A stretch of DNA of 64,000 nt from Micromonospora sp. HM5-17. Lineage in GTDB: Bacteria > Actinomycetota > Actinomycetes > Mycobacteriales > Micromonosporaceae. Shown here one piece after another: positions 1 through 64,000 of the stretch (the first letter of the stretch is position 1; each line of letters begins with the position of its first letter). Under the pieces are notes generated by a model. It saw only the letters and a list, made by a program, of their open reading frames with translations. It made no database searches and was not told the DNA's origin. The position numbers and the translations under genes were made by a program. The stretch is from NCBI RefSeq assembly GCF_003762835.1, contig NZ_RJWA01000006.1:248001-312000 (forward strand), in the 5' to 3' direction.

Positions 1-2
1 AG

Positions 3-176
3 GACGCCGGGCTCGCCCCCCGGGTGGAGCGGATCGTCAACCTCACCACCGGACAACTGCTCACCCCACGGACCCCGACCGTCTGGTCGCACCTGGGGCC
101 GGCCCTGCTGCTTCAGGCGATGATCGGGCTGCTGCTCCTCGGTGGGCTCACCGCCTGGATCGTCCTCGCGACCTGA
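3..176 (+). CDS. C-terminal end of a membrane protein, possibly an M56-type peptidase (partial)
   Basis: The reading frame is open from the left edge to a TGA at 174-176, giving 57 residues. The visible tail has a basic/acidic stretch (APRVERIVN, then a short proline-rich segment) followed by one hydrophobic segment (ALLLQAMIGLLLLGGLTAWI) that ends the protein almost at the membrane. A short positively charged loop followed by a last transmembrane helix is what BlaR1/M56 membrane metallopeptidases of actinomycetes look like at their C-terminus, but the HExxH active site would lie outside the window, so the family is a guess. The gene is the same strand as the DMT permease that starts 260 bases on. 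Confidence 0.4.
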   Translation, partial: DAGLAPRVERIVNLTTGQLLTPRTPTVWSHLGPALLLQAMIGLLLLGGLTAWIVLAT

Positions 177-436
177 GGCCGCCGTACCCCGGTCCGGGGA
201 TCGACACGGTCGCGGCCGCACCTGACCGCCGGCACCGGCCCGCCCGCCGCCCGCGGCCCCACCGGACCGCCGGGCGGCCGCGTGGACCGACCGTGGGGTG
301 GTGCCGCCCCCGCCGCGGGGCGGAGTCACCCGGGCCCGGGATACTCCTGAGGGCGGATCCCAAGATGCCGACCACGGGATGACGCCAGGGCGCCACCGTC
401 GGTGGATCATGTCTGCATGATGCGCAGTCATCCCTG
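177..436. other. Intergenic region with a short inverted repeat before the permease start
   Basis: No gene is supported here. Close to the permease start there is a 6-bp inverted repeat ATCATG-tctg-CATGAT at 406-421, 15 bases before the GTG at 437. No convincing Shine-Dalgarno sequence precedes that GTG, so the repeat could be an operator or the gene could be translated from a leaderless or near-leaderless message. This is weak evidence. Confidence 0.3.
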
Positions 437-1351
437 GTGCCGGCGGTGACCGGATTGGCGCTGTCGGTCGCCCTCTCCGTCGCCTCGGCGGCGGCGTACG
501 CGGCCGCGGCGGTCCTGCAGGAGCGGCTCGCGGCCCGGGCCGCCCCGGCGGTGGTGACCGGACGTGGCTACCTCGCCAGCGTCCTCGGCCGGGTCGGCTG
601 GTGGGGCTCCGTGGCGCTGAACGGCACCGGCGCCGCCCTGCACGTGGCGGCGCTGGCCTACGGCCCGCTCTCCGTCGTACAGCCCCTGGGGGTGTTGACC
701 CTGGTCCTCGCCCTGCCGATCGGCGCGGCGGCGATCGGCCGACGCCCCTCCGCCCGGCAGTGGCTCGGCGCGGCCGCGACCGTGGTGGGGCTGGTCCTGT
801 TCCTCACGGTGACCGTGCCCGGGGCCGGCGTACACGACCTGGAGACCGACCAGGGCTGGCTGCTGGCCGCGGTCGCCACGGCGTCGGTGGCCGGGCTGGT
901 GTTGACCGGCCGGGCCTGCCGCACGGCGGTGCCCCGCAGCCTGCTCACCGCTACCGCCGCCGGGATCGCCTTCGCGGTCGCCTCGGCCCTCACCCAGCTG
1001 GTGTCCGGGCTCGTCGGCCAGCGGGGGCCGGTCGTACCGACCGTGGGGTTGCTGCTGGTGCTGGCCGGGATGGCCACGGCCGGGCTGCTCCTGTCCCAGG
1101 TCGCCTACCAGGGCGGCCTGGGCGCCCCACTCGCCACCGCCACCCTCGCCAATCCGGTCGCCTCGGCCGGGATCGCCATCCTGCTGCTCGGCGAGCGGAC
1201 CTCGGGCGGGGTCTGGGGCGGCCTGGCCGCCCTCGTCGGGGCCGGTCTCGCCGCCTGGGGCGTACTGCTGCTCGCCGAGGCGGAGCGCCCGGGACCGCCA
1301 CGGTCCGGCCCCGCCCCCGGCGGCGCCGCGGTGTCCGGACTCCGGGCCGGC
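437..1351 (+). CDS. EamA/DMT-family permease (reading frame stays open past the expected end)
   Basis: The first ~285 residues are a typical drug/metabolite-transporter-like membrane protein: about nine or ten hydrophobic helices, a poly-Ala first helix, the inner ALAYGPLSVVQPLGVLTLV segment that marks DMG/EamA-like proteins, and a final helix LAALVGAGLAAWGVLLLAEA. The expected protein ends near 1300. There is no in-frame stop there: the frame continues to a TGA at 2576-2578, running antisense through the whole neighbouring PrsW gene, where the sequence becomes a low-complexity Arg/Pro/Gln shadow. I therefore end the feature at the converging gene. Either a frameshift near the 3' end has removed the stop, or the protein really has a long junk tail. 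The start GTG at 437 is the first in frame; GTG 446 is an alternative. The substrate cannot be told from sequence. Confidence 0.65.
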
Positions 1352-2311
1352 TCACCGCCGCGGTACGCCTGCCGTGGACCCGGTCGGCACCCGCCATCCG
1401 TGCGACGGTCGCCCCCACCCGCGGCGGCCGGACCGCCACAGCACCAGCAGCCAGACGACCCCGAGCACGGCGACGGCCGCCAGCCCCAGCCCTTCCAGTA
1501 CCGGCATCAGCACCGCCTGTCCCGGGGTCGGCCGTTCCAGGGAACCGGTGCCGCTGACCGGCGCGCCGAGATCCCCGGTCAGCAGCAGGGTCAGGTACAG
1601 CGCGATCACGTGCATCGCGTCCCAGAGCGCGTGCAGCACCGCGACCCCGAGATAGGCGAGCAGGAGCCGGGACCCGACCACGACGTGGTCCCGGGTGCTC
1701 GTGGCGAAGAGCACCCCGCCGAGGATGGCGGTCCAGAGCCCGTGCCCGACCGGCGCCACCAGGCCCCGGAGGATCTCGGTCAGCACCACCTGCACCACCG
1801 AGAGACCCTGCACGGTGAAGAGGGCGATGAAGGCGTACCCGGCCGACTCCAGTGCCGAGAAGCCGAAGCCGACGGCGGCGCCGAGGATCATCCCGTCCCG
1901 CAGCGTCTTCACCGCCAGGCGCCGGGTCAGCAGGGCCAACGCGGCCAGTTTCGCGGCCTCCTCGATCAGGCCGACGCTGAGGAAGAGCACCACGGACGGT
2001 CGCAGCAGGTACGACTCCAGCACCGCCGAACCGAGCACACCGAGAACCCCGCCGGCGAGGAAGGTCGCGAAGACCAGCGTCACCGTTACCTCACCGGTGT
2101 CCCGGCGCTCGAAGGCCCAGGTCACGAACGTCACCGGGACCAGGAAACTGCCGAGCAGCACCAGGGTCGGCAGCAGGGTGGGGTTCCGGGTCAGGAAGAT
2201 GACCACGACCGTGGCAAGCCAGAGCGCCAGCCCGACCAGGAAGACCCGCAGCCAGAAGCGCCGGGGCGGGACGGGAACCGCCGCCGTCCACCGCCTGCCG
2301 GCGTCGTCCAT
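1352..2311 (-). CDS. PrsW-family intramembrane protease
   Basis: A 319-residue polytopic membrane protein. The family signature is visible: an EE-containing motif in GLIEEAAKLAAL, then a GFGFSALES motif and conserved histidines in VGHGLWTAILGG and VAVLHALWDAMH, which together form the proposed glutamate/histidine active site of PrsW/CAAX-protease-like enzymes. These act in the membrane, e.g. on anti-sigma factors or as CAAX-like processing proteases; the substrate here is unknown. The start ATG at 2311 is chosen because GGAGGA stands a few bases upstream and the longer open frame upstream is low-complexity. It converges with the DMT permease, with which its 3' end overlaps if that frame is read through. 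No cognate anti-sigma gene lies nearby. Confidence 0.85.
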   Translation of the reverse strand: MDDAGRRWTAAVPVPPRRFWLRVFLVGLALWLATVVVIFLTRNPTLLPTLVLLGSFLVPVTFVTWAFERRDTGEVTVTLVFATFLAGGVLGVLGSAVLESYLLRPSVVLFLSVGLIEEAAKLAALALLTRRLAVKTLRDGMILGAAVGFGFSALESAGYAFIALFTVQGLSVVQVVLTEILRGLVAPVGHGLWTAILGGVLFATSTRDHVVVGSRLLLAYLGVAVLHALWDAMHVIALYLTLLLTGDLGAPVSGTGSLERPTPGQAVLMPVLEGLGLAAVAVLGVVWLLVLWRSGRRGWGRPSHGWRVPTGSTAGVPRR

Positions 2312-2424
2312 CGACTCCTCCACCGGGATACCGGGTCCGGTTTCCCGGCGTACCCGCCGGTGGTGCGGCCGAACGTGCCGGACACCGGCGGACGATCGCC
2401 CGGCGGCCCGGGCGGACGCCCGGG

Positions 2425-3597
2425 TCAGGGCTTCAGCACCACCTTGGTGCAGTCGTCCTGCTTCTGCCGGAACATCTCGAAGCCGACCGGCGCGTCCTCG
2501 AGGCGCAGCCGGTGCGAGATGACGAAGCTCGGGTCGATCTCGCCCCGGCGGATCCGGTCCAGCAGCAGCCGGGTGTAGCGCTGGACGTGGCACTGGCCGG
2601 TGCGCAACGTGATCGAGCGGTTCATCAGCGACCCGATCGGAAACTTGTCCATGAATCCGCCGTACGCCCCGATCACCGAGACCGTCCCCCCGTTGCGGCA
2701 ACTCATGATCGCCTCACGCAGGGCGTGCGGCCGCTCGGTCTCCAGCCGGACCGACTGCTTCGTCCGGTCGTACGCGTCGAGCAGCGCGGACGAGTGGTGC
2801 CCCTCCATACCGACCGCGTCGATGCACGCGTCCGGTCCCCGGCCGCCGGTCATGTCCCGCAGCGCCTCGACGACGTCGGTCTCCTCGTAGTTCAGGGGCT
2901 CCGCACCGACCCGCTCCCGGGCCAGCCGCAGTCGGTACGGGAACCGGTCGATCGCGATCACCCGCTCGGCACCGAGCAGGTACGCGCTGCGCATCGCGAG
3001 CAGCCCGACCGCTCCGGCGCCCCAGACCGCGATGACCTCGCCGCCGGTGATGCCACACAGTTCCGCCCCCATGTAACCGGTGGGAAAGACGTCGGAGAGG
3101 AGCAGCACCTTCTCGTCCGGAAGGTCGTCGGGGACCGTGATCGGTCCGACGTCGGCGAAGGGCACCCGGGCGTACTCGGCCTGGCCGCCGGCGTACCCGC
3201 CGAGCATGTGCGAGTAGCCGAAGATGCCGCCCGGCGAATGCCCCAGCAGCTTCTCCGCGATTCCCGCGTTGGGGTTGGAGTTCTCGCAGAGCGAGTAGAG
3301 CCCGGACTGGCATGCGGCGCAGCTGCCACAGGCGATCGGGAACGGCACCACCACCCGGTCGCCGACCCGCAGGTTGTGCACCTCGGGCCCCACCTCGACG
3401 ACCTCGCCCATGAACTCGTGGCCGAGAATGTCACCCTTCTTCACGGTCGGGATGTAGCCGTGGAAGAGGTGCAGGTCCGAGCCGCAGATGGCGGTGCTGG
3501 TGATCCGGACGATCGCGTCCCGGGCGTTCATGATCCGCGGCTCGGGCACCTCCTCGATCGCGACGGAGTCGCGGCCCTGCCAGCAGTTCGCCTTCAT
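2425..3597 (-). CDS. Zinc-dependent alcohol dehydrogenase (formaldehyde-dehydrogenase-like MDR)
   Basis: A 390-residue medium-chain dehydrogenase/reductase. Catalytic zinc ligands are seen in ICGSDLH (Cys38 region), GHEFMGEV (His/Glu pair) and the structural zinc lobe as a Cys cluster CGSCAACQSGLYSLC. The Rossmann dinucleotide motif is WGAGAVGLLA, and IDRFPYRL supplies the acidic residue typical of NAD specificity. The extended middle part (CIDAVGMEGHH and the following insert) is that of the glutathione-independent formaldehyde dehydrogenase / threonine-dehydrogenase-like branch common in actinomycetes. Start ATG at 3597 has an AGGGA element upstream. It lies 21 bases behind the SRPBCC gene and is probably cotranscribed with it. 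The physiological alcohol is not evident. Confidence 0.88.
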   Translation of the reverse strand: MKANCWQGRDSVAIEEVPEPRIMNARDAIVRITSTAICGSDLHLFHGYIPTVKKGDILGHEFMGEVVEVGPEVHNLRVGDRVVVPFPIACGSCAACQSGLYSLCENSNPNAGIAEKLLGHSPGGIFGYSHMLGGYAGGQAEYARVPFADVGPITVPDDLPDEKVLLLSDVFPTGYMGAELCGITGGEVIAVWGAGAVGLLAMRSAYLLGAERVIAIDRFPYRLRLARERVGAEPLNYEETDVVEALRDMTGGRGPDACIDAVGMEGHHSSALLDAYDRTKQSVRLETERPHALREAIMSCRNGGTVSVIGAYGGFMDKFPIGSLMNRSITLRTGQCHVQRYTRLLLDRIRRGEIDPSFVISHRLRLEDAPVGFEMFRQKQDDCTKVVLKP

Positions 3598-3618
3598 CTG
3601 TCCCTCCGGAGGGTGCCG

Positions 3619-4578
3619 TCAGCGGGGCGCCCGGTCGGCCGCGGGTCGCGCCGGCCGCTGCCGGAGCTGCTGCCGGGTGGCGAGCCCCTCCGGGCTGCCG
3701 TCGGAGCGGACGACCTCACCCGTCTCGATCACCTGCTTGAACCGACGCAGGTCGTCCCTGACCTGCTGTCCGGGCTCCTCCCCGAAGAGCTTCGCGACGG
3801 CCCGTCCGAGGGCGCCGGCCGGCGGGGCGTAGACGAGGTCGACCCGCACCTCGGTCCCCCGGCCACCGGCGGCCCGGGCGAACCGGACCCGTCCCGCGTT
3901 GGGTACCCGGGCGCCCTTGACCGACCGCCAGGAGATCAGCTCGCTGAGGTTGTCGTCCACGATCTCGGCGTCCCACTCGACCCGGCGGCCACCCGGGGCG
4001 CGCACCGTCCAGTGCGACCGGCCGTCGCCGTCGGCGCGCACCGACTCCAGGTGGTACATGAACCGGGGCAGGTTCTCGAGGTCGCGCCAGAACCGGTACA
4101 CCTCGTCGGCGGGACGGTTGACCGTCACGGTCGCGCTCGCCCGAAACGCCCGCCGCCGGCTCGTGGCGGCCCGGCTGGCCAGCACGGCCGCCAGCAGGTC
4201 GAGCGCGGTGATGCCGGCGACCGCGGCCAGGGCGTTGCCAACCCGCCGACGCCGCTCGCCCCGCCGGTCGCGCCACGCCACGGCAAGCGCGACCAGGTCC
4301 ATGGTGTCACCGGCGACCCGGCCCCAGACCCAGCCGGCCGGTGTCCCGCTGGCCAGCAGCCCGGCCACCGGGACGAGCTCGCGAACGCCGACCGCGCGCA
4401 GCAGGACCGTCCGGGCGAGCGCCGAGTCGTCGACCCCGATCACCCGGCTGACCAGACCCGGCGTGCCGAGCGCCGCGGCGCCGAGGCCGAGGCTCAGCAC
4501 GCCGAGCGCGCGCGGCAGGAACCGTCCCCGGGGCTCCCCGGCCGGGCTGTCCAGTGGTGCACCACCCATCGCCGTCAC
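3619..4578 (-). CDS. SRPBCC/polyketide-cyclase-type protein with N-terminal membrane segments
   Basis: About 319 residues. The first half has several hydrophobic segments (LGVLSLGLGAAALGTPGLV, ELVPVAGLLASG, DLVALAVAW, ALAAVAGITALDLLAAVLA), the DUF4267-like arrangement seen in actinobacterial membrane proteins. The second half is a SRPBCC domain starting at ASATVTVNRPADEVYRFW with the typical LPRFMYHLESV and WDAEIVDDNLSELISWRSV strands, a fold that binds hydrophobic ligands. The start is ambiguous: GTG 4578 has GGGAGCGG directly upstream, ATG 4569 follows three codons later, and an ATG at 4647 would add a Pro/Arg-rich tail without support. It heads a two-gene unit with the zinc dehydrogenase; a membrane-bound lipid- or ligand-binding role is inference. 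Confidence 0.72.
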   Translation of the reverse strand: MTAMGGAPLDSPAGEPRGRFLPRALGVLSLGLGAAALGTPGLVSRVIGVDDSALARTVLLRAVGVRELVPVAGLLASGTPAGWVWGRVAGDTMDLVALAVAWRDRRGERRRRVGNALAAVAGITALDLLAAVLASRAATSRRRAFRASATVTVNRPADEVYRFWRDLENLPRFMYHLESVRADGDGRSHWTVRAPGGRRVEWDAEIVDDNLSELISWRSVKGARVPNAGRVRFARAAGGRGTEVRVDLVYAPPAGALGRAVAKLFGEEPGQQVRDDLRRFKQVIETGEVVRSDGSPEGLATRQQLRQRPARPAADRAPR

Positions 4579-4720
4579 GTCCGCTCCCACCTGGCCGTCT
4601 CTCCCTGGCCGGCGGTGTCGTGGAGACGGGCCGACCGAACCGGGCATACCAACCCTATCGGGCTAGTACCCACAGCATCCGTGAAGCAGCGAGAAATGCC
4701 GCGGTCGGTGCCTGGGGAAT

Positions 4721-4751
4721 CCGCCGGTCGGCACCTCCGCCCGACCGGCGG
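4721..4751 (-). terminator. Stem-loop after the acetate-transporter gene
   Basis: An 11-bp perfect inverted repeat (CCGCCGGTCGG at 4721-4731 and CCGACCGGCGG at 4741-4751) with a 9-base loop lies ten bases beyond the stop of the acetate-family transporter. There is no U tract, as usual for high-GC actinomycete terminators. Confidence 0.55.
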
Positions 4752-4760
4752 ACCGACGGG

Positions 4761-5498
4761 TCACTGGCCGACCTTGACGCCCGGCTCCCCGGCCAGGAAC
4801 TGGATGACCTGCCGTGGCTCCCGACCCGGAAGGTTCGGGCCGCGCATCTTGCCGATCGGCAGGATGACCCGCCGGAACGTCCCCTCGAGCATCATGGCGG
4901 TGGCGGTGTACCAGGCGATCACCGCGGAGGCGAGGAAGAAGTAGGCGCCGACGGTCCGCCAGGCCGAGATGTCGGCGAGCTGGCCGACGGCCTGGCAGGT
5001 CGAGCCCGCGGCGAGCGTCGCCAGGACGCCCGCCACCCCGAGGTTGTCGGCCAGCGCGGCGAAGGCGCCCGACCAGGTGATCGCCGCGAGCGCGATGAAC
5101 CAGTAGCCCAGCGCGACGAACGGGGTGGGCTGGACCAGCACCCCGGTCGCGAAGAGCAGGAAGAGGATGCCGTAGGAGAGCCAGAAGGCGCCCCAGACGC
5201 CGTGCATCGCGGTGGCCAACCCGTCCCGGGCCCGGTACGCCCACATCCCGGCCAGGAACTGGGCGAGCCCGCCCGTCAGCGCGGCGAAGGGGAACAGGAA
5301 GTGCGGGGTCGTGACGGTGTCGCCGTACCAGCCGGCGAGGTTGGTGGCGACGACGAAGGTAGCCGCCGCGAAACCGAAGAGCCCCAGGATCGACGGGGCC
5401 GCCACCGGCTGCAACGAGATGTGGGCGTGGTTGCGCCAGAACTCGAACTCGCCGTCGTGGCTCGGTTGTGCCGACGCCGGTCGTGACATATGGCTCAT
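4761..5498 (-). CDS. GPR1/FUN34/YaaH-type acetate uptake transporter
   Basis: A 245-residue protein with six predicted helices. The N-terminal family motif before helix 1 is present in a variant form (AAPSILGLFGFAAATFV, where the usual form is NPAPLGL), followed by NLAGWYGD, GGLAQFLAGMWAYRARDGLATAMHGVWGAFW split over two helices, and the Phe/Tyr-rich LPTPFVALGYWFIALAA region, all typical of acetate/succinate permeases (SatP-like). The start ATG 5498 is chosen for the GAAGGAG ribosome binding site; another ATG lies three codons on. The next gene on this strand upstream is citrate synthase, so acetate entry and condensation of acetyl-CoA are encoded side by side, although the 330-base gap argues for separate transcripts. 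Confidence 0.85.
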   Translation of the reverse strand: MSHMSRPASAQPSHDGEFEFWRNHAHISLQPVAAPSILGLFGFAAATFVVATNLAGWYGDTVTTPHFLFPFAALTGGLAQFLAGMWAYRARDGLATAMHGVWGAFWLSYGILFLLFATGVLVQPTPFVALGYWFIALAAITWSGAFAALADNLGVAGVLATLAAGSTCQAVGQLADISAWRTVGAYFFLASAVIAWYTATAMMLEGTFRRVILPIGKMRGPNLPGREPRQVIQFLAGEPGVKVGQ

Positions 5499-5770
5499 CA
5501 CAGGCTCCTTCTTCGCGGGCGGTGCGCAACCGCCGAGACGCGGTCGGCCACAGGGCCACCGGGGTCTACCCGGGAGCGGAGCCGTTACACGGAACGACGG
5601 GATCCGGGGGCGTACGTCGGACGCCGGCGGCACCCACGACGCGTCCGACGCGGCGGGACGGTCCACGCCCGTACCGGAAGGTCGGCATGCGCCCAGAGGC
5701 TGAGGGAGGCGGGCGGCGCGCCCACCGGGGCCAAGGTCCGACGGCGGCCGCCACCCGGGCGGAAAGCGAA
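5499..5770. other. Spacer between citrate synthase and the acetate transporter
   Basis: About 270 bases with no supported gene. Open frames here are short, Arg/Pro-rich and overlap on both strands. The region must carry the promoter of the acetate transporter, but I cannot identify clear -35/-10 boxes. Confidence 0.4.
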
Positions 5771-5803
5771 ACCGGCCGCCGACGCGGTGCGTCGGCGGCC
5801 GGT
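5771..5803 (-). terminator. Perfect 15-bp stem-loop terminator of citrate synthase
   Basis: ACCGGCCGCCGACGC at 5771-5785 is perfectly repeated in inverted orientation at 5789-5803 around a three-base loop GGT. It lies 27 bases after the citrate synthase stop on the minus strand. The stem is very stable and has no obvious U tract, the usual actinomycete form of an intrinsic terminator. Confidence 0.75.
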
Positions 5804-5829
5804 GGGACGACCGGGTGGAAGCGGGACGG

Positions 5830-7113
5830 TCAGCGCTTCTCGATCGGTACGTACTCCCGCTCGCCGTAACCCGTGTAGATCTGCCGCGGGCGACCGATCT
5901 TGGTCGCCGGGTCCGCGATCATCTCCCGCCACTGCGCGATCCAGCCCGGCAGCCGGCCCAGCGCGAACAGGACGGTGAACATCTTGGTCGGGAAGCCCAT
6001 GGCCTTGTAGATCAGGCCGGTGTAGAAGTCGACGTTGGGGTACAGCTTGCGCGAGATGAAGTAGTCGTCCGCGAGGGCGATCTCCTCCAGCTGCATCGCC
6101 AGGTCCAGCAGCGGGTCCGGCTTGTTCATCCGGGCGAGGACGTCCTGGGCGGCCTTCTTGACGATCGCCGCCCGCGGGTCGTAGTTCTTGTAGACCCGGT
6201 GCCCGAAGCCCATCAGCTTGACGCCGGGCTCCTTGTTCTTCACCCGCCGGACAAAGGCCGGCACGTCGCCGCCCTCGGCCTGGATCCGCTCCAGCATCTC
6301 CAGCACCGCCTGGTTCGCGCCGCCGTGCAGCGGCCCGAACAGCGCGTTCACCCCGGCCGAGACCGAGGCGAAGAGGTTGGCGTTGCTGGAGCCGACCAAC
6401 CGGACGGTAGAGGTGGAGCAGTTCTGCTCGTGGTCGGCGTGCAGCACGAAGAGCATGTCCAGCACCCGGGCCACCACCGGGTCGACCTCGTACGGCTCGG
6501 CCGGCACCCCGAAGGTCAGCCGGAGGAAGTTCTCCACGTACCCGAGCGAGTTGTCCGGGTACAGCATCGCCTGCCCGATGGACTTCTTGTAGGCATACGA
6601 GGCGATGGTGGGGACCTTGGCCATCAGCCGGTACGTGGAAATCTCCACGTGCTCCGGGTCGAACGGGTCCAGACTGTCCTGGTAGAACGTCGAGATGGCG
6701 CTCACCGCGGAGGAGAGCACCGCCATCGGATGGGCGTCGCGGGGGAAGCCGTCGAAGAACCGGCGCATCTCCTCGTGCAGCAGCGAGTGCCGCCGGATCC
6801 GGCCATCGAACTCGGCGAGCTGCTGCGCGGTCGGCAACTCACCGTAGATCAGCAGGTAGGAGACCTCGAGGAACGACGAGTTCTCGGCCAGCTGTTCGAT
6901 GGGGTAGCCACGGTAACGCAGGATCCCCGCGTCACCATCGATGTAGGTGATCTGAGAGGAGCAGGCGGCGGTGTTGACGAAGCCGGGGTCGTAGGTGACG
7001 TACCCCGTCTCCTTCAACAGATTGCTGACCGCTACCCCGGACGGGCCGTCGACGGCGTGCTTGACCGGTATCGACAGCTGTCCGCCGGGGTGGTCGAGTT
7101 TGACATCCGTCAT
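5830..7113 (-). CDS. gltA: Citrate synthase (type II)
   Basis: A 427-residue citrate synthase condensing acetyl-CoA and oxaloacetate in the TCA cycle. Recognisable parts are the N-terminal beta domain of the long hexameric form, GYPIEQLAENSSFLEVSYLL, the oxaloacetate-binding HADHEQNCSTSTVR and GPLHGGANQAVLEML with its histidine, and the MGFGHRVYKNYDPRA motif carrying the catalytic His and Arg; a further active-site Asp lies in YPNVDFYTGL. The start ATG 7113 is preceded by GAGGA; an earlier in-frame ATG at 7158 adds a basic stretch without a binding site. A strong terminator hairpin follows. The upstream region has two symmetric elements that may be regulatory. Confidence 0.95.
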   Translation of the reverse strand: MTDVKLDHPGGQLSIPVKHAVDGPSGVAVSNLLKETGYVTYDPGFVNTAACSSQITYIDGDAGILRYRGYPIEQLAENSSFLEVSYLLIYGELPTAQQLAEFDGRIRRHSLLHEEMRRFFDGFPRDAHPMAVLSSAVSAISTFYQDSLDPFDPEHVEISTYRLMAKVPTIASYAYKKSIGQAMLYPDNSLGYVENFLRLTFGVPAEPYEVDPVVARVLDMLFVLHADHEQNCSTSTVRLVGSSNANLFASVSAGVNALFGPLHGGANQAVLEMLERIQAEGGDVPAFVRRVKNKEPGVKLMGFGHRVYKNYDPRAAIVKKAAQDVLARMNKPDPLLDLAMQLEEIALADDYFISRKLYPNVDFYTGLIYKAMGFPTKMFTVLFALGRLPGWIAQWREMIADPATKIGRPRQIYTGYGEREYVPIEKR

Positions 7114-7151
7114 GCGTTCCTCGCTTCGCCGGCAGAATCTACGTTGAATTG

Positions 7152-7222
7152 CCTTCACTTTTACGGTAGTCGTGAAGGCTAGCGAAGCCCCTGGCGTGGT
7201 CGGCGGGTGAGTGATGCATCAC
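7152..7222. promoter_or_regulatory. Symmetric elements upstream of citrate synthase
   Basis: Two inverted repeats lie upstream of the citrate synthase start. CCTTCAC at 7152-7158 pairs with GTGAAGG at 7172-7178, and GTGATGCATCAC at 7211-7222 is a perfect 12-bp palindrome. Both fall 40-110 bases before the ATG in the otherwise empty 221-base gap, the right place for regulator binding. No regulator family can be named from the motifs. Confidence 0.4.
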
Positions 7223-7334
7223 GCCGGCAACAGGTTTGCCACGACGCGGTAAAGCTGCTAGGCCCGGCCGAGCCGGCGCGGTCCGGTCCCTGGCGAGCTT
7301 GGTGGGCGAGGCCGCGGGTCAGCAGGGTTCCGGG

Positions 7335-9575
7335 TCAGCCCTGCAGGGGGCGCAGCACCGGCCCGTCGGCGACCTGGAAGATCTCCAACCGGTTGCGGCC
7401 CGGGACGAACAGCGAATCGTCCGGCAGCAGGGCGGCGAAGCGGCGCCCCCGCGGATCCGGGCGGAGCACCGGGGTCACCGCGCCGATCCGCCCGTTCACC
7501 GCCACCGCGAGCAGCGTCCCGTCCGGTACGCTCGCCGGCACGTTGCCGTACACCAACGCCGGCAGCCGCCCGCCGTCCTGGTCGAGCTGCGCGAAGTCGG
7601 CCCGGTTGCCCACCGTCACCGGCCCGGCGGGCGGCCCCACGGGCAGGTCGGCGACCGGCCGGCCGACCAGGTCCGCCCCCGGCGGTTCCGGCAGGGCCGG
7701 GCGGGCCCGGCCGCTGACAACGTCGGCGAAGGTGGCGCCGGAGATCCGGAGCGGCTCCCCCGGCCGCTCGTGGAACTGCCGGTCCCCGTCCGGCCGGCGG
7801 GTCCGCACCGCGGAGACGCCGTCGACGGACCACGGCAGCTCGATCCCGGCCAGGTCGGCGACGGTGGGCAGCAGGTCGACGTGTTCCCAGGCGCGATCGT
7901 CGACGACACCGCTCCGCTGCCCCGGGCGCTTGATGAACAGCGGCACCCAGAGCATCTCGCCCGGGGCCCGCCGGATCGCGTCGATGCCGCGCCCCTGCAC
8001 CCCCGGGGTGAAGCTCACCCCGTGGTCGGCGGTGAGCACGACCAGGGCCCGGTCGTACAGGCCGGTCGCCTCCAGCCGCCGCAGCGTCTCGCCGAGCAGC
8101 CGGTCGGTGTACTCCACCTGGAGCAGGTGGCGCTGGTAGGCCAGCTCCACCCAGCCCGCGCCGTCGTTCGGCATGCCGGGCGGCGCCTCGTAGCGGACGC
8201 CGGACGGTAGGTAGTTCCAGGGCGAGTGCGGCAGAAGCAGGTGCAGGAAGTGCAGGGTCGGCCGGGCGGTCGGGCGGAGCGTGGCGAGGAAGTCGGCGAA
8301 CCGGGCCGGCTGGTTGGCGTCCAGGGCGCCCCAGCGAAACCGGGGATTCGTCGGCGCCGCCGGCGCCGCCGCTTCGCCGGCCTCCCGGCGGGTGGGTTCC
8401 CGGTACGACTCCTCCGGGTCGCGCCGCCCGGACTCGCGGGGAGAGACGAGCTGCCCGAGCAGCGCGGCGCTCTCCCGCAGCAGGGCCGGCAGCCCGCCCC
8501 GGCCCGGCTGCTTCCGCTCGGGACACCGACTCGGCGGGCAGAGCTGGCTGATGCTCTCCTCCGCCTCGATCCGGTACACCCCGCCGAACGCGGTGAAGAG
8601 GTTGTCGGGGTACCGGGTGTAGTGGGGCGCGTCCGGCCGGGCCGGATACCGCCCGGTCACCATCGCGGGCAGCGCGTACGGGGTGAAGCCGCTGACCGCG
8701 GTCGCGTTCCGGTACCAGGTCGACTCCCCGGCGAGGCGGGCGAAGTGGGGAAACCGGCGGGCGTCGATGGCGCCGCGCGCGTCGAGCAGGGAGACCAGCG
8801 GAAACTCGTCGAGGACCAGCATCACCACGGGTGGATGTGCCGCACCGGCGGAGCGGCCCACGCCGCCCGCCCGGTCGGCGGGCAGGACGACGGCGGAGGC
8901 GGGTGACGCGAAGACGAAGAGCAGCACGAAGACCAGCGGCCCGGCCGCGGCGACCCGGAGCAGCTGGCCGGCGACCCGCCAGCGGTGGTACGCGTACGCC
9001 CCGCCGGCGCCCGCCACCGCCGCCAGGGCCAGTAACGGCCAGCCCCGCACCCCGGACAGGTACTTGCCCGCCTGCACCGCGAGGAGCGCCAGCAGCAGAC
9101 CCACGGTGGCGGTCTGCGCCGCCGGGCGGGCGCCCCGGCCCCGCCCGGTGCCGGCGAACCGGCCGATCAGCGCGCCGACCAGCGCGCCAACCAACGCTCC
9201 GGCGCCCCAGAGCAGCACCGGCGGACCGAGCGCGACGATCGCGACCAGCAGCAGGATGTCCGCGGTGTCGGCGTCGTGAAAGAGGAAGAAGTCGGGGCTC
9301 CGGCCGGTGATGTCGAGCAGCGGTTGGGTGATGACGAGCCCGCAGAGCGCCAGGATCTCCGCCAGCGCCCACAGCTCCGCCCGGCCACGCCCGCCCGTCC
9401 GTTCCGCCGCGCCGGGCCTCGGCACACCCCGATCCGCCGCGCCGGGCTCCCCCGGGTCGTCCGGCTCCCCCGCCGAGGCCGGCCCGACGCGCTCTCCCGC
9501 CGACAGCGGCCCGAGTGGCTCGCCCGGGCCGGATCTGCGGCCGGCCGGGTCGGCCGGACGGTCCCGGTCAGCCAC
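7335..9575 (-). CDS. Membrane-anchored sulfatase-like (alkaline phosphatase superfamily) hydrolase
   Basis: A 746-residue protein. The N-terminal ~70 residues are a disordered Pro/Gly/Glu-rich tail; then four to five hydrophobic helices (roughly residues 70-235) precede a large extracytoplasmic domain. That domain has the metal-site patterns of the superfamily: VVMLVLDEFPL with the first Asp, TPYALPAMVTGRYP at the nucleophile position (Thr/Ser rather than a formylglycine CxPxR motif), HFLHLLLPHSPW, and TADHGVSF with the Asp-His pair. The lack of CxPxR argues against a true sulfatase and for a phosphoglycerol/phosphoethanolamine-transferase-like or phosphodiesterase activity. GTG start at 9575 overlaps the stop of the methyltransferase gene by eight bases, so translation is probably coupled. 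Confidence 0.8.
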   Translation of the reverse strand: MADRDRPADPAGRRSGPGEPLGPLSAGERVGPASAGEPDDPGEPGAADRGVPRPGAAERTGGRGRAELWALAEILALCGLVITQPLLDITGRSPDFFLFHDADTADILLLVAIVALGPPVLLWGAGALVGALVGALIGRFAGTGRGRGARPAAQTATVGLLLALLAVQAGKYLSGVRGWPLLALAAVAGAGGAYAYHRWRVAGQLLRVAAAGPLVFVLLFVFASPASAVVLPADRAGGVGRSAGAAHPPVVMLVLDEFPLVSLLDARGAIDARRFPHFARLAGESTWYRNATAVSGFTPYALPAMVTGRYPARPDAPHYTRYPDNLFTAFGGVYRIEAEESISQLCPPSRCPERKQPGRGGLPALLRESAALLGQLVSPRESGRRDPEESYREPTRREAGEAAAPAAPTNPRFRWGALDANQPARFADFLATLRPTARPTLHFLHLLLPHSPWNYLPSGVRYEAPPGMPNDGAGWVELAYQRHLLQVEYTDRLLGETLRRLEATGLYDRALVVLTADHGVSFTPGVQGRGIDAIRRAPGEMLWVPLFIKRPGQRSGVVDDRAWEHVDLLPTVADLAGIELPWSVDGVSAVRTRRPDGDRQFHERPGEPLRISGATFADVVSGRARPALPEPPGADLVGRPVADLPVGPPAGPVTVGNRADFAQLDQDGGRLPALVYGNVPASVPDGTLLAVAVNGRIGAVTPVLRPDPRGRRFAALLPDDSLFVPGRNRLEIFQVADGPVLRPLQG

Positions 9576-11031
9576 GCGGCACCCCGAGATAGAGGGTCCG
9601 GGTCCCCGACGGCAACGGGAGCCGCCGGAGGATCCGGCACCGCTCGCCGAGCAGCCGCTCGAACTCGTCCCGCCGGTAGTCGGGGAAGAGCCCCGCCGGC
9701 TTGTTGGCGAGCAGCCGGACCGTCATCGGGTCGTCGGGGTGGACGAACTCGACCACGAGCCGCCCGACCGGTCCGGCCGCGCCGAGAAACCCCAGCAGCC
9801 AGTCGAGGACCTCGGGCAACGGCACGTTCCGGCCGATCGCGAGGTGGTGGAGCACCGCGAGGGCGAGCACCGCGTCGGCCTGCGCCCGGGCGGCGAAGGA
9901 GCCGCGCTCGACACCGCGCCACCCGCCCCCGGGCGAGGGGTCGGCGAGATCCATCACCAGGGGCAGGATCCGCCGCTCGCCCTCGGCACGCAGCCGGCGG
10001 TAGAGCTGGTCGGCGACCGCCGGGTCCCCCTCGACCGCCACGACGTACCCGGCGTGTCGGGCCGCGATCCGCGCGTACGTCCCGTCGTTCGCCCCGAGGT
10101 CCAGTACCAGGTTCGGCCGCCCCGCCTCGGCGAGCGCCGCGCCGACGAACCGCTCCTTGGCCGCCCGGTCGGCGGGGGTGTACCCGCACGTGTCCCGGTA
10201 CTCGATCCAGTGGCTGGGCGGGGGCCGCCAGTCGAGCCGGCGGACCAGCCTGTCGAGGCCTCGGAGCATGGCCAGCACCAGGTCGCGGGAGAAGCCGGCG
10301 TCCCGTAACTGGGCACGGACCGCTCCGGTGCCGGCGTCGGCGTACCGGACCTGCAACGAGTCGTGCAGGTGGACGTGCGTGAGCACCCCGGTGCGGAACC
10401 GCCGGATGCCGCCGAAGAGCCGACGCATCTGTCCCGGCTCCAGCCCGTCGATCCGGGACCGCAGCCAGGGCTGGAAGTCCAGCCCGAGGTGAGCCTGCAC
10501 CAGGAGCGGGTAAAGCAGGGTCTGGCAGAACTGCCGGTAGCCCGCCCACGGCTCGCCCTCGCGGGCCGGCTCGAACGAGCCGACGTCGATGAAGACCGGT
10601 TCGCTCCCCCGCCACTGCAGGTTGTACGCCGAGCCGTCCTTGGTGGTGAAGCCCGCCGGCACCGCCGCCTGGAGGAGCTCCAGGTGCAGCAGGGCCGCGT
10701 CGCGCAGCATGGCGAAGGACCACTCGTACGGGTACGACACGAAGGGAATGCGTTCGTGCCGGAGCAGGGCCGCCCACCGGCCGGCCGTACCCGCGGGCAC
10801 CGATTCCGGGTCGACGATCTCGGTGCCGCAGACCTTGCCCTCGGCGAGCAGCCGGGAAAAGAACTCGGTCGCGGCGAGCGCCCGCCAGTCGGCGGCGGCC
10901 CGCGGGTCGAGTCCCCGCAGGACCTGCCCGTCCGCGTGGAAGACCCGGGTGGTGGGGTCGCGGAAGGAGCCGGGGTCGGCTGCCAGGCCGCGACCGGATA
11001 CGGCGGTCGGGACGGAGGGTGGCATCAGCAC
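9568..11031 (-). CDS. Class I SAM-dependent methyltransferase
   Basis: 487 residues. The C-terminal half is a Rossmann methyltransferase with motif I LVLDLGANDGTYARI, the acidic VVAVEGDPAV strand end, and VLALAVLHHLAIGRNVPL at motif IV/V. The N-terminal ~270 residues (with FIDVGSFEPAREGEPWAGYRQ split over a strand and loop, and KDGSAYNLQW) are characteristic of a conserved actinobacterial group whose members are sometimes annotated as nodulation/NoeA-like methyltransferases. GTG 11031 and ATG 11025 are both possible starts; GAGGAC lies upstream. It sits between a 50-residue membrane peptide (12-base gap) and the sulfatase-like gene (8-base overlap); this tight spacing implies one functional unit at the envelope. 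Substrate unknown. Confidence 0.8.
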   Translation of the reverse strand: MLMPPSVPTAVSGRGLAADPGSFRDPTTRVFHADGQVLRGLDPRAAADWRALAATEFFSRLLAEGKVCGTEIVDPESVPAGTAGRWAALLRHERIPFVSYPYEWSFAMLRDAALLHLELLQAAVPAGFTTKDGSAYNLQWRGSEPVFIDVGSFEPAREGEPWAGYRQFCQTLLYPLLVQAHLGLDFQPWLRSRIDGLEPGQMRRLFGGIRRFRTGVLTHVHLHDSLQVRYADAGTGAVRAQLRDAGFSRDLVLAMLRGLDRLVRRLDWRPPPSHWIEYRDTCGYTPADRAAKERFVGAALAEAGRPNLVLDLGANDGTYARIAARHAGYVVAVEGDPAVADQLYRRLRAEGERRILPLVMDLADPSPGGGWRGVERGSFAARAQADAVLALAVLHHLAIGRNVPLPEVLDWLLGFLGAAGPVGRLVVEFVHPDDPMTVRLLANKPAGLFPDYRRDEFERLLGERCRILRRLPLPSGTRTLYLGVPRG

Positions 11032-11043
11032 GACAGACCGTCC

Positions 11044-11196
11044 TCAGTCCCGCTCGCCCGAGGGCCGCCTGCGGAATCGACCGGTCAACCGGCGCCAGTA
11101 GAGTCGGGCCGCAACCGCCACGCCGGCGGCCCCGCCGACCACGGCCTGCACGATGAGACTGCCGGAACCCGCGTCCAGGTAGGCCCGAACGTCCAT
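11044..11196 (-). CDS. 50-residue membrane peptide with YLDxGSGS motif
   Basis: A small gene, ATG 11196 to TGA 11044, with an excellent ribosome binding site (GGGAGG eight bases upstream). The product starts MDVRAYLDAGSGS, continues into one hydrophobic helix (about residues 13-30, rich in Val, Ala and Gly) and ends in a very basic tail with RLYWRRLTGRFRRR. The Tyr-Leu-Asp-x-Gly-[ST]-Gly-Ser start followed by a single helix is a recurrent family of tiny proteins found beside membrane phosphatase/sulfatase-like genes. Here it leads a unit with the methyltransferase 12 bases downstream. Its function is not known; a membrane adaptor for the sulfatase-like enzyme is a guess. Confidence 0.8.
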   Translation of the reverse strand: MDVRAYLDAGSGSLIVQAVVGGAAGVAVAARLYWRRLTGRFRRRPSGERD

Positions 11197-11478
11197 CTCC
11201 GGCCACCTCCCTTCTCTCTGCCCCCGTGCCGGGAGGGTCCCCTCGACATCGCGTCCGGCGCCGGGACACCGTACACGCCCGGACCCGCGCGCCGCCCCCG
11301 ACCGCCGGGAGGCCGACCGGTCCGGACCCGCGCGGCGCTCGGCCGACCGCCGGGAGCGGCACGCCCACCGGCTCGGTACCGGCCTGGACCGCCGCGGTCG
11401 CCCGGCTCACCGCACCGGCCGATCGGGACGTCCGATTCGTTCAAGACGACGGCCCGCCCCGCTTCCTACGCTGGGACG
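11197..11478. other. Divergent intergenic region
   Basis: About 280 bases between the divergent 50-aa peptide gene and the VOC gene. It should hold promoters for both, but the sequence is uniformly GC-rich and I can identify no convincing hexamers or repeats, and no gene. Confidence 0.4.
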
Positions 11479-11886
11479 ATGACACCGAGATTAGACCTGT
11501 TTGGCCTTGTTGTGGCTGACATGGCCCGTTCTCTGGCGTTCTACCGCCGTTTGGGCATCGACATCCCCGCCGGAGCCGAGACCGAACCGCACGTCGAGGT
11601 GACACTGCCGGGCAGGCTCCGGCTCGCCTGGGACACCGTCGAGGTGGTCCGGTCGTTCGATCCCGGCTGGACCGCACCGGCCGGCTCCCACCGAATCAGC
11701 CTCGCCTTCCGCTGCGCCGACCCGGCCGCGGTGGACGCCACCTACGCGGAGCTGACCGCCGCCGGCTATCCCGAACACCTGCCGCCGTGGGATGCGGCGT
11801 GGGGTCAGCGGTACGCGACCGTGCTGGACCCGGACGGCAATGCCGTGGACCTCTTCGCGCCGTTGCCAACGGCCCCGACCAGCTAG
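11479..11886 (+). CDS. VOC-family (glyoxalase/bleomycin-resistance-like) protein
   Basis: A 135-residue protein with the paired beta-alpha-beta-beta-beta modules of the vicinal oxygen chelate fold: LFGLVVADMARSLAFYRRLG in module one, and FRCADPAAVDATYAELTAAG leading to YATVLDPDGNAVDLFAP in module two. The DPDGNxVDLF ending is the most conserved part of the family. The first-position metal ligand (often His) is not obvious, so it may not be a metal enzyme. The start ATG at 11479 is the natural family start. It converges with the AraC-type regulator 51 bases on. No specific substrate can be inferred. Confidence 0.82.
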   Translation: MTPRLDLFGLVVADMARSLAFYRRLGIDIPAGAETEPHVEVTLPGRLRLAWDTVEVVRSFDPGWTAPAGSHRISLAFRCADPAAVDATYAELTAAGYPEHLPPWDAAWGQRYATVLDPDGNAVDLFAPLPTAPTS

Positions 11887-11937
11887 CCGCGGCACCCGCC
11901 GCCGGCCGGGCGGGCCGACCACCTGCCGGCCGGGTCG

Positions 11938-12627
11938 CTAACCCACCAGCCGGCGCAACGGCACACCGGCCAGGCTGCGCACCTCACGGGACAGGTGGGC
12001 CTGGTCGGCGTAGCCGGTCCGCGCGGCGACCTCGGCGGCGGGCGTACCGGCGCGGGCCAGGGCCAGGGCCCGACGCATCCGCAGGATCCGGGCCAGCGTC
12101 TTGGGTCCGTAACCGAAGAGCATCAGGCTGCGCCGGTGGAGTTGCCGGGTGCCGAGCCCGAGCGCCTCGGCGGTGGTGGCGACGTCCCGGCCGGCGGCGA
12201 GATCGGCGACCACCACCGCCGCGAGCGGGTCGGGGCCGCCCCGGGCCGCCAGCCGGGCCGCCGCCACCGCCTCCAGCACCCGGTCCGGCGCCGCCGCCCG
12301 GGCCACCCGCTCGGTCAGCTCGGTCACCAGGGGGGCGGGCCAGAGCCGGTCGAGGGGGACCCGCTGATCCCGCAGCTCGTACGCGGGCGGCCCGAAGACC
12401 GCCGGCCCGGTGCCGGGCGGCAGCCGCAACCCGACGTACCGCTCGGTGCCCGGCCCGCCCGCCAGGTGCGCCACCGTGTCCGGTCCGGCCGCCAGCAGCC
12501 CGTTTCGGCTCGACCAGATCAGGTCCATACAGCCGTCCGGAAGGACCCGGCTCGGAGCGGCGTCCGGGCCGCGGACGGCCGTCCAGACCGTGGCACCGGC
12601 CAGCCGGGACCTCCGCTCCTGATACAT
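11938..12627 (-). CDS. AraC-family transcriptional regulator with N-terminal DUF6597-like domain
   Basis: 229 residues. The N-terminal half (RVLPDGCMDLIWSSRNGLL and VGLRLPPGTGPAVFGPPAYELRDQRVPL) matches the sensor part found in a large group of actinobacterial AraC-type regulators; LPDGCMDLI is its hallmark. The C-terminal half carries the two helix-turn-helix units: AEALGLGTRQLHRRSLMLFG and AAEVAARTGYADQAHLSREV. The start ATG 12627 agrees with family length; a longer frame adds a poly-Arg tail. These regulators often control a neighbouring small enzyme; the convergent VOC gene is a possible but unproven target. Confidence 0.85.
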   Translation of the reverse strand: MYQERRSRLAGATVWTAVRGPDAAPSRVLPDGCMDLIWSSRNGLLAAGPDTVAHLAGGPGTERYVGLRLPPGTGPAVFGPPAYELRDQRVPLDRLWPAPLVTELTERVARAAAPDRVLEAVAAARLAARGGPDPLAAVVVADLAAGRDVATTAEALGLGTRQLHRRSLMLFGYGPKTLARILRMRRALALARAGTPAAEVAARTGYADQAHLSREVRSLAGVPLRRLVG

Positions 12628-12779
12628 GGTTCCGAGCCTGCCACCCGAACCGGTACGCCTCGTGGGTCGGGGCCGGCGGTGTGTCCGAGCCGCCACGCGG
12701 GCCCGGTCGGTGGTACGCCGGCCGGACCGGTCCAGCTGCGGGCGGGGACATCAGGACATCTCTCCCGCCCCCGGACGCT

Positions 12780-13020
12780 TCGGTCCCGGCACGTACGTCC
12801 GCGTCGAGGTTCGCCAGGAGTTCCCGGGTCCCGTGCTCCCGCGGCCTGGGGTGGTCGCGACCGTCGAGGTGCTGGAGCACGGCGGAGAGCGACATCGGCA
12901 TCGGGCGGGCGAGTCCGCTCACCGACGCCGGACCGCGGCTCAGACGCTCCAGCAGCACCCGGCGACCGAGGTCCGCCAGCGCGGCGAAGACGGGTCGGGC
13001 TCGGCCGTTTGGTTGAGCAT
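12780..13020 (-). pseudogene. Frameshifted remnant of an ArsR-type regulator
   Basis: Read on the minus strand, ATG 13020 begins MLNQTAEPD and then loses frame. One base later, from 12991, a different frame gives VFAALADLGRRVLLERLSRG and continues to PMSLSAVLQHL near 12866. Joined, this is the N-terminal winged-helix start of the ArsR family, in which MLNQ..AEPD is normally followed by an x-VFAALADPTRR-like segment. After LQHL similarity stops in that frame, while a third frame nearby contains GEPRRGRTCRD, reminiscent of the beta-wing end. At least two frameshifts therefore break the gene, unless sequencing error is involved. A promoter-like tandem repeat stands directly upstream. No SRPBCC partner gene, the usual neighbour of this regulator type, follows. 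Confidence 0.65.
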
Positions 13021-13054
13021 GTGCTTGACCCCAGGGGCCTGCCCGGCACGCCCG

Positions 13055-13096
13055 ATAGTCAAGGACTTACTTGAGATAGTCAAGGACTTACTTGAG
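13055..13096 (-). repeat. Perfect 21-bp tandem duplication containing a palindromic half-site
   Basis: The unit at 13055-13075 is repeated exactly and without a gap at 13076-13096. Each unit contains the inverted repeat TCAAG-gactta-CTTGA. On the minus strand the duplication creates a promoter-like spacing: TTGACT at 13083-13078 and GACTAT at 13060-13055 with 17 bases between, 35 bases before the ATG of the ArsR remnant. It resembles a duplicated autoregulatory operator/promoter. Confidence 0.75.
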
Positions 13097-13172
13097 TTTC
13101 AGTCCTGACTCCGGTACGGGGCGGTGCGCTGAAGCCGGCAGCCGCCAAGGCGGGCAGCCGTCCGTACGCCGG

Positions 13173-13853
13173 TCAGGGCTGGAACCGGTAGCCCATGCCC
13201 GGCTCGGTGAGCAGGTGCCGGGGCCGGGCAGGATCGTCCTCCAGCTTGCGGCGCAGCTGCGCGAGGTACTGGCGCAGGTAGTTCGTCTCCGACTGGTACT
13301 GCGGGCCCCACACGTCGTGCAGCAGCTGGCGCTGACTGACCAGCCGGCCCGGATTGCGGACCAGGATCTTCAGCAGGTGCCACTCGGTCGGCGTCAACCG
13401 GACGTCGCCGCCGTCGTCGGTCCGGACCGCGTGCGCGGCGAGGTCCACGCTGTGCCGGCCGATCCGCACCACCGGCGCCTCCTCCCCGACCCCGGCGGCG
13501 CGCCGGGTCACCGCCCGGACCCGGGCGAGCAACTCGTCGATTCCAAACGGCTTGGTCACGTAGTCGTCCGCGCCCGCGTCGAGCGCCTCGACCTTGTCCT
13601 GGCTGCCGGCCCGGCCGGAAAGCACGATGATCGGCACGTTCGTCCATCCGCGCAGGCCCTGGATCACCTCCACGCCGTCCATGTCTGGCAGGCCGAGGTC
13701 CAGCACCACCAGATCCGGCCGGTGGCTCGCCGCCATCCGCAGCGCCGCCCCGCCGTCGCCGGCCAGCGCGACCTCGTACCGCCGCGCCCGCAGGTTGATG
13801 CCGAGGGCCCGCAGGATCTGTGGTTCGTCGTCCACCACCAGTACCCGGGTCAT
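13173..13853 (-). CDS. kdpE: Response regulator KdpE
   Basis: 226 residues: an N-terminal receiver domain with the acidic pair in VLVVDDEPQ, the phosphorylatable Asp in LVVLDLGLPDMDG (about residue 51) and the Lys in VTKPFG, followed by an OmpR/PhoB winged-helix output domain with LTPTEWHLLKILVRNPG and the YLRQYLAQLRRKLE recognition helix. It activates kdp transcription under potassium limitation or osmotic stress. The start ATG overlaps the stop of kdpD (ATGA, four bases), so sensor and regulator are translationally coupled at the end of the kdp operon. Confidence 0.95.
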   Translation of the reverse strand: MTRVLVVDDEPQILRALGINLRARRYEVALAGDGGAALRMAASHRPDLVVLDLGLPDMDGVEVIQGLRGWTNVPIIVLSGRAGSQDKVEALDAGADDYVTKPFGIDELLARVRAVTRRAAGVGEEAPVVRIGRHSVDLAAHAVRTDDGGDVRLTPTEWHLLKILVRNPGRLVSQRQLLHDVWGPQYQSETNYLRQYLAQLRRKLEDDPARPRHLLTEPGMGYRFQP

Positions 13854-16402
13854 CCGCCGCCCCCTCCGTCCGTCTCGTCCGCTGCCGGCAGGCTCAACAC
13901 CATGGTCAGTCCCCCGCCGGGCGTCTCCTCCGGCACCAGCGAGCCCCGCATCGCCTCGGCGAGCCCCCGGGACAGCGCCAGCCCGAGCCCGACCCCGGCA
14001 TGGTTGGTCCGGTCGCCGAGCCGCTGGAAGGGGAGGAAGACTTTGGGCCACTCCTCCTCGGGGATGCCCGGTCCCTGGTCGATGACCCGCAGCTCCACCT
14101 GGCCACCATACTCGCTCCCGGTAACCAGCGGAGGCTTCTCCGGCGGGGAGAACCGCACGGCGTTGGCGACGAGGTTGACCACCACCCGTTCCAGCAGTCC
14201 GGGGTCAGCCCGGACCGCCGGCAACCGCGCCGGCAGGCTCACCCGAACCGACCGCGCGACCTCGCCGAGTTCGTCCAGGGCCTTCGGCACCACCTCCTCC
14301 AGACCGACCGGCACCACCGACAGCCCGAGGACCCCGGCCTGCAACCGGCTCATGTCCAGCAGGTTGGCCACCAGCTGGCCGAGCCGGTCCAGCGACTCGT
14401 CCGCGGTGGCCAGCAACTCGTCCCGGTCCGCCGTCTCGAACTCGACCTCGGCGCTGCGCAGGCTGGTCACCGCCGCCTTGGCCGAGGCGAGCGGCGTACG
14501 CAGGTCGTGGCTGACCGCGGCGAGCAGCGCGGTCCGCATCCGGTCCGCCTCGGCCAGCGGGCGGGCCGTCGCCGCCTCCTGCGCCAGCCGCTCCTGGCGC
14601 AGGGCGAGGGCGGCCTGTGCGGCGAACGCCTCCACGATTCGCCGGTCAGCGGCGTCCAGGACGCGCCCGCAGAGCACCAGGGACAGGGTGTCGTCGGCCC
14701 GGACCTCGACCTCGCCGCCGGCGGGGGTGCCGCAGGGCTCCGCCCCGACGCTCGCCGCGACCCGCCACGCCGACGGGTCGCGGGGCAGGTCAGGCCCGGG
14801 TGGCGCGTCCGGGACCCGTTCGAGCAGGCTGACGGCGCGGAGCCCGAACGTCTCGCGCAGCCGCTCCAGCAGCGCCTCCAGCGGACGGGCGCCTCGCAGC
14901 ACGCTGCCGGCCACCACCGCGAGGGTCTGGGCGTCCGCGCTGGCCCGGGCGGCCTCACGGCTGCGCCGGGCAGCGGTGTCGACGACCCCGCTCACGGCCA
15001 CGGCGACCACGAAGAAGACCACCAGGGCGAGCAGGTTCTCCCGGCCGGAGATGTCGAGCGTGTCGAGCGGCGGCGTGAAGTAGAAGTTCAGCAGGACCGA
15101 CGCCCCGGCCGCGGCGAGCAGCGCCGGCCACAGCCCGCCGACCAGGGCCACCCCGATCACGGCGACCAGGAACAGCAGCAGGTCGCTGGCGAGGGACAGG
15201 TCGTCGGCGAACAACCGCAGGGCGTACGTCAGCAGCGGCAGCCCGAGCAGCGCCAGGCCGAACCCGGCCAGCCGGCGCCACTGGGACAGCACGCTGAGCA
15301 CGCCCGGCGGCCGCCGCCCGCGCCCCACCTGCTCGTGCGTCACCAGATGTACGTCGATCGGGCCGGACAGCGCCACGGTGGTGACCCCGACGCCCCGGGA
15401 CAGGATCTGGGCGATCCGGCCCCGCCGGCTGGCGCCGAGGACGATCTGGGTGGCGTTGACGCCGCGGGCGAAGTCCAGCAGCGCCGCCGGCACGTCCGTC
15501 CCCATCACCTGGTGATACGTCCCGCCGAGGCTCTCGACCAGGACACGCTGCATGGCGAGCGCGGCCGGGTCGGTGCCAACCAGCCCGTCGCTGCGCGCCA
15601 CGTGCACGGCGAGCAGGTCGGCACCTTTCGTCCGGGCGGCGATCCGGGCGGCCCGCCGGATCAGCGTCTCCCCCTCGGGGCCGCCGGTGAGCGCCACCAC
15701 CACCCGCTCCCGCGCCTCCCAGGTCTCGCCGATCCGGTGCTCCGTCCGGTAGCGGTCGAGCTGGTCGTCGACCTTGTCGGCGAGCCAGAGCAGGGCCAGT
15801 TCCCGCAGCGCGGTCAGGTTGCCGACCCGGAAGTAGTTGCCCAGGGCCGCGTCGATCTTGTCCGGCGGGTAGATGTTGCCGTGGGCCATCCGGCGGCGCA
15901 GCGCCTCCGGTGTCATGTCGACCAGCTCGACCTGCTCCGCACGGCGGACGATCTCGTCCGGGACGGTCTCCCGCTGCGGCACCCGGGTGATCTGGCGGAC
16001 GACGTCGTTGAGCGACTCCAGGTGCTGGATGTTGACGGTCGACAGGACGTCGATGCCGGCATCGAGCAGTTCCTGGACGTCCTGCCACCGCTTCGGATGG
16101 CGGGAGCCGGGCACGTTGGTGTGGGCCAGTTCGTCGACCACGGCGACCTCGGGACGCCGGGCCAGCACCGCGTCGAGGTCCATCTCGGTGAACTCGGCGC
16201 CGCGGTAGCGGACCGTACGGCGCGGGATGATCTCCAGGTCGCCGAGCATCGCCGCGGTGTGCTTGCGGCCGTGGGTCTCGACGAACCCGATCGCCACGTC
16301 CGTGCCGCGCTCGGCCCGCCGGTGCGCCTCCTCCAACATCGCGTACGTCTTGCCGACACCGGGGGCGGCCCCGAGATAGATGCGCAGCTGGCCACGTGCC
16401 AT
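13850..16402 (-). CDS. kdpD: Potassium sensor histidine kinase KdpD
   Basis: 850 residues with full KdpD architecture: N-terminal KdpD domain with a Walker A motif GAAPGVGKT at residues 11-19 and VDELAHTNVPGSRH; a universal-stress-protein-like domain at about 230-350 (VVALTGGPEGETLIRRAAR, VLGASRRGR); four closely spaced membrane helices at about 370-480; a GAF-like region; the HisKA box AVSHDLRTPLAS near residue 632 with the phospho-accepting His; and the HATPase domain with NLVANAVRFSPP and GPGIPEEEW. It senses potassium or turgor and phosphorylates KdpE. ATG start lies 41 bases after the kdpC stop; its own stop overlaps kdpE. Confidence 0.96.
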   Translation of the reverse strand: MARGQLRIYLGAAPGVGKTYAMLEEAHRRAERGTDVAIGFVETHGRKHTAAMLGDLEIIPRRTVRYRGAEFTEMDLDAVLARRPEVAVVDELAHTNVPGSRHPKRWQDVQELLDAGIDVLSTVNIQHLESLNDVVRQITRVPQRETVPDEIVRRAEQVELVDMTPEALRRRMAHGNIYPPDKIDAALGNYFRVGNLTALRELALLWLADKVDDQLDRYRTEHRIGETWEARERVVVALTGGPEGETLIRRAARIAARTKGADLLAVHVARSDGLVGTDPAALAMQRVLVESLGGTYHQVMGTDVPAALLDFARGVNATQIVLGASRRGRIAQILSRGVGVTTVALSGPIDVHLVTHEQVGRGRRPPGVLSVLSQWRRLAGFGLALLGLPLLTYALRLFADDLSLASDLLLFLVAVIGVALVGGLWPALLAAAGASVLLNFYFTPPLDTLDISGRENLLALVVFFVVAVAVSGVVDTAARRSREAARASADAQTLAVVAGSVLRGARPLEALLERLRETFGLRAVSLLERVPDAPPGPDLPRDPSAWRVAASVGAEPCGTPAGGEVEVRADDTLSLVLCGRVLDAADRRIVEAFAAQAALALRQERLAQEAATARPLAEADRMRTALLAAVSHDLRTPLASAKAAVTSLRSAEVEFETADRDELLATADESLDRLGQLVANLLDMSRLQAGVLGLSVVPVGLEEVVPKALDELGEVARSVRVSLPARLPAVRADPGLLERVVVNLVANAVRFSPPEKPPLVTGSEYGGQVELRVIDQGPGIPEEEWPKVFLPFQRLGDRTNHAGVGLGLALSRGLAEAMRGSLVPEETPGGGLTMVLSLPAADETDGGGGG

Positions 16403-16443
16403 GTGTCAATCCTGCCGCTTCTCCCGAGGCCGCCCACCGCGGC

Positions 16444-17325
16444 TCAGCCACGAACCGGGAACTGCCGGTCCAGGGCGATGTTGAGTTCCAGGACGTTGAC
16501 CGCCGGCTCACCCATGAAGCCGAGGGCGCGTCCGGTGGTGTGCTCCTTCACGAGGCGCTGCACGGCGGCGGGGTCGACGCCCCGCTCCCGGGCCACCCGC
16601 GGCACCTGGAGCCGGGCGTACGTCGGGCTGATGTGCGGGTCGAGGCCGCTGCCACTGGCGGTGACCGCGTCGGCCGGCACCACCGGTTCGGCCGGGGCGT
16701 CGCCCCGGATCGGGGTCACCACCCCGCCGGAATAGTCCTGGCCGGGCTGGGCGCACTCGACCGTCACCCCCTGGTAATCGGTGATGAAGGGGGTGGCCGG
16801 GCATGCCTGGTTGACGCTGACCGCGCGGGTGACCGGGCCGGTCAGCCCGTCGCGGTGGAAGACCGCCAGGACCGCACCGACCCCGTCGGGGGTGCAGAAC
16901 GGTCGGCGACCGTCGACGCCCTCCAGGTCGCCGACCGCCTTGCTCCGCGAACAGACCTGGGTGAGCAGGCTCCGCGTCGCGTCGTCGGGGTTGGTGGCGA
17001 GGGTGTCCAGCACGCTCTCCGGGCCGAGGTTGCTGGCGGCGGTGCTCGTCGGATCGTACCCGTCGCCGGCCGCGGACGGCCGGCTCTGGAAGTACGCCGG
17101 TATTGGGTTGCCGTCGGCGTCGGTGAAGAGCTGCCCGATCAGCCGACTGCCGACCACGCGGCCGTCGGCGCCCTCGACGAGCGATCCCTCGGCCCGGCCG
17201 TTCAGGCCCGGCAGCCGCGCCACCCCGACCATGGCCAGTGGATAGGCCAGGCCGAGCAGCACGGTGAAGACCAGCAGCACGCGGAGCGCCGCCAGGTGTT
17301 GGGTGAGCCAGGTTGGTAGACGCAT
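16444..17325 (-). CDS. kdpC: KdpC subunit of the potassium-transporting ATPase, enlarged form
   Basis: 293 residues, against roughly 190-210 in the classical protein. The single N-terminal helix (RVLLVFTVLLGLAYPLAMVG), the SRLIGQLFTD and FQSRPSAAGDGYDPTSTAASNLGP region and the C-terminal SGSGLDPHISPTYARLQVPR and VLELNIALDRQ are all conserved KdpC signatures. The extra length is an insertion of about 85 residues between these blocks (roughly 120-215) that contains three cysteines. KdpC stabilises the KdpFABC complex and ATP binding. The ATG start overlaps the kdpB stop by one base (TGATG). Confidence 0.93.
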   Translation of the reverse strand: MRLPTWLTQHLAALRVLLVFTVLLGLAYPLAMVGVARLPGLNGRAEGSLVEGADGRVVGSRLIGQLFTDADGNPIPAYFQSRPSAAGDGYDPTSTAASNLGPESVLDTLATNPDDATRSLLTQVCSRSKAVGDLEGVDGRRPFCTPDGVGAVLAVFHRDGLTGPVTRAVSVNQACPATPFITDYQGVTVECAQPGQDYSGGVVTPIRGDAPAEPVVPADAVTASGSGLDPHISPTYARLQVPRVARERGVDPAAVQRLVKEHTTGRALGFMGEPAVNVLELNIALDRQFPVRG

Positions 17326-19529
17326 CACGAGATCCCCGGGATGAACTGGATGACGAGGTCGATGACCTTGATCCCGATGAACGGGGTGAGGATGCCGCCG
17401 AGACCGTAGACCCACAGGTTACGGGTCAGCAGTGCGGAGGCGCTGCTCGGCCGGTAGCGCACACCGCGCAGGGCGAGCGGGATCAGCCCGATGATGATGA
17501 GCGCGTTGAAGATGACCGCCGACAGGATCGCCGACTCCGGGCTGGACAACCGCATGACGTTGAGGGTGTCCAGCGTCGGGTAGATGCCGGCGAAGATCGC
17601 CGGGATGATGGCGAAGTACTTCGCGATGTCGTTGGCGATCGAGAAGGTGGTCAGGGTGCCCCGGGTGATCAGCAACTGCTTGCCGATCTCGACGATCTCG
17701 ATCAGCTTGGTCGGATCGGAGTCGAGGTCGACCATGTTGCCGGCTTCCTTGGCCGCCGTGGTGCCGGTGTTCATCGCCACCCCGACGTCGGCCTGGGCCA
17801 GCGCCGGGGCGTCGTTCGTGCCGTCACCGGTCATCGCGACCAGCCGGCCGCCGTCCTGCTCCTGCTTGATCAGCGCCAGCTTGTCCTCCGGCGTCGCCTC
17901 GGCGAGAACGTCGTCGACCCCGGCCTCGTCCGCGATCGCCTTGGCCGTCCGCGGGTTGTCACCGGTGATCATGACGGTCCGGATGCCCATCCGACGCATC
18001 TCGTCGAACCGCTCCCGCATCCCGCTCTTGACCACATCCTTGAGGTGAATCACCCCCAGCACCCGGGCAGGTTGGCCCTCGACGTGCTCGGCCACCACCA
18101 GCGGCGTACCACCGCCGCCGCTGATCCCGTCGACAATGTCCCCGACCTGCTCGGTCGGGTGACCGCCGTGCTCCCGGACCCACTTCATCACCGCCGCAGC
18201 GGCGCCCTTACGGATCTGGCGACCCGGACCGCTGGCGCCACCGTCCACCGTGCTGTCCGGGGTCAGGTCGATTCCGCTCATCCGGGTCTGCGCGGTGAAC
18301 GGCACGAAGGTGGCGTGCGGCATCAGGCCAGGCTCCCGCTCGCGCAGGCCGTACGCGTTCCTCGCCAGTACCACGATCGAGCGCCCCTCCGGGGTCTCGT
18401 CGGCCAGGCTGGAGAGCTGCCCGGCATCGGCCACCTCCGCCGCGGTCACCCCGTCCACCGGAACGAACTCCGCGGCCTGCCGATTGCCCAGCGTGATCGT
18501 GCCGGTCTTGTCGAGCAGCAGCGTGTTCACGTCACCGGCCGCCTCGACCGCCCGGCCGCTCATCGCCAACACATTGCGCTGGACCAGGCGGTCCATCCCG
18601 GCGATACCGATCGCCGAGAGCAGTGCGCCGATGGTGGTCGGGATCAGGCAGACCAGGAGCGAGACGAGCACGATGCCGGTGACGCCGTTGACGTCGATCC
18701 CCGCCGTGTCGGGCGCCGCCGCCTGGAACTCCTTCGAGAAGATCGCCAGCGGCTGCAACGTGACCACGGCCAGCAGGAAGATGATGGTCAGTGCGGCGAG
18801 CAGGATGTTCAGTGCGATCTCGTTCGGCGTCTTCTGCCGGTTCGCCCCCTCGACCAGGGAGATCATCCGGTCGATGAAGCTCTCCCCCGGCTTCTGGGTG
18901 ATCCGGACGACGATCCGGTCGGAGAGCACCTTCGTGCCGCCGGTGACCGCACTACGGTCACCGCCGGACTCCCGGATCACCGGCGCGGACTCACCGGTGA
19001 TCGCAGACTCGTCGACGCTGGCGATCCCCTCCACCACGTCGCCGTCACCGGGGATGAACTGCCCGGCCTCGACCACGACGATGTCGCCCAGCCGCAGGTC
19101 GGCAGCGGCGACCGACTCGCTCTGGTACGCGGCGGCCCGGGCCCCCGGCGACCAGCCGGTCAACCGGGTGGCGACGATGTCCTTCCGGGCCTGGCGCAGC
19201 GTCGCGGCCTGAGCCTTACCCCGGCCCTCGGCGACCGCCTCGGCCAGGTTGGCGAAGACCACGGTCAGCCACAGCCAGACGGTGATCGCCCAGGCGAAGA
19301 CGGTCGGGTCGGCAATCGCCAGCACCGTGGTAAAGACGGCGCCGACCTCGACGACCAGCATGACGGGGTTGCGCCACATCGTCGCCGGATTGAGTTTGCG
19401 CAGCGCGTCGGGCAACGAACGGAGCAGCTGCGCGGGATCCAGCAGCCCACCGCCGACCCTCCCCGAGGATCCGCTCGGACCGGGGGGGCGGCCCCCGGAG
19501 GGGGCAGGCGCCAGCGGAGCGATGGTCAT
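17325..19529 (-). CDS. kdpB: KdpB, catalytic P-type ATPase subunit
   Basis: About 734 residues. It carries the P-type phosphorylation motif [13 protein letters not shown], the actuator loop [14 protein letters not shown], the hinge [22 protein letters not shown], and [14 protein letters not shown]. The first membrane helices ([36 protein letters not shown]) are typical of KdpB. It hydrolyses ATP to drive potassium uptake through KdpA. I choose ATG 19529 because AGGAAAGGG precedes it and the family N-terminus fits; ATG 19553 would lie just after the kdpA stop. The N-terminus has a Gly/Pro-rich tail of about 30 residues. Confidence 0.96.
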
Positions 19530-19556
19530 TTTCCCTTTCCTCACCATGAACATGGG

Positions 19557-21212
19557 TCACAGCCCCTCGGCCAGCGGGCCGAGCGCGAGCGCGGGCAGGA
19601 AGGTCAGGGCCACCAGGATCACGGTCACACCGACCACCATGCCGACGAAGAGCGGCTTGTGGGTCGGGAGCGTGCCCGCGGAGGCGGGTACGGCGCGCTG
19701 CCGGGCCAGGGAGCCGGCCAGGCCAAGCACGAAGATGATCGGCAGGAACCGGCCCAGCAGCATGCACAACCCGGTAGCGGTATTCCACCAGGGCGTGTTG
19801 ACGGTGATTCCGGCGAACGCGGAGCCGTTGTTGTTGCTGGCCGAGGTGAACGCGTACAGCACCTCGGAGAGCCCGTGCGGGCCGACGTTGAGCGCGGTCG
19901 AGTTGTTCCCGGTGGCGAACGCCGCCGCCGTACCCGACAGGACCAGGATCGGGGTGATCAGGAAGTACAGCGACGCGAACTTGATCTCGCGAGCGCCGAT
20001 CTTCTTGCCCAGGTACTCCGGCGTACGGCCGACCATCAGGCCCGCGACGAAGACGGTGATGACCGCCAAGATCAGCATGCCGTAGAGGCCGGCACCGACG
20101 CCGCCCGGGGCCACCTCGCCGAGCATCATGTTGATGATCGGCATCATGCCGCCCAGCGCGGTGTACGAGTCGTGGAACGAGTTCACCGAACCGGTCGAGG
20201 TCAGCGTGGTGGACGCGGCGAAGGTGGCCGAGTTCGACACTCCGAACCGGACGTCCTTGCCCTCCAGAGCCGCTCCGACGGCGTGCGGCACGGTGCCGTC
20301 GCCGACCAACTCGAGGACGTTGGTCAGGGTGACGCTGGCGATCGCCAGGATCCCCATCGCCGCCACGATCGCGTAGCCCTGCCGGTTCTGCCCGACCATC
20401 CGGCCGAAGACCCGGGGCAGGGTGAACGGGATCAGCAGGATCAGGAAGATCTCGAGCCAGTTGGTCCAGGCCGTCGGGTTCTCGAACGGGTGGGCGCTGT
20501 TGACGTTGTAGAAGCCACCACCGTTGGTGCCAAGGTCCTTGATCACCTCCTGGCTGGCCACCGGCCCACCGGTGATCGTCTGGGTCCCCCCGGTGAGGGT
20601 GGTGACGTCCGTTCCGCCGGAGAGGTTCTGTACCGCCCCGCCGATGATCAGGACGATGGTGCCGACCACGCAGATCGGCAGCAGGATGCGCAGGGTGATC
20701 CGGGTCAGGTCGACCCAGAAGTTGCCCAGGTGCTCGGTCCTGTGCCGGGCGAAGCCGCGGACCAGCGCGATGGCCACCGCGATGCCGACCGCCGCGGAAA
20801 GGAAGTTCTGCACCGCCAGGCCGGCCATCTGCACCAGGTGACCCATGGTCGACTCACCCGAGTACCACTGCCAGTTGGTGTTCGTGACGAAACTGACCGC
20901 CGTGTTCCAGGCGCCGTGCGGGATCACGGGGTCGAACCCGAGGGAGAGCCAGAGCGTGTCCTGGACCCGCATGAACAGGTACAGGAACAGGATCGAGACG
21001 GCCGAGAATGCCAGCACGCCCCGGGCGTAGACCGCCCACGACTGCTCCCCCGCGGGGTTGACCCCGACCAACCGGTAGATGACCCGCTCGATTCGGGAGT
21101 GTCGGGTGCCGGTCACCACCCGGTACATGTAGTCGCCGAACGGCCGATAGACGGCGACGAGGGCCGCGACCAGCACGGCGACGAAGAGGACGCCCGCTGT
21201 CGTCGTACTCAT
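19557..21212 (-). CDS. kdpA: KdpA, potassium-translocating subunit
   Basis: 551 residues with around ten membrane helices. It is recognised by [19 protein letters not shown], the first selectivity-loop region, [23 protein letters not shown] split over the second, [19 protein letters not shown], and [12 protein letters not shown] in the last loop; these four P-loop-like repeats form the potassium filter. KdpA is homologous to the Trk/Ktr channel-like subunits. ATG 21212 directly abuts the kdpF stop with no spacer. Confidence 0.96.
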
Positions 21213-21302
21213 CTAGAAGCGCTCCGGGAACAGCAGGGCGACCACGAGGAAGACCGCGAGCGCGGCCGACACGATCAGGCCGATAAGATTGACGATGCTC
21301 AC
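21213..21302 (-). CDS. kdpF: KdpF small membrane subunit
   Basis: A 29-residue single-helix peptide starting at GTG 21302 (VSIVNLIGLIVSAALAVFLV, then VALLFPERF). The LLFPE(R/K)F ending is the signature of KdpF, which stabilises the KdpABC complex. It overlaps the upstream 27-residue micropeptide gene by four bases (GTGA) and is followed without a gap by kdpA. Longer in-frame starts upstream read antisense-like Arg/Pro sequence and are not credible. Confidence 0.9.
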   Translation of the reverse strand: MSIVNLIGLIVSAALAVFLVVALLFPERF

Positions 21303-21382
21303 AGCCGCTCCACCGCCCGCACGAGCAGGGCGAGTGCCGCGAACAGCGCCACGGTCAGCAGCACGAACACGACGTCGATCAC
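21299..21382 (-). CDS. 27-residue membrane micropeptide at the head of the kdp operon
   Basis: A short frame from GTG 21382 to TGA 21299. GGAAGG stands seven bases before the start. The product is one hydrophobic helix (VFVLLTVALFAALALLV) with an Asp at position 3 and a short charged end, RAVERL. It overlaps kdpF by four bases in the GTGA arrangement, which is typical of true coupled genes. It is not KdpF itself, as it lacks the LLFPE ending and a clear KdpF follows. Similar tiny helices seem to occur before kdpF in other actinomycetes, from my memory of such operons, but I cannot verify that. Function unknown; it could be a further accessory subunit or a coupling leader. Confidence 0.7.
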   Translation of the reverse strand: MIDVVFVLLTVALFAALALLVRAVERL

Positions 21383-21636
21383 GACGTTCCTTCCATGATT
21401 CAGGCCGGGGTGGCCCCGACGGGCCAGCCCGAGCCATTCAACCTGCCGTAGCTGTCGACCGCGGGCGTGATGACGAGGTCGATACGAGCCCGGCTCACAC
21501 CTTGACGACGGCTTGACGCACCCGCGCGACGCCGATCGGATGATCCGGACAATTCTGTTGCGCACCGCGAACCGCGTGGGTTACAGGGTGGTCCGGGAGG
21601 GGTAGCCGGGTCTGGAGCCGTACGGGGAGGTGCGCG
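21383..21636. other. Divergent promoter region between kdp and osmC-like gene
   Basis: A 254-base gap between two divergently transcribed units. It must hold the KdpE-controlled kdp promoter on the minus strand and the promoter of the OsmC-family gene, which has a good GGGGAGG ribosome binding site. I see no clear KdpE box or -35/-10 pair that I would defend. Confidence 0.4.
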
Positions 21637-22059
21637 ATGCCGGAGTCCGAGTCCTGGGTGCACGAGGCCACAGCCACGGCGGAGGGAGGGCAGCTCCGGA
21701 CCGACGACGGCCAGCTCGCCACCACGCTGGCCTCGCCCCTCGCGCCGCACTGCACCGGGCTGGCTCCCGAACAGCTGCTCGCGGCGGCGTTCGCCTCCTG
21801 CCTGCACCACGCGGCGGTCGAGGCGGCGACCGGAATCACCGACGAGTCGCACACCGTCCAGGTCCGCGCCCAGGCGCGGCTGGCCCGGGACGCCGACGGC
21901 CGCTACCGCGCCGACGTCCGGGCGAGCATCGCCTCGGCGGGACTGAACCGGGACCAGTTGACGGACCTGGCCCGCGACGCCGACCGGCTGTGGCCGTTCT
22001 CCAGCGAGGGAGGGCGGCACACCCTGACGGTCGGACCGGCGGAACCGCGGGGGCGGTGA
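21637..22059 (+). CDS. OsmC/Ohr-family peroxiredoxin-like protein
   Basis: 140 residues. The family core is seen in LAPHCTGLAPEQLLAAAFASCLHHA (here split over two helices), with two cysteines at about positions 46 and 61 as in Ohr/OsmC organic-hydroperoxide reductases, and a C-terminal strand-helix LTDLARDADRLWPFSSEGG that replaces the usual CP(I/V)S motif: the position normally CPVS reads WPFS, as in Ohr proteins where the Cys is lost. It reduces organic peroxides using thiols in characterised relatives. GGGGAGG precedes ATG 21637. It is divergent from the kdp operon. Confidence 0.85.
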   Translation: MPESESWVHEATATAEGGQLRTDDGQLATTLASPLAPHCTGLAPEQLLAAAFASCLHHAAVEAATGITDESHTVQVRAQARLARDADGRYRADVRASIASAGLNRDQLTDLARDADRLWPFSSEGGRHTLTVGPAEPRGR

Positions 22060-22100
22060 GCGGGCCGGCTCTCCGGTCCGTCCGCCGCTCCGGTCCCGGC

Positions 22101-23060
22101 TCAGCCGAACCCGGCGGTGACCGCCCGGTGGTCGCTGGCCGAGGTCCGGACGACCTCGGCGGAGACGGCGGTGAGCCCCCGGTACAGCACGTGGTCGGGG
22201 CGGATGAGCGGCAGCGGGGCGGGCCAGGTGAAGCCCGGCCCGCGGCCGGCGTCGGCCTGTGCGTCGTGCAGCAGCTCGGTCAGCGGCTCGATCACCCGGT
22301 CGGTGGTGGCGGTGTTGAGGTCGCCGAGCACGACGAGGCGTGCGGCCTGGTCCGCCCGTAGGCGGGCGGCGAGGGCGTGCACCGTCCGGTCCCGGGTGCC
22401 GGTGTCTCCGGCCCGGGCGGAACCGAGGTGCACCACGTAGACCGCGACGTCGCCACCGGGGGCGGCCACCACCGCCCGCAGGGCACGGGTCCAGGCCAGC
22501 CCGGTGTCGACGCCGGTCTCGTCGCGAATCGGGAACCTGCTCCACAGCCCGACGGTGGAGACCGAGGCCTGGTACGGGTAGCGGTCCCGCAGCGCGGCGG
22601 CCACCGCGACACGGGCCTCGGCGGTCACCTCCTGCAGCGCGATGAGGTCGGCGCCGCCGGCGGCGAGCGGGGCGACCGTGCCGGCCGGGTCGGGATTGCC
22701 CGCCCGCAGGTTCTGGCTCGCCACCCGCAGCCGGGCCGGCCCACCACCACCGCTCGGCAGCCAGGCCGTACCGAAGAGCACGATCCAGGTCACCGCCGGG
22801 ATGGCGACGGCCGCGAGGGCGAGCCGTGACCGGCGCAGCGCGGCGGCGAGGGCGAGCACCGGCACCCCGAGGCCGAGGAACGGTGCGCCGGTGTCGATCA
22901 GGCTACCCAGCCCGCGAACGTTGGGGATCAGCCGGTGACCGAGCAGAAGTGCGGTCACCATCGCCGTCGCGACCAGGATCAGGACCCCCCGACGACGCCG
23001 ACCCGGCCCCGTCGCCCCGCCCCCGAACGGCTTGATCCTGTCCCCGGCCACCACGCGCAT
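22101..23060 (-). CDS. Membrane-anchored endonuclease/exonuclease/phosphatase (EEP) family protein
   Basis: 319 residues. Three N-terminal helices (GVLILVATAMVTALLLGH, APFLGLGVPVLALAAAL, LALAAVAIPAVTWIVLFG) are followed by an EEP domain: LRVASQNLRAGN with the Asn, ADLIALQEVT with the metal-binding Glu, VVHLGSARAG, VVLGDLNTATTDRV with the catalytic Asp-x-Asn, and a final DHRAVTAGF where Asp-His are part of the active site. It therefore has all expected catalytic residues and should act outside the membrane as a nuclease or phosphodiesterase. ATG or GTG near 23060 is the family-length start. It converges with the OsmC gene across a 41-base gap. Confidence 0.87.
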   Translation of the reverse strand: MRVVAGDRIKPFGGGATGPGRRRRGVLILVATAMVTALLLGHRLIPNVRGLGSLIDTGAPFLGLGVPVLALAAALRRSRLALAAVAIPAVTWIVLFGTAWLPSGGGGPARLRVASQNLRAGNPDPAGTVAPLAAGGADLIALQEVTAEARVAVAAALRDRYPYQASVSTVGLWSRFPIRDETGVDTGLAWTRALRAVVAAPGGDVAVYVVHLGSARAGDTGTRDRTVHALAARLRADQAARLVVLGDLNTATTDRVIEPLTELLHDAQADAGRGPGFTWPAPLPLIRPDHVLYRGLTAVSAEVVRTSASDHRAVTAGFG

Positions 23061-23428
23061 CGTACCGGGGCGGGATCGGCGGGCGCCGGGCGACCGGCGG
23101 CTCTCCCAGGCTCGGGAGGCGGTCCGCGATGGCCGGCCCGGGACGGGCGAGTTGGTCCGTTCGTCGTACCACCGTCATCCGCCGTTCACCCGATCGCAGG
23201 GTGAGTCGGACACCCGAGCCTGGTGATCTCAGGTTCTGCCGCACGGGGCGGCGCCGTTCCATGCCTGGGCGCGACGCCCATCCGGGCGATTCGGATATAT
23301 CTTCCGTACCGGGTCTCGACATAGCCCGACATGAATTTCGTCGTTTGCCCGGTTGACTCGCAAAAACTGTGGTATACGCCACGGGTTCGGCGGGTCACAT
23401 CTGCACGGCCGTTCCCTAGCCTCGGCGC
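23061..23428. other. Divergent intergenic region with an AT-richer stretch
   Basis: About 370 bases without a credible gene. The part from 23285 to 23400 is AT-rich for this genome and contains TTGACT near 23352 and TATACG about fourteen bases on, too close for a normal promoter. It presumably drives the lysozyme-like gene, but I cannot assign boxes. Confidence 0.4.
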
Positions 23429-24319
23429 GTGCCGCACAGGGAACATGCTGATCACGCACTGCACAACGACGTCGGGGATAGCCGTTCGGCGGAGGCCCCC
23501 TCGGGTGACCGGCGGGTAGGCCACCACCGGCGGGAGATCCCGCGCCAGCCAGGCCGGACCTGGGGGCGGGTCCGGGCGCTGCTCGCCTCCCGCCCGGTAC
23601 GGTTCGGGTCCGCCGCCGTGCTCACCTGCTGCCTCGGCACGGCGGCCTACCTCGGCGCGCGCGCCGACACCGGACCGACCCGCCCGGGCCCGGCCGGCAG
23701 CCTCCTCGCCGAGCGGGAGGCACGGCTCGAGAACGCGCCGGCCGCCCGCAGCGAGCGGAGCCGGGTCCCGACCCCGCCGCCGGCCCCGACGCCGACGGTG
23801 ACCGCCACTCCGTCCCCCACCCAGCCGACCGCCCGGGTCTCCACGGCGCGGACACAGGTCACCCGGGCGAAGCGGTCGACCCGACCGAGCCCGGTCGCGG
23901 GGCTCACCCAGGCCCAGATGGACAACGCACGCACGATCGTCCAGGTCGGGTTGAAGCTCAAGGTCCCCCGCCGGGGCCTCATCGTCGCCATCGCCACGGC
24001 GATGCAGGAGAGCAACCTCTCCAACCTGGCCAACGCCGGGGTGCCCGAGTCGCTCAACTACCCGAACCAGGGCGTCGGCTACGACCACGATTCGGTGGGC
24101 CTGTTCCAGCAGCGGCCCAGCTCCGGCTGGGGCACGGTGGCGGACCTGATGCGTCCGGCGTACGCCGCCGAGCAGTTTTTCACCGCGCTGCTCGCGATCC
24201 CCGGCTGGGAGGAGATGAGCGTGACCGCCGCCGCCCAGGCCGTCCAGGTCTCCGCCTTCCCCGACGCCTACGCCCAGCACGAGGCGCGAGCCACCACGGT
24301 CGTCGACGCGCTCGTGTGA
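23429..24319 (+). CDS. Membrane-anchored lysozyme-like (lytic-transglycosylase-like) protein
   Basis: 296 residues. A cytoplasmic basic N-terminus is followed by one helix (about residues 58-78), a Pro/Thr-rich linker (about 110-150) suited to crossing the cell wall, and a conserved C-terminal domain: IVAIATAMQESNLSNLAN with a likely catalytic Glu, ESLNYPNQG, DSVGLFQQRPSSGWGT, and SAFPDAYAQHE. The GLFQQRPSxGWG signature belongs to an abundant actinomycete group related to the lysozyme/SLT superfamily, often left as hypothetical. Cell-wall glycan cleavage is likely but unproven. The start GTG 23429 lacks a clear binding site, and a later start before the helix is possible. Confidence 0.75.
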   Translation: MPHREHADHALHNDVGDSRSAEAPSGDRRVGHHRREIPRQPGRTWGRVRALLASRPVRFGSAAVLTCCLGTAAYLGARADTGPTRPGPAGSLLAEREARLENAPAARSERSRVPTPPPAPTPTVTATPSPTQPTARVSTARTQVTRAKRSTRPSPVAGLTQAQMDNARTIVQVGLKLKVPRRGLIVAIATAMQESNLSNLANAGVPESLNYPNQGVGYDHDSVGLFQQRPSSGWGTVADLMRPAYAAEQFFTALLAIPGWEEMSVTAAAQAVQVSAFPDAYAQHEARATTVVDALV

Positions 24320-24512
24320 CCGGCGACGGTCCGGCCTTCCTCCGGCCCGGCCCCGGTCGGTCCGACGTCTCCCTGACCGGCCTTCCGCACCGGAAGCGCC
24401 CGGCCGGCGCGGCGCGGGGGCGATGGCAGCCGTGGCGGTGGCAGCGGTTTGCCGGGCGAGAACGGCGGGAAGGCGTCCCGGAGAAGCCAGCCAGGGAAGA
24501 GGACAGACGGCC

Positions 24513-25361
24513 ATGACGGTGCGGAGGATCCCCACCGTGACCCTCCCGTCCGGTGAGGAACTGCCGGCGCTGGGACAGGGCACCCGGGGCATGGCGGAGG
24601 ACCCGCGGCGACGGGACGACGAGATCGCCGCGCTGCGGACCGGTGTCGACGTCGGCCTCACCCTGGTCGACACCGCCGAGATGTACGCCGACGGCGGCGC
24701 AGAGGAGCTGGTCCGGGAGGCGCTCGCCGACCGCCGCGACGACATCTTCCTGGTCAGCAAGGTCTCCGCGGAGCACGCGACCGCGAACGGGACCCTCACC
24801 GCCTGCGAGCGCAGCCTGGAGCGCCTCGGCACCGACCGGATCGACCTCTACCTCCTGCACCAACGGGACGGGGCGCCGCTGCCCGAGACCGTCGAGGCGT
24901 TCACCACGCTGATGACACAGGGACTCATCCGGCACTGGGGGGTGAGCAACTTCGACGTCCCGGACGTGGTCGAGCTCGCCGCCATCCCCGGCGGTACGGC
25001 GGTGGAAACGGACCAGATCCCGTACAACCTGACCCGGCGCGGGATCGAGTGGGACCTGCTCCCCCGCTGCCGGGCGGCCGGGCTGCCGGTCATGGCGTAC
25101 TCGCCACTCGCGCGCGGCCGGATGCTCGGCCACCCCACGCTGGCCCGCGTCGCACGGCGGCATGGCGCCACCCCCGGGCAGGTCGGACTCGCCTGGCTGT
25201 TGCGTCAGCCCGGGGTCTGCGCGGTGACCAGGGCGCGTACCCCGGACCGGATCCGGGAGAACCGGGCGGCGGTCGACCTGGACCTCACCGAGGAGGACCT
25301 CGCCGACCTCGACGCGGCCTTCCCGCCGCCGGATGGGCTACGGCCGCTGGAGCTGCCCTGA
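24513..25361 (+). CDS. Aldo/keto reductase
   Basis: 282 residues forming an NADPH-dependent (alpha/beta)8 oxidoreductase. The catalytic tetrad is visible as Asp and Tyr in LVDTAEMYADG, Lys in FLVSKVSAEHAT, and His in LYLLHQRDG; the SNFDVPDV strand and the C-terminal cofactor motif in CAVTRARTPDRIREN (in place of the usual IPG(T/A)xxxxRxxEN) are also present. It belongs to the group that includes 2,5-diketo-gluconate-like reductases. ATG 24513 follows GGAAGAGG at a suitable distance. It sits alone between the lysozyme-like gene and a minus-strand hypothetical, so no pathway can be given. Confidence 0.9.
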   Translation: MTVRRIPTVTLPSGEELPALGQGTRGMAEDPRRRDDEIAALRTGVDVGLTLVDTAEMYADGGAEELVREALADRRDDIFLVSKVSAEHATANGTLTACERSLERLGTDRIDLYLLHQRDGAPLPETVEAFTTLMTQGLIRHWGVSNFDVPDVVELAAIPGGTAVETDQIPYNLTRRGIEWDLLPRCRAAGLPVMAYSPLARGRMLGHPTLARVARRHGATPGQVGLAWLLRQPGVCAVTRARTPDRIRENRAAVDLDLTEEDLADLDAAFPPPDGLRPLELP

Positions 25362-25471
25362 CCCCCGGCGCGACCTCTTCGCCGTCTCCGCCGTCGAACG
25401 ACCGCGACCACCGGAACCGCTCCGGCCCGTCGGGCGCGGCCGGACGGCTCGCCGCCACCCGGCGACCGGCG

Positions 25472-25792
25472 TCAGGCCCCCGGCGTCGGCTCCAGCCGGG
25501 CCGGTCGCTTCGTCGCCTCCCCGCCGACCTCCTCGGGCCGGACAGCGTCCTCGGGCTCACCGTTCTCGGGGGGCTGGAAGATGTACCGCACGAAGTCCCC
25601 GCCGGACTCGTTCTCGTCCGCGCCCGGCCACTGACCGACGAGGTCGACTCCGACGACCTCCCGGCTCCCCTGGTCGGTCTCCTCGATCAGGGCCCAGACC
25701 GAGACCGGATACGACCGGGTGGTCTCCGGATCGACGCGCCAGCGCGCGTACCAGCCGGGACGGGCGGGGACGATCTCGACGATCCGCTTCAT
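25472..25792 (-). CDS. Conserved hypothetical acidic protein
   Basis: 106 residues, beginning MKRIVEIVPARPGWYARWRV, followed by PVSVWALIEETD, VVGVDLVGQWPGADE and a charged C-terminus with NGEPEDAVRPEEVGG. GGAGGGAAGG precedes ATG 25792, which strongly supports the start. No signal peptide or membrane segment is present, so the protein is cytosolic. The aromatic residues in the first 35 positions and the Asp/Glu-rich rest suggest a small beta-rich domain. I do not recognise a function. Confidence 0.7.
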   Translation of the reverse strand: MKRIVEIVPARPGWYARWRVDPETTRSYPVSVWALIEETDQGSREVVGVDLVGQWPGADENESGGDFVRYIFQPPENGEPEDAVRPEEVGGEATKRPARLEPTPGA

Positions 25793-26084
25793 GACGGCCT
25801 TCCCTCCGGTGCGACGCGGCCACGCGCTGTCCCGATGGTGGGCGGAATCGGGGTGAGTCCTCCTCACCCCGCCGAGATGAGCGCCGCCAGCCGGTACCGC
25901 ACCGCGTCGGCGCCGTCCGGCTCGCGGGGCGCCGCGGCGGCGTTTCGCCGACGCCGACGCCGGGAAGGCGATCGGTGGTGAGGCCGCCGGCCTCCGGGAG
26001 CGCGTGGCCGGGCGCCCGCCGCACGCGGGCGCGGGCCGGTGCGGCCCGGTGGCGATGCCGCCGAGACGGGAGCGAGGCGAGGTC

Positions 26085-27065
26085 ATGGGGAAGCAGATGG
26101 AGGGTGACAACCAACGGCGTCGAAGGTTGGCCCGACAGGCCCGCCAGCGGGGCCGGCGCCCGAGCGAGGTCGGGGCCACCCTCGGCGCGGACAAGCAGAT
26201 CGAGAGCCTGGACAGGGGCAGGCGCAGTGGTCCGCCGCCAGCCGGCAGCCGCAAACCGAGCACCGAACGCGGCGGCCCGGGCACGCCGGCACCGGTCGCG
26301 GCGGAGCGACCGATGCCGCTGCCCGACGCGCCACCACCCGGCGGGGCCAGGGTCGGGGTCATCCCGTACCGCGAGCTGGTGTCCGACGTCGGGCGCCGCG
26401 CCGGTGTCGACTTCGCGCAGGCCCGCGCGGCGGCCGAGGCGACCGTCACCGTCCTGGCCCGCGCGCTGGACGTCGCCGACCGGCAACGGCTGCTCGACGC
26501 CGTGCCGGGGCAGCTCTGCGACGAGGAGGCGCTGGAGTCTGGCGACCGGCGGCGGGACCTGGCCGGCTTCCTCGACGAGGTCGCCCGGCTCACCCGGCGC
26601 ACGCCGGAGCAGGCACGCTACCAGGCCCAGGCGACGCTGAGCGCCCTCGCCGAGCAGGACCGGGGGCTCATCGCGTCGCTCGACCTGCCGGACGACCTCC
26701 GTGACCTGCTCGGGCCGTCGGGGGCCGGCGGGGGCCTGGTCGACCCGAGCGGCGCCACGGCCGCGCTCACCGAGGACGAACTGCGGGACGCGCTGGCCCG
26801 GCTGCCGTACTGGTCCGGCGACCGCAACCGGCTGAGCCGCAGCATCGAACTGCCGGCCGAGAACCTCGACCGGGTGTTGGGCCGGCTGGCCCGACTGCGG
26901 CCGGAGACCGGCCGGGGACCCAGTGTCGGCCGACAGTCACCAACCGTCGCCGTGATCACGGTCCGGAGCCGGGGATTGGCCGGGGTGAGCGCGCTCGACA
27001 TCAACCTGGCCCATCAGATCGACGACGCGATCGACGAGGTCGCCGCCGGTCTGGCCAGCCCCTGA
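26085..27065 (+). CDS. DUF2267 protein with a C-terminal pterin-dehydratase-like domain
   Basis: 326 residues in three parts. Residues 1-~90 are a basic, Arg/Gln-rich start (MGKQMEGDNQRRRRLARQAR, then PSEVGATLGADKQ) and a Pro-rich linker. Residues ~95-215 are a DUF2267 domain with DVGRRAGVDFAQARAAAEAT, LPGQL-like turns and LTRRTPEQARYQAQATLSAL. Residues ~230-326 (LTEDELRDALARLPYWSGDR, VITVRSRGLAGVSALDINLA, QIDDAIDEV) follow the pattern of 4a-hydroxytetrahydrobiopterin dehydratase. The catalytic HHP stretch of that enzyme is not present, so the domain is probably non-enzymatic. GAGGCGAGG stands before ATG 26085. Many actinomycete DUF2267 proteins sit in stress-response loci; this is the only support for a role. 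Confidence 0.72.
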   Translation: MGKQMEGDNQRRRRLARQARQRGRRPSEVGATLGADKQIESLDRGRRSGPPPAGSRKPSTERGGPGTPAPVAAERPMPLPDAPPPGGARVGVIPYRELVSDVGRRAGVDFAQARAAAEATVTVLARALDVADRQRLLDAVPGQLCDEEALESGDRRRDLAGFLDEVARLTRRTPEQARYQAQATLSALAEQDRGLIASLDLPDDLRDLLGPSGAGGGLVDPSGATAALTEDELRDALARLPYWSGDRNRLSRSIELPAENLDRVLGRLARLRPETGRGPSVGRQSPTVAVITVRSRGLAGVSALDINLAHQIDDAIDEVAAGLASP

Positions 27066-27099
27066 CCGGCGCGCGCGACGCTGCCGGGCCGCAGGGCGG

Positions 27100-28398
27100 C
27101 TAACGGCGGGCCGGCAGCTCCGGGGCGGCGCTCTCCAGCGGTACGGCGTGTGCCGGCACCAGCCCGAGCTGGACCGCCTGCCGGGTCAGCGCCGCGTCGA
27201 GCAGCCAGTCCGCACTCACCCGGGCCCGGTTGCCCGGCATCGCGAAGAGGTGGTATCCCCGGGTGACCGCCTTCGCCGCCAGCCCGGAGAGCGGGACGTG
27301 CAGCGGGTTGGCGGCGGCGTCGGTGCCACCCAGGTCGACGACGAAGCCGAGGTCGTGATGCCGGTACGGCCGGCGCCTGCCCTGGCCGTACGAGGCGGCG
27401 ACGTTGTGCGCGGCGAGCCTGCCCTGCCGCTCCGCGTGCTGCGCGGTCATCGCGGTCAGCTGGCCCGGCCGGGTCAGGTCGGGTACGGCGGCGGCATCCC
27501 CGCAGGCGAAGATCTCCGGGAAGCCGGGCACGTTGAGGAACTCGTCGACGACCAGCCGTCCCTTCTCGGTCGGCAGTCCGAGGTCGGCCACCAATGGGTC
27601 GGGCCGGACCCCGACGCACCAGATCAGCGAGCGGGTCGGGACGGAGGAGCCGTCGCTGAGCCGGACCGCCTCGGCGGTCGCCTCCTGGACCGTGCAGCCC
27701 ATCCGCACGTCGACGCCCCGACTGTCCAGCACCCGGCGGGCCGTCTCCGACATCCGCTGGTCGAGTTCCGGCAGCACCCGGCTCGCCACGTCGAGGAGCA
27801 GCCAGCGCGGGCGCAGGTCGAGCCGGGGATGCTGCGCGGCGAGCGCGTCGGTGAAGAGCTGGCCGTGCGCGGCGACCTCGGTGCCGGTGTAGCCGGCGCC
27901 GACGACGACGAAGGTCGTCCGTGCCTCCCGCTCCGCGCGGTCCTCGGTCGCCGCGGCGAGCTCGATCTGGCAGACGATGTGATCGTGCAGGTACACCGCC
28001 TCGGGCAGGCCGCGGAACCCGTGCGCGTGCTCGGTGACCCCGGGGATCGGCAGCAGCTTGTTGACACTGCCGACGGCGATGATCAGCCGGTCGTAGGAGA
28101 GCGCGCCGGGGTCGCCCTCGGCCCCGGTGTAGTCGACCCGCCGGGCCCGCAGGTCGACGTGGTTCGCCTCGCCGATGACGACCCGGACCCCGGGCAGGGT
28201 GCCGGCGAGCGAGATCGAGACCCGACTGGGTTCCAGGATGCCGGCGGCGACCTCGGGCAGCAGTGGTAGGTAGAGAAAGAAGTCGGTCGGGTTCAGCAGC
28301 ACGACCTCGGCCTGACCACGGGCGAGTCGAGACAGGCTCTTCGCCGCGTGGTAGCCGGCGAACCCGGCCCCGACGATGACAACGCGCGGTTTCGTCAT
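27100..28398 (-). CDS. Type II NADH dehydrogenase-like FAD oxidoreductase
   Basis: 432 residues. The FAD-binding motif VVIVGAGFAGYHAAK opens the protein, the second dinucleotide motif VVVGAGYTGTEVAAHG sits near residue 165, and the FAD-ribityl site ACGDAAAVPD near residue 300. YLPLLPEVAAGI and SLIWCVGVRPDPLV are characteristic of NDH-2, the single-subunit, non-proton-pumping NADH:menaquinone oxidoreductase. The C-terminal end is amphipathic (YHLFAMPGNRARVSADWLLD), as expected for peripheral membrane binding. Start ATG 28398 is the family start. The gene stands alone between divergent and convergent neighbours. Confidence 0.88.
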   Translation of the reverse strand: MTKPRVVIVGAGFAGYHAAKSLSRLARGQAEVVLLNPTDFFLYLPLLPEVAAGILEPSRVSISLAGTLPGVRVVIGEANHVDLRARRVDYTGAEGDPGALSYDRLIIAVGSVNKLLPIPGVTEHAHGFRGLPEAVYLHDHIVCQIELAAATEDRAEREARTTFVVVGAGYTGTEVAAHGQLFTDALAAQHPRLDLRPRWLLLDVASRVLPELDQRMSETARRVLDSRGVDVRMGCTVQEATAEAVRLSDGSSVPTRSLIWCVGVRPDPLVADLGLPTEKGRLVVDEFLNVPGFPEIFACGDAAAVPDLTRPGQLTAMTAQHAERQGRLAAHNVAASYGQGRRRPYRHHDLGFVVDLGGTDAAANPLHVPLSGLAAKAVTRGYHLFAMPGNRARVSADWLLDAALTRQAVQLGLVPAHAVPLESAAPELPARR

Positions 28399-28540
28399 GT
28401 CCCCGCCGTTCCCGGTCAGAAGCCGCGCAAACCTCGGGTTGGCCGTGACCAGGGAGAACGGGCCTTATGGTCGCAAAACCGGGCGAGGCGGCGCAACGGG
28501 ACCCGTTGACAGCGGACGGCGGCATTGATGACCATGACAC

Positions 28541-29995
28541 ATGCCCATCGATGACCTTCCTGGCGAGCGATCCACGAGACCCAGCCGCCGCACGTTCCTC
28601 TCCGCCGCCACCGTCACCGCGGCCGCCACCGTCGCCGCCGCCACCGGGGCCGCCCCCGCCGCCGGTGCGGCCACCACCCGACCCGGCCGCCCCGGCCCGG
28701 GGCGACCGACCCGACCCCAGCCTCCAGACCGGGAGCTGCGGAACCTGCTGCGCGAGATCGACCAGCGGCGGATCGAGGCGATCGTCCGCCGGCTCGCGGC
28801 CTTCGGCACCCGGCACACCCTCTCCCGCCAGGACGACCCGGAACGCGGCATCGGCGCCGCCCGGGACTGGATCTACCGGGAGATGCGGGGGTACGCCGCC
28901 CGCTCGGGCGGCCGGATGAGCGTCGACCTGCAGTCGTACGTCCAGGAGCCGGCCTCCCGGATCCCGGTGCCGACCCGGATCACCGATGTCGTCGCGACCC
29001 TGCGCGGCACGTCGGCGCCGAACCGGCTCTATGTGGTGACCGGCCACTACGACTCCCGGGCCAGCGACGTCATGGACGCGACCAGCGACGCCCCCGGCGC
29101 AGACGACGACGCCTCCGGGGTGGCGGTGCTGATGGAGCTGGCCCGGGTCATGGCGACCCGGCGCCCCGAGGCCACGATCGTCTTCGCCGCCGTGGCCGGC
29201 GAGGAGCAGGGCCTCTACGGCTCGCGGTACCTGGCCACCCAGTACCGGGCGGCCGGTGCGGACATCCAGGGCATGTTCAGCAACGACATCGTCGGGAGCA
29301 GCACCGGGGACGACGGCACCCGGGACCGGCGTACCGTGCGGCTCTTCGCCGAGGGGGTGCCGACCGCGGAGACCCCGGCCGAGGCGAACATCCGGCGCTC
29401 GGTCGGTGGCGAGAACGACTCCTCCACCCGCCAGCTCGCCCGGTTCGTCGCCGACGTGGCCGAGAACGACGCCACCGGGATGACGGTCCGGGTCATCTAC
29501 CGTCGGGACCGCTACCTGCGGGGCAGTGACCACATCCCGTTCCTCGAGCAGGGCTGGCCGGCGTGTCGGTTCACCGAGCCGAACGAGGACTTCGCGCACC
29601 AGCACCAGGACGTCCGGGTCGAGAACGGCAGGCAGTACGGCGACCTTCCAGAGTTCTGCGACTTCGCGTACATCGCCCGGGTGGCGAAGGTGAACGCCGC
29701 CGTCCTCTGGTCCCTGGCCCCGGCCCCGGGCACGCCGAAAGGCGTCGTCATCGACACCAGCGGGCTGACCAACGACACCACCCTGCGGTGGCAGCGCGGC
29801 GACGAACCGGACCTGGCCGGCTACGAGATCGTCTGGCGGGAGACGACGGCTCCGGAGTGGACCCACGTCATCGAGGTCGGGGACGTCACCGAGGCCACCA
29901 TCGCCCTGTCGAAGGACAACGTCTTCTTCGGCGTCCGCGCGGTCGACACGGCCGGACACCGCAGCCCGGTGGCGTTCCCCCGGCCCAGAAGCTGA
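28541..29995 (+). CDS. Tat-exported M28-family zinc aminopeptidase-like protein
   Basis: 484 residues. The start has a twin-arginine signal (SRRTFLSAATVTAAATVAAA) followed by an Ala/Pro-rich segment. The peptidase domain shows all five M28 zinc-ligand or catalytic positions: His in VVTGHYDSR, Asp in PGADDDASG, the Glu pair in VAGEEQGLYG, Asp in FSNDIVGS, and a late His in DFAHQHQDV. A C-terminal fibronectin-type-III-like module (residues ~410-480, WQRGDEPDLAGYEIVWRET) completes it. It likely hydrolyses N-terminal residues of extracellular peptides. ATG 28541 is the only start that keeps the RR motif at the normal distance. It stands alone. Confidence 0.9.
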   Translation: MPIDDLPGERSTRPSRRTFLSAATVTAAATVAAATGAAPAAGAATTRPGRPGPGRPTRPQPPDRELRNLLREIDQRRIEAIVRRLAAFGTRHTLSRQDDPERGIGAARDWIYREMRGYAARSGGRMSVDLQSYVQEPASRIPVPTRITDVVATLRGTSAPNRLYVVTGHYDSRASDVMDATSDAPGADDDASGVAVLMELARVMATRRPEATIVFAAVAGEEQGLYGSRYLATQYRAAGADIQGMFSNDIVGSSTGDDGTRDRRTVRLFAEGVPTAETPAEANIRRSVGGENDSSTRQLARFVADVAENDATGMTVRVIYRRDRYLRGSDHIPFLEQGWPACRFTEPNEDFAHQHQDVRVENGRQYGDLPEFCDFAYIARVAKVNAAVLWSLAPAPGTPKGVVIDTSGLTNDTTLRWQRGDEPDLAGYEIVWRETTAPEWTHVIEVGDVTEATIALSKDNVFFGVRAVDTAGHRSPVAFPRPRS

Positions 29996-30111
29996 CCGCA
30001 CCGCCGCTCCTCGCCCCCGGGGCGGGGGTGACCTGGCGCGGGGACGGGATGTCGAGGCCGACGGCGGTGTCGCCCGACCGGCCGTGCACGCCCGGATGAC
30101 CGCGCGGGCCG

Positions 30112-31584
30112 TCACCGGTCCCGGCCGGCGGCGGCGTCCGACGGTGCTTCCGGCCGGGCGGCCACCGGCTCGGCCGCGCCGGGGTCCGCCGGACCGGGGT
30201 CGGCCGGGATCTCCGGCCCCGCGACGTACCGTCGGCTGAGCCGGTGGTACGGGCGGCTACGCAGCGCCCCGACCGTGGCGAGGGTTCCGACGATGCCGGT
30301 CAGCACGAAGACGAGGGCGAGGCCACGGTCGGCGCCGGTACCGAACCAGCCGCCGATCGTCCGGGCGCCCAGGCCGTCGGTCATGAACGGGATGAAGACG
30401 AACTGGGCGATCGGCGAGATCAGGAACGCGGTCAGCGGCGAGGCGGCCTGCTCGACGCTCTGGGCGAAGCCGAAGACCCGCCCCTGCCGCTCGTACGGCA
30501 CCACCTTCTGCAGGATCGTCTGCTCCGCGGCCTCCGCGTACGGCACCAACACCATGTACGCGTACATCCCGAGGGAGAGCAGGACGATCGAGGAGCGCAA
30601 CGGGAAGAGCGTGGTCACGGTCCACAGCACGAGGTTGACCGCCAGCAGTACCCGAACCGGGTTACGGCTCAGGCCGGTCCGGGCGATCAGCAGGCCACCG
30701 ACGATGAACCCGGTGCTCAGCACACCCCACAGCAGCCCCCAGACCTGCACCGACACCAACGACAGCCCGTAGGCGTCCATCAGTGACATGAAGACGCCGC
30801 CGAGGAGGTTGTTGAAGGCCGAGAAGACGATCAGAGCCGTCAGCCCCGGCACCTCCCCGACCACCCGGATCGTGCCGCGCAGGTCCACCGACCGCCGCGA
30901 CGCCGGCTCCGCCGCGCCGGGGGCCGCGGGCGCGCCCGAGGCCGTGTCCGGGGCGGAGCCCGCCGGCGGCGACGCCGGGCGCTCGGCGACCCGTACCACC
31001 GCCAGGTGCACCAGCGCGACGGCGAGCACCGCCAGCGCCAGGACCAGCACCCAGAACATCCCGCCCGCGGCCACCAGCACGCCACTGATCACCGAGGTGA
31101 CCAGGAAGGACACCCCCGAGGTGGTGCCGACCAGACCGTTGGCCCGGTCCCGGCTCTCCTCCGCGATCAACGCCGTCACCAGGGTCGGCAGCGCGATCGT
31201 CCGGATGTTGCCCGCGATCACGCCGACCATCAGCAGCACGACCAGTACCCACAGCGGCACGCTCGCCGGGTCGGTGAACGACTCCCGCGGCACGGCCTGG
31301 TAGAGCGCCAGCCCCACGACGTACGTCCCGAGCGACACCAGCGCCGACACCTGCATCATCGTCTTCTTGGCGTGGTGGTCGATCAGGCTGCCGAACCAGA
31401 TGCCGGTCAGCGCGGTCATCACCAGGAAGATCCCGGAGATCACGCCGGTGGCGAAGACCGACCGCGTCTGGAGGTAGACGTAGAAGGTGATCGCGAACCA
31501 GACGGTGTAGTTGATGACCGAGACCAGTAGCGTGTTGACCAAGAGCTGGTAGAAGGTCTTCCGATCCCCCGTGATGCTGCTCAT
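30112..31584 (-). CDS. MFS transporter (enterobactin-exporter-like/MFS_3)
   Basis: 490 residues with 12 predicted helices. LVNTLLVSVINYTVWFAITF is helix 1, GIWFGSLIDHHAKKTMM is the conserved loop 2-3 motif A in variant form (G-x-x-x-D-x-x-x-[KR]), and a long Ala/Pro-rich cytoplasmic loop (about residues 205-235) divides the halves. The C-terminal tail is an extended Pro/Ala region. It resembles the group of MFS exporters that carry siderophores, antibiotics or macrolides. The substrate is unknown and no biosynthetic genes lie nearby. A clear family start is ATG 31584. Confidence 0.88.
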   Translation of the reverse strand: MSSITGDRKTFYQLLVNTLLVSVINYTVWFAITFYVYLQTRSVFATGVISGIFLVMTALTGIWFGSLIDHHAKKTMMQVSALVSLGTYVVGLALYQAVPRESFTDPASVPLWVLVVLLMVGVIAGNIRTIALPTLVTALIAEESRDRANGLVGTTSGVSFLVTSVISGVLVAAGGMFWVLVLALAVLAVALVHLAVVRVAERPASPPAGSAPDTASGAPAAPGAAEPASRRSVDLRGTIRVVGEVPGLTALIVFSAFNNLLGGVFMSLMDAYGLSLVSVQVWGLLWGVLSTGFIVGGLLIARTGLSRNPVRVLLAVNLVLWTVTTLFPLRSSIVLLSLGMYAYMVLVPYAEAAEQTILQKVVPYERQGRVFGFAQSVEQAASPLTAFLISPIAQFVFIPFMTDGLGARTIGGWFGTGADRGLALVFVLTGIVGTLATVGALRSRPYHRLSRRYVAGPEIPADPGPADPGAAEPVAARPEAPSDAAAGRDR

Positions 31585-31757
31585 GCCCGCACACGCTACG
31601 ACCTCAAGCGGAGGTGAGGTCCACCAGCCCCGGCGTTTCCGGTGCCCAGCGGCGCCGATCTCCCGGACGGCGAGCAGGAGGCCGTGGCCTGACCCGGCCG
31701 GGTTGATCCGGGCGGGCTGACCCGGGTCCGTCGGCCGGGCCTCGTGGACCCGGCGGC
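31585..31757. other. Spacer between MFS exporter and LacI regulator with weak hairpin
   Basis: 173 bases with no gene. CCGGGTCC at 31722-31729 can pair with GGACCCGG at 31746-31753, five bases past the LacI-gene stop at 31758, and may end that message. Confidence 0.4.
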
Positions 31758-32786
31758 TCAGCCGGGCGGTGGGGCGGTGCTCTCCCGGACCACCAGCTCG
31801 GTGACCAGATCGACGCGGCTCGCCGGCAGATCCCCGCCCCGGGCCAGGTCGAGCAGCATCTGGGTGGCGGTACCGGCCATGTCGCGCAGCGGCTGGTCGA
31901 CCGTGGTCAGGGCGGGACCGAGCCAGGCGGCCACCGGAATGTTGTCGTACCCGACCACGGAAAGGTCCCGGGGGATGTCGAGCCCGAGTCGTCGGGCCGC
32001 ACGGAACACCCCCATGGCCTGCGTGTCGGAGCCGGCGAAGATCGCCGTGGGCCGGTCGGGGCGGGTCAGCAGCTCCATCCCGTGCCGGTAGCCGGCGGTG
32101 AGCTGGAAGTTCCCGTACCGAACCAGCTCGGGGTCGACGGTGAGCCCGGCCTCGTCGTGGGCGAAGCGGAACCCGGCGACCCGCGCCCGGCTACAGAGCA
32201 CGTTCTCGGGGCCGGAAATGATCGCGATCCGCCGGTGGCCGAGTTCCAGCAGGTGGCGGGTGGCCAGCAGGCCGCCGTTCCAGTTGTTCGAGCCGACGGT
32301 GGGGACCGAGGCGGAGGTCGCGCTGTCGGTGTCGATGACGACGAACGGGATCATCTGCCGTGCGAGCCGCTGCTGCTGGGACTCGGTGAGGTGGCAGAGC
32401 ACGAGGAGCACCCCGAGGGGCCGGCGGGCCAGCACGCCGTCCAGCCACCACGCCGGTGGGCGGTGCCGTCCGCCGAGTTGGGAGAGGACGACGCCGACGT
32501 TGGCCGCGGTCGCCACCGCCTCCACCCCCCGGATGATCTCCATCGCCCACGCCGAGTCGAACTCGTGGAACACCAGGTCGACCTGGGCCGTGCTCGTCGG
32601 CCGCCGCCCCCGCCGGCGGTACCGGTGCCGCTTGAGGCTGGCCTCGATCCGGGCTCGGGTGTCGGGCGCGACGTCGGACCGCCCGTTCAGGACCTTGGAG
32701 ACCGTCGTGGTGGAGACGCCGACCTCGTCGGCGATGGTCGCGATCGTCGCGCCACCCGGTCCGACACTCGGACGGAACTTTGTCAT
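31758..32786 (-). CDS. LacI-family transcriptional regulator of the xylan-oligosaccharide operon
   Basis: 342 residues. The N-terminal helix-turn-helix and hinge are clear: TIATIADEVGVSTTTVSKVL (residues 14-33), followed by the hinge region KRHRYRRRGRRP. The sugar-binding core follows (VDLVFHEFDSAWAMEIIRGV, VVGYDNIPVAAWLGPALTTVDQP). GAGG precedes ATG 32786; the frame upstream is out of family. It diverges from the GH3-ABC-GH39-GH42 operon across 290 bases that hold two copies of a CGAAA-N-TTTCG palindrome, one close to each gene. This is the kind of operator bound by xylan/xylo-oligosaccharide LacI repressors such as BxlR/XlnR in Streptomyces. Repression relieved by imported oligosaccharide is the likely mode. 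Confidence 0.9.
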   Translation of the reverse strand: MTKFRPSVGPGGATIATIADEVGVSTTTVSKVLNGRSDVAPDTRARIEASLKRHRYRRRGRRPTSTAQVDLVFHEFDSAWAMEIIRGVEAVATAANVGVVLSQLGGRHRPPAWWLDGVLARRPLGVLLVLCHLTESQQQRLARQMIPFVVIDTDSATSASVPTVGSNNWNGGLLATRHLLELGHRRIAIISGPENVLCSRARVAGFRFAHDEAGLTVDPELVRYGNFQLTAGYRHGMELLTRPDRPTAIFAGSDTQAMGVFRAARRLGLDIPRDLSVVGYDNIPVAAWLGPALTTVDQPLRDMAGTATQMLLDLARGGDLPASRVDLVTELVVRESTAPPPG

Positions 32787-32806
32787 CACAGCCTCACACA
32801 GGGTGT

Positions 32807-32819
32807 CCGAAAGTTTCGG
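32807..32819. promoter_or_regulatory. LacI-type operator, proximal to the regulator gene
   Basis: CCGAAAGTTTCGG is a perfect palindrome about a central G, 21 bases before the start codon of the LacI-type gene. Its core matches the copy near the GH3 operon, so the regulator probably controls its own gene. Confidence 0.75.
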
Positions 32820-32940
32820 CAACGAACGTCGTCGCAGGCGCCCCGACCAGCCGAAGGTACGCGCGCGACGTGCCCGAACGGGTTGGGGTGTTTCGGGGAC
32901 GATACTCCATGCAACCAACGGAGAGAGCAGTTCAGAGACC

Positions 32941-32969
32941 TTGACACACCTCGACGCGAGGCCTAAGTT
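32941..32969 (+). promoter_or_regulatory. Sigma70-like promoter of the GH3/ABC/GH39/GH42 operon
   Basis: TTGACA (32941-32946) and TAAGTT (32964-32969) are separated by exactly 17 bases. This is a close match to the principal-sigma consensus in a 290-base gap and lies 108 bases before the GH3 start. The operator at 32997-33007 falls just downstream of the expected transcription start. Confidence 0.7.
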
Positions 32970-32996
32970 GCCCGGCACAGGTAACGCAGCTATTAC

Positions 32997-33007
32997 CGAA
33001 ACTTTCG
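32997..33007. promoter_or_regulatory. LacI-type operator, proximal to the GH3 operon
   Basis: CGAAACTTTCG, a palindrome about a central C. Flanked as CCGAAACTTTCG it is the reverse complement of the first twelve bases of the copy near the regulator gene. It lies about 20 bases beyond the predicted transcription start, where a bound LacI-type repressor would block transcription. Confidence 0.78.
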
Positions 33008-33076
33008 AGGACACGCCGACATGAGCCGCCCACCATCCGCACGGGTACGCCGCACATGTCGGGCTGGAAGGGTGGC

Positions 33077-35500
33077 ATGACAAGCGAGTTGTCCGCCGGC
33101 GACGGAGCCGCGTCCGAGGTGACCCCGGCCTGGCGCGATCCGCGACTCTCCCCCGCGGAGCGGGCCGCAGCGCTCATCCCGTTGATGTCGCTGGAGGAGA
33201 AGATCGCCCAACTCGTCGGGCTCTGGGTCGGCGCAGACGCCTCGGGAGGTGGGGTCGCGCCGTACCAGTCCGACATGACCAACGGCGTTCCGGAGTGGAA
33301 CGAGGCCATCCGGTACGGACTGGGCCAGCTGACCCGGCCGTTCGGCACGGCACCGGTCGATCCGGTCCTCGGCGCACGGTCGCTGGCCGCCTCCCAGGCG
33401 CAGATCATGGCGGCGAGCCGCTTCGGGATCCCGGCCCAGGTGCACGAGGAGTGCCTCACCGGTTTCGCCGCCTGGCGGGCGACGGTCTACCCGGCCCCGC
33501 TGTGCTGGGGGGCCTCCTTCGATCCCGAGCTGGTCGAGGCGATGGCCGGCCGGATCGGCCGGAGCATGCGAGCCGCCGGGGTGCACCAGGGCCTGGCGCC
33601 GGTGCTGGACGTCACCCGGGACTACCGCTGGGGACGGACCGAGGAGACCATCGGCGAGGACCCGTACCTGGTCGGGACGATCGGCGCGGCGTACGTCCGG
33701 GGCCTGGAACAGGCCGGGGTGGTCGCCACCCTCAAGCACTTCGCGGGCTACTCCGCATCCCGGGGCGGTCGCAACCTCGCGCCCGTGCCGATGGGGCGGC
33801 GCGAACTGGCCGACGTCATCCTGCCGCCGTTCGAGATGGCGCTGCGGCTCGGCGGTGCGCGGGCCGTGATGCACTCGTACGCCGAGATCGACGGCGTGCC
33901 GGTGGCGGCCGACCCGGGCATGCTGACCGACCTGCTCCGGAACGAGTGGGGCTTCACCGGCGTCGTGGTCGCGGACTACTTCGCGGTCCGCTTCCTGGAG
34001 ACGCTGCACGGCGTCGCGACGGACGCCGCCGGGGCGGCCCGGCTCGCTCTTCGCGCCGGTATCGACGTGGAGCTGCCGACGGTGGACGCGTACGGCGCGC
34101 CGCTGGTCGAGGCGGTGCGGGCCGGCACCGTCGACGAGGCACTCGTCGACCGGGCCCTGCACCGGGTGTTGAGTCAGAAGGCCGAACTCGGCCTCCTCGA
34201 CGAGGGGTGGCAACCCCTGCCCGACGGTGCCGAGGAGCTGCGCCTCGACGACGAGGCCGGCCGGGACCTCGCCCTCCGGCTGGCCCGGGAGTCGATCGTG
34301 CTGCTCCGCAACACCGACGGGCTGCTGCCGCTGCCCACCGACCGACGGATCGCGCTGGTCGGCCCGGCAGCCGACGACCCGATGGCGATGCTCGGCTGCT
34401 ACTCCTTCCCGCTGCACGTGGGGGTCCGGTATCCCGACCACGAGACCGGGGTGGAGATTCCGTCCCTGCGCGAGGCCCTCAGCGCGCTGTTCCCCAAGCT
34501 GACCTACGCGCCCGGCTGCGCCATCACCGGCGACGACACCTCCGGCATCGCGGAGGCGGTCACCGCGGCCGCGGAGAGCGACGTCTGCGTCGTCGCGGTC
34601 GGCGACCGGGCAGGGCTCTTCGGCCGCGGCACCTCCGGCGAGGGTTGCGACGCCAGCGACCTGCGCCTGCCCGGGGTGCAGGCCGATCTGGTCCGGGCCG
34701 TGCTGGCCACCGGCACCCCGGTGGTGCTGGTGCTGCTGGCCGGGCGGCCGTACGCGCTCGGACCGGAGTTCGACTCCGCCGCCGCCGTCGTCCAGGCGTT
34801 CTTCCCCGGCCAGCGTGGCGGGCAGGCCCTGGCCGAGATCCTTACCGGCGCGGTCAACCCGTCCGGGCGGCTGCCGGTCAGCGTCCCCCGGGACGCGGGC
34901 GGACTGCCGACGACGTACCTCGCCCCGCCGCTGGGTCGCCGGACCGAGGTGTCGTCGGTCGACCCGACCCCCGCGTTCCCGTTCGGCCACGGGCTCAGCT
35001 ACACGACCTTCGAGTGGAGCGACGCGGCGGTGCTCGACCCGGACGGCCGGCCGCGCGAGGTGCCCGACGGGGACGACGAGCCGGCCGCCTGGGCCGTGGA
35101 CGGTGAGGTGACCGTGCGGATCACGGTCCGCAACACCGGGAACCGGGCCGGCACCGAGGTCGTCCAGCTGTACCTGCACGATCCGGTCGCCCAGACGACC
35201 CGGCCGGTGGTCCGGCTGGTCGGCTACACCCGGGTCCCGCTGGAGCCGGGCGAATCCGCGGAGGTGAGCTTCGTGGTCCCCGCCGACGTCACGTCCTTCA
35301 CCGGCGTGCACGGCCGGCGCATCGTCGAGCCCGGCGACGTGGAGCTGCGGTTCGGACGGTCGAGTGGGGAGATGGCGGCCGCCGTGCCGCTGCGCCTCGT
35401 CGGCCCCGAACGCGAGGTCGGTCACCAGCGACGGCTGCTGTCGCTGGCCCGCGTCGAGCGCAGCGTCGCGCTCCCGCACACCCCGGAGGCCCGAGAATGA
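33077..35500 (+). CDS. Glycoside hydrolase family 3, probable beta-xylosidase
   Basis: 807 residues with the GH3 layout: an N-terminal (beta/alpha)8 domain with PLMSLEEKIAQLVGL, the LAPVLDVTRDYRWGRTEETI stretch, the ATLKHFAGYS Lys-His motif (220-221) and a predicted nucleophile Asp300 in GVVVADYFAVRF; then the alpha/beta sandwich with RESIVLLRNTDGLLPL, and a fibronectin-III-like end (VTVRITVRNTGNRAGTEVVQ). The nucleophile context is VADY in place of the usual SDW, the mark of a beta-xylosidase-like subgroup, and no signal peptide is present, so it acts inside on imported oligosaccharides. ATG 33077 has GGAAGGG upstream; ATG 33056 has none. It overlaps the first permease gene by four bases (ATGA). 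Confidence 0.9.
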   Translation: MTSELSAGDGAASEVTPAWRDPRLSPAERAAALIPLMSLEEKIAQLVGLWVGADASGGGVAPYQSDMTNGVPEWNEAIRYGLGQLTRPFGTAPVDPVLGARSLAASQAQIMAASRFGIPAQVHEECLTGFAAWRATVYPAPLCWGASFDPELVEAMAGRIGRSMRAAGVHQGLAPVLDVTRDYRWGRTEETIGEDPYLVGTIGAAYVRGLEQAGVVATLKHFAGYSASRGGRNLAPVPMGRRELADVILPPFEMALRLGGARAVMHSYAEIDGVPVAADPGMLTDLLRNEWGFTGVVVADYFAVRFLETLHGVATDAAGAARLALRAGIDVELPTVDAYGAPLVEAVRAGTVDEALVDRALHRVLSQKAELGLLDEGWQPLPDGAEELRLDDEAGRDLALRLARESIVLLRNTDGLLPLPTDRRIALVGPAADDPMAMLGCYSFPLHVGVRYPDHETGVEIPSLREALSALFPKLTYAPGCAITGDDTSGIAEAVTAAAESDVCVVAVGDRAGLFGRGTSGEGCDASDLRLPGVQADLVRAVLATGTPVVLVLLAGRPYALGPEFDSAAAVVQAFFPGQRGGQALAEILTGAVNPSGRLPVSVPRDAGGLPTTYLAPPLGRRTEVSSVDPTPAFPFGHGLSYTTFEWSDAAVLDPDGRPREVPDGDDEPAAWAVDGEVTVRITVRNTGNRAGTEVVQLYLHDPVAQTTRPVVRLVGYTRVPLEPGESAEVSFVVPADVTSFTGVHGRRIVEPGDVELRFGRSSGEMAAAVPLRLVGPEREVGHQRRLLSLARVERSVALPHTPEARE

Positions 35501-36486
35501 CCACACCACGCACGTTGAGTCCACCAGCGGAGCCGCAGAGCGTCGAGGCGAAGCCCGAGCCCGTCCGCCGGTCGCGTCGCCGCCGGCAGAGCTGGCGGCA
35601 GGCGCTGCGCCGGGACTGGCAGCTCTACTCGCTGGCGGTCCTGCCGCTGCTGTTCTTCCTGATCTTCCGCTACCTGCCGATGCTCGGCAACGTGATCGCG
35701 TTCCGACGGTTCCAGCCCGGCGGCAGCGTCTTCGGCGAGTACTGGGTCGGCCTGCGGTACATCCGGATGTTTCTCACCGACCCCACGTTCTGGAACGTCT
35801 TCACGAACACCGTCATCCTGGGCGCGCTGACCCTGCTGGTCTGCTTCCCGCTGCCCATCGTGCTCGCCCTGCTGCTCAACGAGGTGCGGGCCCGGCGGCT
35901 CAAGCGGTTCGTCCAGTCGGTGTCGTACCTGCCCCACTTCCTGTCGATCGTGATCGTGGCCGCGATGGTGATGCAGATGCTCTCCGTCGACGGCACGGTC
36001 AACCAGCTGATCCGGGCGTTCGGCGGCGACCCCATCCCGTTCCTGCAACGACCCGAGTGGTTCCGGACGATCTACGTCTCCTCGGAGGTGTGGCAGACCG
36101 TCGGCTGGGGCACGATCCTCTACCTCGCCGCGCTCACCACCATCGACGACAACCTGTACGAGGCGGCCCGGATCGACGGCGCCAATCGGTGGCGCCAGAC
36201 CTGGCACGTCACACTCCCCGGCATCCGGCCGACGATGGTGACGCTGCTGATCCTCAACATCGGCACCTTCATGGCGGTCGGATTCGAGAAGATCCTGCTG
36301 CTCTACAACCCGTTGACGTACCCGACCGCCGACGTGATCTCGACGTACCTGTACCGGATGGGCTTCCAGTCCAGCAACTTCAGCTACGCCGCCGCGATCG
36401 GGCTCTTCGAGGCCGTGATCGGGTTGACCCTGGTCCTGTCGGCAAACGCGATCTCGCGTCGGGTAGTGGGGACGAGCCTGTGGTGA
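35497..36486 (+). CDS. Sugar ABC transporter permease, LplB type
   Basis: 329 residues with six helices and a basic N-terminal tail. The inner-loop EAA motif is in YEAARIDGANRWRQTWHVTLPGI (EAARIDGAxRWRxxWxVTLPGI), which docks the ATPase. The sequence LAVLPLLFFLIFRYLPMLGNVIAF matches the LplB/YtcP-type permeases used for aldouronic acid, rhamnogalacturonan or algal oligosaccharides. It pairs with the next gene as heterodimer. The start ATG overlaps the GH3 stop. No ATPase gene occurs nearby, so the shared MsiK-type ATPase of actinomycetes is expected to energise it. Confidence 0.9.
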   Translation: MTTPRTLSPPAEPQSVEAKPEPVRRSRRRRQSWRQALRRDWQLYSLAVLPLLFFLIFRYLPMLGNVIAFRRFQPGGSVFGEYWVGLRYIRMFLTDPTFWNVFTNTVILGALTLLVCFPLPIVLALLLNEVRARRLKRFVQSVSYLPHFLSIVIVAAMVMQMLSVDGTVNQLIRAFGGDPIPFLQRPEWFRTIYVSSEVWQTVGWGTILYLAALTTIDDNLYEAARIDGANRWRQTWHVTLPGIRPTMVTLLILNIGTFMAVGFEKILLLYNPLTYPTADVISTYLYRMGFQSSNFSYAAAIGLFEAVIGLTLVLSANAISRRVVGTSLW

Positions 36487-37406
36487 CCATCGACACCGCC
36501 GCCGGCACCACCCCGAAGCGGCGCCCGCGCGGACCCCGGCCCACCCGGGGCTACCGGGTCTTCCAGGTGGTCAACGCCATCATCCTGACCGGCGTCGTGA
36601 TCGTGACGCTGTACCCGTTCGTCAACATCGTGGCCCGGTCGCTCAGCGACGAGGCGTACATCATCGCCGGCAAGGTGAACCTCGTCCCGCGCGGGTTCAA
36701 CCTGGACACCTACCGGCTGGTGATGTCCGACTCGCTGTTCTGGACGAACTACCGCAACACCGTGGTGTACACCGTCGTCGCCACGTTCATCTCGATCGTG
36801 CTGACCACGTGCTACGCGTACGTGCTGTCCAAGAAGCACCTCAAGGGGCGCAACGCGCTGATCGGGATCGCGGTCTTCACGATGTTCTTCACCGGCGGGC
36901 TGATCCCCAACTACGTGCTCATCACCAGCCTGGGCATGAAGAACACCATCTGGGCGGTGGTCCTGCCCAACGCGATCAACGTCTTCAACCTGCTGGTCAT
37001 GAAGGCGTTCTTCGAGAGCCTGCCGGTCGACCTGGAGGAGGCCGCCGCCGTCGACGGCCTGAACACGTACGGGATCCTGCTGCGGATCGTCCTCCCGCTG
37101 TCCAAGGCCGTGATCGCCACGATGGTGCTGTTCTACGCCGTCTCCTTCTGGAACTCGTGGTTCACCGCCTTCCTCTACATCGACCAACAGGACCTCCTCC
37201 CGGTGACCGTCTACCTGCGCAACCTGATCGCGGGGGCCACCGGCGCGGAGAACGTCGGCGCCATCAACGCCGCTGACGAGGTACAGGCCGAGGCCACGCT
37301 GAAGGCCGTCACCATCGTCCTCACCACCCTGCCCATCCTCCTGGTCTACCCCTTCATCCAGCGGTACTTCGTGTCCGGGGTCATGCTCGGCGCGGTGAAG
37401 GGCTGA
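36483..37406 (+). CDS. Sugar ABC transporter permease, YtcP type
   Basis: 307 residues with six helices. GTG 36483 overlaps the previous stop by four bases (GTGA), which fixes the start. LYPFVNIVARSLSDEAYIIAGK near the first helix and the EAA loop LEEAAAVDGLNTYGILLRIVLP are diagnostic; NYRNTVVYTVVATFISIVLT and the MFFTGGLIPNYVLITSLGM helix are typical of the YtcP subfamily. It forms the transport channel with the LplB-type permease and takes sugar from the lipoprotein encoded next. Confidence 0.9.
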   Translation: MTIDTAAGTTPKRRPRGPRPTRGYRVFQVVNAIILTGVVIVTLYPFVNIVARSLSDEAYIIAGKVNLVPRGFNLDTYRLVMSDSLFWTNYRNTVVYTVVATFISIVLTTCYAYVLSKKHLKGRNALIGIAVFTMFFTGGLIPNYVLITSLGMKNTIWAVVLPNAINVFNLLVMKAFFESLPVDLEEAAAVDGLNTYGILLRIVLPLSKAVIATMVLFYAVSFWNSWFTAFLYIDQQDLLPVTVYLRNLIAGATGAENVGAINAADEVQAEATLKAVTIVLTTLPILLVYPFIQRYFVSGVMLGAVKG

Positions 37407-37437
37407 CCTGGGCGGCGACGCAACCGCGAACCCCACC

Positions 37438-37454
37438 CCTTTCACGCTGAAAGG
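37438..37454 (+). promoter_or_regulatory. Hairpin overlapping the ribosome binding site of the binding-protein gene
   Basis: CCTTTCA (37438-37444) and TGAAAGG (37448-37454) form a perfect 7-bp inverted repeat around CGC. The right arm forms part of the GAAAGGAAG ribosome binding site of the ATG at 37462. A stem in the message between permease and binding-protein cistrons could set the expression ratio. Confidence 0.5.
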
Positions 37455-37461
37455 AAGTCCG

Positions 37462-39102
37462 ATGTTCGACAGATCCCGGCGCCGAGCAGCGGTGATCGCT
37501 GCCGGTTTGCTCACGGTGTCGCTCGCCGCCTGCGGGAGCGGCGACGAATCCACGGAATCCGACCTCTCCGAGCACCGCGTCGGCGCGATGGCCGAGTACA
37601 AGGTCGGGGATCAGTTCCGGGCCACCGAGCCGTTGACGTTCTCGATGTTGTACAACAACCATCCGAACTACCCGCTGAAGAACGACTGGCTGTTCTGGAC
37701 GGAGCTGACCAAGCGGACCAACGTCACGATCGAGCCGGTCGCCGTACCGCTGAGCGACTACGAGCAGAAGCGGAGCCTGCTGATCGGCGCCGGCGACGCA
37801 CCGCTCATCATTCCGAAGACGTATCCGGGCCAGGAGGACACCTTCGTCTCCTCGGGGGCCATCCTACCGGTCAGCGACTACCTGGACCTGATGCCCCATT
37901 TCAAGGACAAGATCGAGAAGTGGAACCTCCACCCTGAGATCAACCAGCGCCGCCAGGCGGACGGCAAGTTCTACCTGCTCCCCGGACTGCACGAGAAGCC
38001 GTGGCAGGACTACTCGCTGGCGATCCGGACCGACATCCTCGAGGAGCTCAACCTCGAGATCCCGAAGACCTGGGACGAGCTGTACACCGTCCTCAAGGCG
38101 ATGAAGGCGAAGTACCCGGACACGTACCCGTTCTCGGACCGGTTCAGCCAGCCCAACCCGGGCGGCAACCTGTTGAACATCCTCGCGGCGTCGTACGGGC
38201 TGGAGGGCGCCGGCTGGAACTTCCAGCACGTCAGCTGGGACGCGAACGCCAAGAAGCTCTTCTACACCGGCGCCAGCGAGCAGTACCGGCAGATGTTGAC
38301 GTACCTCAACAAGCTGGTCAAGGAGGGACTGCTCGACCCGGAGAGCTTCACCCGAACCGACGACCAGGCCCGCCAGAAGCTGGCCAACGGCAAGTCGTTC
38401 GTGATCAGCAGCAACGCCCAGACCCTGGTCAACGACTACCGGCCGGACCTGGCCAAGACCAACCCGAAGGCGAAGATCGTGAAGATCCCGCTGCCGATCG
38501 GCCCGGCGGGTGAGATCAACCCCGCCAGCCGGCTGGAGAACGGCATCATGATCTCCAAGAAGGCCCGGGACAGCAAGTACTTCGTCGCGATGATGCAGTT
38601 CATCGACTGGCTCTGGTACTCCGACGCGGGACAGGAGTTCGCCAAGTGGGGCGTCGAGGGTACGACCTTCGTCCGGGATGCCAACGGCAAGCCGACCCTG
38701 GCCCCCGACGTCGACGTCGTCGGGCTGAACCCCAAGGGCACCAAGCACCTGCAGAAGGACTTCGGCTTCTACAACGGCGTCTTCGCCTACGGCGGCAAGC
38801 CGGAACTCGTGCAGGCGTTCTTCTCGCCGGAGGAGCAGGAGTTCCAGAAGGTGATGAACGCCCGGCCGCCCAGGCCGGTGATGCCGCCGTTCCCGTTCAC
38901 CGACGAGGAGCGCGAGCAGATCTCGCTCTGGGCGACGCCGCTGCGGGACTTCGTCTACCAGGCGACGCTCCAGTTCATCCTCGGCCAGCGCGACCTCAGC
39001 CAGTGGGACGCCTACGTGGCCGAGCTGAAGGGCAAGAACATGGACGCCTACATGGACCTGGTCCAGAAGGCGTACGAGCGCTACCAGAAGAACAACGGCT
39101 GA
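37462..39102 (+). CDS. Extracellular oligosaccharide-binding lipoprotein
   Basis: 546 residues. The start is a lipoprotein signal: basic MFDRSRRRAA, hydrophobic core, and lipobox LAAC with Cys24 as the lipid site. The mature part is a large solute-binding protein of the LplA/YtcQ type (LTFSMLYNNHPNYPLKNDWL, NGIMISKKARDSKYFVAMMQ, EFQKVMNARPPRPVMPPFPFT split across the last third), known for oligosaccharides such as aldotetraouronic acid. AAAGGAAG precedes ATG 37462. It delivers the sugar to the two permeases encoded just upstream. Confidence 0.92.
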   Translation: MFDRSRRRAAVIAAGLLTVSLAACGSGDESTESDLSEHRVGAMAEYKVGDQFRATEPLTFSMLYNNHPNYPLKNDWLFWTELTKRTNVTIEPVAVPLSDYEQKRSLLIGAGDAPLIIPKTYPGQEDTFVSSGAILPVSDYLDLMPHFKDKIEKWNLHPEINQRRQADGKFYLLPGLHEKPWQDYSLAIRTDILEELNLEIPKTWDELYTVLKAMKAKYPDTYPFSDRFSQPNPGGNLLNILAASYGLEGAGWNFQHVSWDANAKKLFYTGASEQYRQMLTYLNKLVKEGLLDPESFTRTDDQARQKLANGKSFVISSNAQTLVNDYRPDLAKTNPKAKIVKIPLPIGPAGEINPASRLENGIMISKKARDSKYFVAMMQFIDWLWYSDAGQEFAKWGVEGTTFVRDANGKPTLAPDVDVVGLNPKGTKHLQKDFGFYNGVFAYGGKPELVQAFFSPEEQEFQKVMNARPPRPVMPPFPFTDEEREQISLWATPLRDFVYQATLQFILGQRDLSQWDAYVAELKGKNMDAYMDLVQKAYERYQKNNG

Positions 39103-39272
39103 TCACCCGCTGCGCCGGTCCGGTCGTGCCCGCCGCGGGCGCGGCCGGACCGGGCCGTCCCGGGTCCGCGCCCGGCTCGGCCGGCGCGGCGGCCCGCGAC
39201 GACCGGGGATCGCCCCGCCCCGGTCCGTACGCCGGACCCGGTCCGCGCGGCGACCCGCACAGGAAGACTCTC
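39103..39272 (+). other. Spacer between binding-protein gene and GH39
   Basis: 170 bases without a gene, the only sizeable gap inside the operon. It is extremely GC-rich with several short complementary runs. It may attenuate transcription into the downstream hydrolases, but no clean terminator is visible. Confidence 0.35.
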
Positions 39273-40880
39273 ATGCGCATCACCGTTCCGGAGCACCCCT
39301 CGGGCCGGCTGCCCGACGCCTGGCGAGCCTGCGTCGGCACGGGCCGATTCGAGCTGGCGCTGCGCCGTGACTACCAGGACTCGCTGGCCCTGATCCAGCG
39401 TGAGATCGGCTTCCGGCACATCCGGGGGCACGGGCTGCTCAGCGACGGCGTCGGCGTGTACCGGCCGTACGAGTACCAGGGGTCGCGCCGAGTCCGGTAC
39501 ACCTTCGGTTACGTCGACCAGGTGATCGACTCGTACCTCGACCTCGGGATCCGCCCCTTCGTGGAGCTGGGCTTCATGCCGGCCGCCCTCGCCTCCGGCG
39601 ACCAGACCGTGTTCTGGTGGCGCGGCAACGTCACCCCGCCCCGCTCCTTCGCGGAGTGGGCCGACCTGGTCCGGGCCACCGTGGCCCACCTCGTCGACCG
39701 GTACGGCCTCGCCGAGGTCCGTCGCTGGCCCATCGAGGTGTGGAACGAACCCAACCTTCCGGAATTCTGGCGGGGCGCCGACGAGGCCGCGTACCACCGG
39801 CTGTACGAGGTGACGGCGCACGCCGTCAAGGAGGTGGACGCCGAACTCCAGGTCGGGGGGCCGGCCATCTCCCCCGGCGCCGACGACTGGCTGCCGCGCT
39901 TCGCCGACTTCGTCGCCGCCCGCGACGTCCCGATCGACTTTGTCAGCAAGCACGCCTACACCTCCGGGCCGGCCCAGCACGTGCCGTTCGGGGTGCACCA
40001 GACGCTGCGGCCGGCGGCCAACCTGCTGGAGCAGTTCGCCACCCCGCGCGACCTGCTCCGGGACACCGCCCTGGCCGGGCTGCCGGTGCACATCACCGAG
40101 TTCAGCTCGTCGTACCGGCCGGACAATCCGATCCACGACACCGCCTTTCACGCGGCGTACCTCGCCCCCGTGCTGGCCGCCGGCGGCGACCTGGTCGACT
40201 CCTTCTCCTACTGGACCTTCAGCGACATGTTCGAGGAGGTGGGCGTCCCGACGGCGCTGTTCCACGGCGGGTTCGGCCTGCTCACCCACCGGCAGATCAA
40301 GAAGCCCACCTACCACCTGTACGCCTTCATGGCCCGCCTCGGCGACCAGATCCTGGCCCGGGGGGCGGACCACCTGGTGACCCGGGACGCCGACGGCCGG
40401 GTCACCGTGCTGGCCTGGGCGCCGGTGGACGTCACCGGCCGGTCCCCGGTCGACCGGCACGCGCTGCGGCTCTCCGTCCCGCTCGGCGCCCCACGGGCGA
40501 CGGGCGCCGGCCCGACCTCGGCGTACGTCCACCGTTCGTCCGTGCACGAGGAGGTGGGCAACGCCTGGACCGCCTGGTGCGAGATGGGCCAGCCCCGGTC
40601 TCCCCGGCCCCGACAGCTCGAGGCGCTGCGGGAGGCGGCCGAGCCGGGACGCAGCCACCGGAGGCTGCCGGTCGTGGCCGGACGGGTCGACCTCGACCTC
40701 GACCTCGCGCGGCACGAGGTGACCCTGGTCGAGATCACCCCGGTCGTCGACGAGACCCCGCCGTGGTGGGACGAGAACCGGCTGCTCGGGCTATCCTCCG
40801 AAGCCCCGGCCGACGCCGCGGCCGCGGTCGGGGGCGGGGACGGCCCCGGCGGTGGGGCCGGACGGGAGGATCGGCAATGA
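39273..40880 (+). CDS. Glycoside hydrolase family 39, probable beta-xylosidase
   Basis: 535 residues. The (beta/alpha)8 barrel carries the acid/base Glu159 in IEVWNEPNLPEFW and the nucleophile Glu276 in PVHITEFSSS. GFRHIRGHGLLSD and FSYWTFSDMFEE are further GH39 marks. No signal peptide is present, so it acts inside the cell. Residues from about 385 form a beta-rich accessory part; the last ~40 residues are a low-complexity Ala/Gly tail. ATG 39273 has AGGAAG upstream. It overlaps the YesL-type gene by four bases (ATGA). Family members are beta-xylosidases or alpha-L-iduronidases; the context favours xylosidase. Confidence 0.9.
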   Translation: MRITVPEHPSGRLPDAWRACVGTGRFELALRRDYQDSLALIQREIGFRHIRGHGLLSDGVGVYRPYEYQGSRRVRYTFGYVDQVIDSYLDLGIRPFVELGFMPAALASGDQTVFWWRGNVTPPRSFAEWADLVRATVAHLVDRYGLAEVRRWPIEVWNEPNLPEFWRGADEAAYHRLYEVTAHAVKEVDAELQVGGPAISPGADDWLPRFADFVAARDVPIDFVSKHAYTSGPAQHVPFGVHQTLRPAANLLEQFATPRDLLRDTALAGLPVHITEFSSSYRPDNPIHDTAFHAAYLAPVLAAGGDLVDSFSYWTFSDMFEEVGVPTALFHGGFGLLTHRQIKKPTYHLYAFMARLGDQILARGADHLVTRDADGRVTVLAWAPVDVTGRSPVDRHALRLSVPLGAPRATGAGPTSAYVHRSSVHEEVGNAWTAWCEMGQPRSPRPRQLEALREAAEPGRSHRRLPVVAGRVDLDLDLARHEVTLVEITPVVDETPPWWDENRLLGLSSEAPADAAAAVGGGDGPGGGAGREDRQ

Positions 40881-41566
40881 GCGACGCAGTCGGCACGCGC
40901 CGCCAGTTCGGGACCGGCCCACTCTCCCGGGCCGCGGCGCTGATCTACAGCCTGCTGGTGGTGGAGGTCCTGCTCGTGCTCGGCACACTGCCGGGCTTGG
41001 TCCCCCTGATCCTGCTGGATCGGGACGTCAGCAACCTGCCGCTGGCCGCCGCCTGCGCGGTCCCGCTCGGTCCGGCGGTCGCGGCCGCGCTGTACGCGCT
41101 GCACCACCACCGGGGTGACCTGACCGAGCTGCATCCGGCGGCCGCGTTCTGGCGCGGTTACCGGGCGAGTCTCGGCCCGGTACTGAAGATCTGGGTCCCG
41201 CTCCTGCTGTGGCTGACCATCGTCGCGGTGAACCTCGCCAACTTCCACGCCGCGGCGGTACCGGGCTGGTGGCGGGTACCGCTGATCATGGTGGGGGTGG
41301 TCACCACCCTCTGGGGGGTCAACGCGCTGGTCGTCACCGCCCTCTTCGTCTTCCGGACCCGGGACGTCGCCCGGCTGGCGGTGCACTTCCTCGGCCGTAC
41401 CCCGCAGGTCACGCTCGGCACCGCCGGCCTGCTGCTCACGGCGGCCGTGGTCACGGCCGTCACCTCGGAGGCGGTGCTGGCGCTGCTCGGCTCCGTCTTC
41501 ACCCTGGCGCTGCTGGGAACCAGCCGCCCGATGATCAACCGGATACGGGAGGAGTTCGTCGCGTGA
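40877..41566 (+). CDS. YesL/DUF624-type membrane protein
   Basis: 229 residues with about five helices: AALIYSLLVVEVLLVLGTLPG, LAAACAVPLGPAVAAALYAL, WVPLLLWLTIVAVNLANF, VPLIMVGVVTTLWGVNALV and the last two (VTLGTAGLLLTAAVVTAV, ALLGSVFTLALLGTS). The DUF624 family, to which YesL belongs, is nearly always encoded with polysaccharide-degradation genes, though its action is not settled. Position between GH39 (4-base overlap) and GH42 (4-base overlap) places it firmly in the operon. Confidence 0.82.
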   Translation: MSDAVGTRRQFGTGPLSRAAALIYSLLVVEVLLVLGTLPGLVPLILLDRDVSNLPLAAACAVPLGPAVAAALYALHHHRGDLTELHPAAAFWRGYRASLGPVLKIWVPLLLWLTIVAVNLANFHAAAVPGWWRVPLIMVGVVTTLWGVNALVVTALFVFRTRDVARLAVHFLGRTPQVTLGTAGLLLTAAVVTAVTSEAVLALLGSVFTLALLGTSRPMINRIREEFVA

Positions 41567-43608
41567 GCAAGGCGGCCGGTCGCCTGCCCCGGACGTCGAA
41601 GGTGCCGTTCGGTGGGGACTACAACCCGGAGCAGTGGCCCGAGGAGGTGTGGAAGGAGGACTACCGGCTCTTCGACGCCGCCCGGATCGACACCGTCACG
41701 CTCGGCGTCTTCACCTGGGCGCTGACCCAGCCGGCGCCCGACGTCTACGACTTCAGCACGCTGGACCGGATCGTCGCCCGGGCCGCCGCCGAGGGCCGGA
41801 ACATCTGCCTGGCGACCGGGACCGGCGCCCACCCGGCCTGGCTGGCCCGGGCCCACCCGGAGGTGACCCGGGTGGACTTCGAGGGGCGCCGGCACCGGTA
41901 CGGCCAACGGCACAACTCGTGCCCCAGTTCGCCGGTGTTCCGCCGGCTCTCCGCCGAGCTGGCCCGCCGGGTCGCGGCCCGGTACGCCGACAACCCGGCC
42001 GTGGTCGCCTGGCACGTCGGCAACGAGTACGGCGGCGCCTGCTACTGCGACCTCTGCGCCGCCGGCTTCCGGGACTGGCTGCGCCGGAAGTACGGCACCC
42101 TGGAGGCGCTCAACACCGCCTGGTACACCACGTTCTGGTCGCACACCTTCACCGACTGGGCGGAGATCGAGCCGCCGTCGGCGCTCACCGAGCACTGGCG
42201 CGGCCCGAACCACACCGCGTTCCAGGGCATCACCCTGGACTACCTGCGCTTCATGTCCGACGCCATGCTCGCCAACTTCATCGACGAGAAGGCCGCGATC
42301 CGCGAGTCGAGCGACCTGCCGGTCACCACGAACTTCATGGGCATGTACCGGCCGATCGACTACCACCGCTGGGCGCCGCACCTCGACTTCGCCTCCTGGG
42401 ACAACTATCCGCCGGACGACCGCTCGCCGGCCTGGATGGCACTGACCCACGACCTGATGCGCGGACTCAAGGACGGCCAGCCGTTCTGGCTGATGGAGCA
42501 GACCCCGAGCTACACCGCCTCGCGGGACGTGAACCCGCTGAAGCGGCCCGGGGTGATGCGGCTGTGGAGCTGGCAGGCGGTGGCGCACGGCGCGGACGCC
42601 GTCCTCTTCTTCCAGATGCGGGCCTCCCGGGGCGCCTGCGAGAAGTACCACGGCGCGGTGATCGGCCACGCCGGCCGCGACGACACCCGGGTCTTCCGCG
42701 AGGTGGCGGCGCTCGGCGCGGAGCTGGAGCGGCTCGGCGGGGCCACGCTGGGCGCCCGCACCCCGGCCCGGGTGGCGCTGCTCTTCGACTGGGACAGCTG
42801 GTGGGCGCTGGAGATCTCCGACGGACCGTCCCGGCTGGTCCGCTACCAGCAGGTGGTGCACGCCTACTACCGGGCGCTCTGGGAGGCCGGGGTAGACGTC
42901 GACGTCGTCGCGGTCACCGCCGACCTGTCCCGCTACGACGTGGTCGTCGCCCCGGCGCTGCACATGCTCAAGGGCGACCTGGCCCAGCGGCTGACGGAGG
43001 TGGCCGCGCGCGGCGGCTCCGTCCTGACGACGTTCCTCTCCGCCCGGGTGGACGAGGACGACCAGGCGTTCCTGATGGACATACCGGGCCCGCTCGGACC
43101 GCTGATGGGGATCCGGATCGACGAGTGGGACGCCCGCGAGGCGGACGTGGTCAACCCGGTGCGACTCGGCGACGGCGACGACGCGCGGGAGGTCGGGTCC
43201 CGGCTCGTCTTCGAACTGGTGATCCCCCAGGGGGCCGAGGTGGTCGGGACGTACCAGGCCGACTTCTACGCCGGCACCCCGGCGGTGACCCGCAACCGCT
43301 TCGGTGCCGGGGAGGGCTGGTACGTCGCCACCGGGCTGGACCAGGCCGGCGTCTCCTGGGTGGTCCGGCGGGTGCTGGCGCGGCACGACCTGCTCGGGCC
43401 GTACCCGGACGTGCCCGAGCTGGAGACGACGCTCCGGGTCGCCCCGGACGGGACCCGGCTGCGCTTCCTGCTCAACCACTCGGCCGAGCCGGTCGAGGTG
43501 GCGGCGATCTGGGCCGGGACGGACCTGGTGACCGGCGAGACGGTCACGCCGGGCCAGCCGCTGCGGCTGGCGGGATACGGGGTCCTGGTGCTGCGCGAGG
43601 AGGGCTAG
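41563..43608 (+). CDS. Glycoside hydrolase family 42 (beta-galactosidase-like)
   Basis: 681 residues with the three GH42 domains: catalytic barrel, trimerisation alpha/beta domain (RVALLFDWDSWWALE region onward) and small C-terminal beta domain. The acid/base is Glu155 in HVGNEYGG and the nucleophile Glu312 in LMEQTPS. The cysteines at 120, 160, 162 and 165 (C...CYCDLC) match the zinc site of GH42 trimeric beta-galactosidases. GTG 41563 overlaps the preceding stop (GTGA). Enzymes of the family remove beta-galactosyl or alpha-L-arabinopyranosyl residues; here side chains of imported heteroxylan oligosaccharides are a sensible target. A bidirectional hairpin follows. Confidence 0.92.
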   Translation: MSKAAGRLPRTSKVPFGGDYNPEQWPEEVWKEDYRLFDAARIDTVTLGVFTWALTQPAPDVYDFSTLDRIVARAAAEGRNICLATGTGAHPAWLARAHPEVTRVDFEGRRHRYGQRHNSCPSSPVFRRLSAELARRVAARYADNPAVVAWHVGNEYGGACYCDLCAAGFRDWLRRKYGTLEALNTAWYTTFWSHTFTDWAEIEPPSALTEHWRGPNHTAFQGITLDYLRFMSDAMLANFIDEKAAIRESSDLPVTTNFMGMYRPIDYHRWAPHLDFASWDNYPPDDRSPAWMALTHDLMRGLKDGQPFWLMEQTPSYTASRDVNPLKRPGVMRLWSWQAVAHGADAVLFFQMRASRGACEKYHGAVIGHAGRDDTRVFREVAALGAELERLGGATLGARTPARVALLFDWDSWWALEISDGPSRLVRYQQVVHAYYRALWEAGVDVDVVAVTADLSRYDVVVAPALHMLKGDLAQRLTEVAARGGSVLTTFLSARVDEDDQAFLMDIPGPLGPLMGIRIDEWDAREADVVNPVRLGDGDDAREVGSRLVFELVIPQGAEVVGTYQADFYAGTPAVTRNRFGAGEGWYVATGLDQAGVSWVVRRVLARHDLLGPYPDVPELETTLRVAPDGTRLRFLLNHSAEPVEVAAIWAGTDLVTGETVTPGQPLRLAGYGVLVLREEG

Positions 43609-43612
43609 TCCG

Positions 43613-43653
43613 GGTCGGGTGGGCGCGCCCCGGGGCGGGACGCCCACCCGACC
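43613..43653. terminator. Bidirectional terminator between GH42 and GH67 genes
   Basis: GGTCGGGTGGGCG at 43613-43625 is perfectly inverted at 43641-43653 (13 bp), with a 15-base loop that can pair further (CGCCCC/GGGGCG). It stands in the 52-base gap between two convergent genes, four bases from one stop and seven from the other. Confidence 0.75.
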
Positions 43654-43660
43654 GTCGTCC

Positions 43661-45775
43661 TCAGTAGATCCGGCGACCGTGCGCGTCCGGCACCCCGGAC
43701 TTGCGGTAGAAGTACGTGTTGATCTGGTCGCGCCACTCCTCGGCGGAGCGCACCTGCTCGTCGAGGCGCTCCCGCACCCGGGCCGCCACCGCCGGGTCGA
43801 CCAGGTCGGCGATGTCGTCCCAGCGCCGCCGCAGCTCGGCCGCCTGCTCCGCCCCGGCGAAGTGGGTGTCGTAGATGTGCTGGATGACCGTGACGCCGCT
43901 GTGCAGCACGTGGTCGTACGGGACGTGGTGGAAGAAGAGCAGCAGCTCGTCGGGGCAGGTGTCCCGCGACTCGTACACCTCCGACCAGGGGGCCGGGTAC
44001 TGGCCGGTGAAGCCGGTCCCGGTCGCCCGGGTCCGGTCCACGCCGATGCCGTCCCGGTCCGCGAAGTGGTAGGTGCCCCACGGGGTGTACTCGTAGCCGT
44101 CGACGTCCGGTCCGTAGTGGTGTCCCGGCCGGACCATGAAACCGACGCCGAGCGGGGCGGTGTAGCGCTCGTACGTCCGCCAGGAGTCGTCCATGATCGC
44201 GTGGAGCGTGCGGCGCAGCCGGTCCGGGTCGGCCGTGGCCGCGGGGACGAAGGTCAGCTCGATCCACTCGTCGAGCACGGCCAGCGGGTCCAGCCGGGGG
44301 TCCCAGGCGAGCCGGCCGAAGGCGTACAGGTTGGCCTGGGCGAGCGGGTGGCCGGTCCAGAAGGGGTCGTCGCCGACGTTGGAGACCGCGACCAGCCCTC
44401 CACCCTCCGGGGCCGCCCGGTCGCCGGCCGTCCCGGCGACCACGTCGGCGACGGTCGGGCCGCTGGGGCCCCAGAGGCCGAAGCCGAGCACCTCGCTCCA
44501 GAGTGGCCCGAGGTAGCAGACGTGCCGCTGCTGGCCGGTGTACTCCTGGGTGATCTGAAGTTCGACCGCGAGCCGGGTGGCGGGCATCGCGGCGATCACC
44601 GGGGAGACCGGCTCGCGCACCTGGAAGTCCATCGGGCCGTACTTCACCTGGAGGATGACGTTGTCCCGGAACTGGCCGTCGAGCGGGGCGAAGTGGTCGT
44701 ACGCCGCCCGGGCGCGGTCGGTGGAGCGGTCCCGCCAGTCCTGCCGGTGGTTGTAGACGAAGGCACGCCAGTGCACCACCCCGCCGAACGGGGCCAGCGC
44801 CTCGGCGAGCAGGTTCGCGCCGTCGGCGTGGTTGCGCCCGTACGCGAAGGGGCCCGGCTGCCCCTCCGAGTCGGCCTTCACCACGTAGCCGCCGAAGTCG
44901 GGGATCGCGTCGTACACCTGGCGGGTCGTCTTGGCCCACCAGGCCCGGACGTGCTCGTCCCACGGGTCGGCGGTCGGCAGTCCACCGACGGTGCGCGGCG
45001 CGGCGAAGCTGACCGACAGGTGCACCTGGATCCCGTACGGCCGCAGCACGTCGGCGATCGTGGCGACGTCCCCGAGCCGGTCGGTGAGCAGCCGCGCCTC
45101 GGTGGCGTGCACGTTGACGTTGTTCACCGTGATCGCGTTGATCCCACACGCGGCGAGGAGCCGCCCGTAGGCCCGGATCCGGGACAGGTCGGTGGTGAGG
45201 GCGCCGTCCCGCCAGAAGATCGAGCCGCCCGAGTAGCCCCGCTCCACCTGCCCCATCACCGGGTGCACGTCGACGTTGTCCCAGTGGTTGAGCATGCGCC
45301 GCCGCAGCGCCGGCCGGTACCGGCGTGGCGGGTGCTCGGCCCCGAACGCCGCCTCGCCGAGCCGGACCAGGTGGAAGAGTCCGTAGAGCAGTCCGGCCGG
45401 GGCGTCGGCGAGCAGCACCGTGCACCCGTCGTGCCGGGCCAGCGCGAAGCCCTCGGGGCCGAGGCCGGCGTCGGGTCCGGCCGGTGTGTCCGCCAGCGTG
45501 GCGCGGACCGCCACCGCCGCGGCGGGCAGCGGGTCCGCCGTGGTCAGCGCGAGGACCAGGTCGTACGGCTCCTCGATCGCCGCGGCCTGGTCCGCTCCGG
45601 ACGTGGGGTGTCGCAGACCGCCGCCGTACCGGCCAGCGGCCTCGGCGAGTTCCTGGCGCACCGTGTCGACGAGGGGGCCAGCGCCGCAGAGCAGGGTACG
45701 GCGGGTGCCGAGCGGCCGGAACACCTCCGGCGGCAGCCAGGCCGGGTGGACGTCGGGGGGCTCGGGGGTGGTCAC
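43661..45775 (-). CDS. aguA: Glycoside hydrolase family 67 alpha-glucuronidase
   Basis: 704 residues, the length of the family. Three catalytic acids are visible: Glu304 in [12 protein letters not shown], Asp366 in FAPLDGQF, and Glu388 in [34 protein letters not shown] is split over the hallmark barrel start ([15 protein letters not shown]), and [13 protein letters not shown] and YYP-like TYHFADRDG segments complete it. It removes 4-O-methyl-glucuronic acid from aldouronic acids after import; there is no signal peptide. GTG 45775 has GGAGAAACG upstream. It is convergent with, and separately transcribed from, the GH42 operon, and I find no CGAAA-N-TTTCG box before it. Confidence 0.95.
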
Positions 45776-46020
45776 GCGTTTCTCCGGATCGGATGGGACC
45801 GCCGCGAGAGGGGCCGGACCCCGGGTCCGGATGTCCGGCCGGTCCGACGGCCTGCGGGGTGTGTCGTGGTCGCACTCTAGTGCATGGCGCGGCCGCCGTC
45901 CGGTCGGCCGTGCTCGCCACGCTGGCCGGCAACCTCACCGCTCCGCTCGGGGTCGCGGCGGCGAGGGCGCCCCCGCCCACCGTCCCGGTCTGACGGCGGC
46001 TCGGCGCGACCGGAAGGGCG
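45776..46020. other. Spacer upstream of GH67
   Basis: 245 bases that should hold the GH67 promoter and the end of the DUF6510 gene. No gene, repeat or operator of the CGAAA-N-TTTCG type is visible. Confidence 0.4.
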
Positions 46021-46350
46021 TCACATCACCGGTGGCGCCAGACCCGGCGCCATGAGCGGCTCCGCCGGCATCGGCACCCGCAGGTACGCCGCGCCGCGCA
46101 GGTCCAGCCAGGCGTTGGTCGGGGTCCGGACCAGCCGGAGCATCACCGCCTCGCAGGCCGGGCATCGGGCAACCACGCCGGGGGCGTGCGCGTAGACCCG
46201 GAGCCCGGCCACCGGCCCGGTCCGCCCACACGAGGCGCACCGGCCGGTGGCGGTCGTCAGGTCCACCGCGAACACCTCGGCCAGCGGACCGGCCAGCATG
46301 TTGCCGTCCAGGTGGTCCATTCCGGGCTGCCCCGGGTCGGGCTCGGTCAT
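46021..46350 (-). CDS. DUF6510 zinc-ribbon-like protein
   Basis: 109 residues. The start MTEPDPGQPGMDHLDGNMLAGPL leads to two CxxC pairs, RCASCGRTG and RCPACEAV, twenty-five residues apart, a likely zinc ribbon, and a final WLDLRGAAYLRVPMP. LDGN(xx)AGPLxE(V/I)F is the hallmark of DUF6510 proteins, which are commonly next to genes for sulfite-oxidase-like oxidoreductases. GGGAGGCGAG directly precedes ATG 46350. It is third on the strand after the oxidase and reductase genes. Confidence 0.82.
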   Translation of the reverse strand: MTEPDPGQPGMDHLDGNMLAGPLAEVFAVDLTTATGRCASCGRTGPVAGLRVYAHAPGVVARCPACEAVMLRLVRTPTNAWLDLRGAAYLRVPMPAEPLMAPGLAPPVM

Positions 46351-46409
46351 CTCGCCTCCCACAAGCGGTGTTCGCCCCGGTCCGGTCCGCCCGGCGGGGC
46401 CTCGGCGGC

Positions 46410-47174
46410 TCAGCCTCCGGTCGGGCCGAAGCGCTCGGTGCGGATTCGCCGGGTGTCGTCGCCCAGGGCGACCAGGATGTCGGCCACCCTCTCCACGAAG
46501 CCCGTCGGACCGCAGACGTAGCAGGCCGGTTCGAGCTCGGGCGGCCAGCCGTGGGTGTTCAGGTCGGCGACGCCGATCCGGTGCGGCGTCGCCGCCGAGC
46601 CCTCCGGCACCTCCCGGGTGTAGAGGTACGTCACGTCGAGCCCGTGGTCGTCCCGAGCCCGTCGCCGCAGCTCGTCGGCGAAGTAGACGTCCCGCCCGGT
46701 GCGGACCGAGTAGATCAGCCGGAACGGCACCCGGCTGCCGGCCATGCCCCGGGCCCGGATCATCGCCATCAGCGGCGCGATCCCCGAGCCGCCGCCGACC
46801 AGCAGCACCGGCGCGGTGTCGGTGACCCGCCAGACGAAGTAGCCGCCGATCGGGCCGCGCAGCTCGACCGGGTCACCGACCGCGAAGACGTCGAGGAGGT
46901 ACGGCGACACCTCCCCGTCCGGGACCCGCTGGATGGTCACCTCGACGCGGTCGCCGTCGACGGGTGCGGAGATCGAGTAGCTGCGCGCCGCCTGGTAGCC
47001 GTCCTCGGCGGTGAGCCGCAGGTCGACGTGCTGACCGGGCTGGTGCCCCGGCCAGTCGGGGACCTCCAGCACGAGGGTGGCGGCGGTCTCCGTCTCCTGA
47101 CGTCGGTCGACGAGTCGGGCCACCCGCCAGCTGGCCCGGTTGGTCAGTCGCCCTGGTACCGCTGTTCGCGCCAT
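46410..47174 (-). CDS. Ferredoxin-reductase-type FAD/NAD oxidoreductase
   Basis: 254 residues: FAD-binding beta barrel with ARSYSISAPV (RxYS motif), then the NAD(P) domain with LLVGGGSGIAPLMAMI and CYVCGPTGFVERV. There is no 2Fe-2S domain, so it acts as a single flavin reductase module. The start overlaps the stop of the sulfite-oxidase-like gene by 31 bases. It is therefore the natural electron donor of that molybdenum enzyme in the manner of YedY partner proteins, though a soluble one. Confidence 0.88.
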   Translation of the reverse strand: MARTAVPGRLTNRASWRVARLVDRRQETETAATLVLEVPDWPGHQPGQHVDLRLTAEDGYQAARSYSISAPVDGDRVEVTIQRVPDGEVSPYLLDVFAVGDPVELRGPIGGYFVWRVTDTAPVLLVGGGSGIAPLMAMIRARGMAGSRVPFRLIYSVRTGRDVYFADELRRRARDDHGLDVTYLYTREVPEGSAATPHRIGVADLNTHGWPPELEPACYVCGPTGFVERVADILVALGDDTRRIRTERFGPTGG

Positions 47175-47743
47175 GGGTCACCGTAGTCGTGGTAGCCGGC
47201 GGTCTCCCAGAATCCGGGCTCGTCGGTCAGGCCGAGCCGGATGCCGCGCACCCACTTCGCCGACTTCCAGAAGTAGAGGTGCGGGACGAGCAGACGGGCC
47301 GGGCCACCGTGCTCCGGCGGCAGGGCGGTGCCCTCGTACCGGTGCACGATCCACGCCCGGCCGCCGCGCAGGTCGTCCAGCGGAAGGTTGGTGGTGTAGC
47401 CGCCGTACGAGTGGGCCAGTGCGTAGGAGGCGGCGGTGTCGATCCCGTCCAGCAGGGTGTCCAGCGAGACCCCCTCCCACCGGGTGTTCAGCTTGGACCA
47501 GTGGGTCACGCAGTGGATGTCGACCGTCGGGGTTTCCGTCGGCAGCGACCACATCTCGTCCCAGGTCCAGCGGTACTCCGCGCCGGTCTCCGTGGTGATC
47601 ACGAACTCCCAGTCCGACAGCGGCACCCGTGGCGTGGGACCGGCGGAGAGCACCGGGAAGTCCTCGGTCAGGTACTGCCCGGGCGGCAGCGCCGGCCCGC
47701 TCGGTCGACGCCGCCCCTGAAAGCCCGGAGAAACGATGCCCAC
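47144..47743 (-). CDS. Sulfite-oxidase-like molybdopterin oxidoreductase
   Basis: 199 residues, the length of cytosolic single-domain enzymes of the sulfite-oxidase fold. The molybdenum-ligating Cys78 is in TVDIHCVTHWSK, followed by WEGVSLDTLLD, YGGYTTNLPLDDLRG and HLYFWKSAKWVRGI, all family blocks. No Tat signal exists, so it stays in the cytoplasm, in contrast to exported MsrP/YedY. GTG 47743 with GGAAGA upstream is the start. It forms an operon with the reductase (overlapping 31 bases) and the DUF6510 gene. Candidate substrates are sulfoxides or oxidised sulfur compounds; none is proven. Confidence 0.88.
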   Translation of the reverse strand: MGIVSPGFQGRRRPSGPALPPGQYLTEDFPVLSAGPTPRVPLSDWEFVITTETGAEYRWTWDEMWSLPTETPTVDIHCVTHWSKLNTRWEGVSLDTLLDGIDTAASYALAHSYGGYTTNLPLDDLRGGRAWIVHRYEGTALPPEHGGPARLLVPHLYFWKSAKWVRGIRLGLTDEPGFWETAGYHDYGDPWREQRYQGD

Positions 47744-47844
47744 CGGGTCTTCCTACCACCCGCCGGGTCGGGCCGGCCCCGGATCCGGCAAGCCGGCCGG
47801 AGAACCCACGGGCGAGCCCCGAGGCGGCCCGGGACCGGCGGGCC

Positions 47845-49917
47845 TCAGCCCGGGGCGGTCCGGGCCGCCGCCGGCCCGACGGCGCCGGCCCCGCCGGGAC
47901 CGGGACCATCCAGCACCTCGGGCGGCAGCCCGGGCCAGCGGGCGCGGGCGGCGTCCAGGAAGTACGCCTGACCCGGATCCCAGGTGTGCCCGGTGGCCCG
48001 CCGATGGTAGACGTAGCCGAGCGGATGGGTGCGGTAGACGGATCCGCCGGCGCGGCGAATCCGGTCGAGCAGACCAAGGTCGGCGGAGCGGGGCACCGGC
48101 CGCCAGCCGCCGACCGCCTCCAGATCGCCCCGGGCCAGCAGCATCGTGCCGCCGGCGACCACCTCGGCATCGCTCTCGGCGGCGCCGGAGGGGCGACGGA
48201 TCGTCACCCCCAGCGTCTCCAGGTGGACGAACTCGGAACCCTTCCCCACCACCGTCGCCCCGGAGTAGTGCCGGGCCAGCACCAGGTCCCAGACGTGCTC
48301 GGGGCCGTAGCTGTCGTCGTCGTCGACCTTCGTGACCAGACTGCCCCGGGCCCGGCGGGTCGCGGCGCCGAGGGCCTCCCCGAAGCTGACGCTTCCCGGC
48401 ACCCGGACGACCTCGTACGGTCGCCCGCTGTCGGCGAGCAGCGCCCGGACCGGCTCGGTCAGGTCGACGCCGTGCAGGCAGAGCACGATCTCCAGCTCCG
48501 GGTACGTCTGCCCGACGACCGCGCGCAGCGCCGCCGGCACCAGGTCGGGGCGCCGGGTCACCAGGATCACGCTCACCGACGGCGGACACGCCAGCCCCGG
48601 GAACGCCTCGGCGGTGAGCCGCGGCAGCGCGAACGCGGTGGCGTGGCCGCGCAGCGCCGCCCGGCGCTGCCGTACGCTGCGCGCCTCGCGGGCCAGTGGC
48701 CCGGTCTCGACCACCGGCCGGACCAGGATGTCCCGCAGTTCCGGGGCGAGCAGCGCGGCGACCCGCTCCGGCAGCGCCGGGACGGAGAGCACCGCCCCGG
48801 TCATCGCCACCTGCACCAGCAGCGCCGCCACCGACACCGGGTCGACGTCCGGCAGCGGGGCACACTCGACGACCCCGACCTGGCGGAGCGTGGCGAGGGC
48901 GGACGCGGTCAGCCCCACCCCGTCCAGCGGCCCCGCCGGGCCGCCACGCGACCGGCCCGGGCCGCCGGCGGGCGCGACCTCCAGCCGTACCCGGGGGGCG
49001 TTCGGCTCGTAGGCGGCGGCCCGGCGGCCCCGGGGGTTGATCCGGCGGGCGTCGACCAGCACCGCCACCCGGCCGACCGCCGTCCGGGGTCCGTGCCGGC
49101 CGGTGCCCCACCTGACCGCGTACGCCGCCGCGGCCCCGGCGTCGCGCGGCGCCGGATCCGGCCCGGCCGTCCCGTCCCCGGCCCACACCACGACGTCGTG
49201 CGCGCGGATCTCCGGGTTGACCGGCAGCCCGCCCCGGGTCACCCCGGCCTCGGCGGGGAGGTAGCCGGGCAGGGTGTCCCGGGCGGTCAGGTTCGCCGTG
49301 GCCGGTGCCGGCAGCGGCCGGTCGGGACCCAGCACGGGGAGCACCGCCCGCAGGATGTCGCGCAGCGCCACCGGGCGAGAGAGTCGCACGGCGATGGAGG
49401 CCACGCCGCGCCCCCGCGCGGGGAGCGCCACCCGGTGCCGACAGAGGTGGTCGAGCGGGCCGACGCCGTGCGACCAGCCCCGCCGGGGCGCCCGCCAGTA
49501 CGCCACCACGATCGTCGCGTGGCGGGTCGGCAGCAGGGCCGACGGCGCCGCGAGCAGGTCCCGGAGCCGGTCCGCCGTGCCGGCGACGACCAGGACCCGG
49601 CGGGTGCCGAGGAACCGGAGAACCCGGAGACCGACCAGTCGGCCGAGGCGCTCCGCCCGCGTCGGCGGCGGTGCCCCCGTCAGCCGCCACCACCACCCGA
49701 CCGTCCCGGCGGGATCGCCCCCGCCCGCCCCGTCGCCGCTGGTCGGCCGCCCCCGTCCCGCGCCGTCGTGGTGCTGTGCGTCGTCGTGCTCCGCGTCCAC
49801 GGTGTGATTACCGCCCCCCACGCCGTCGTGCTCCACCCCCACGTCGAGCCGGCCACCCGCGGCCGGACTCGGCCTCCGCGGCGCCCGCGCGCGGCGCGGC
49901 CGGGCTCCGTGCCACAT
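47845..49917 (-). CDS. Large protein with C-terminal family 2 glycosyltransferase domain
   Basis: 690 residues. The last third is a GT-A domain: VSVILVTRRPDLVPAALRAV, VGQTYPELEIVLCLHGVDL, then GSLVTKVDDDDSYGPEHVWD, with the DDD of the metal site, and VVAGGTMLLARGDLEAVGGW acceptor region. The first 80 residues are a His/Asp/Gly-rich tail that may not be translated; the middle (100-430) is conserved-looking but of unknown kind (RVLRFLGTRRVLVVAGTADR, EIRAHDVVVWAGDGTA, VLVDARRINPRG). The start is not certain and could be well downstream of 49917. The product is cytosolic. Similar long GT2 proteins glycosylate cell-surface polymers or spore-associated glycans. Confidence 0.75.
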   Translation of the reverse strand: MWHGARPRRARAPRRPSPAAGGRLDVGVEHDGVGGGNHTVDAEHDDAQHHDGAGRGRPTSGDGAGGGDPAGTVGWWWRLTGAPPPTRAERLGRLVGLRVLRFLGTRRVLVVAGTADRLRDLLAAPSALLPTRHATIVVAYWRAPRRGWSHGVGPLDHLCRHRVALPARGRGVASIAVRLSRPVALRDILRAVLPVLGPDRPLPAPATANLTARDTLPGYLPAEAGVTRGGLPVNPEIRAHDVVVWAGDGTAGPDPAPRDAGAAAAYAVRWGTGRHGPRTAVGRVAVLVDARRINPRGRRAAAYEPNAPRVRLEVAPAGGPGRSRGGPAGPLDGVGLTASALATLRQVGVVECAPLPDVDPVSVAALLVQVAMTGAVLSVPALPERVAALLAPELRDILVRPVVETGPLAREARSVRQRRAALRGHATAFALPRLTAEAFPGLACPPSVSVILVTRRPDLVPAALRAVVGQTYPELEIVLCLHGVDLTEPVRALLADSGRPYEVVRVPGSVSFGEALGAATRRARGSLVTKVDDDDSYGPEHVWDLVLARHYSGATVVGKGSEFVHLETLGVTIRRPSGAAESDAEVVAGGTMLLARGDLEAVGGWRPVPRSADLGLLDRIRRAGGSVYRTHPLGYVYHRRATGHTWDPGQAYFLDAARARWPGLPPEVLDGPGPGGAGAVGPAAARTAPG

Positions 49918-50070
49918 CCGTCGGGCTCGTCACCCCGGGCGCCGCCTGTGCCGGCCACGAGGCACACGGACCGCTCTGCCCAGACCACGTCTGGTGACCT
50001 TCCGCCGACGATAAGCCCTGGGGGCCGTCGTCCCCGCGACCAATCGCCCGGGGTGTCCTATCGTTCTCCG

Positions 50071-51270
50071 ATGACCGACGCCCAGCGTTCTCCGACGACC
50101 GATGCCGAGCCGGCAGCCCCGACCGGCCCGCTCCGTGGGGTCCGCATCATCGAACTGGCCGGCATCGGGCCGGCGCCCTTCGCCGCGATGGTCCTCGCCG
50201 ACCTCGGCGCGGACGTGGTTCGGGTGGATCGGGTCTCCGCCGTCCGGCCGGAGCGGTTCGGCACACCCCATCCCGACCTGCTCAACCGGGGACGGCGCTC
50301 CCTCGCCGTCGATCTGAAGACGCCCGAGGGTCGCCGGCTCGTGCTCGACCTGGTCCGCACCGCCGACGCGCTGGTCGAGGGTTTCCGACCGGGGGTCACC
50401 GAACGGCTCGGCCTGGGTCCGGAGGACTGTCTCGCGGTCAACCCCCGGCTCGTCTACGGCCGGATGACCGGATGGGGCCAGGACGGCCCGAACGCGCCGT
50501 ACGCCGGGCACGACATCGACTACCTTGCCCTGACCGGAGTCCTGCACGGGATCGGCCGGGCCGGCGAGCGGCCGGTGCCGCCGATGAACCTGGTCGGCGA
50601 CTTCGGCGGGGGTGGGATGCTGCTGGCCCTCGGGGTGGTCTGCGCCCTGTTCGACGTACGCGGTGGCGGGGCCGGGCAGGTGGTGGACGCCGCGATGGTG
50701 GACGGCGTGTCGCTGCTCTCCACCATGATCCATGGGCTGCGGGCGATGGGTCTGTGGGGGGACGACCGCGGGGTCAACATGTTCGACGGCGGGGCGCCGT
50801 ACTACGACACGTACGAGTGCGCGGATGGGAAGTTCATCGCGGTCGGCGCGGTCGAGCCCCGGTTCTACGCCGAGTTGGTCCGGCTCACCGGCTTTCCGTT
50901 GCCGCCGGACGAGGCGCTGGACCGGGATGACCCGGCCAACTGGCCGGCGCTGCGCCGGGCCTGGGCCCGGCTGTTCCGGACCCGAAGCCGGGACGACTGG
51001 GCCCGGCTGCTGGAGCACACCGACGCCTGCGTGGTGCCGGTGCTCGACTGGCGGGAGGCGCCCGAGCACCCGCACCTGGCCGCCCGGCGGGTCTTCGTCA
51101 CGCATGCCGGCGCCGCCCAGCCGGCCCCGGCGCCCCGGTTCAGCCGGACGCCGGGATCGATCCGCCGCCCGCCGCCGCACCCGGGCGAACACACCGACGA
51201 GTTGCTGGCCGAGTTGGGGTTGGACGCCGAGCAGATCCGTCGGCTCCGGGAGGCGGGGGCGGTGGCCTGA
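50071..51270 (+). CDS. CaiB/BaiF (class III) CoA transferase, alpha-methylacyl-CoA racemase-like
   Basis: 399 residues. GVRIIELAGIGPAPFAAMVLADLGADVVRVD (in two parts) is the family start, RRSLAVDLKTPEGRRLVLDL the nucleotide part, and VPPMNLVGDFGGGGMLLALGV carries the catalytic Asp in GDFGGG of the racemase branch. GWGQDGP and PVLDWREAPEHPHLAARR are further hallmarks. Racemases convert (2R)- to (2S)-methylacyl-CoA in the breakdown of branched-chain fats and sterols. ATG 50071 lies near a weak binding site; frames that extend further upstream are antisense shadows. Confidence 0.9.
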   Translation: MTDAQRSPTTDAEPAAPTGPLRGVRIIELAGIGPAPFAAMVLADLGADVVRVDRVSAVRPERFGTPHPDLLNRGRRSLAVDLKTPEGRRLVLDLVRTADALVEGFRPGVTERLGLGPEDCLAVNPRLVYGRMTGWGQDGPNAPYAGHDIDYLALTGVLHGIGRAGERPVPPMNLVGDFGGGGMLLALGVVCALFDVRGGGAGQVVDAAMVDGVSLLSTMIHGLRAMGLWGDDRGVNMFDGGAPYYDTYECADGKFIAVGAVEPRFYAELVRLTGFPLPPDEALDRDDPANWPALRRAWARLFRTRSRDDWARLLEHTDACVVPVLDWREAPEHPHLAARRVFVTHAGAAQPAPAPRFSRTPGSIRRPPPHPGEHTDELLAELGLDAEQIRRLREAGAVA

Positions 51271-51421
51271 GCCGGGCGCGCCGACCGCGGGCCGCGCCAC
51301 GCCAGCCCCGCCACCCCGGCCCCGGGTCCCGTCACACCGGCTCCGGGCCCGCGCTCGTGATGGGGGTGCGGCCCCGCGGCCGGGCCGACACCGGGTCCAT
51401 CCGGTACGCCGACCGACGCGG

Positions 51422-52366
51422 CTACCCGGCGACGCCGGGCTCGCGATCCCGGTGCAGCCAGGCCAGCAGGTCGGGCGGGCCCAGCCGGGCGACCCGGGCT
51501 CGGTACCGGGCGAGGTCGTCGGCGGTGAGCAGTTCCCGACCCGCCCCGGAGCTGCCGCGCCGGAAGAACGCGGCAGGATCCTTCAGGATCCCGGACGGAG
51601 CCGGGACCAGGCGGTCGGCCCGGGCCCGCATCCGGGCGAACGTGGCCGCCTCGACGAGCGCCGGCCACCGCCGGGCCGGCACCGCGATGCCGAGGTGTTC
51701 CGCGATGCGCCGCATCTGTCCCGCCAGGTCGGCCTCGAGGTCGGCGTAGTGCACGAGCAGGATGTTCGGCTGCTCCCGCCGGGCCCAGGCGTCACCCAGG
51801 TGCCACAGCACCCCCGGCAGCGAGTCGAGCGCGTCGGCCGGTGCCACGTCCCGGTCGATCCAGGCGCGCAGCCACTCCCGCAGCTCGGGCCGGGGCCGGG
51901 GTGGCGTGGCCGGGGCGGGCTGGCCGGTGAGCCGCCGGATCCGCTCCCGGTTCAGGTTCGCGCCCTGGTAGTAGAGGGAGACCGCCATGTCCAGCGGGTC
52001 CCGGGCCACGACGACGTACGTGACCCGGGAATCCAGCGGGATCCCGTCGAGCGGCGTGTGGGTCTTGATGAACCGCCGGTGGCGCTGGGCGGCGAGCCGG
52101 GCGTAGACCTCGTCGCGGGGCACGACCAACCAGTCCAGCCACGGGGAGAGCTCGGCCAGCGGCGCCGGCAGTTCCGGTTCCTGGAACACCAGCAACGCGC
52201 AGATCATCTGCATCCAGGTGGTGCCGCTCTTGGATCGGGTGCTGATCACGATGTCGCCCGCGCGGTACGGGAAACCGAGCCAGCGGGCGCTGTCCTCCTC
52301 GTCGGAGCGGTAGCGGACCGGGCTGGCGTCGCGGTCGAGGTGGTGGAGGGCCGGGGTGTCGGGCAC
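51422..52366 (-). CDS. Sulfotransferase domain protein
   Basis: About 314 residues. The PAPS-binding loop is seen in DIVISTRSKSGTTWMQMI near residue 40, the 3'-phosphate site in YVVVARDPLDMAVSLYYQG, and ILLVHYADLEADLAGQMRRI further on, all of cytosolic sulfotransferase type. The C-terminal RADRLVPAPSGILKDPAAFF region is a variant of the usual GxxGDWK motif: FFRRGSSGAGRELL. GTG 52366 is my start, since the sequence further up is Pro/Arg-rich; a TTG at 52468 would extend it. It transfers sulfate from PAPS to an unknown acceptor. It is divergent from the DUF2795 gene. Confidence 0.8.
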   Translation of the reverse strand: MPDTPALHHLDRDASPVRYRSDEEDSARWLGFPYRAGDIVISTRSKSGTTWMQMICALLVFQEPELPAPLAELSPWLDWLVVPRDEVYARLAAQRHRRFIKTHTPLDGIPLDSRVTYVVVARDPLDMAVSLYYQGANLNRERIRRLTGQPAPATPPRPRPELREWLRAWIDRDVAPADALDSLPGVLWHLGDAWARREQPNILLVHYADLEADLAGQMRRIAEHLGIAVPARRWPALVEAATFARMRARADRLVPAPSGILKDPAAFFRRGSSGAGRELLTADDLARYRARVARLGPPDLLAWLHRDREPGVAG

Positions 52367-52488
52367 CTGGGGAGGGTAGCGGCACCGCCCCGGCGGTGCC
52401 GAACGGGTGCCCCGGGCAGGCGTGACCGGCGCCGCAACGGGTATCCGCCCGGCCGGCGAATCCGACAACGGGCGAGGAGTGGGATCTC

Positions 52489-52761
52489 ATGGTGACCAAC
52501 GCGGACGTCCTGCGGTACCTGCGGTCGATGGACTTTCCGGCGCCCAAGGAGGACATCGTCCGGGAGGCCGAACGCGCGGGAGCGCCGCCGGAGGTGCTGC
52601 GGGCACTGCGGGCGATGCCGCCGGTGGAATACGGGAGCACCGAGGAGGTGGCCCGCTCGGCCGCGACCGACAGGGCGCCGGAGGTCACGCCGGCCGACCT
52701 GGCCGCGAAGACCCGCAACCGTACGCACCAACGGGTCGCGCGCCACCTGCGCCAGATCTGA
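52489..52761 (+). CDS. DUF2795 small protein
   Basis: 90 residues with VLRYLRSMDFPAPKEDIVREAERAGAP (two parts) and VLRALRAMPPVEYGSTEEVARS, the DUF2795 pattern. This helical domain is widespread in actinobacteria and has no known function. The protein ends in a basic, likely disordered tail. GAGGAG precedes ATG 52489. It lies 11 bases before the DUF1345 membrane protein and is likely in an operon with it. Confidence 0.88.
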   Translation: MVTNADVLRYLRSMDFPAPKEDIVREAERAGAPPEVLRALRAMPPVEYGSTEEVARSAATDRAPEVTPADLAAKTRNRTHQRVARHLRQI

Positions 52762-52772
52762 CCGGAGCGCGG

Positions 52773-53423
52773 ATGGGGCGCGGCGGGTGGCCGCGGCCGG
52801 TGCGGGCCTCGGTCCAGATAGCCGTCATCACCGCCGTCGGAATCGGCGTTGGCGTCGTGGCGACGCTCCTGCACTCCCCGGTGCTCGGGCCGCTGATCGG
52901 CTGGGACGCGGCGGCGATGACCTATCTGGTCTGGGCCTGGCTCGTGCTCTGGCCACGGAGCTGGCAGGAGACGGCCGAGCTCGCCGTCCGGGAGGATCCG
53001 AGCCGGGCGATCCGGGACGCGGTGCTGCTCTCCGCCGGGCTGGCCAGCCTCCTCGCCATCGGGGTCCTGCTCGCCACCAACCCGTCGATGCACGGTCTCG
53101 ACCGCGACCTGAACCTCGGGTTCGGCATCCTCAGCGTGCTGCTCTCCTGGACGGTGGTGCACACCGTCTTCACCACCCGGTACGCCCGGCTGTACTACAC
53201 CGGCGAGGACGGTGGGGTGGACTTCCACGAGTCGGAGCCGCCGACGTACACCGACTTCGCGTACCTCGCCTTCACGGTGGGGATGACGTTCCAGGTGTCC
53301 GACACCGCGTTGACGCGGAAACCGATACGGACCGCCGTGCTCGCTCACGCGCTGCTGTCGTACCTCTTCGGTACCGTCATCATCGCGGCGACGATCAACC
53401 TCCTGGCCGGGCTGGCCCAGTGA
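52773..53423 (+). CDS. DUF1345 membrane protein
   Basis: 216 residues with five helices: IAVITAVGIGVGVVATLL, DAAAMTYLVWAWLVLW, AVLLSAGLASLLAIGVLLAT, LGFGILSVLLSWTVVHTVFT and a last one, LAHALLSYLFGTVIIAATIN. The ARLYYTGEDGGVDF and DFAYLAFTVGMTFQVSDTAL motifs are unmistakable for DUF1345. The function is not known. GGAG precedes ATG 52773. A near-perfect hairpin lies some 60 bases after the stop. Confidence 0.88.
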   Translation: MGRGGWPRPVRASVQIAVITAVGIGVGVVATLLHSPVLGPLIGWDAAAMTYLVWAWLVLWPRSWQETAELAVREDPSRAIRDAVLLSAGLASLLAIGVLLATNPSMHGLDRDLNLGFGILSVLLSWTVVHTVFTTRYARLYYTGEDGGVDFHESEPPTYTDFAYLAFTVGMTFQVSDTALTRKPIRTAVLAHALLSYLFGTVIIAATINLLAGLAQ

Positions 53424-53685
53424 GGCCGGATGCGGGAGACGACATACGGCGGGCTGCCGCACCGGCGCGCACCGGACGAGGCGCCCCGTTCGTGCGGCAG
53501 GCGCGAACAGGGCGCCACGCCCGACAGTGTCCCGCGGGGTCGACGGTCCGAACCGGACACGGCCCCGGGCAGCGGTCGCCCCCCGAACCGGCTGGGCGAG
53601 ACCGCTGCCTCATTCTACGAGGCGGTATCGGCCGTACGGTCAGAGTTCGACGAAACTGTGGGGGACCCCACGGCGTTTTCGCCAC
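53424..53685. other. Convergent intergenic region with hairpin
   Basis: 262 bases. A 13-bp inverted repeat with one mismatch, GGCGCCCCGTTCG (53480-53492) and CGAACAGGGCGCC (53504-53516), with an 11-base loop, probably ends the DUF1345 message. No gene is supported. Confidence 0.45.
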
Positions 53686-54351
53686 TCAACGGCCGATTTC
53701 GTCGTATGAGCCCTCCAGGTCGATCCGGGCCAGCGCCCCGACCAGCCAGGCCAGCCTCTCCGACTCCCCACCGCCGGCAAGCGCCGCCAGATCGGCCGCC
53801 GAGCGGCCCAGACCGAGTCGCCGGGCGGCGGCGAGCGCGCGACGGTCAGCCACCGGCGCGTTCTCCCGCCACAGCGCCTGGACCTCGCGGAGGAACAGGT
53901 CGGTCACCTCGCCGTCCACCCCCGGGAGTTCGCCGAGCAGCGCCCGCTCCCGGTCGGGCTCGTACCGCGCCGCGGCCCGGAGCCGTCGCAGATCCCCCCG
54001 GTAGCGGCCGACCAGGACGCCCGCGAGGTCACCCAGGATGCCGGCGAGCCGGTTCGCGTCGGCCCGTCGGCCGTGCTCGCGCAGTACGGCGGCCCGGTCC
54101 TCGGGCCGGGACCGGACCATCCGGGCCGGACTCTCCCACCCCCGGTCCCGCAGCGCCAGGGCCGGCTCGACCGCGCGCCGGACGTCACCGACGCGGCGCA
54201 GCAGGATCGCCAGACAGAGGACCTGGAAGAGGCTGCTGGGGTTGTTGGTGACCCGGATGCCGTACTCCTCGGCGAAGCCTCGGCCCCGGCCCGCCAGGCG
54301 GCGGGCCAGCCGTTTACGTTCCTCGACGCTGGTGGTCGCAGTGGTAGCCAT
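53686..54351 (-). CDS. Endonuclease-III-like (HhH-GPD) protein without usual catalytic elements
   Basis: 221 residues, nearly all helical. The start FAEEYGIRVTNNPSSLFQVLCLAILL resembles the N-terminal helix of endonuclease III (NPFELLVAxILSxQ), and ALLGELPGVDGEVTDLFLREV takes the place of the helix-hairpin-helix LPGVGxKTAxxVL. The Lys of bifunctional glycosylases and the four-cysteine Fe-S loop are not present. It is thus a distant member, perhaps binding DNA without cutting it or acting on another lesion. The start ATG 54351 is the natural one. It is divergent from the LLM oxidoreductase. Confidence 0.72.
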   Translation of the reverse strand: MATTATTSVEERKRLARRLAGRGRGFAEEYGIRVTNNPSSLFQVLCLAILLRRVGDVRRAVEPALALRDRGWESPARMVRSRPEDRAAVLREHGRRADANRLAGILGDLAGVLVGRYRGDLRRLRAAARYEPDRERALLGELPGVDGEVTDLFLREVQALWRENAPVADRRALAAARRLGLGRSAADLAALAGGGESERLAWLVGALARIDLEGSYDEIGR

Positions 54352-54528
54352 GCCCGGCGACTACCCGCGACGGCTCCGGCCAAAGCCATCCGTCGTGGGA
54401 TTCCCCACGCGCCGGGCGGTCCGGCACCCCGGCCACGCCGACCTCACCGGGACGCCGTGCCGGCGTCCGCGGCGGCCCTGGTGTCCCAGCGATTCGGACG
54501 GCGGGGCGCGTGGTGTGAGACTGGGTCC

Positions 54529-55395
54529 ATGGCGCCTGTGCTGAGCTTCGGTCTGAACGTCGATCCGAACGTCGGCGGCCTGGCCATCGCCGAGCGGATC
54601 GCGAGGATCGCCGACGACACCGGCCTGGAATACGTCGGCGTCCAGGACCACCCCTACAACTCGGGCTTTCTCGACACCTTCACGGTGCTGACCTGGCTGG
54701 CCGGCCGGACGAGTCGGGTGCACCTGTTCCCGAACGTGGCCAACCTGCCGCTGCGTCCACCGGCGATGCTGGCGAAACAGGCGGCGAGTATCGACGTCCT
54801 CAGCGGGGGACGGTTCGAGTTGGGGTTGGGCGCGGGCGCGTTCGTCGACGCCATCGCCGGCATGGGTGGCCCCCGCCGCTCCCCCCGGTCGGCCCGGGAG
54901 GCCCTGTCGGAGGCGATCGACGTCATCCGGGCGAGCTGGGCCGGTGAGCCCTTCGGTTACCAGGGTCGGCACTACACCGTGGAGGGGCTCCAACCGGGGC
55001 CGCGGCCGCCGCACCAGATCGGCATCTGGCTCGGCGTGCTCGGCCCCCGGGCGGTGCGGCTGGTCGGTGCGAAGGCGGACGGCTGGTCGGTCTCGGCCCC
55101 GTACGTGCCGCCGGAGCGGTTGGCCGAACTCAATCCGATCATCGACGAGGCCGCCCACGACGCCGGCCGGGACCCGGGGCGGATCGTCCGGCTCTACAAC
55201 GTGATGGGGCTGGTCGGCCCGGAGGACCGGGACGCCTTCCACGGACCGGTCGAGCGGTGGGTGGAGACGCTGACCACGCTGCACACGGAGCACCGGATGA
55301 ACGCGTTCGTCTTCTGGCCCTCCGGGGACCGGGAGCGGCAGTCCCGGATCTTCGCCGAGGAGGTGGTTCCCGCCGTACGCGCGGCGCTGGCCTGA
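54529..55395 (+). CDS. LLM-class flavin/F420-dependent oxidoreductase
   Basis: 288 residues with the luciferase-like barrel: LSFGLNVDPNVGGLAIAERI, YVGVQDHPYNSGFLDTFTVL with the GVQDHPY strand, RVHLFPNVANLPLRPPAMLA, and SGGRFELGLGAGAFVDAIAG. GRHYTVEGLQPGPRPPHQIGIW is also typical. Many actinobacterial members use F420 rather than FMN; the sequence does not decide. The start ATG 54529 gives a normal N-terminus. A strong bidirectional hairpin lies 120 bases past its stop. Confidence 0.88.
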   Translation: MAPVLSFGLNVDPNVGGLAIAERIARIADDTGLEYVGVQDHPYNSGFLDTFTVLTWLAGRTSRVHLFPNVANLPLRPPAMLAKQAASIDVLSGGRFELGLGAGAFVDAIAGMGGPRRSPRSAREALSEAIDVIRASWAGEPFGYQGRHYTVEGLQPGPRPPHQIGIWLGVLGPRAVRLVGAKADGWSVSAPYVPPERLAELNPIIDEAAHDAGRDPGRIVRLYNVMGLVGPEDRDAFHGPVERWVETLTTLHTEHRMNAFVFWPSGDRERQSRIFAEEVVPAVRAALA

Positions 55396-55514
55396 TCCGG
55401 CCAGGCAGGCCGGAGCCGGAACCCGCGCCGGCGGTCGGCGGGCGCGACCGGAGGGGAACGGGCGGGTGCGACGCAGGGCCGGCGGGGCGGCCGCACTCGG
55501 CTCCCCCATGCCGA

Positions 55515-55553
55515 GGCGCCCGTCGGACGAGTCCACCTCGTCCGACGGGCGCC
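55515..55553. terminator. Perfect 17-bp hairpin between convergent genes
   Basis: The 17 bases at 55515-55531 (starting GGCGCCCGTCGG) are exactly inverted at 55537-55553 around the loop TCCAC. The structure lies 36 bases past the stop of the minus-strand LPVTG gene and 120 bases past the stop of the LLM oxidoreductase gene, and should terminate from either side. Confidence 0.8.
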
Positions 55554-55589
55554 CGTCGCGGTGTCGGATCGGTTTCGGACCGACCCGGG

Positions 55590-56237
55590 TCAGCCGACCG
55601 GGGTCAGCTCCCGGGACCGGGTCCGGGCCGGGGTGCGCCGGATCTTGCGCCGCCAGGCGACCGCGATCAGGACCAGCAGCACACCGGCGGCGAGCAACGT
55701 CCCACCGATGGTGAGCTGGGAACCCGTCTCGCTACCGGTCACCGGCAACGGCGGCTGGGCACGGACGACGGTGACCGCCGTGCTGGCCACCCGGCCGGTG
55801 GTCAGGCCGGTCCCGGTGATCGTCACCGTGAGCTGGCGCGTGAACCTGACCCGGACCGAGAACTCGCCCGTCGGGTTGGCCCGGACCGTGATCGTGGTCG
55901 GATTCGTGTGCACCGTCTGCGCTTGGCGGGCGACCGGGGCCATCGCCCCGACCCCACCCGAGTTCTGCCGCGCCGGCTGGACGCCGGGCGCGGGCGCGGC
56001 GAGCGGCTGGGTCGTGAAGACGAGCCGCACGAGTTCGTTGCCGCCGTACCCGGTGCCGAACACCGTGAACGTCTGCCCCACCTCGACCGTCGCGTCGCTG
56101 ACGGTCAGCGCCGGAGGCACCGGCGGGTACGGCGGCTGCGGGACTGGTTGGGCCTGTGCGGGCGTCCCCGCGATGGCGAACGCGCCCACCGTGGCGAGTG
56201 TCGCCACGGCCGAGCCGATGATGCGGGATAGCCGCAT
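55590..56237 (-). CDS. Sortase-anchored (LPVTG) surface protein
   Basis: 215 residues. A signal peptide (RIIGSAVATLATVGAFAIAG, cut near AQA at residue 29) leads to a Pro-rich stretch, then one beta-sandwich-like domain (VSDATVEVGQTFTVFGTGYG to TAVTVVRAQ). The C-terminus has the sortase signal LPVTG (164-168), a hydrophobic helix and a basic tail RRKIRR. It should be bound covalently to peptidoglycan by a class E/F-like sortase, although no sortase gene is in the window. GAGAGGATT precedes ATG 56237. It lies 65 bases behind the DUF4012 gene. Confidence 0.85.
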   Translation of the reverse strand: MRLSRIIGSAVATLATVGAFAIAGTPAQAQPVPQPPYPPVPPALTVSDATVEVGQTFTVFGTGYGGNELVRLVFTTQPLAAPAPGVQPARQNSGGVGAMAPVARQAQTVHTNPTTITVRANPTGEFSVRVRFTRQLTVTITGTGLTTGRVASTAVTVVRAQPPLPVTGSETGSQLTIGGTLLAAGVLLVLIAVAWRRKIRRTPARTRSRELTPVG

Positions 56238-56302
56238 GGTGAATCCTCTCTCTACTGATGGCATGCCGTCACTCCGGATCGCATGACGTCGTGGCACGCG
56301 GC

Positions 56303-58111
56303 CTACTGGCCACACGCGGGTGCGGGGTTTATCTGGGTGGTCCATGGCGTCGTGCCGGGGGTGAGCCACAACTCGGCCGCGCCGCTGGCGTTCGTCCGGG
56401 TCAGCAGACTGACCTCCAGCACGCGGGTCTGTCCGGGGCCGATGTCGACGCCGAGCGCCGCCACCCGGCGTCCACGCTCGGTGCCGCCCCCCAACGGCTC
56501 CGGTTCGCCGTCCAGCCGAGCGCCGAGCGGTGAGCCGCGGACCGGGCTGAAGACGTAGATCACGAGACGGGTGGTGTACGGATCGCCGGCCAACGCCAGA
56601 CCCCGTACGGAGCTGCTGAGGCCGGTGGCGGGCGCGGTCGACCGCAGGGTCAGCCGCAGGTGCAGTTCCCGGCGTCCGTCGGGCCGGCAGTCGCCGACGG
56701 TGAGCTGGGCCGAGTTCCTCAGGTAGTAGCCGAGCTTGGCTCCGCCGCCGTCGTTGAGGAAGACCCCGACGTTGTTCACCGTCTCCTGCTCCGGCAGCAC
56801 GCCGGCCAGCCGGCTGGCGACGATCTCCTTCTGCTCCTCCGGTCGGGCGCTCCAGAGCAGGATCCGCCGCTCGGACACGGCCGTGCTGAGTGCCTGGGCC
56901 ACGGCTCGGGGATCGACCGGTCGGGTGAGCAGGGCGTTGAAGACGGCCTTGGCCGCGGCGGCGTAGTAGGCGTCCTGCTCGGCGGGCTGGTCGAGCCGGT
57001 GGTACGCGTCGGAGAGGAGGCTGCGGACCGCGGTCGCCGCGGTGAGGGTCGGGTGCCCGGGCACCGGCACCGGGCCGATCGCCCGCAGCAGGTACGAGAG
57101 CGCGACCGGATCGGTGGCGAGGACCCCGTCCACGGTGCCGCCGCCACGGCGCCGGAACATCTCCCGGTAGAGCGTCGCCGCGGTGGGGAAGTGCGGCGTC
57201 AGGTTCACGTCGGCGGGATAGATCCCGAGGAGATTGGTGTAGAGCGCCTTCTGCTGCGGGTTCAGCGGCAGCACCGGCTGCGCGAAGCTGTGCAGACCGC
57301 TGCTCGCCCCCTGTTTTACGATCTTCACCTCGCCGCCGGCCGCCCGGATCACCGCGTAGGCGCCGAAGATCCCGCCCGTTGACCGCGGTTCGGCCAGGTT
57401 CTGGAACACCACCAGGTAGGTCCGGGGACCGTTGCCGCCGAGCAGGGCCGGGAGGAGGGTTCCGGCGCGCCGGACTGCGGTGGTCGCCCTCGCCAACCGG
57501 TCCAGTTCGGTCCGGGTCTCCCGGATCGCGTCGCCGACCGACCCGGAGAGCCCGTCCGTCGGCAGGTCCGCGATCCGGTCGCGGACCTCGCGGACGACGG
57601 TGTCCACCTGGCCGATGGTGGGCAGCACCTGACGCAGCGCGGCGAGGTCGATCCGTCCGCGTCGCGGCAGCAGGACCTCGGGGTCGAGTTCCACCAGGGG
57701 CGGGAAGGCCCGCCGGGCGAGGTCGTCGATCCCCTCCGCGAGGCCGTGCACCGCGGTGAGTGTCCGACCGCCGTACGGGGTGTTCGCGGCGGCGCGCCAA
57801 CCGATGTCGCCGGTGCGGGACCGGGCCGCCGCGGTCTGCTGCTGGAGGGCGGCGAGGGTCCGGCGGGCCTGCACGGTCTGGCCGGCGAGCACCTGCCGGC
57901 TCAGTTCCCGGGCCAGGCTCGCGGCGTTCTCCAGATTCTCCCGGGCCTGCCAGCCGCGCAGCCCGACCCAGCCGACGGCGGAGGCGGCCAGGCAGCCGAT
58001 CACGAGCGTGGTGAGCAGGATCCGGCGCAGATACGGCCGTGTCCTCCGACGGCGCCTGTTTCGCCGGCTCGGGAGGAGTTGACCCACCGCCACCACCGCT
58101 TTCGACTGCAC
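56303..58111 (-). CDS. DUF4012 membrane-anchored protein
   Basis: 602 residues: basic cytoplasmic start (SRRNRRRRRTRPYLRR), one helix (ILLTTLVIGCLAASAVGWVG), then a long extracytoplasmic part with an early coiled segment (REL..QVLAGQTVQARRTLAALQQQTAAAR) and the DUF4012 core, YLVVFQNLAEPRSTGGIFGAY and the DPVALSYLLRAIGPV region. The FQN.AE.R.TGG motif is the family's hallmark. DUF4012 proteins occur with exopolysaccharide and cell-wall assembly genes in actinobacteria and may be structurally related to LytR-CpsA-Psr-like proteins, which is only a guess. The start GTG 58111 has a weak binding site and could move a few codons. Confidence 0.88.
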   Translation of the reverse strand: MQSKAVVAVGQLLPSRRNRRRRRTRPYLRRILLTTLVIGCLAASAVGWVGLRGWQARENLENAASLARELSRQVLAGQTVQARRTLAALQQQTAAARSRTGDIGWRAAANTPYGGRTLTAVHGLAEGIDDLARRAFPPLVELDPEVLLPRRGRIDLAALRQVLPTIGQVDTVVREVRDRIADLPTDGLSGSVGDAIRETRTELDRLARATTAVRRAGTLLPALLGGNGPRTYLVVFQNLAEPRSTGGIFGAYAVIRAAGGEVKIVKQGASSGLHSFAQPVLPLNPQQKALYTNLLGIYPADVNLTPHFPTAATLYREMFRRRGGGTVDGVLATDPVALSYLLRAIGPVPVPGHPTLTAATAVRSLLSDAYHRLDQPAEQDAYYAAAAKAVFNALLTRPVDPRAVAQALSTAVSERRILLWSARPEEQKEIVASRLAGVLPEQETVNNVGVFLNDGGGAKLGYYLRNSAQLTVGDCRPDGRRELHLRLTLRSTAPATGLSSSVRGLALAGDPYTTRLVIYVFSPVRGSPLGARLDGEPEPLGGGTERGRRVAALGVDIGPGQTRVLEVSLLTRTNASGAAELWLTPGTTPWTTQINPAPACGQ

Positions 58112-58267
58112 CGGAACGATCCGGACTCAACACCATTACGTACTTATATCTCTATAGCACAATCAAGACGTCATTACCCGTATTCGGCCATTTTTGCCGC
58201 TTTTAACCTAATTCATGAACGAAGTTCGCGTGCTGTATATAGGCGACCAAAACGGTCATGGGTTGGG
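58112..58267 (-). promoter_or_regulatory. AT-rich spacer upstream of DUF4012
   Basis: A hand count gives 50 G or C in the 120 bases 58141-58260, about 42 percent, far under the surrounding level. It includes TATA-like hexamers on the minus strand (TATAAG, CTATAG) and a run of T and A (ATTTTTG, CTTTTAACC). It probably holds the DUF4012/LPVTG promoter. No gene fits. Confidence 0.5.
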
Positions 58268-59512
58268 CTAGCGCGGGCGGCGACTCGCGGCCGCCTCGGC
58301 GAGCATCTGCTCCATCTGGTCAACCCCGGCACGCAGCGACATCCGGGCCAGGTAGCTGTCCCGGGCCCGCCGGGCCATCTCCTCCCGTGCGGCGCTCGGG
58401 ATCATCGTCGCCAGGGCGAATCGGTCGGCCAGGGCCTGCCAGTCCTCCGGCGGGCACGAGAGGCCCACCCGGGCCCGCTCCACCAGATCCGCGGTGTCCC
58501 CGCCGGCGGAGGCGACCACCGGCGCCCCGGCCGAGAGCGCCGCCTGCAGCTTCGCCGGCACGGATCCGCGCAGCGCCGGCAGGTCGCGCAGCAACACCAG
58601 CTGGTACTCGGCGGCGGCGTAGAGTTCGGCCATCTCGGCCGGGGGACGCCAGCCGAGGAACCGGACGTTCGTGGCGCCGAGCTCCTCGGCCAGCCGCCGG
58701 CTCTGTGCCTCCTCCGGACCTGATCCGACCAGTACCAGGTCCACGTCGTGCTTCCCGTCGAGGGCCGCCGCGGCCCGCACCGCGGTGTCCACCCGTTGGA
58801 ACGGCCCCATCGTCCCGGCGTGCATGATCGTGGTACGGCCCCGGTGCCCGATCGCGCGGCGTGCCGCGGGGGTCGGCCCGAGCGGACGGAACAGCCGCTC
58901 GTCGGTCCAGTTGAGCACCACCCGCACCTTCTCCGGATCGGCCCCCCGTTCGATCACGACGTCCCGCATCGACGGCGCGATGACGGCGATCCCGGACGCC
59001 GAACGGTAGATGGCCCGCATCGTCCGGCTGAGCAGGCCGTGCACCATCCCGGCCCGCTCACCCCGGCCGTCGGGCGACGGCGCGGTGACCCCCTCCGGCC
59101 AGACGTCCTGCAGGTGCAGCACGGCCGGCACCCGCCGCAGCAGTCGGAGCAGGGCCGCGGCCGCGTAGGCGCCGGCCGGCGGGAAGTAGACGTACACCGC
59201 GTCGACCCCGGACAGGTAGCCGGGCGCGGCCAGGGCGCTGCTCATCGCGTACGTCAGCTGCCGGGCCATGCGGCGCGCCGCCGTACCGTCGTGGCTGACG
59301 TAGCTCGGCACCCGTCGGATGGTGACCCCGCCCTCGACGGACTGCGCCCGCCACCGTTGCCGGTACCCCGGGTAGATCCGTCCCGTCGGATGGTTCGGGA
59401 AACCGGTGAGCACCCGCACCTCGTGCCCCCGCGCCGCGAGCTCCTCGGCCAGGCACCCCGGTATGAAGGCCGGCTCCGGCGGAAACCAGTACGAGATAAC
59501 CCCGATCCTCAT
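58268..59512 (-). CDS. Family 4 glycosyltransferase
   Basis: 414 residues with two Rossmann domains (GT-B). MRIGVISYWFPPEPAFIPGCLAEEL (in two parts) with the PPE start, RVLTGFPNHPTGRIYPGYR, VLHLQDVWPEGV, IMHAGTMGPFQRVDTAVRAA and the C-terminal ALSAGAPVVASAGGDTADLV motif (where E-rich EALACG is usual) place it with WbuB/WcaI-like sugar transferases of capsule and exopolysaccharide assembly. The start ATG 59512 is 39 bases behind the stop of the BY-kinase gene, in the same direction. Confidence 0.9.
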   Translation of the reverse strand: MRIGVISYWFPPEPAFIPGCLAEELAARGHEVRVLTGFPNHPTGRIYPGYRQRWRAQSVEGGVTIRRVPSYVSHDGTAARRMARQLTYAMSSALAAPGYLSGVDAVYVYFPPAGAYAAAALLRLLRRVPAVLHLQDVWPEGVTAPSPDGRGERAGMVHGLLSRTMRAIYRSASGIAVIAPSMRDVVIERGADPEKVRVVLNWTDERLFRPLGPTPAARRAIGHRGRTTIMHAGTMGPFQRVDTAVRAAAALDGKHDVDLVLVGSGPEEAQSRRLAEELGATNVRFLGWRPPAEMAELYAAAEYQLVLLRDLPALRGSVPAKLQAALSAGAPVVASAGGDTADLVERARVGLSCPPEDWQALADRFALATMIPSAAREEMARRARDSYLARMSLRAGVDQMEQMLAEAAASRRPR

Positions 59513-59551
59513 CGTTCATCCCCCGCTCACCCCGGACGCCGGTGCCCCGCG

Positions 59552-61027
59552 TCATCGCGGCACCCGGCTGAGTTCCTCGGTGTCCGCCGGCAGGCCAAGG
59601 CCGGCGCCGTCCAGGGGGATGCGTGCCGGACCCGGGTCGTCTCGTCGGTCGTCCCGGCGTCCGAGAAGATTCTCCACCGGAACCCCCCGCCGGTACGCGC
59701 GGTACTGCTCGACATCGATCTTGTTTTCCTTCGACATGTTCAGGACGCAGCCCAGGAGCCGGGCGGAAACCGAGTGCAGCGCCCGCGCCGCGGCGGCGGT
59801 CTGCGCCCGCGGGGTCCGGCCGCCCCGCGAGACCAGCAGCGCCCCGTCGGCCTGGACCGCGACCACCACGCCGTCGGTGAAGGCGAGCAGGGGCGGGGTG
59901 TCGATGATGACGATGTCGGTCAGGTCCCGCAGCGACAGCAGCAGGTCCGCCATCGCCTTCGAACCGAGGAGTTCGCTGGGGTTCGGCGGCACCGATCCGC
60001 CGGGCAGGACCAGGAGGGACTTGTCCCCCCACGGCTGCAGGACGTCCTCCACCGGAACCTCGCCGATCAACACGTCGGTCAGGCCGGCGCCGGCGGGGAT
60101 TCCGAGATAGCCCGCCACCCGGGGACGGCGCAGGTCGGCGTCGACGAGGAGCACCTGCCAGCCCGCCTCGGCCAGGGTGATCGCCAGGTTGCAGGCGAGT
60201 GTGGACTTCCCCTCGGCCTGGACGGCGCTGGTGACGGCGATGACCCGGGCCGGCTCCTGGGCGTCGACGAACCGCAGGTTCGTCCGCAACTTGCGCATCG
60301 CCTCCGCCCGGGGCGACTGGGCGGCGGCGCCGACGATCAACGGGCTGGACCGGGCGTGCCCGTCGTACGGGATGCTGCCGAGCAGGGGTGCGGAGGTGAT
60401 CTCCTGCAACGCGTCGCCGTCGCGGACGGTGGTGTCGGTCAGCCCGCGCAGCACCGCGAGCCCCACGCCGAGCACCAGCCCGAGGATTCCCGCCAGCAGC
60501 AGGTTGCGGACCGGCCGCGGGGAGACCGGCTCGGCGTCGACCCGGGGACCGCCGACCACCTCGATCTTGAGCGGCGCCTCCCTCGCCCCGGGCGGGGTCT
60601 CGATGGTCTGCACGAGCGTGACGAAGTGCGCCGCCAGCGCCTCGGTCAGCCGGAGCGCCCGGGCCTGGTCGCTGTCGGTCACCGTCGCGGAGAGCAGCAC
60701 GGTGTCCGCCTCCACCCGCGCGCTGATCCGGGACCGTACCTCGTCGGCGGTCAGCCCCAACTGCTCCTCGGCGACGATGGTCTGCGCCAGGCGGTCGCTG
60801 GTCAGCAGGTCGACGTACGACTTGACCCGCTGTTGGAGAAACAGCCCGCCCTGGTACGCGTCGCTCACGCCCTGACTCGGCGACGTGACGAAGAAGGTCA
60901 CCGACGCGCCGTACTGCGGCGTGGCCCGCACCGTGACGAAGCCGGCGACGCCGAGCGCGACCATCACCGTCGCGAGCACCACCCACCAGCGTTGACGCAG
61001 CGCGCGCAGGTAGTTCTGTAGATCCAT
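59552..61027 (-). CDS. Wzz-BY-kinase fusion (polysaccharide chain-length/tyrosine autokinase)
   Basis: 491 residues. The N-terminal Wzz part has two helices (WWVVLATVMVALGVAGFVTV, and LLLAGILGLVLGVGLAVL near 205) around an outside loop. The C-terminal part is a CpsD/CapB ATPase: Walker A in VTSAVQAEGKSTLACNLA, Walker A' in VLLVDADLRRPRVAG, and Walker B in DIVIIDTPPLLAFTDG. The usual tyrosine-rich tail is reduced to two tyrosines (EQYRAYRRG near residue 450). GGGAGG precedes ATG 61027. It controls the length or export of an exopolysaccharide and is followed by a GT4 gene. A strong inverted repeat lies upstream. Confidence 0.9.
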   Translation of the reverse strand: MDLQNYLRALRQRWWVVLATVMVALGVAGFVTVRATPQYGASVTFFVTSPSQGVSDAYQGGLFLQQRVKSYVDLLTSDRLAQTIVAEEQLGLTADEVRSRISARVEADTVLLSATVTDSDQARALRLTEALAAHFVTLVQTIETPPGAREAPLKIEVVGGPRVDAEPVSPRPVRNLLLAGILGLVLGVGLAVLRGLTDTTVRDGDALQEITSAPLLGSIPYDGHARSSPLIVGAAAQSPRAEAMRKLRTNLRFVDAQEPARVIAVTSAVQAEGKSTLACNLAITLAEAGWQVLLVDADLRRPRVAGYLGIPAGAGLTDVLIGEVPVEDVLQPWGDKSLLVLPGGSVPPNPSELLGSKAMADLLLSLRDLTDIVIIDTPPLLAFTDGVVVAVQADGALLVSRGGRTPRAQTAAAARALHSVSARLLGCVLNMSKENKIDVEQYRAYRRGVPVENLLGRRDDRRDDPGPARIPLDGAGLGLPADTEELSRVPR

Positions 61028-61096
61028 CAGGCAGGCCTCCCGTCTCAGCACCAACCGGTCGTGCGGTGCCAAAGACCTCTTGTGCTCTGAAAAATT

Positions 61097-61126
61097 GCGA
61101 CAGTGTGAAAAGTTCACACTTGTCGC
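61097..61126. promoter_or_regulatory. Inverted repeat upstream of the BY-kinase gene
   Basis: GTGTGAA (61103-61109) and TTCACAC (61113-61119) are perfect inverted copies with three bases between. The arms extend outward as GCGACA and TGTCGC with one unpaired base on each side or a one-base bulge. The whole lies about 75-100 bases before ATG 61027. It is either a dimeric regulator site or an RNA hairpin in the leader. The half-sites resemble TGTGA/TCACA of CRP but with a five-base instead of a six-base centre. Confidence 0.6.
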
Positions 61127-61360
61127 TCGACGTCTCCTACCGAATGTAGATGATTGAACGCCCTAGGTAGCCACACTCGGGCCAACCCGGTCGGAACCCG
61201 CCAAACGACCATGCGCCCCCCTCGACCCCGGGAATCCGTCACACCTCGCGGTCGCGGGGATCCGGATCGGGACGACGACCGGGTAGGATGATCACCAGGA
61301 GTGCCGGGAAGTCTGGTCGGCCTCGCCGCCGCCTGCCCCGAAGCCGAGGTGACTTCCCGG
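61127..61360. other. Divergent spacer between BY-kinase and NhaA
   Basis: About 230 bases without a supported gene. The part next to the inverted repeat (61130-61170) is AT-richer (ATGTAGATGATTGAACG), and might contain a promoter toward the BY-kinase. No further elements are certain. Confidence 0.4.
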
Positions 61361-62713
61361 ATGACGCCCCGCACCCGCCCCCACCGGCCCGGCCCCGTCC
61401 GACGGTTCTTTCGGCGAAGCTCCTGGCCGGAGGCCCGGTTCGTCGCGGAGATGCTCCGCACCGAGACCGTCGGTGGCGGGTTGCTGCTCCTCGGTGCCGT
61501 GCTCGCCCTGGCCTGGGCGAACTCCCCCTGGTCCGAGAGCTACCTCGCCCTGGGCCGGTACGTCCCCTGGCCGGGCGGCGCCCCGCTGCACCTCGACCTC
61601 AGCCTGGCCGCCTGGGCGGCCGACGGACTGCTGGCGATCTTCTTCTTCGTGGTCGGCCTCGAACTCAAGCGGGAGTTCGTGGTCGGGGACCTGCGAGACC
61701 CACGCCGGGCCATCGTGCCGGTGGTGGCGGCACTCAGTGGCATGGTTCTGCCGGCCGTGATCTACGTGGCGGTGATCGCCGCCCGCGGCAGTACCGCGTA
61801 CGCCGGCTGGGCGATCCCGATGGCGACCGACATCGCGTTCGCCCTCGCGGTGCTCGCCGTGATCAACTCGCATCTGCCGCACGGACTCCGGGCGTTCCTG
61901 CTCACCCTGGCCGTGGTCGACGACCTCGGGGCGATCGCGGTGATCGCCGTCTTCTACACCGACCACCTCGAACCGGTACCGCTGCTCGGCGCGCTGCTGG
62001 TGGTCGGCCTGTTCAGGCTGCTCGTGCAGCGACGCCGGACCTGGTGGTGGGCGCTACTGCCGCTGGGGGCGCTGAGCTGGGCCCTGATGCACGCCTCGGG
62101 GGTCCACGCCACCGTCGCCGGCGTCCTGCTCGGCTTCACCGTCCCGGTCCTGACCCGTCCCGGCGAGCCACGCCCGATGGCCGAGCACCTCGAGCACCTC
62201 TGGCGGCCGGCCTCGGCCGGCTTCGCGGTGCCGGTCTTCGCGTTCTTCGCCGCCGGGGTGACGCTTCGCGACACCGACCTCGGCGCGCTGGTCCGGGAGC
62301 CGATCGTGCTCGCCGTCGTCGCCGGGTTGGTCGCGGGCAAGACACTGGGCATCTTCGGCTCGACGTACCTGCTCGCCCGGTTCACCCGGGCCGAACTCGG
62401 TCAGGGCATCCGCTGGCCGGACCTGTTCGGGGTCGCGTTGCTCGGCGGGATCGGCTTCACCGTCTCCCTGCTCATCGGCGAGCTCGCCTTCGGGACCGGC
62501 AGCCCGGCCGACGGCCAGGTCAAGGCCGCCGTCCTGGCCGGATCGCTGACCTCGGCGCTGCTGGCGTCGGCGGTGCTGGCATTCCGGAACGCCGCGCACC
62601 GGCAGCTGCGCGGGGCGGAGATTCGGCACACGGACGGTGCCGGGGTCCCCGACGTCTCCCAGGATCCCGGGGACGCCCCGGACCCGGCCGACGATCCCGG
62701 GCGGGGCCGCTGA
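61361..62713 (+). CDS. nhaA: Na+/H+ antiporter NhaA
   Basis: About 450 residues with 11-12 helices. Typical NhaA blocks are [57 protein letters not shown] (the Asp pair region with ATDIAF), and [20 protein letters not shown], with the two adjacent aspartates that bind Na+/H+. [21 protein letters not shown] closes the core. It exports Na+ in exchange for protons. ATG 61361 is chosen; GTG 61349 is an alternative. The C-terminal tail is acidic and Pro-rich. Confidence 0.94.
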
Positions 62714-62735
62714 CCCGGCTCACCCGAAAGCCGGG

Positions 62736-62948
62736 TCAGGAACCCGGCCGGCCCGGGGTGACGTCCTCGTCCTCGTCCAGGTCGGAGTCGGCGAGCGCCT
62801 CGCGGAACTCACGGGACAGGTCCGACCCCGGCACCGCCGCCTCCTCGGCCTCCTCCCGCGCCACGTCCCGCCTGTGCGGTGGCTCCGGCTCGGGCGCGGT
62901 CGGGTCCCCGGCGAAGCCGTACTCGTTCGGCTCATCGTGCCTGGTCAT
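62736..62948 (-). CDS. Small acidic hypothetical protein
   Basis: 70 residues, mainly Asp, Glu and Arg: MTRHDEPNEYGFAGDPTAPE, then RREEAEEAA-like helix and SREFREALADSDLDEDEDV. GGAGGATCAGGT stands before ATG 62948, which supports translation. It lies convergent to nhaA, 22 bases from its stop. No family is recognised. It is probably intrinsically disordered. Confidence 0.6.
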   Translation of the reverse strand: MTRHDEPNEYGFAGDPTAPEPEPPHRRDVAREEAEEAAVPGSDLSREFREALADSDLDEDEDVTPGRPGS

Positions 62949-63051
62949 ACCTGATCCTCCGTTCCGGCGGCAGGTGGGCGAAACCGCCCGTCCCGCTCGG
63001 GTACGGCGTACCCCACGGGCGGGCGGCACACACCGGGCACCGACGGGGCGC

Positions 63052-63639
63052 TCAGGTGAGCTGCCGGACCGCGTCCAGCAGCAGCCAGAGGCCGCAGATC
63101 GCGAAGAGCACGCTGGCTCCGTACCGGATCGCCCGCTCGGGGAGGCGACGGCCGAGGATCCGGCCCACCCCGATCGCCAGCGCGTCGGCGGCGACCATGC
63201 CGACGGTGGATCCCAGCCAGGTGCCGAACCAGCCGTGCTGGGTGGCGAGGGTGATCGTCGCCAGCATCGTCTTGTCACCCAGCTCGGCCAGGAAGAACGC
63301 GACCGACACCGCGATGATCGCCGATCGGCTGGTTCGCTCGGCCTTGCGCCGCTCCTCCTCGGTCAGGGCGTCCCCGCGCAGGGTCCACGCCGCGAAGCCG
63401 AGGAACGCCAACCCGGCCAGCACCGTGATCCATCCGGTCGGGAGCGTCGCGCCCAGCCCGGCGCCGAGCGCCACCGACGCGAGGTGGACCACCGAGGTCG
63501 CCACCGTGATGCCGAGCAGGACGGGCAGCGCCCGGAACCTGGTGGCGAAGGTCAGCGCCATCAGCTGTGACTTGTCGCCCAGTTCCGCGACGAAGATGAC
63601 GCCGAAACTGACCGCCAGGGCCGTGCCGAAATCCTCCAT
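63052..63639 (-). CDS. TMEM165/GDT1-family cation transporter
   Basis: 195 residues with six helices in two repeats. Each repeat has the family motif E-x-G-D-K-[ST]: FVAELGDKSQLMAL near residue 18 and FLAELGDKTMLATI near residue 118. Family members carry Mn2+ or Ca2+ and, in bacteria (MneA, MneP-like), export manganese. A yybP-ykoY riboswitch in the 5' leader supports manganese as the signal. ATG 63639 has GGGAAAGGGAG just upstream. Confidence 0.92.
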   Translation of the reverse strand: MEDFGTALAVSFGVIFVAELGDKSQLMALTFATRFRALPVLLGITVATSVVHLASVALGAGLGATLPTGWITVLAGLAFLGFAAWTLRGDALTEEERRKAERTSRSAIIAVSVAFFLAELGDKTMLATITLATQHGWFGTWLGSTVGMVAADALAIGVGRILGRRLPERAIRYGASVLFAICGLWLLLDAVRQLT

Positions 63640-63689
63640 GACTCCCTTTCCCGGTCGATGCCGGGAGAGGGCTACGGCGACCTCGACCC

Positions 63690-63810
63690 GGCATTCCTGC
63701 CTGAGTCGAAGGTCTCGCCCGCCCCACCTGAGGTGAGGCCGCGTGGCCGGGCGCGAGACGCGCCAGTGTGTCGACCACGACGTTGGGAGCTACTCCCCTT
63801 CGCTGACGCG
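63690..63810 (-). ncRNA. yybP-ykoY manganese riboswitch
   Basis: On the minus strand, upstream of the TMEM165 gene, GGGGAGTAGCTCCC (63798-63785) and a later GGCGAGACCTTCGACTCAGG (63718-63699 region) correspond to the two conserved parts of the yybP-ykoY element, GGGGAGUAG and the GAGACCUU loop. CTTCGC/GCGAAG outside the first part can close the structure. This class binds Mn2+ and turns on Mn exporters. Confidence 0.85.
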
Positions 63811-63827
63811 AAGCGTACCCGATCTCA

Positions 63828-64000
63828 TCAGGCGGCCTGCGCCAGGGTCAGCGCGTACCAGCCGCGACCGTCGGTCCAGCGGCGCCGGGTCGCGAAACCG
63901 GCGCCGGTCAGCTCGGCGTCGACGTCCCCGGGGCGGAACTTCGCCGAGACCTCGGTGCGCAGCTCCTCTCCCGCGGCGAAGCCGACCTCCAGGTCGAGGG
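63828..64000 (-). CDS. egtD: L-histidine N-alpha-methyltransferase EgtD, C-terminal part (partial)
   Basis: The frame is open from the right edge to TGA 63828. The visible 56 residues hold LEVGFAAGEELRTEVSAKF followed by RPGDVDAELTGAGFATRRRW, TDGRGWYALTLAQ. The LRTE(I/V)SAKF motif and the following WTD..GxxALxLA end are the C-terminus of EgtD, which trimethylates histidine to hercynine in ergothioneine synthesis. The remainder and any egtB/egtC genes are outside the window. Confidence 0.85.
   Translation of the reverse strand, partial: LDLEVGFAAGEELRTEVSAKFRPGDVDAELTGAGFATRRRWTDGRGWYALTLAQAA

Follow-up and report, generated by a model that had tools for sequence, protein, structure and literature searches.

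A predicted aldouronate import-and-digestion locus in Micromonospora with counterparts across Actinomycetota

INTRODUCTION

In Geobacillus stearothermophilus T-6, the aldotetraouronic acid cluster (aguEFG, aguA, and xynB1) is reported to include a GH39 xylosidase, XynB1 (PMC4194401). The cluster of Paenibacillus sp. JDR-2 is described as an importer accompanied by intracellular GH67, GH10, and GH43 enzymes (PMC4765114). For the Streptomyces bxl xylobiose system (BxlR, BxlEFG, and BxlA), the operator motif of BxlR is given as being of the CGAA(N)TTCG type, with xylobiose as the putative ligand (PMC12772271). Another point of comparison is the AlgQ1/AlgQ2 alginate importer of Sphingomonas A1. 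In the openly licensed literature, we found no title or abstract opening on a cluster such as the one described below (searches on YesL/DUF624; GH42 with GH67; GH67 with Streptomyces and LacI; and Micromonospora with xylan or glucuronidase).

Here, we analyze a 64,000-nt stretch of DNA from Micromonospora sp. HM5-17 (the window). The system it carries is of a known kind, but has a distinct transporter lineage, repressor sites of its own, and a near-constant membrane protein. Aldouronate uptake followed by intracellular breakdown, as proposed in an earlier note on this DNA, is strongly supported by gene co-occurrence, structure matches, and operator evidence. On this basis, the cluster is very probably an aldouronate import-and-digest locus.

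RESULTS AND DISCUSSION

A nine-gene cluster that recurs across Actinomycetota

The aldouronate-type cluster comprises nine genes (31758 to 45775): a LacI-family repressor, a GH3 enzyme, two permeases, a lipoprotein, a GH39 enzyme, a YesL/DUF624 protein, a GH42 enzyme, and a convergent GH67 enzyme. Pfam cut-offs are exceeded by LacI, GH3, both permeases (BPD_transp_1), the lipoprotein (SBP_bac_1), GH39, and GH67; the grouping of these genes made in the earlier note is borne out by the Pfam and NCBIfam profile matches. The same gene order is found again in relatives and across Actinomycetota, which argues against a chance neighborhood. The window gave no match to Rfam and no tRNA. The N-termini of GH3, GH39, GH42, and GH67, read by eye, carry no visible signal peptide, in agreement with the breakdown inside the cell that had been proposed. 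The binding protein has an LAAC lipobox, likewise identified by eye.

The cluster has in common with that of G. stearothermophilus T-6 a CUT1-type importer, an intracellular GH67, and a XynB1-type GH39, but differs in its divergent LacI, its actinobacterial host, and its extra GH3, GH42, and YesL genes. GH39 had earlier been taken for an addition to aldouronate clusters, which it is not, since XynB1 is already reported from T-6 (PMC4194401). As in the JDR-2 type, a CUT1 importer stands beside an intracellular GH67, but GH3, GH39, and GH42 are found here instead of intracellular GH10 and GH43, for which the Pfam scan gave no match among the cluster proteins. The LacI repressor and the CGAA(N)TTCG-type operator are features shared with the bxl system as described (PMC12772271). 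A bxl-like Streptomyces locus (L186) consists of a divergent LacI followed by a solute-binding protein (SBP), two permeases, and GH3; its LacI and GH3 are 55 and 61% identical to ours, respectively. In contrast, the importer of the present cluster is of another, larger-SBP type (23 to 27% identity), and GH67, GH39, GH42, and YesL are extra. Searched with the L186 binding protein, the Micromonospora genome gave a best match of 35%, around which no clear permease pair was seen by eye in the open reading frame (ORF) list.

Xylan-type hydrolases and an accompanying GH42

The GH3 gene (33077 to 35500, plus strand; ORF listed from 33056) encodes a predicted beta-xylosidase/alpha-L-arabinosidase, scoring 1115.7 against a cut-off of 1050 for the NCBIfam model of that name (NF052329). 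GH39 (39273 to 40880, plus strand, with a corrected start near 39273) is a predicted beta-xylosidase. It matches 2bs9 at 556 bits, with the WNEP and HITE glutamates aligned, and its best Protein Data Bank (PDB) matches bear the name beta-xylosidase. We take these matches to be Geobacillus XynB1, and the aligned glutamates to correspond to its catalytic E160 and E278. The GH67 alpha-glucuronidase (43661 to 45775, minus strand) matches PF07488 and PF07477 far above cut-off; its middle and C-terminal domains were recognized by Pfam, but no N-terminal domain was, and the best alignment with known structures leaves out residues 1 to 106. Its E304, D383, and E411 are kept and are invariant in 11 aligned sequences, and presumably correspond to the catalytic E285 and D364/E392 of the T-6 enzyme.

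GH42 (41563 to 43608, plus strand, with a corrected start near 41563 in ORF 41209 to 43608) has the three-domain architecture of a beta-galactosidase-family enzyme (PF02449, PF08532, and PF08533). ORF 41634 to 43667 was rejected as the GH42 frame, as it gave no family match. GH42 is no obvious xylan enzyme, and we count this against the aldouronate reading. GH42 and YesL are members of the unit, but what we say of their substrate and role is tentative.

One extension of the aldouronate reading is that GH42 uncaps alpha-L-arabinopyranosyl or galactosyl glucuronic acid (GlcA) side chains, enabling GH67 to act. Some GH42 enzymes are alpha-L-arabinopyranosidases, and GH42 is part of the unit at 23 of 29 family and 24 of 42 named loci (drawn from the top 80 of at least 589), but it is absent from all five Bacilli loci of our neighborhood tally. 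Furthermore, 3tts, a PDB entry named beta-galactosidase, is the top match at 706 bits; 5xb7, which we take to be the GH42 alpha-L-arabinopyranosidase, follows far behind at 148 bits. In Arabidopsis primary-wall xylan, GlcA is reported to carry a 1,2-linked pentose that may be alpha-L-arabinopyranose, while the Eucalyptus cap, according to a title cited in the same paper, is alpha-galactosyl (PMC4528235). An alpha-galactosyl cap is not an expected GH42 target. Overall, we consider this extension doubtful.

An importer lineage with a uronate-binder-like lipoprotein

An LplB-type ABC permease (permease 1; 35497 to 36486) and a YtcP-type ABC permease (permease 2; 36483 to 37406, with a corrected start near 36483) precede a large solute-binding lipoprotein (37462 to 39102), all on the plus strand. 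The lipoprotein is the predicted aldouronate receptor, a prediction that draws on PDB sequence and structure matches. The top 13 chains of its Foldseek list represent three proteins: AlgQ1, AlgQ2, and a glycosaminoglycan-related (chondroitin-disaccharide) binder. It thus has the binding-protein fold and the acidic oligosaccharide class in common with AlgQ1/AlgQ2, but the identity is ~23%, and a different sugar is expected. This low identity to uronate binders counts against our reading, as do the human-milk-oligosaccharide and fructan binders further down the same list.

A tree of permease 1 groups the window with 36 rows from actinobacteria and seven from Bacilli in a single clade (SH-aLRT 99, quick method). 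The permease used is the best match anywhere in each locus, not always beside GH67; long branches were flagged, and one actinobacterial row (L110) lies outside the clade with a 25% match. Fifteen of the 18 Paenibacillus/Cohnella-type rows, a set to which JDR-2 itself does not belong, fall outside the window's lineage: 10 in another clade, at 37 to 42% identity to the window's permease, and five elsewhere. The other three (Paenibacillus L123, L140, and L152) fall inside it. The importer is of an actinobacterial lineage, common to seven Bacilli loci. The parallel with Paenibacillus drawn in the earlier note is thus one of function, with a different gene set and, for most of the rows compared, another importer lineage.

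Two candidate palindromic operators and their putative targets

The start of the BxlR-like LacI-family repressor (31758 to 32786, minus strand; Pfam LacI and Peripla_BP_3) was placed near 32786 because the helix-turn-helix match begins only at residue 113 of the long ORF; a start at 33083 was dropped on the same ground. Ten genomes (nine titled Streptomyces and one “Actinobacteria bacterium”) each yield a best match to it at 58 to 60% identity. By its LacI domain structure and the CGAA-N-TTCG sites upstream of putative target genes, it is a candidate BxlR-type repressor. Two candidate operators lie in the LacI-GH3 gap: operator 1 (CCGAAAGTTTCGG, 32807 to 32819), 20 bp upstream of the LacI start and kept in relatives, and operator 2 (CCGAAACTTTCGA, 32996 to 33008), 68 bp upstream of the GH3 start. 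Both are perfect CGAAASTTTCG palindromes, the only two in the 6.17-Mb genome, and resemble the reported BxlR motif (PMC12772271). Across 31 loci, 54 of 62 operator-like 13-mers (two mismatches at most) are found no more than 1.5 kb upstream of the operon (52 by a scripted rule, plus the window's own two, which that rule missed).

Neither the window nor any of 11 convergent relatives has an operator-like site with two mismatches or fewer upstream of GH67. Nor did we find a common operator for GH67 genes in convergent orientation; the most frequent words are GC-rich and occur in at most 5 of 12 upstream regions. Two palindromes were chosen after viewing the sequences: CCGGTAAATTTACGG, present in two loci (L062 and L064), and GCACTNNAGTGC, present once in the window, upstream of GH67. 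The LacI-type control that had been claimed for the whole cluster is therefore supported for the GH3-to-GH42 operon by its operator sites, but is unproven for GH67, which is on the opposite strand with no operator upstream.

The genome has three GH10 genes, all on contigs other than the cluster's. Two were judged secreted by eye, one with CBM2 and one with ricin-type lectin and GH62 domains, and two of the three, with promoters at C1:934224 and C10:13722, have one-mismatch operator copies upstream. A one-mismatch site pair on another contig (C50) lies beside very long ORFs that look NRPS-like by eye and was put down to chance. Among 31 GH10 loci (part of the matches in 21 genomes), seven have an upstream operator-like site (eight sites in 17.8 kb), and the 24 without one count against our explanation. 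As a control, 19 other palindromes of the same letters gave zero sites in the same upstream stretches, in addition to a first control made up mostly of coding sequence. These data suggest joint control of some secreted xylanases, uptake, and digestion by a single repressor.

Co-inheritance of the lipoprotein and GH67

The operator evidence also bears on a rival explanation, in which the operon imports neutral or arabinose-decorated xylo-oligosaccharides, and GH67 is a neighbor working on the same monosaccharide pool that the importer does not serve. Such a reading would fit the xylobiose named as putative ligand of BxlR, whose operator type is found here (PMC12772271), the name beta-xylosidase/alpha-L-arabinosidase for GH3, and the convergent, operator-less GH67. 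It would also fit the 19 of 61 genomes in which the SBP and GH67 genes are both present but not within 10 kb (they are within that distance in the other 42). However, the two genes are mostly gained and lost together. Among 150 family genomes, 63 have an orthologue of the SBP (identity of 50% or more), and GH67 occurs in 59 of these, against 3 of the 87 others (Fisher P about 6e-33, kinship ignored). In seven variable genera, both genes occur in 25 genomes and neither in 33, and no genome is discordant; this count covers genomes with a listed genus and excludes g49 (the discordant genus), g40, and genera that do not vary. Four genomes with the SBP and no GH67 (G041, G045, G054, and G063), and one with GH67 and no SBP (G079, a congener of G054), count against the aldouronate reading. 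GH67 is also present in Bacilli loci that share this importer lineage, although these loci were found via GH67. Moreover, the lipoprotein's structure matches are uronate binders, and the SBP solved in a xylan-utilization study comes only 43rd in its Foldseek list. We thus regard uptake of neutral oligosaccharides alone as improbable.

Less probable still is a role in the use of pectin side chains (rhamnogalacturonan or galactan), which the names YesL, LplB/YtcP, and GH42 (a beta-galactosidase family) might suggest, YesL and LplABC-type importers being found in the yes region of Bacillus subtilis: GH39, GH3, and GH67 are xylan-type, the cluster proteins scanned gave no GH105, GH53, or lyase match, and the operator also precedes some xylanase genes.

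A nearly constant membrane protein

The YesL/DUF624 multi-helix membrane protein (40877 to 41566, plus strand, with a corrected start) scores 22.9 against a DUF624 cut-off of 24.2 in the window scan and 25.7, above cut-off, in a genome search. It is present in 29 of 29 family loci and in 41 of 42 named loci (from the same top 80 of at least 589), and hence with the importer in 70 of 71 loci, or 69 of 70 distinct ones, as L068 and L098 are one genome in both sets. GH3, GH39, and GH42, in contrast, come and go. YesL accompanies the importer more often than any hydrolase but GH67, which was itself the criterion for choosing the named loci; these all contain GH67 by selection and favor close relatives. 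Thirty family loci were hand-picked out of 76 genomes in which the SBP had a match. The tally accepted YesL from 20% identity and other genes from 45 to 55%, but only the Bacilli depend on the 20% limit: family YesL matches are 41 to 68% identical in loci with an SBP of at least 45%. A fold search of solved structures gave nothing at E ≤ 0.001 (best E 0.4), and the choline transporter-like 7wwb is a weak match (TM 0.58, E 1.5). YesL/DUF624 could be a constant fourth part of the importer (such as a subunit for substrate release, stability, or coupling) instead of a neighborhood by-product, a proposal we hold at somewhat less than even confidence.

A model for aldouronate import and digestion

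Alongside the gene content, conservation, GH67 co-inheritance, and operator sites established here by computation, we infer a ligand, an inducer, repression, enzyme products, and an ATPase partner. In the aldouronate reading, secreted GH10 xylanases, coded elsewhere, would cut glucuronoxylan to (methyl)glucuronosyl-xylo-oligosaccharides. The lipoprotein would bind these acidic oligosaccharides, and the two permeases would import them, energized by a MalK/MsiK-type ATPase. The Pfam scan found no ATPase gene among the cluster proteins; an ABC_tran protein with OB_MalK is coded elsewhere in the genome (L167:15797-16981), and an ATPase of this type is the likely partner of the CUT1 importer. In the cytoplasm, GH67 would take off glucuronic acid, and GH39 and GH3 would release xylose from the xylo-oligosaccharide. 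UxuA (PF03786) is absent from 144 of the 150 genomes, including this one, which counts against our explanation; UxaC is present in this genome, but in a separate neighborhood with a pectate lyase. The BxlR-like LacI may repress the GH3-GH42 operon and its own gene through the two palindromic operators, and probably also some secreted xylanases through weaker operator copies, until released by a xylo-oligosaccharide.

These results point to aldouronates as the likely ligand of an importer lineage of Actinomycetota and some Bacilli, and identify a likely control site for it. They also make the role of the YesL/DUF624 family directly testable and provide a concrete hypothesis for the frequent occurrence of GH42 beside GH67.

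Results

Gene content and layout

The cluster (window 31758-45775) lies in a 6.17-Mb genome of 51 contigs. Pfam and NCBIfam searches confirmed the LacI-type regulator, GH3, two permeases, binding lipoprotein, GH39, GH42, and GH67, and the claimed gene set does stand together at one locus. The DUF624/YesL protein fell slightly below the Pfam cut-off in one search and above it in another. With gene starts revised from sequence, all genes from GH3 through GH42 are on the plus strand, with LacI divergent and GH67 convergent. Four-base overlaps join GH3 to the first permease, the first permease to the second, GH39 to YesL, and YesL to GH42, while the lipoprotein gene is bordered by gaps of 55 and 170 bases. 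By eye, the binding protein has a lipobox and no signal peptide is visible at the N-termini of GH3, GH39, GH42, or GH67, as had been claimed for the hydrolases. Nothing indicates cluster membership for an MFS transporter gene (30112-31584), which follows LacI in the same orientation, or for an M28 peptidase (28541-29995). Immediately upstream of GH67 and co-oriented with it are a DUF6510 protein and an FAD/NAD oxidoreductase (46021-47174).

The binding lipoprotein and its importer lineage

AlgQ2 heads the list of PDB sequence matches to the lipoprotein. The first 13 structure matches of its predicted model (mean pLDDT 89.5) are chains of three proteins: AlgQ2, AlgQ1, and a glycosaminoglycan-related binder; human-milk-oligosaccharide and fructan binders come next. 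Identity to the AlgQ-type and glycosaminoglycan binders is ~23%, and the structure matches therefore support the class of the lipoprotein, not its ligand.

Of 150 family genomes, 76 have the lipoprotein (E up to 1e-60) and 62 have GH67. GH67 is present in 59 of the 63 genomes with the lipoprotein at 50% identity or more, versus 3 of the remaining 87. Where both occur (61 genomes), GH67 lies within 10 kb of the lipoprotein gene in 42 (22 on the opposite strand, 20 on the same strand), farther along the same contig in 12, and on another contig in 7. Among genomes with a listed genus, seven internally varying genera comprise 25 genomes with both genes and 33 with neither; two genomes of genus g49, both fragmented, are discordant, and one genome of genus g40 has the lipoprotein without GH67.

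A GH67 profile was also run against named genomes. The same lipoprotein lineage (at least 45% identity) occurs in 42 of the best 80 of at least 589 loci, both in Actinomycetota (Micromonospora, Streptomyces, Nonomuraea, Cellulomonas, Pseudonocardia, and others) and in Bacilli (Lederbergia, Neobacillus, Bacillus, Jeotgalibaca, and one Paenibacillus). In a first-permease tree of 68 rows, built by a quick method and with several long branches flagged, one clade (SH-aLRT 99) unites the window with 36 actinobacterial and seven Bacilli rows, Micromonospora being nearest to the window. This proximity, and a Hamadaea (G060) among the genomes of the same family, point to the Micromonosporaceae as the source family. 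A second clade comprises 12 rows, all from Bacilli such as Paenibacillus and Cohnella, that are 37-42% identical to the window; rows outside both clades are placed elsewhere. Thus, at least two importer lineages occur in the vicinity of GH67 genes. The Geobacillus importer AguEFG has only 33.4% identity to relatives of the Paenibacillus JDR-2 importer (excerpt of PMC4194401).

YesL follows the importer

We compared 29 family loci that contain the lipoprotein with the 42 named lipoprotein loci (from the best 80 of at least 589), the two sets overlapping by one genome (G060; L068 = L098). YesL is present in 29 and 41 of these, respectively, GH42 in 23 and 24, GH39 in 19 and 23, GH3 in 10 and 11, and LacI in 22 and 10; GH67 occurs in 22 family loci, and every named locus carries it by selection. 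This constant tie to importer genes and looser tie to the enzymes suggests that YesL may have a transporter role. YesL is the sole DUF624 match in its genome, and a PDB search with its predicted fold (pLDDT 88.6) returned no significant match. A small membrane protein in Evansella (L132:891-1529), DUF624-like by eye, lies in a GH67 neighborhood with another importer lineage.

Putative LacI operators link the cluster to xylan

Two perfect CGAAASTTTCG palindromes lie 189 bp apart in the LacI-GH3 gap, one 20 bp upstream of LacI and the other 68 bp upstream of GH3. They are the only perfect matches in the genome (~0.5 expected from base composition), where a reversed control pattern has none; one mismatch allowed, there are 21 sites versus 5 for the control. 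Relatives hold operator-like sites in the same places. When as many as two mismatches are allowed, at least two such sites precede the operon in 21 of 31 loci (window included) and a single one does so in 10, so that 54 of the 62 sites lie ahead of it; the window's two were added by hand, having been missed by the script's first-gene rule. A one-mismatch site on contig C12 lies ~250 bp from the start of a secreted-looking alpha-1,3-glucanase-type protein (L206:298-3969), either by chance or as part of a wider regulon.

The palindrome resembles CGAANNTTTCG from Streptomyces SirexAA-E and the BxlR motif CGAA-N-TTCG from S. thermoviolaceus (excerpt of PMC12772271). LacI proteins 58-60% identical to the window's occur in each of ten genomes, nine titled Streptomyces. 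In six of eight such loci examined, LacI adjoins a GH3 of 61-63% identity and has a perfect or one-mismatch site within ~400 bp, on the side away from GH3; the other two have neither such a GH3 nor an operator-like site. At L186, a LacI (55%) diverges from a bxl-like SBP-permease-permease-GH3 set, and the gap between them contains an operator-like site; no such site was found at L187, a tenth locus.

The genome has three GH10 xylanase genes elsewhere, and one-mismatch sites lie 192 and 225 bp before two listed starts (the first of which may lie further in). Across relatives and the own genome, 7 of 31 GH10 loci have a one-mismatch site upstream and 24 have none. This amounts to 8 sites in 17.8 kb, versus 2 in a mostly coding control of 73.7 kb; in the same GH10 upstream stretches, the 19 palindromes built from other permutations of the half-site have zero matches. 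The operator therefore links the cluster to xylan.

The LacI-type control proposed in the earlier note is supported for the operon from GH3 to GH42 but not for GH67: neither the window nor any of 11 relatives with a convergent GH67 has an operator-like site ahead of that gene. In relatives whose GH67 shares the operon's strand, the gene could be transcribed together with the operon. A perfect palindrome, GCACTCTAGTGC, at window 45872-45883, ~100 bp upstream of GH67, is the only GCACTNNAGTGC in the window and may provide GH67 with separate control. The palindrome CCGGTAAATTTACGG precedes GH67 in two relatives from a single genus (L062:17252-17266 and L064:16267-16281) and is possibly a different operator for GH67.

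Hydrolases and uronate fate

In PDB comparisons, GH67 aligns over ~600 residues to Geobacillus alpha-glucuronidase and keeps the residues that we take to be catalytic there. GH39 has both catalytic glutamates (best alignment 556 bits), and its best-matching entries are presumably Geobacillus XynB1. GH3 exceeds the curated NCBIfam cut-off for beta-xylosidase/alpha-L-arabinosidase, and its top two PDB matches carry the names beta-xylosidase and xylosidase. GH39 had been regarded as an added element; however, xynB1 already sits alongside GH67 in the aldotetraouronic acid cluster of Geobacillus stearothermophilus T-6, and its product breaks down the xylotriose left over by GH67 (excerpt of PMC4194401), so that GH39 agrees with known logic.

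GH42, with the usual three domains, is closest to PDB 3tts, a beta-galactosidase. One idea is that it removes caps from glucuronic acid side chains: in Arabidopsis, the xylan of primary walls has a pentose attached to glucuronic acid, assigned as possibly alpha-L-arabinopyranose (excerpt of PMC4528235). Against this, its nearest PDB entries are named beta-galactosidase, and it is far from the entry that we take to be an arabinopyranosidase. A second GH42 on contig C45 (L213:1176-5897) lies next to a GH31 gene whose reading frame contains a one-mismatch operator-like site. In Micromonospora sp. ATCC 39149, GH67 appears as two tblastn pieces (58% and 78%; L118 near 10001-12044), perhaps by a frameshift or sequencing error.

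UxuA had no match in 144 of the 150 family genomes, the own genome among them, and UxaC is present in 119, again including the own genome. There, on contig C51 (L167), UxaC lies within the same 17 kb as a LacI, a binding protein, an oxidoreductase, a pectate lyase, and a MalK-like ATPase.

Discussion

The cluster is real. Its main interpretation, uptake and intracellular breakdown of glucuronoxylan-derived aldouronates, is likely right and is supported by the co-occurrence with GH67 and the tie between operator and xylan. This kind of system is already known; titles and abstract beginnings in the open-licence literature searched held no description of the present combination and spread. The variant lies in the combination of this importer lineage with the repressor sites and a constant YesL protein, and in how that combination is spread through the Actinomycetota.
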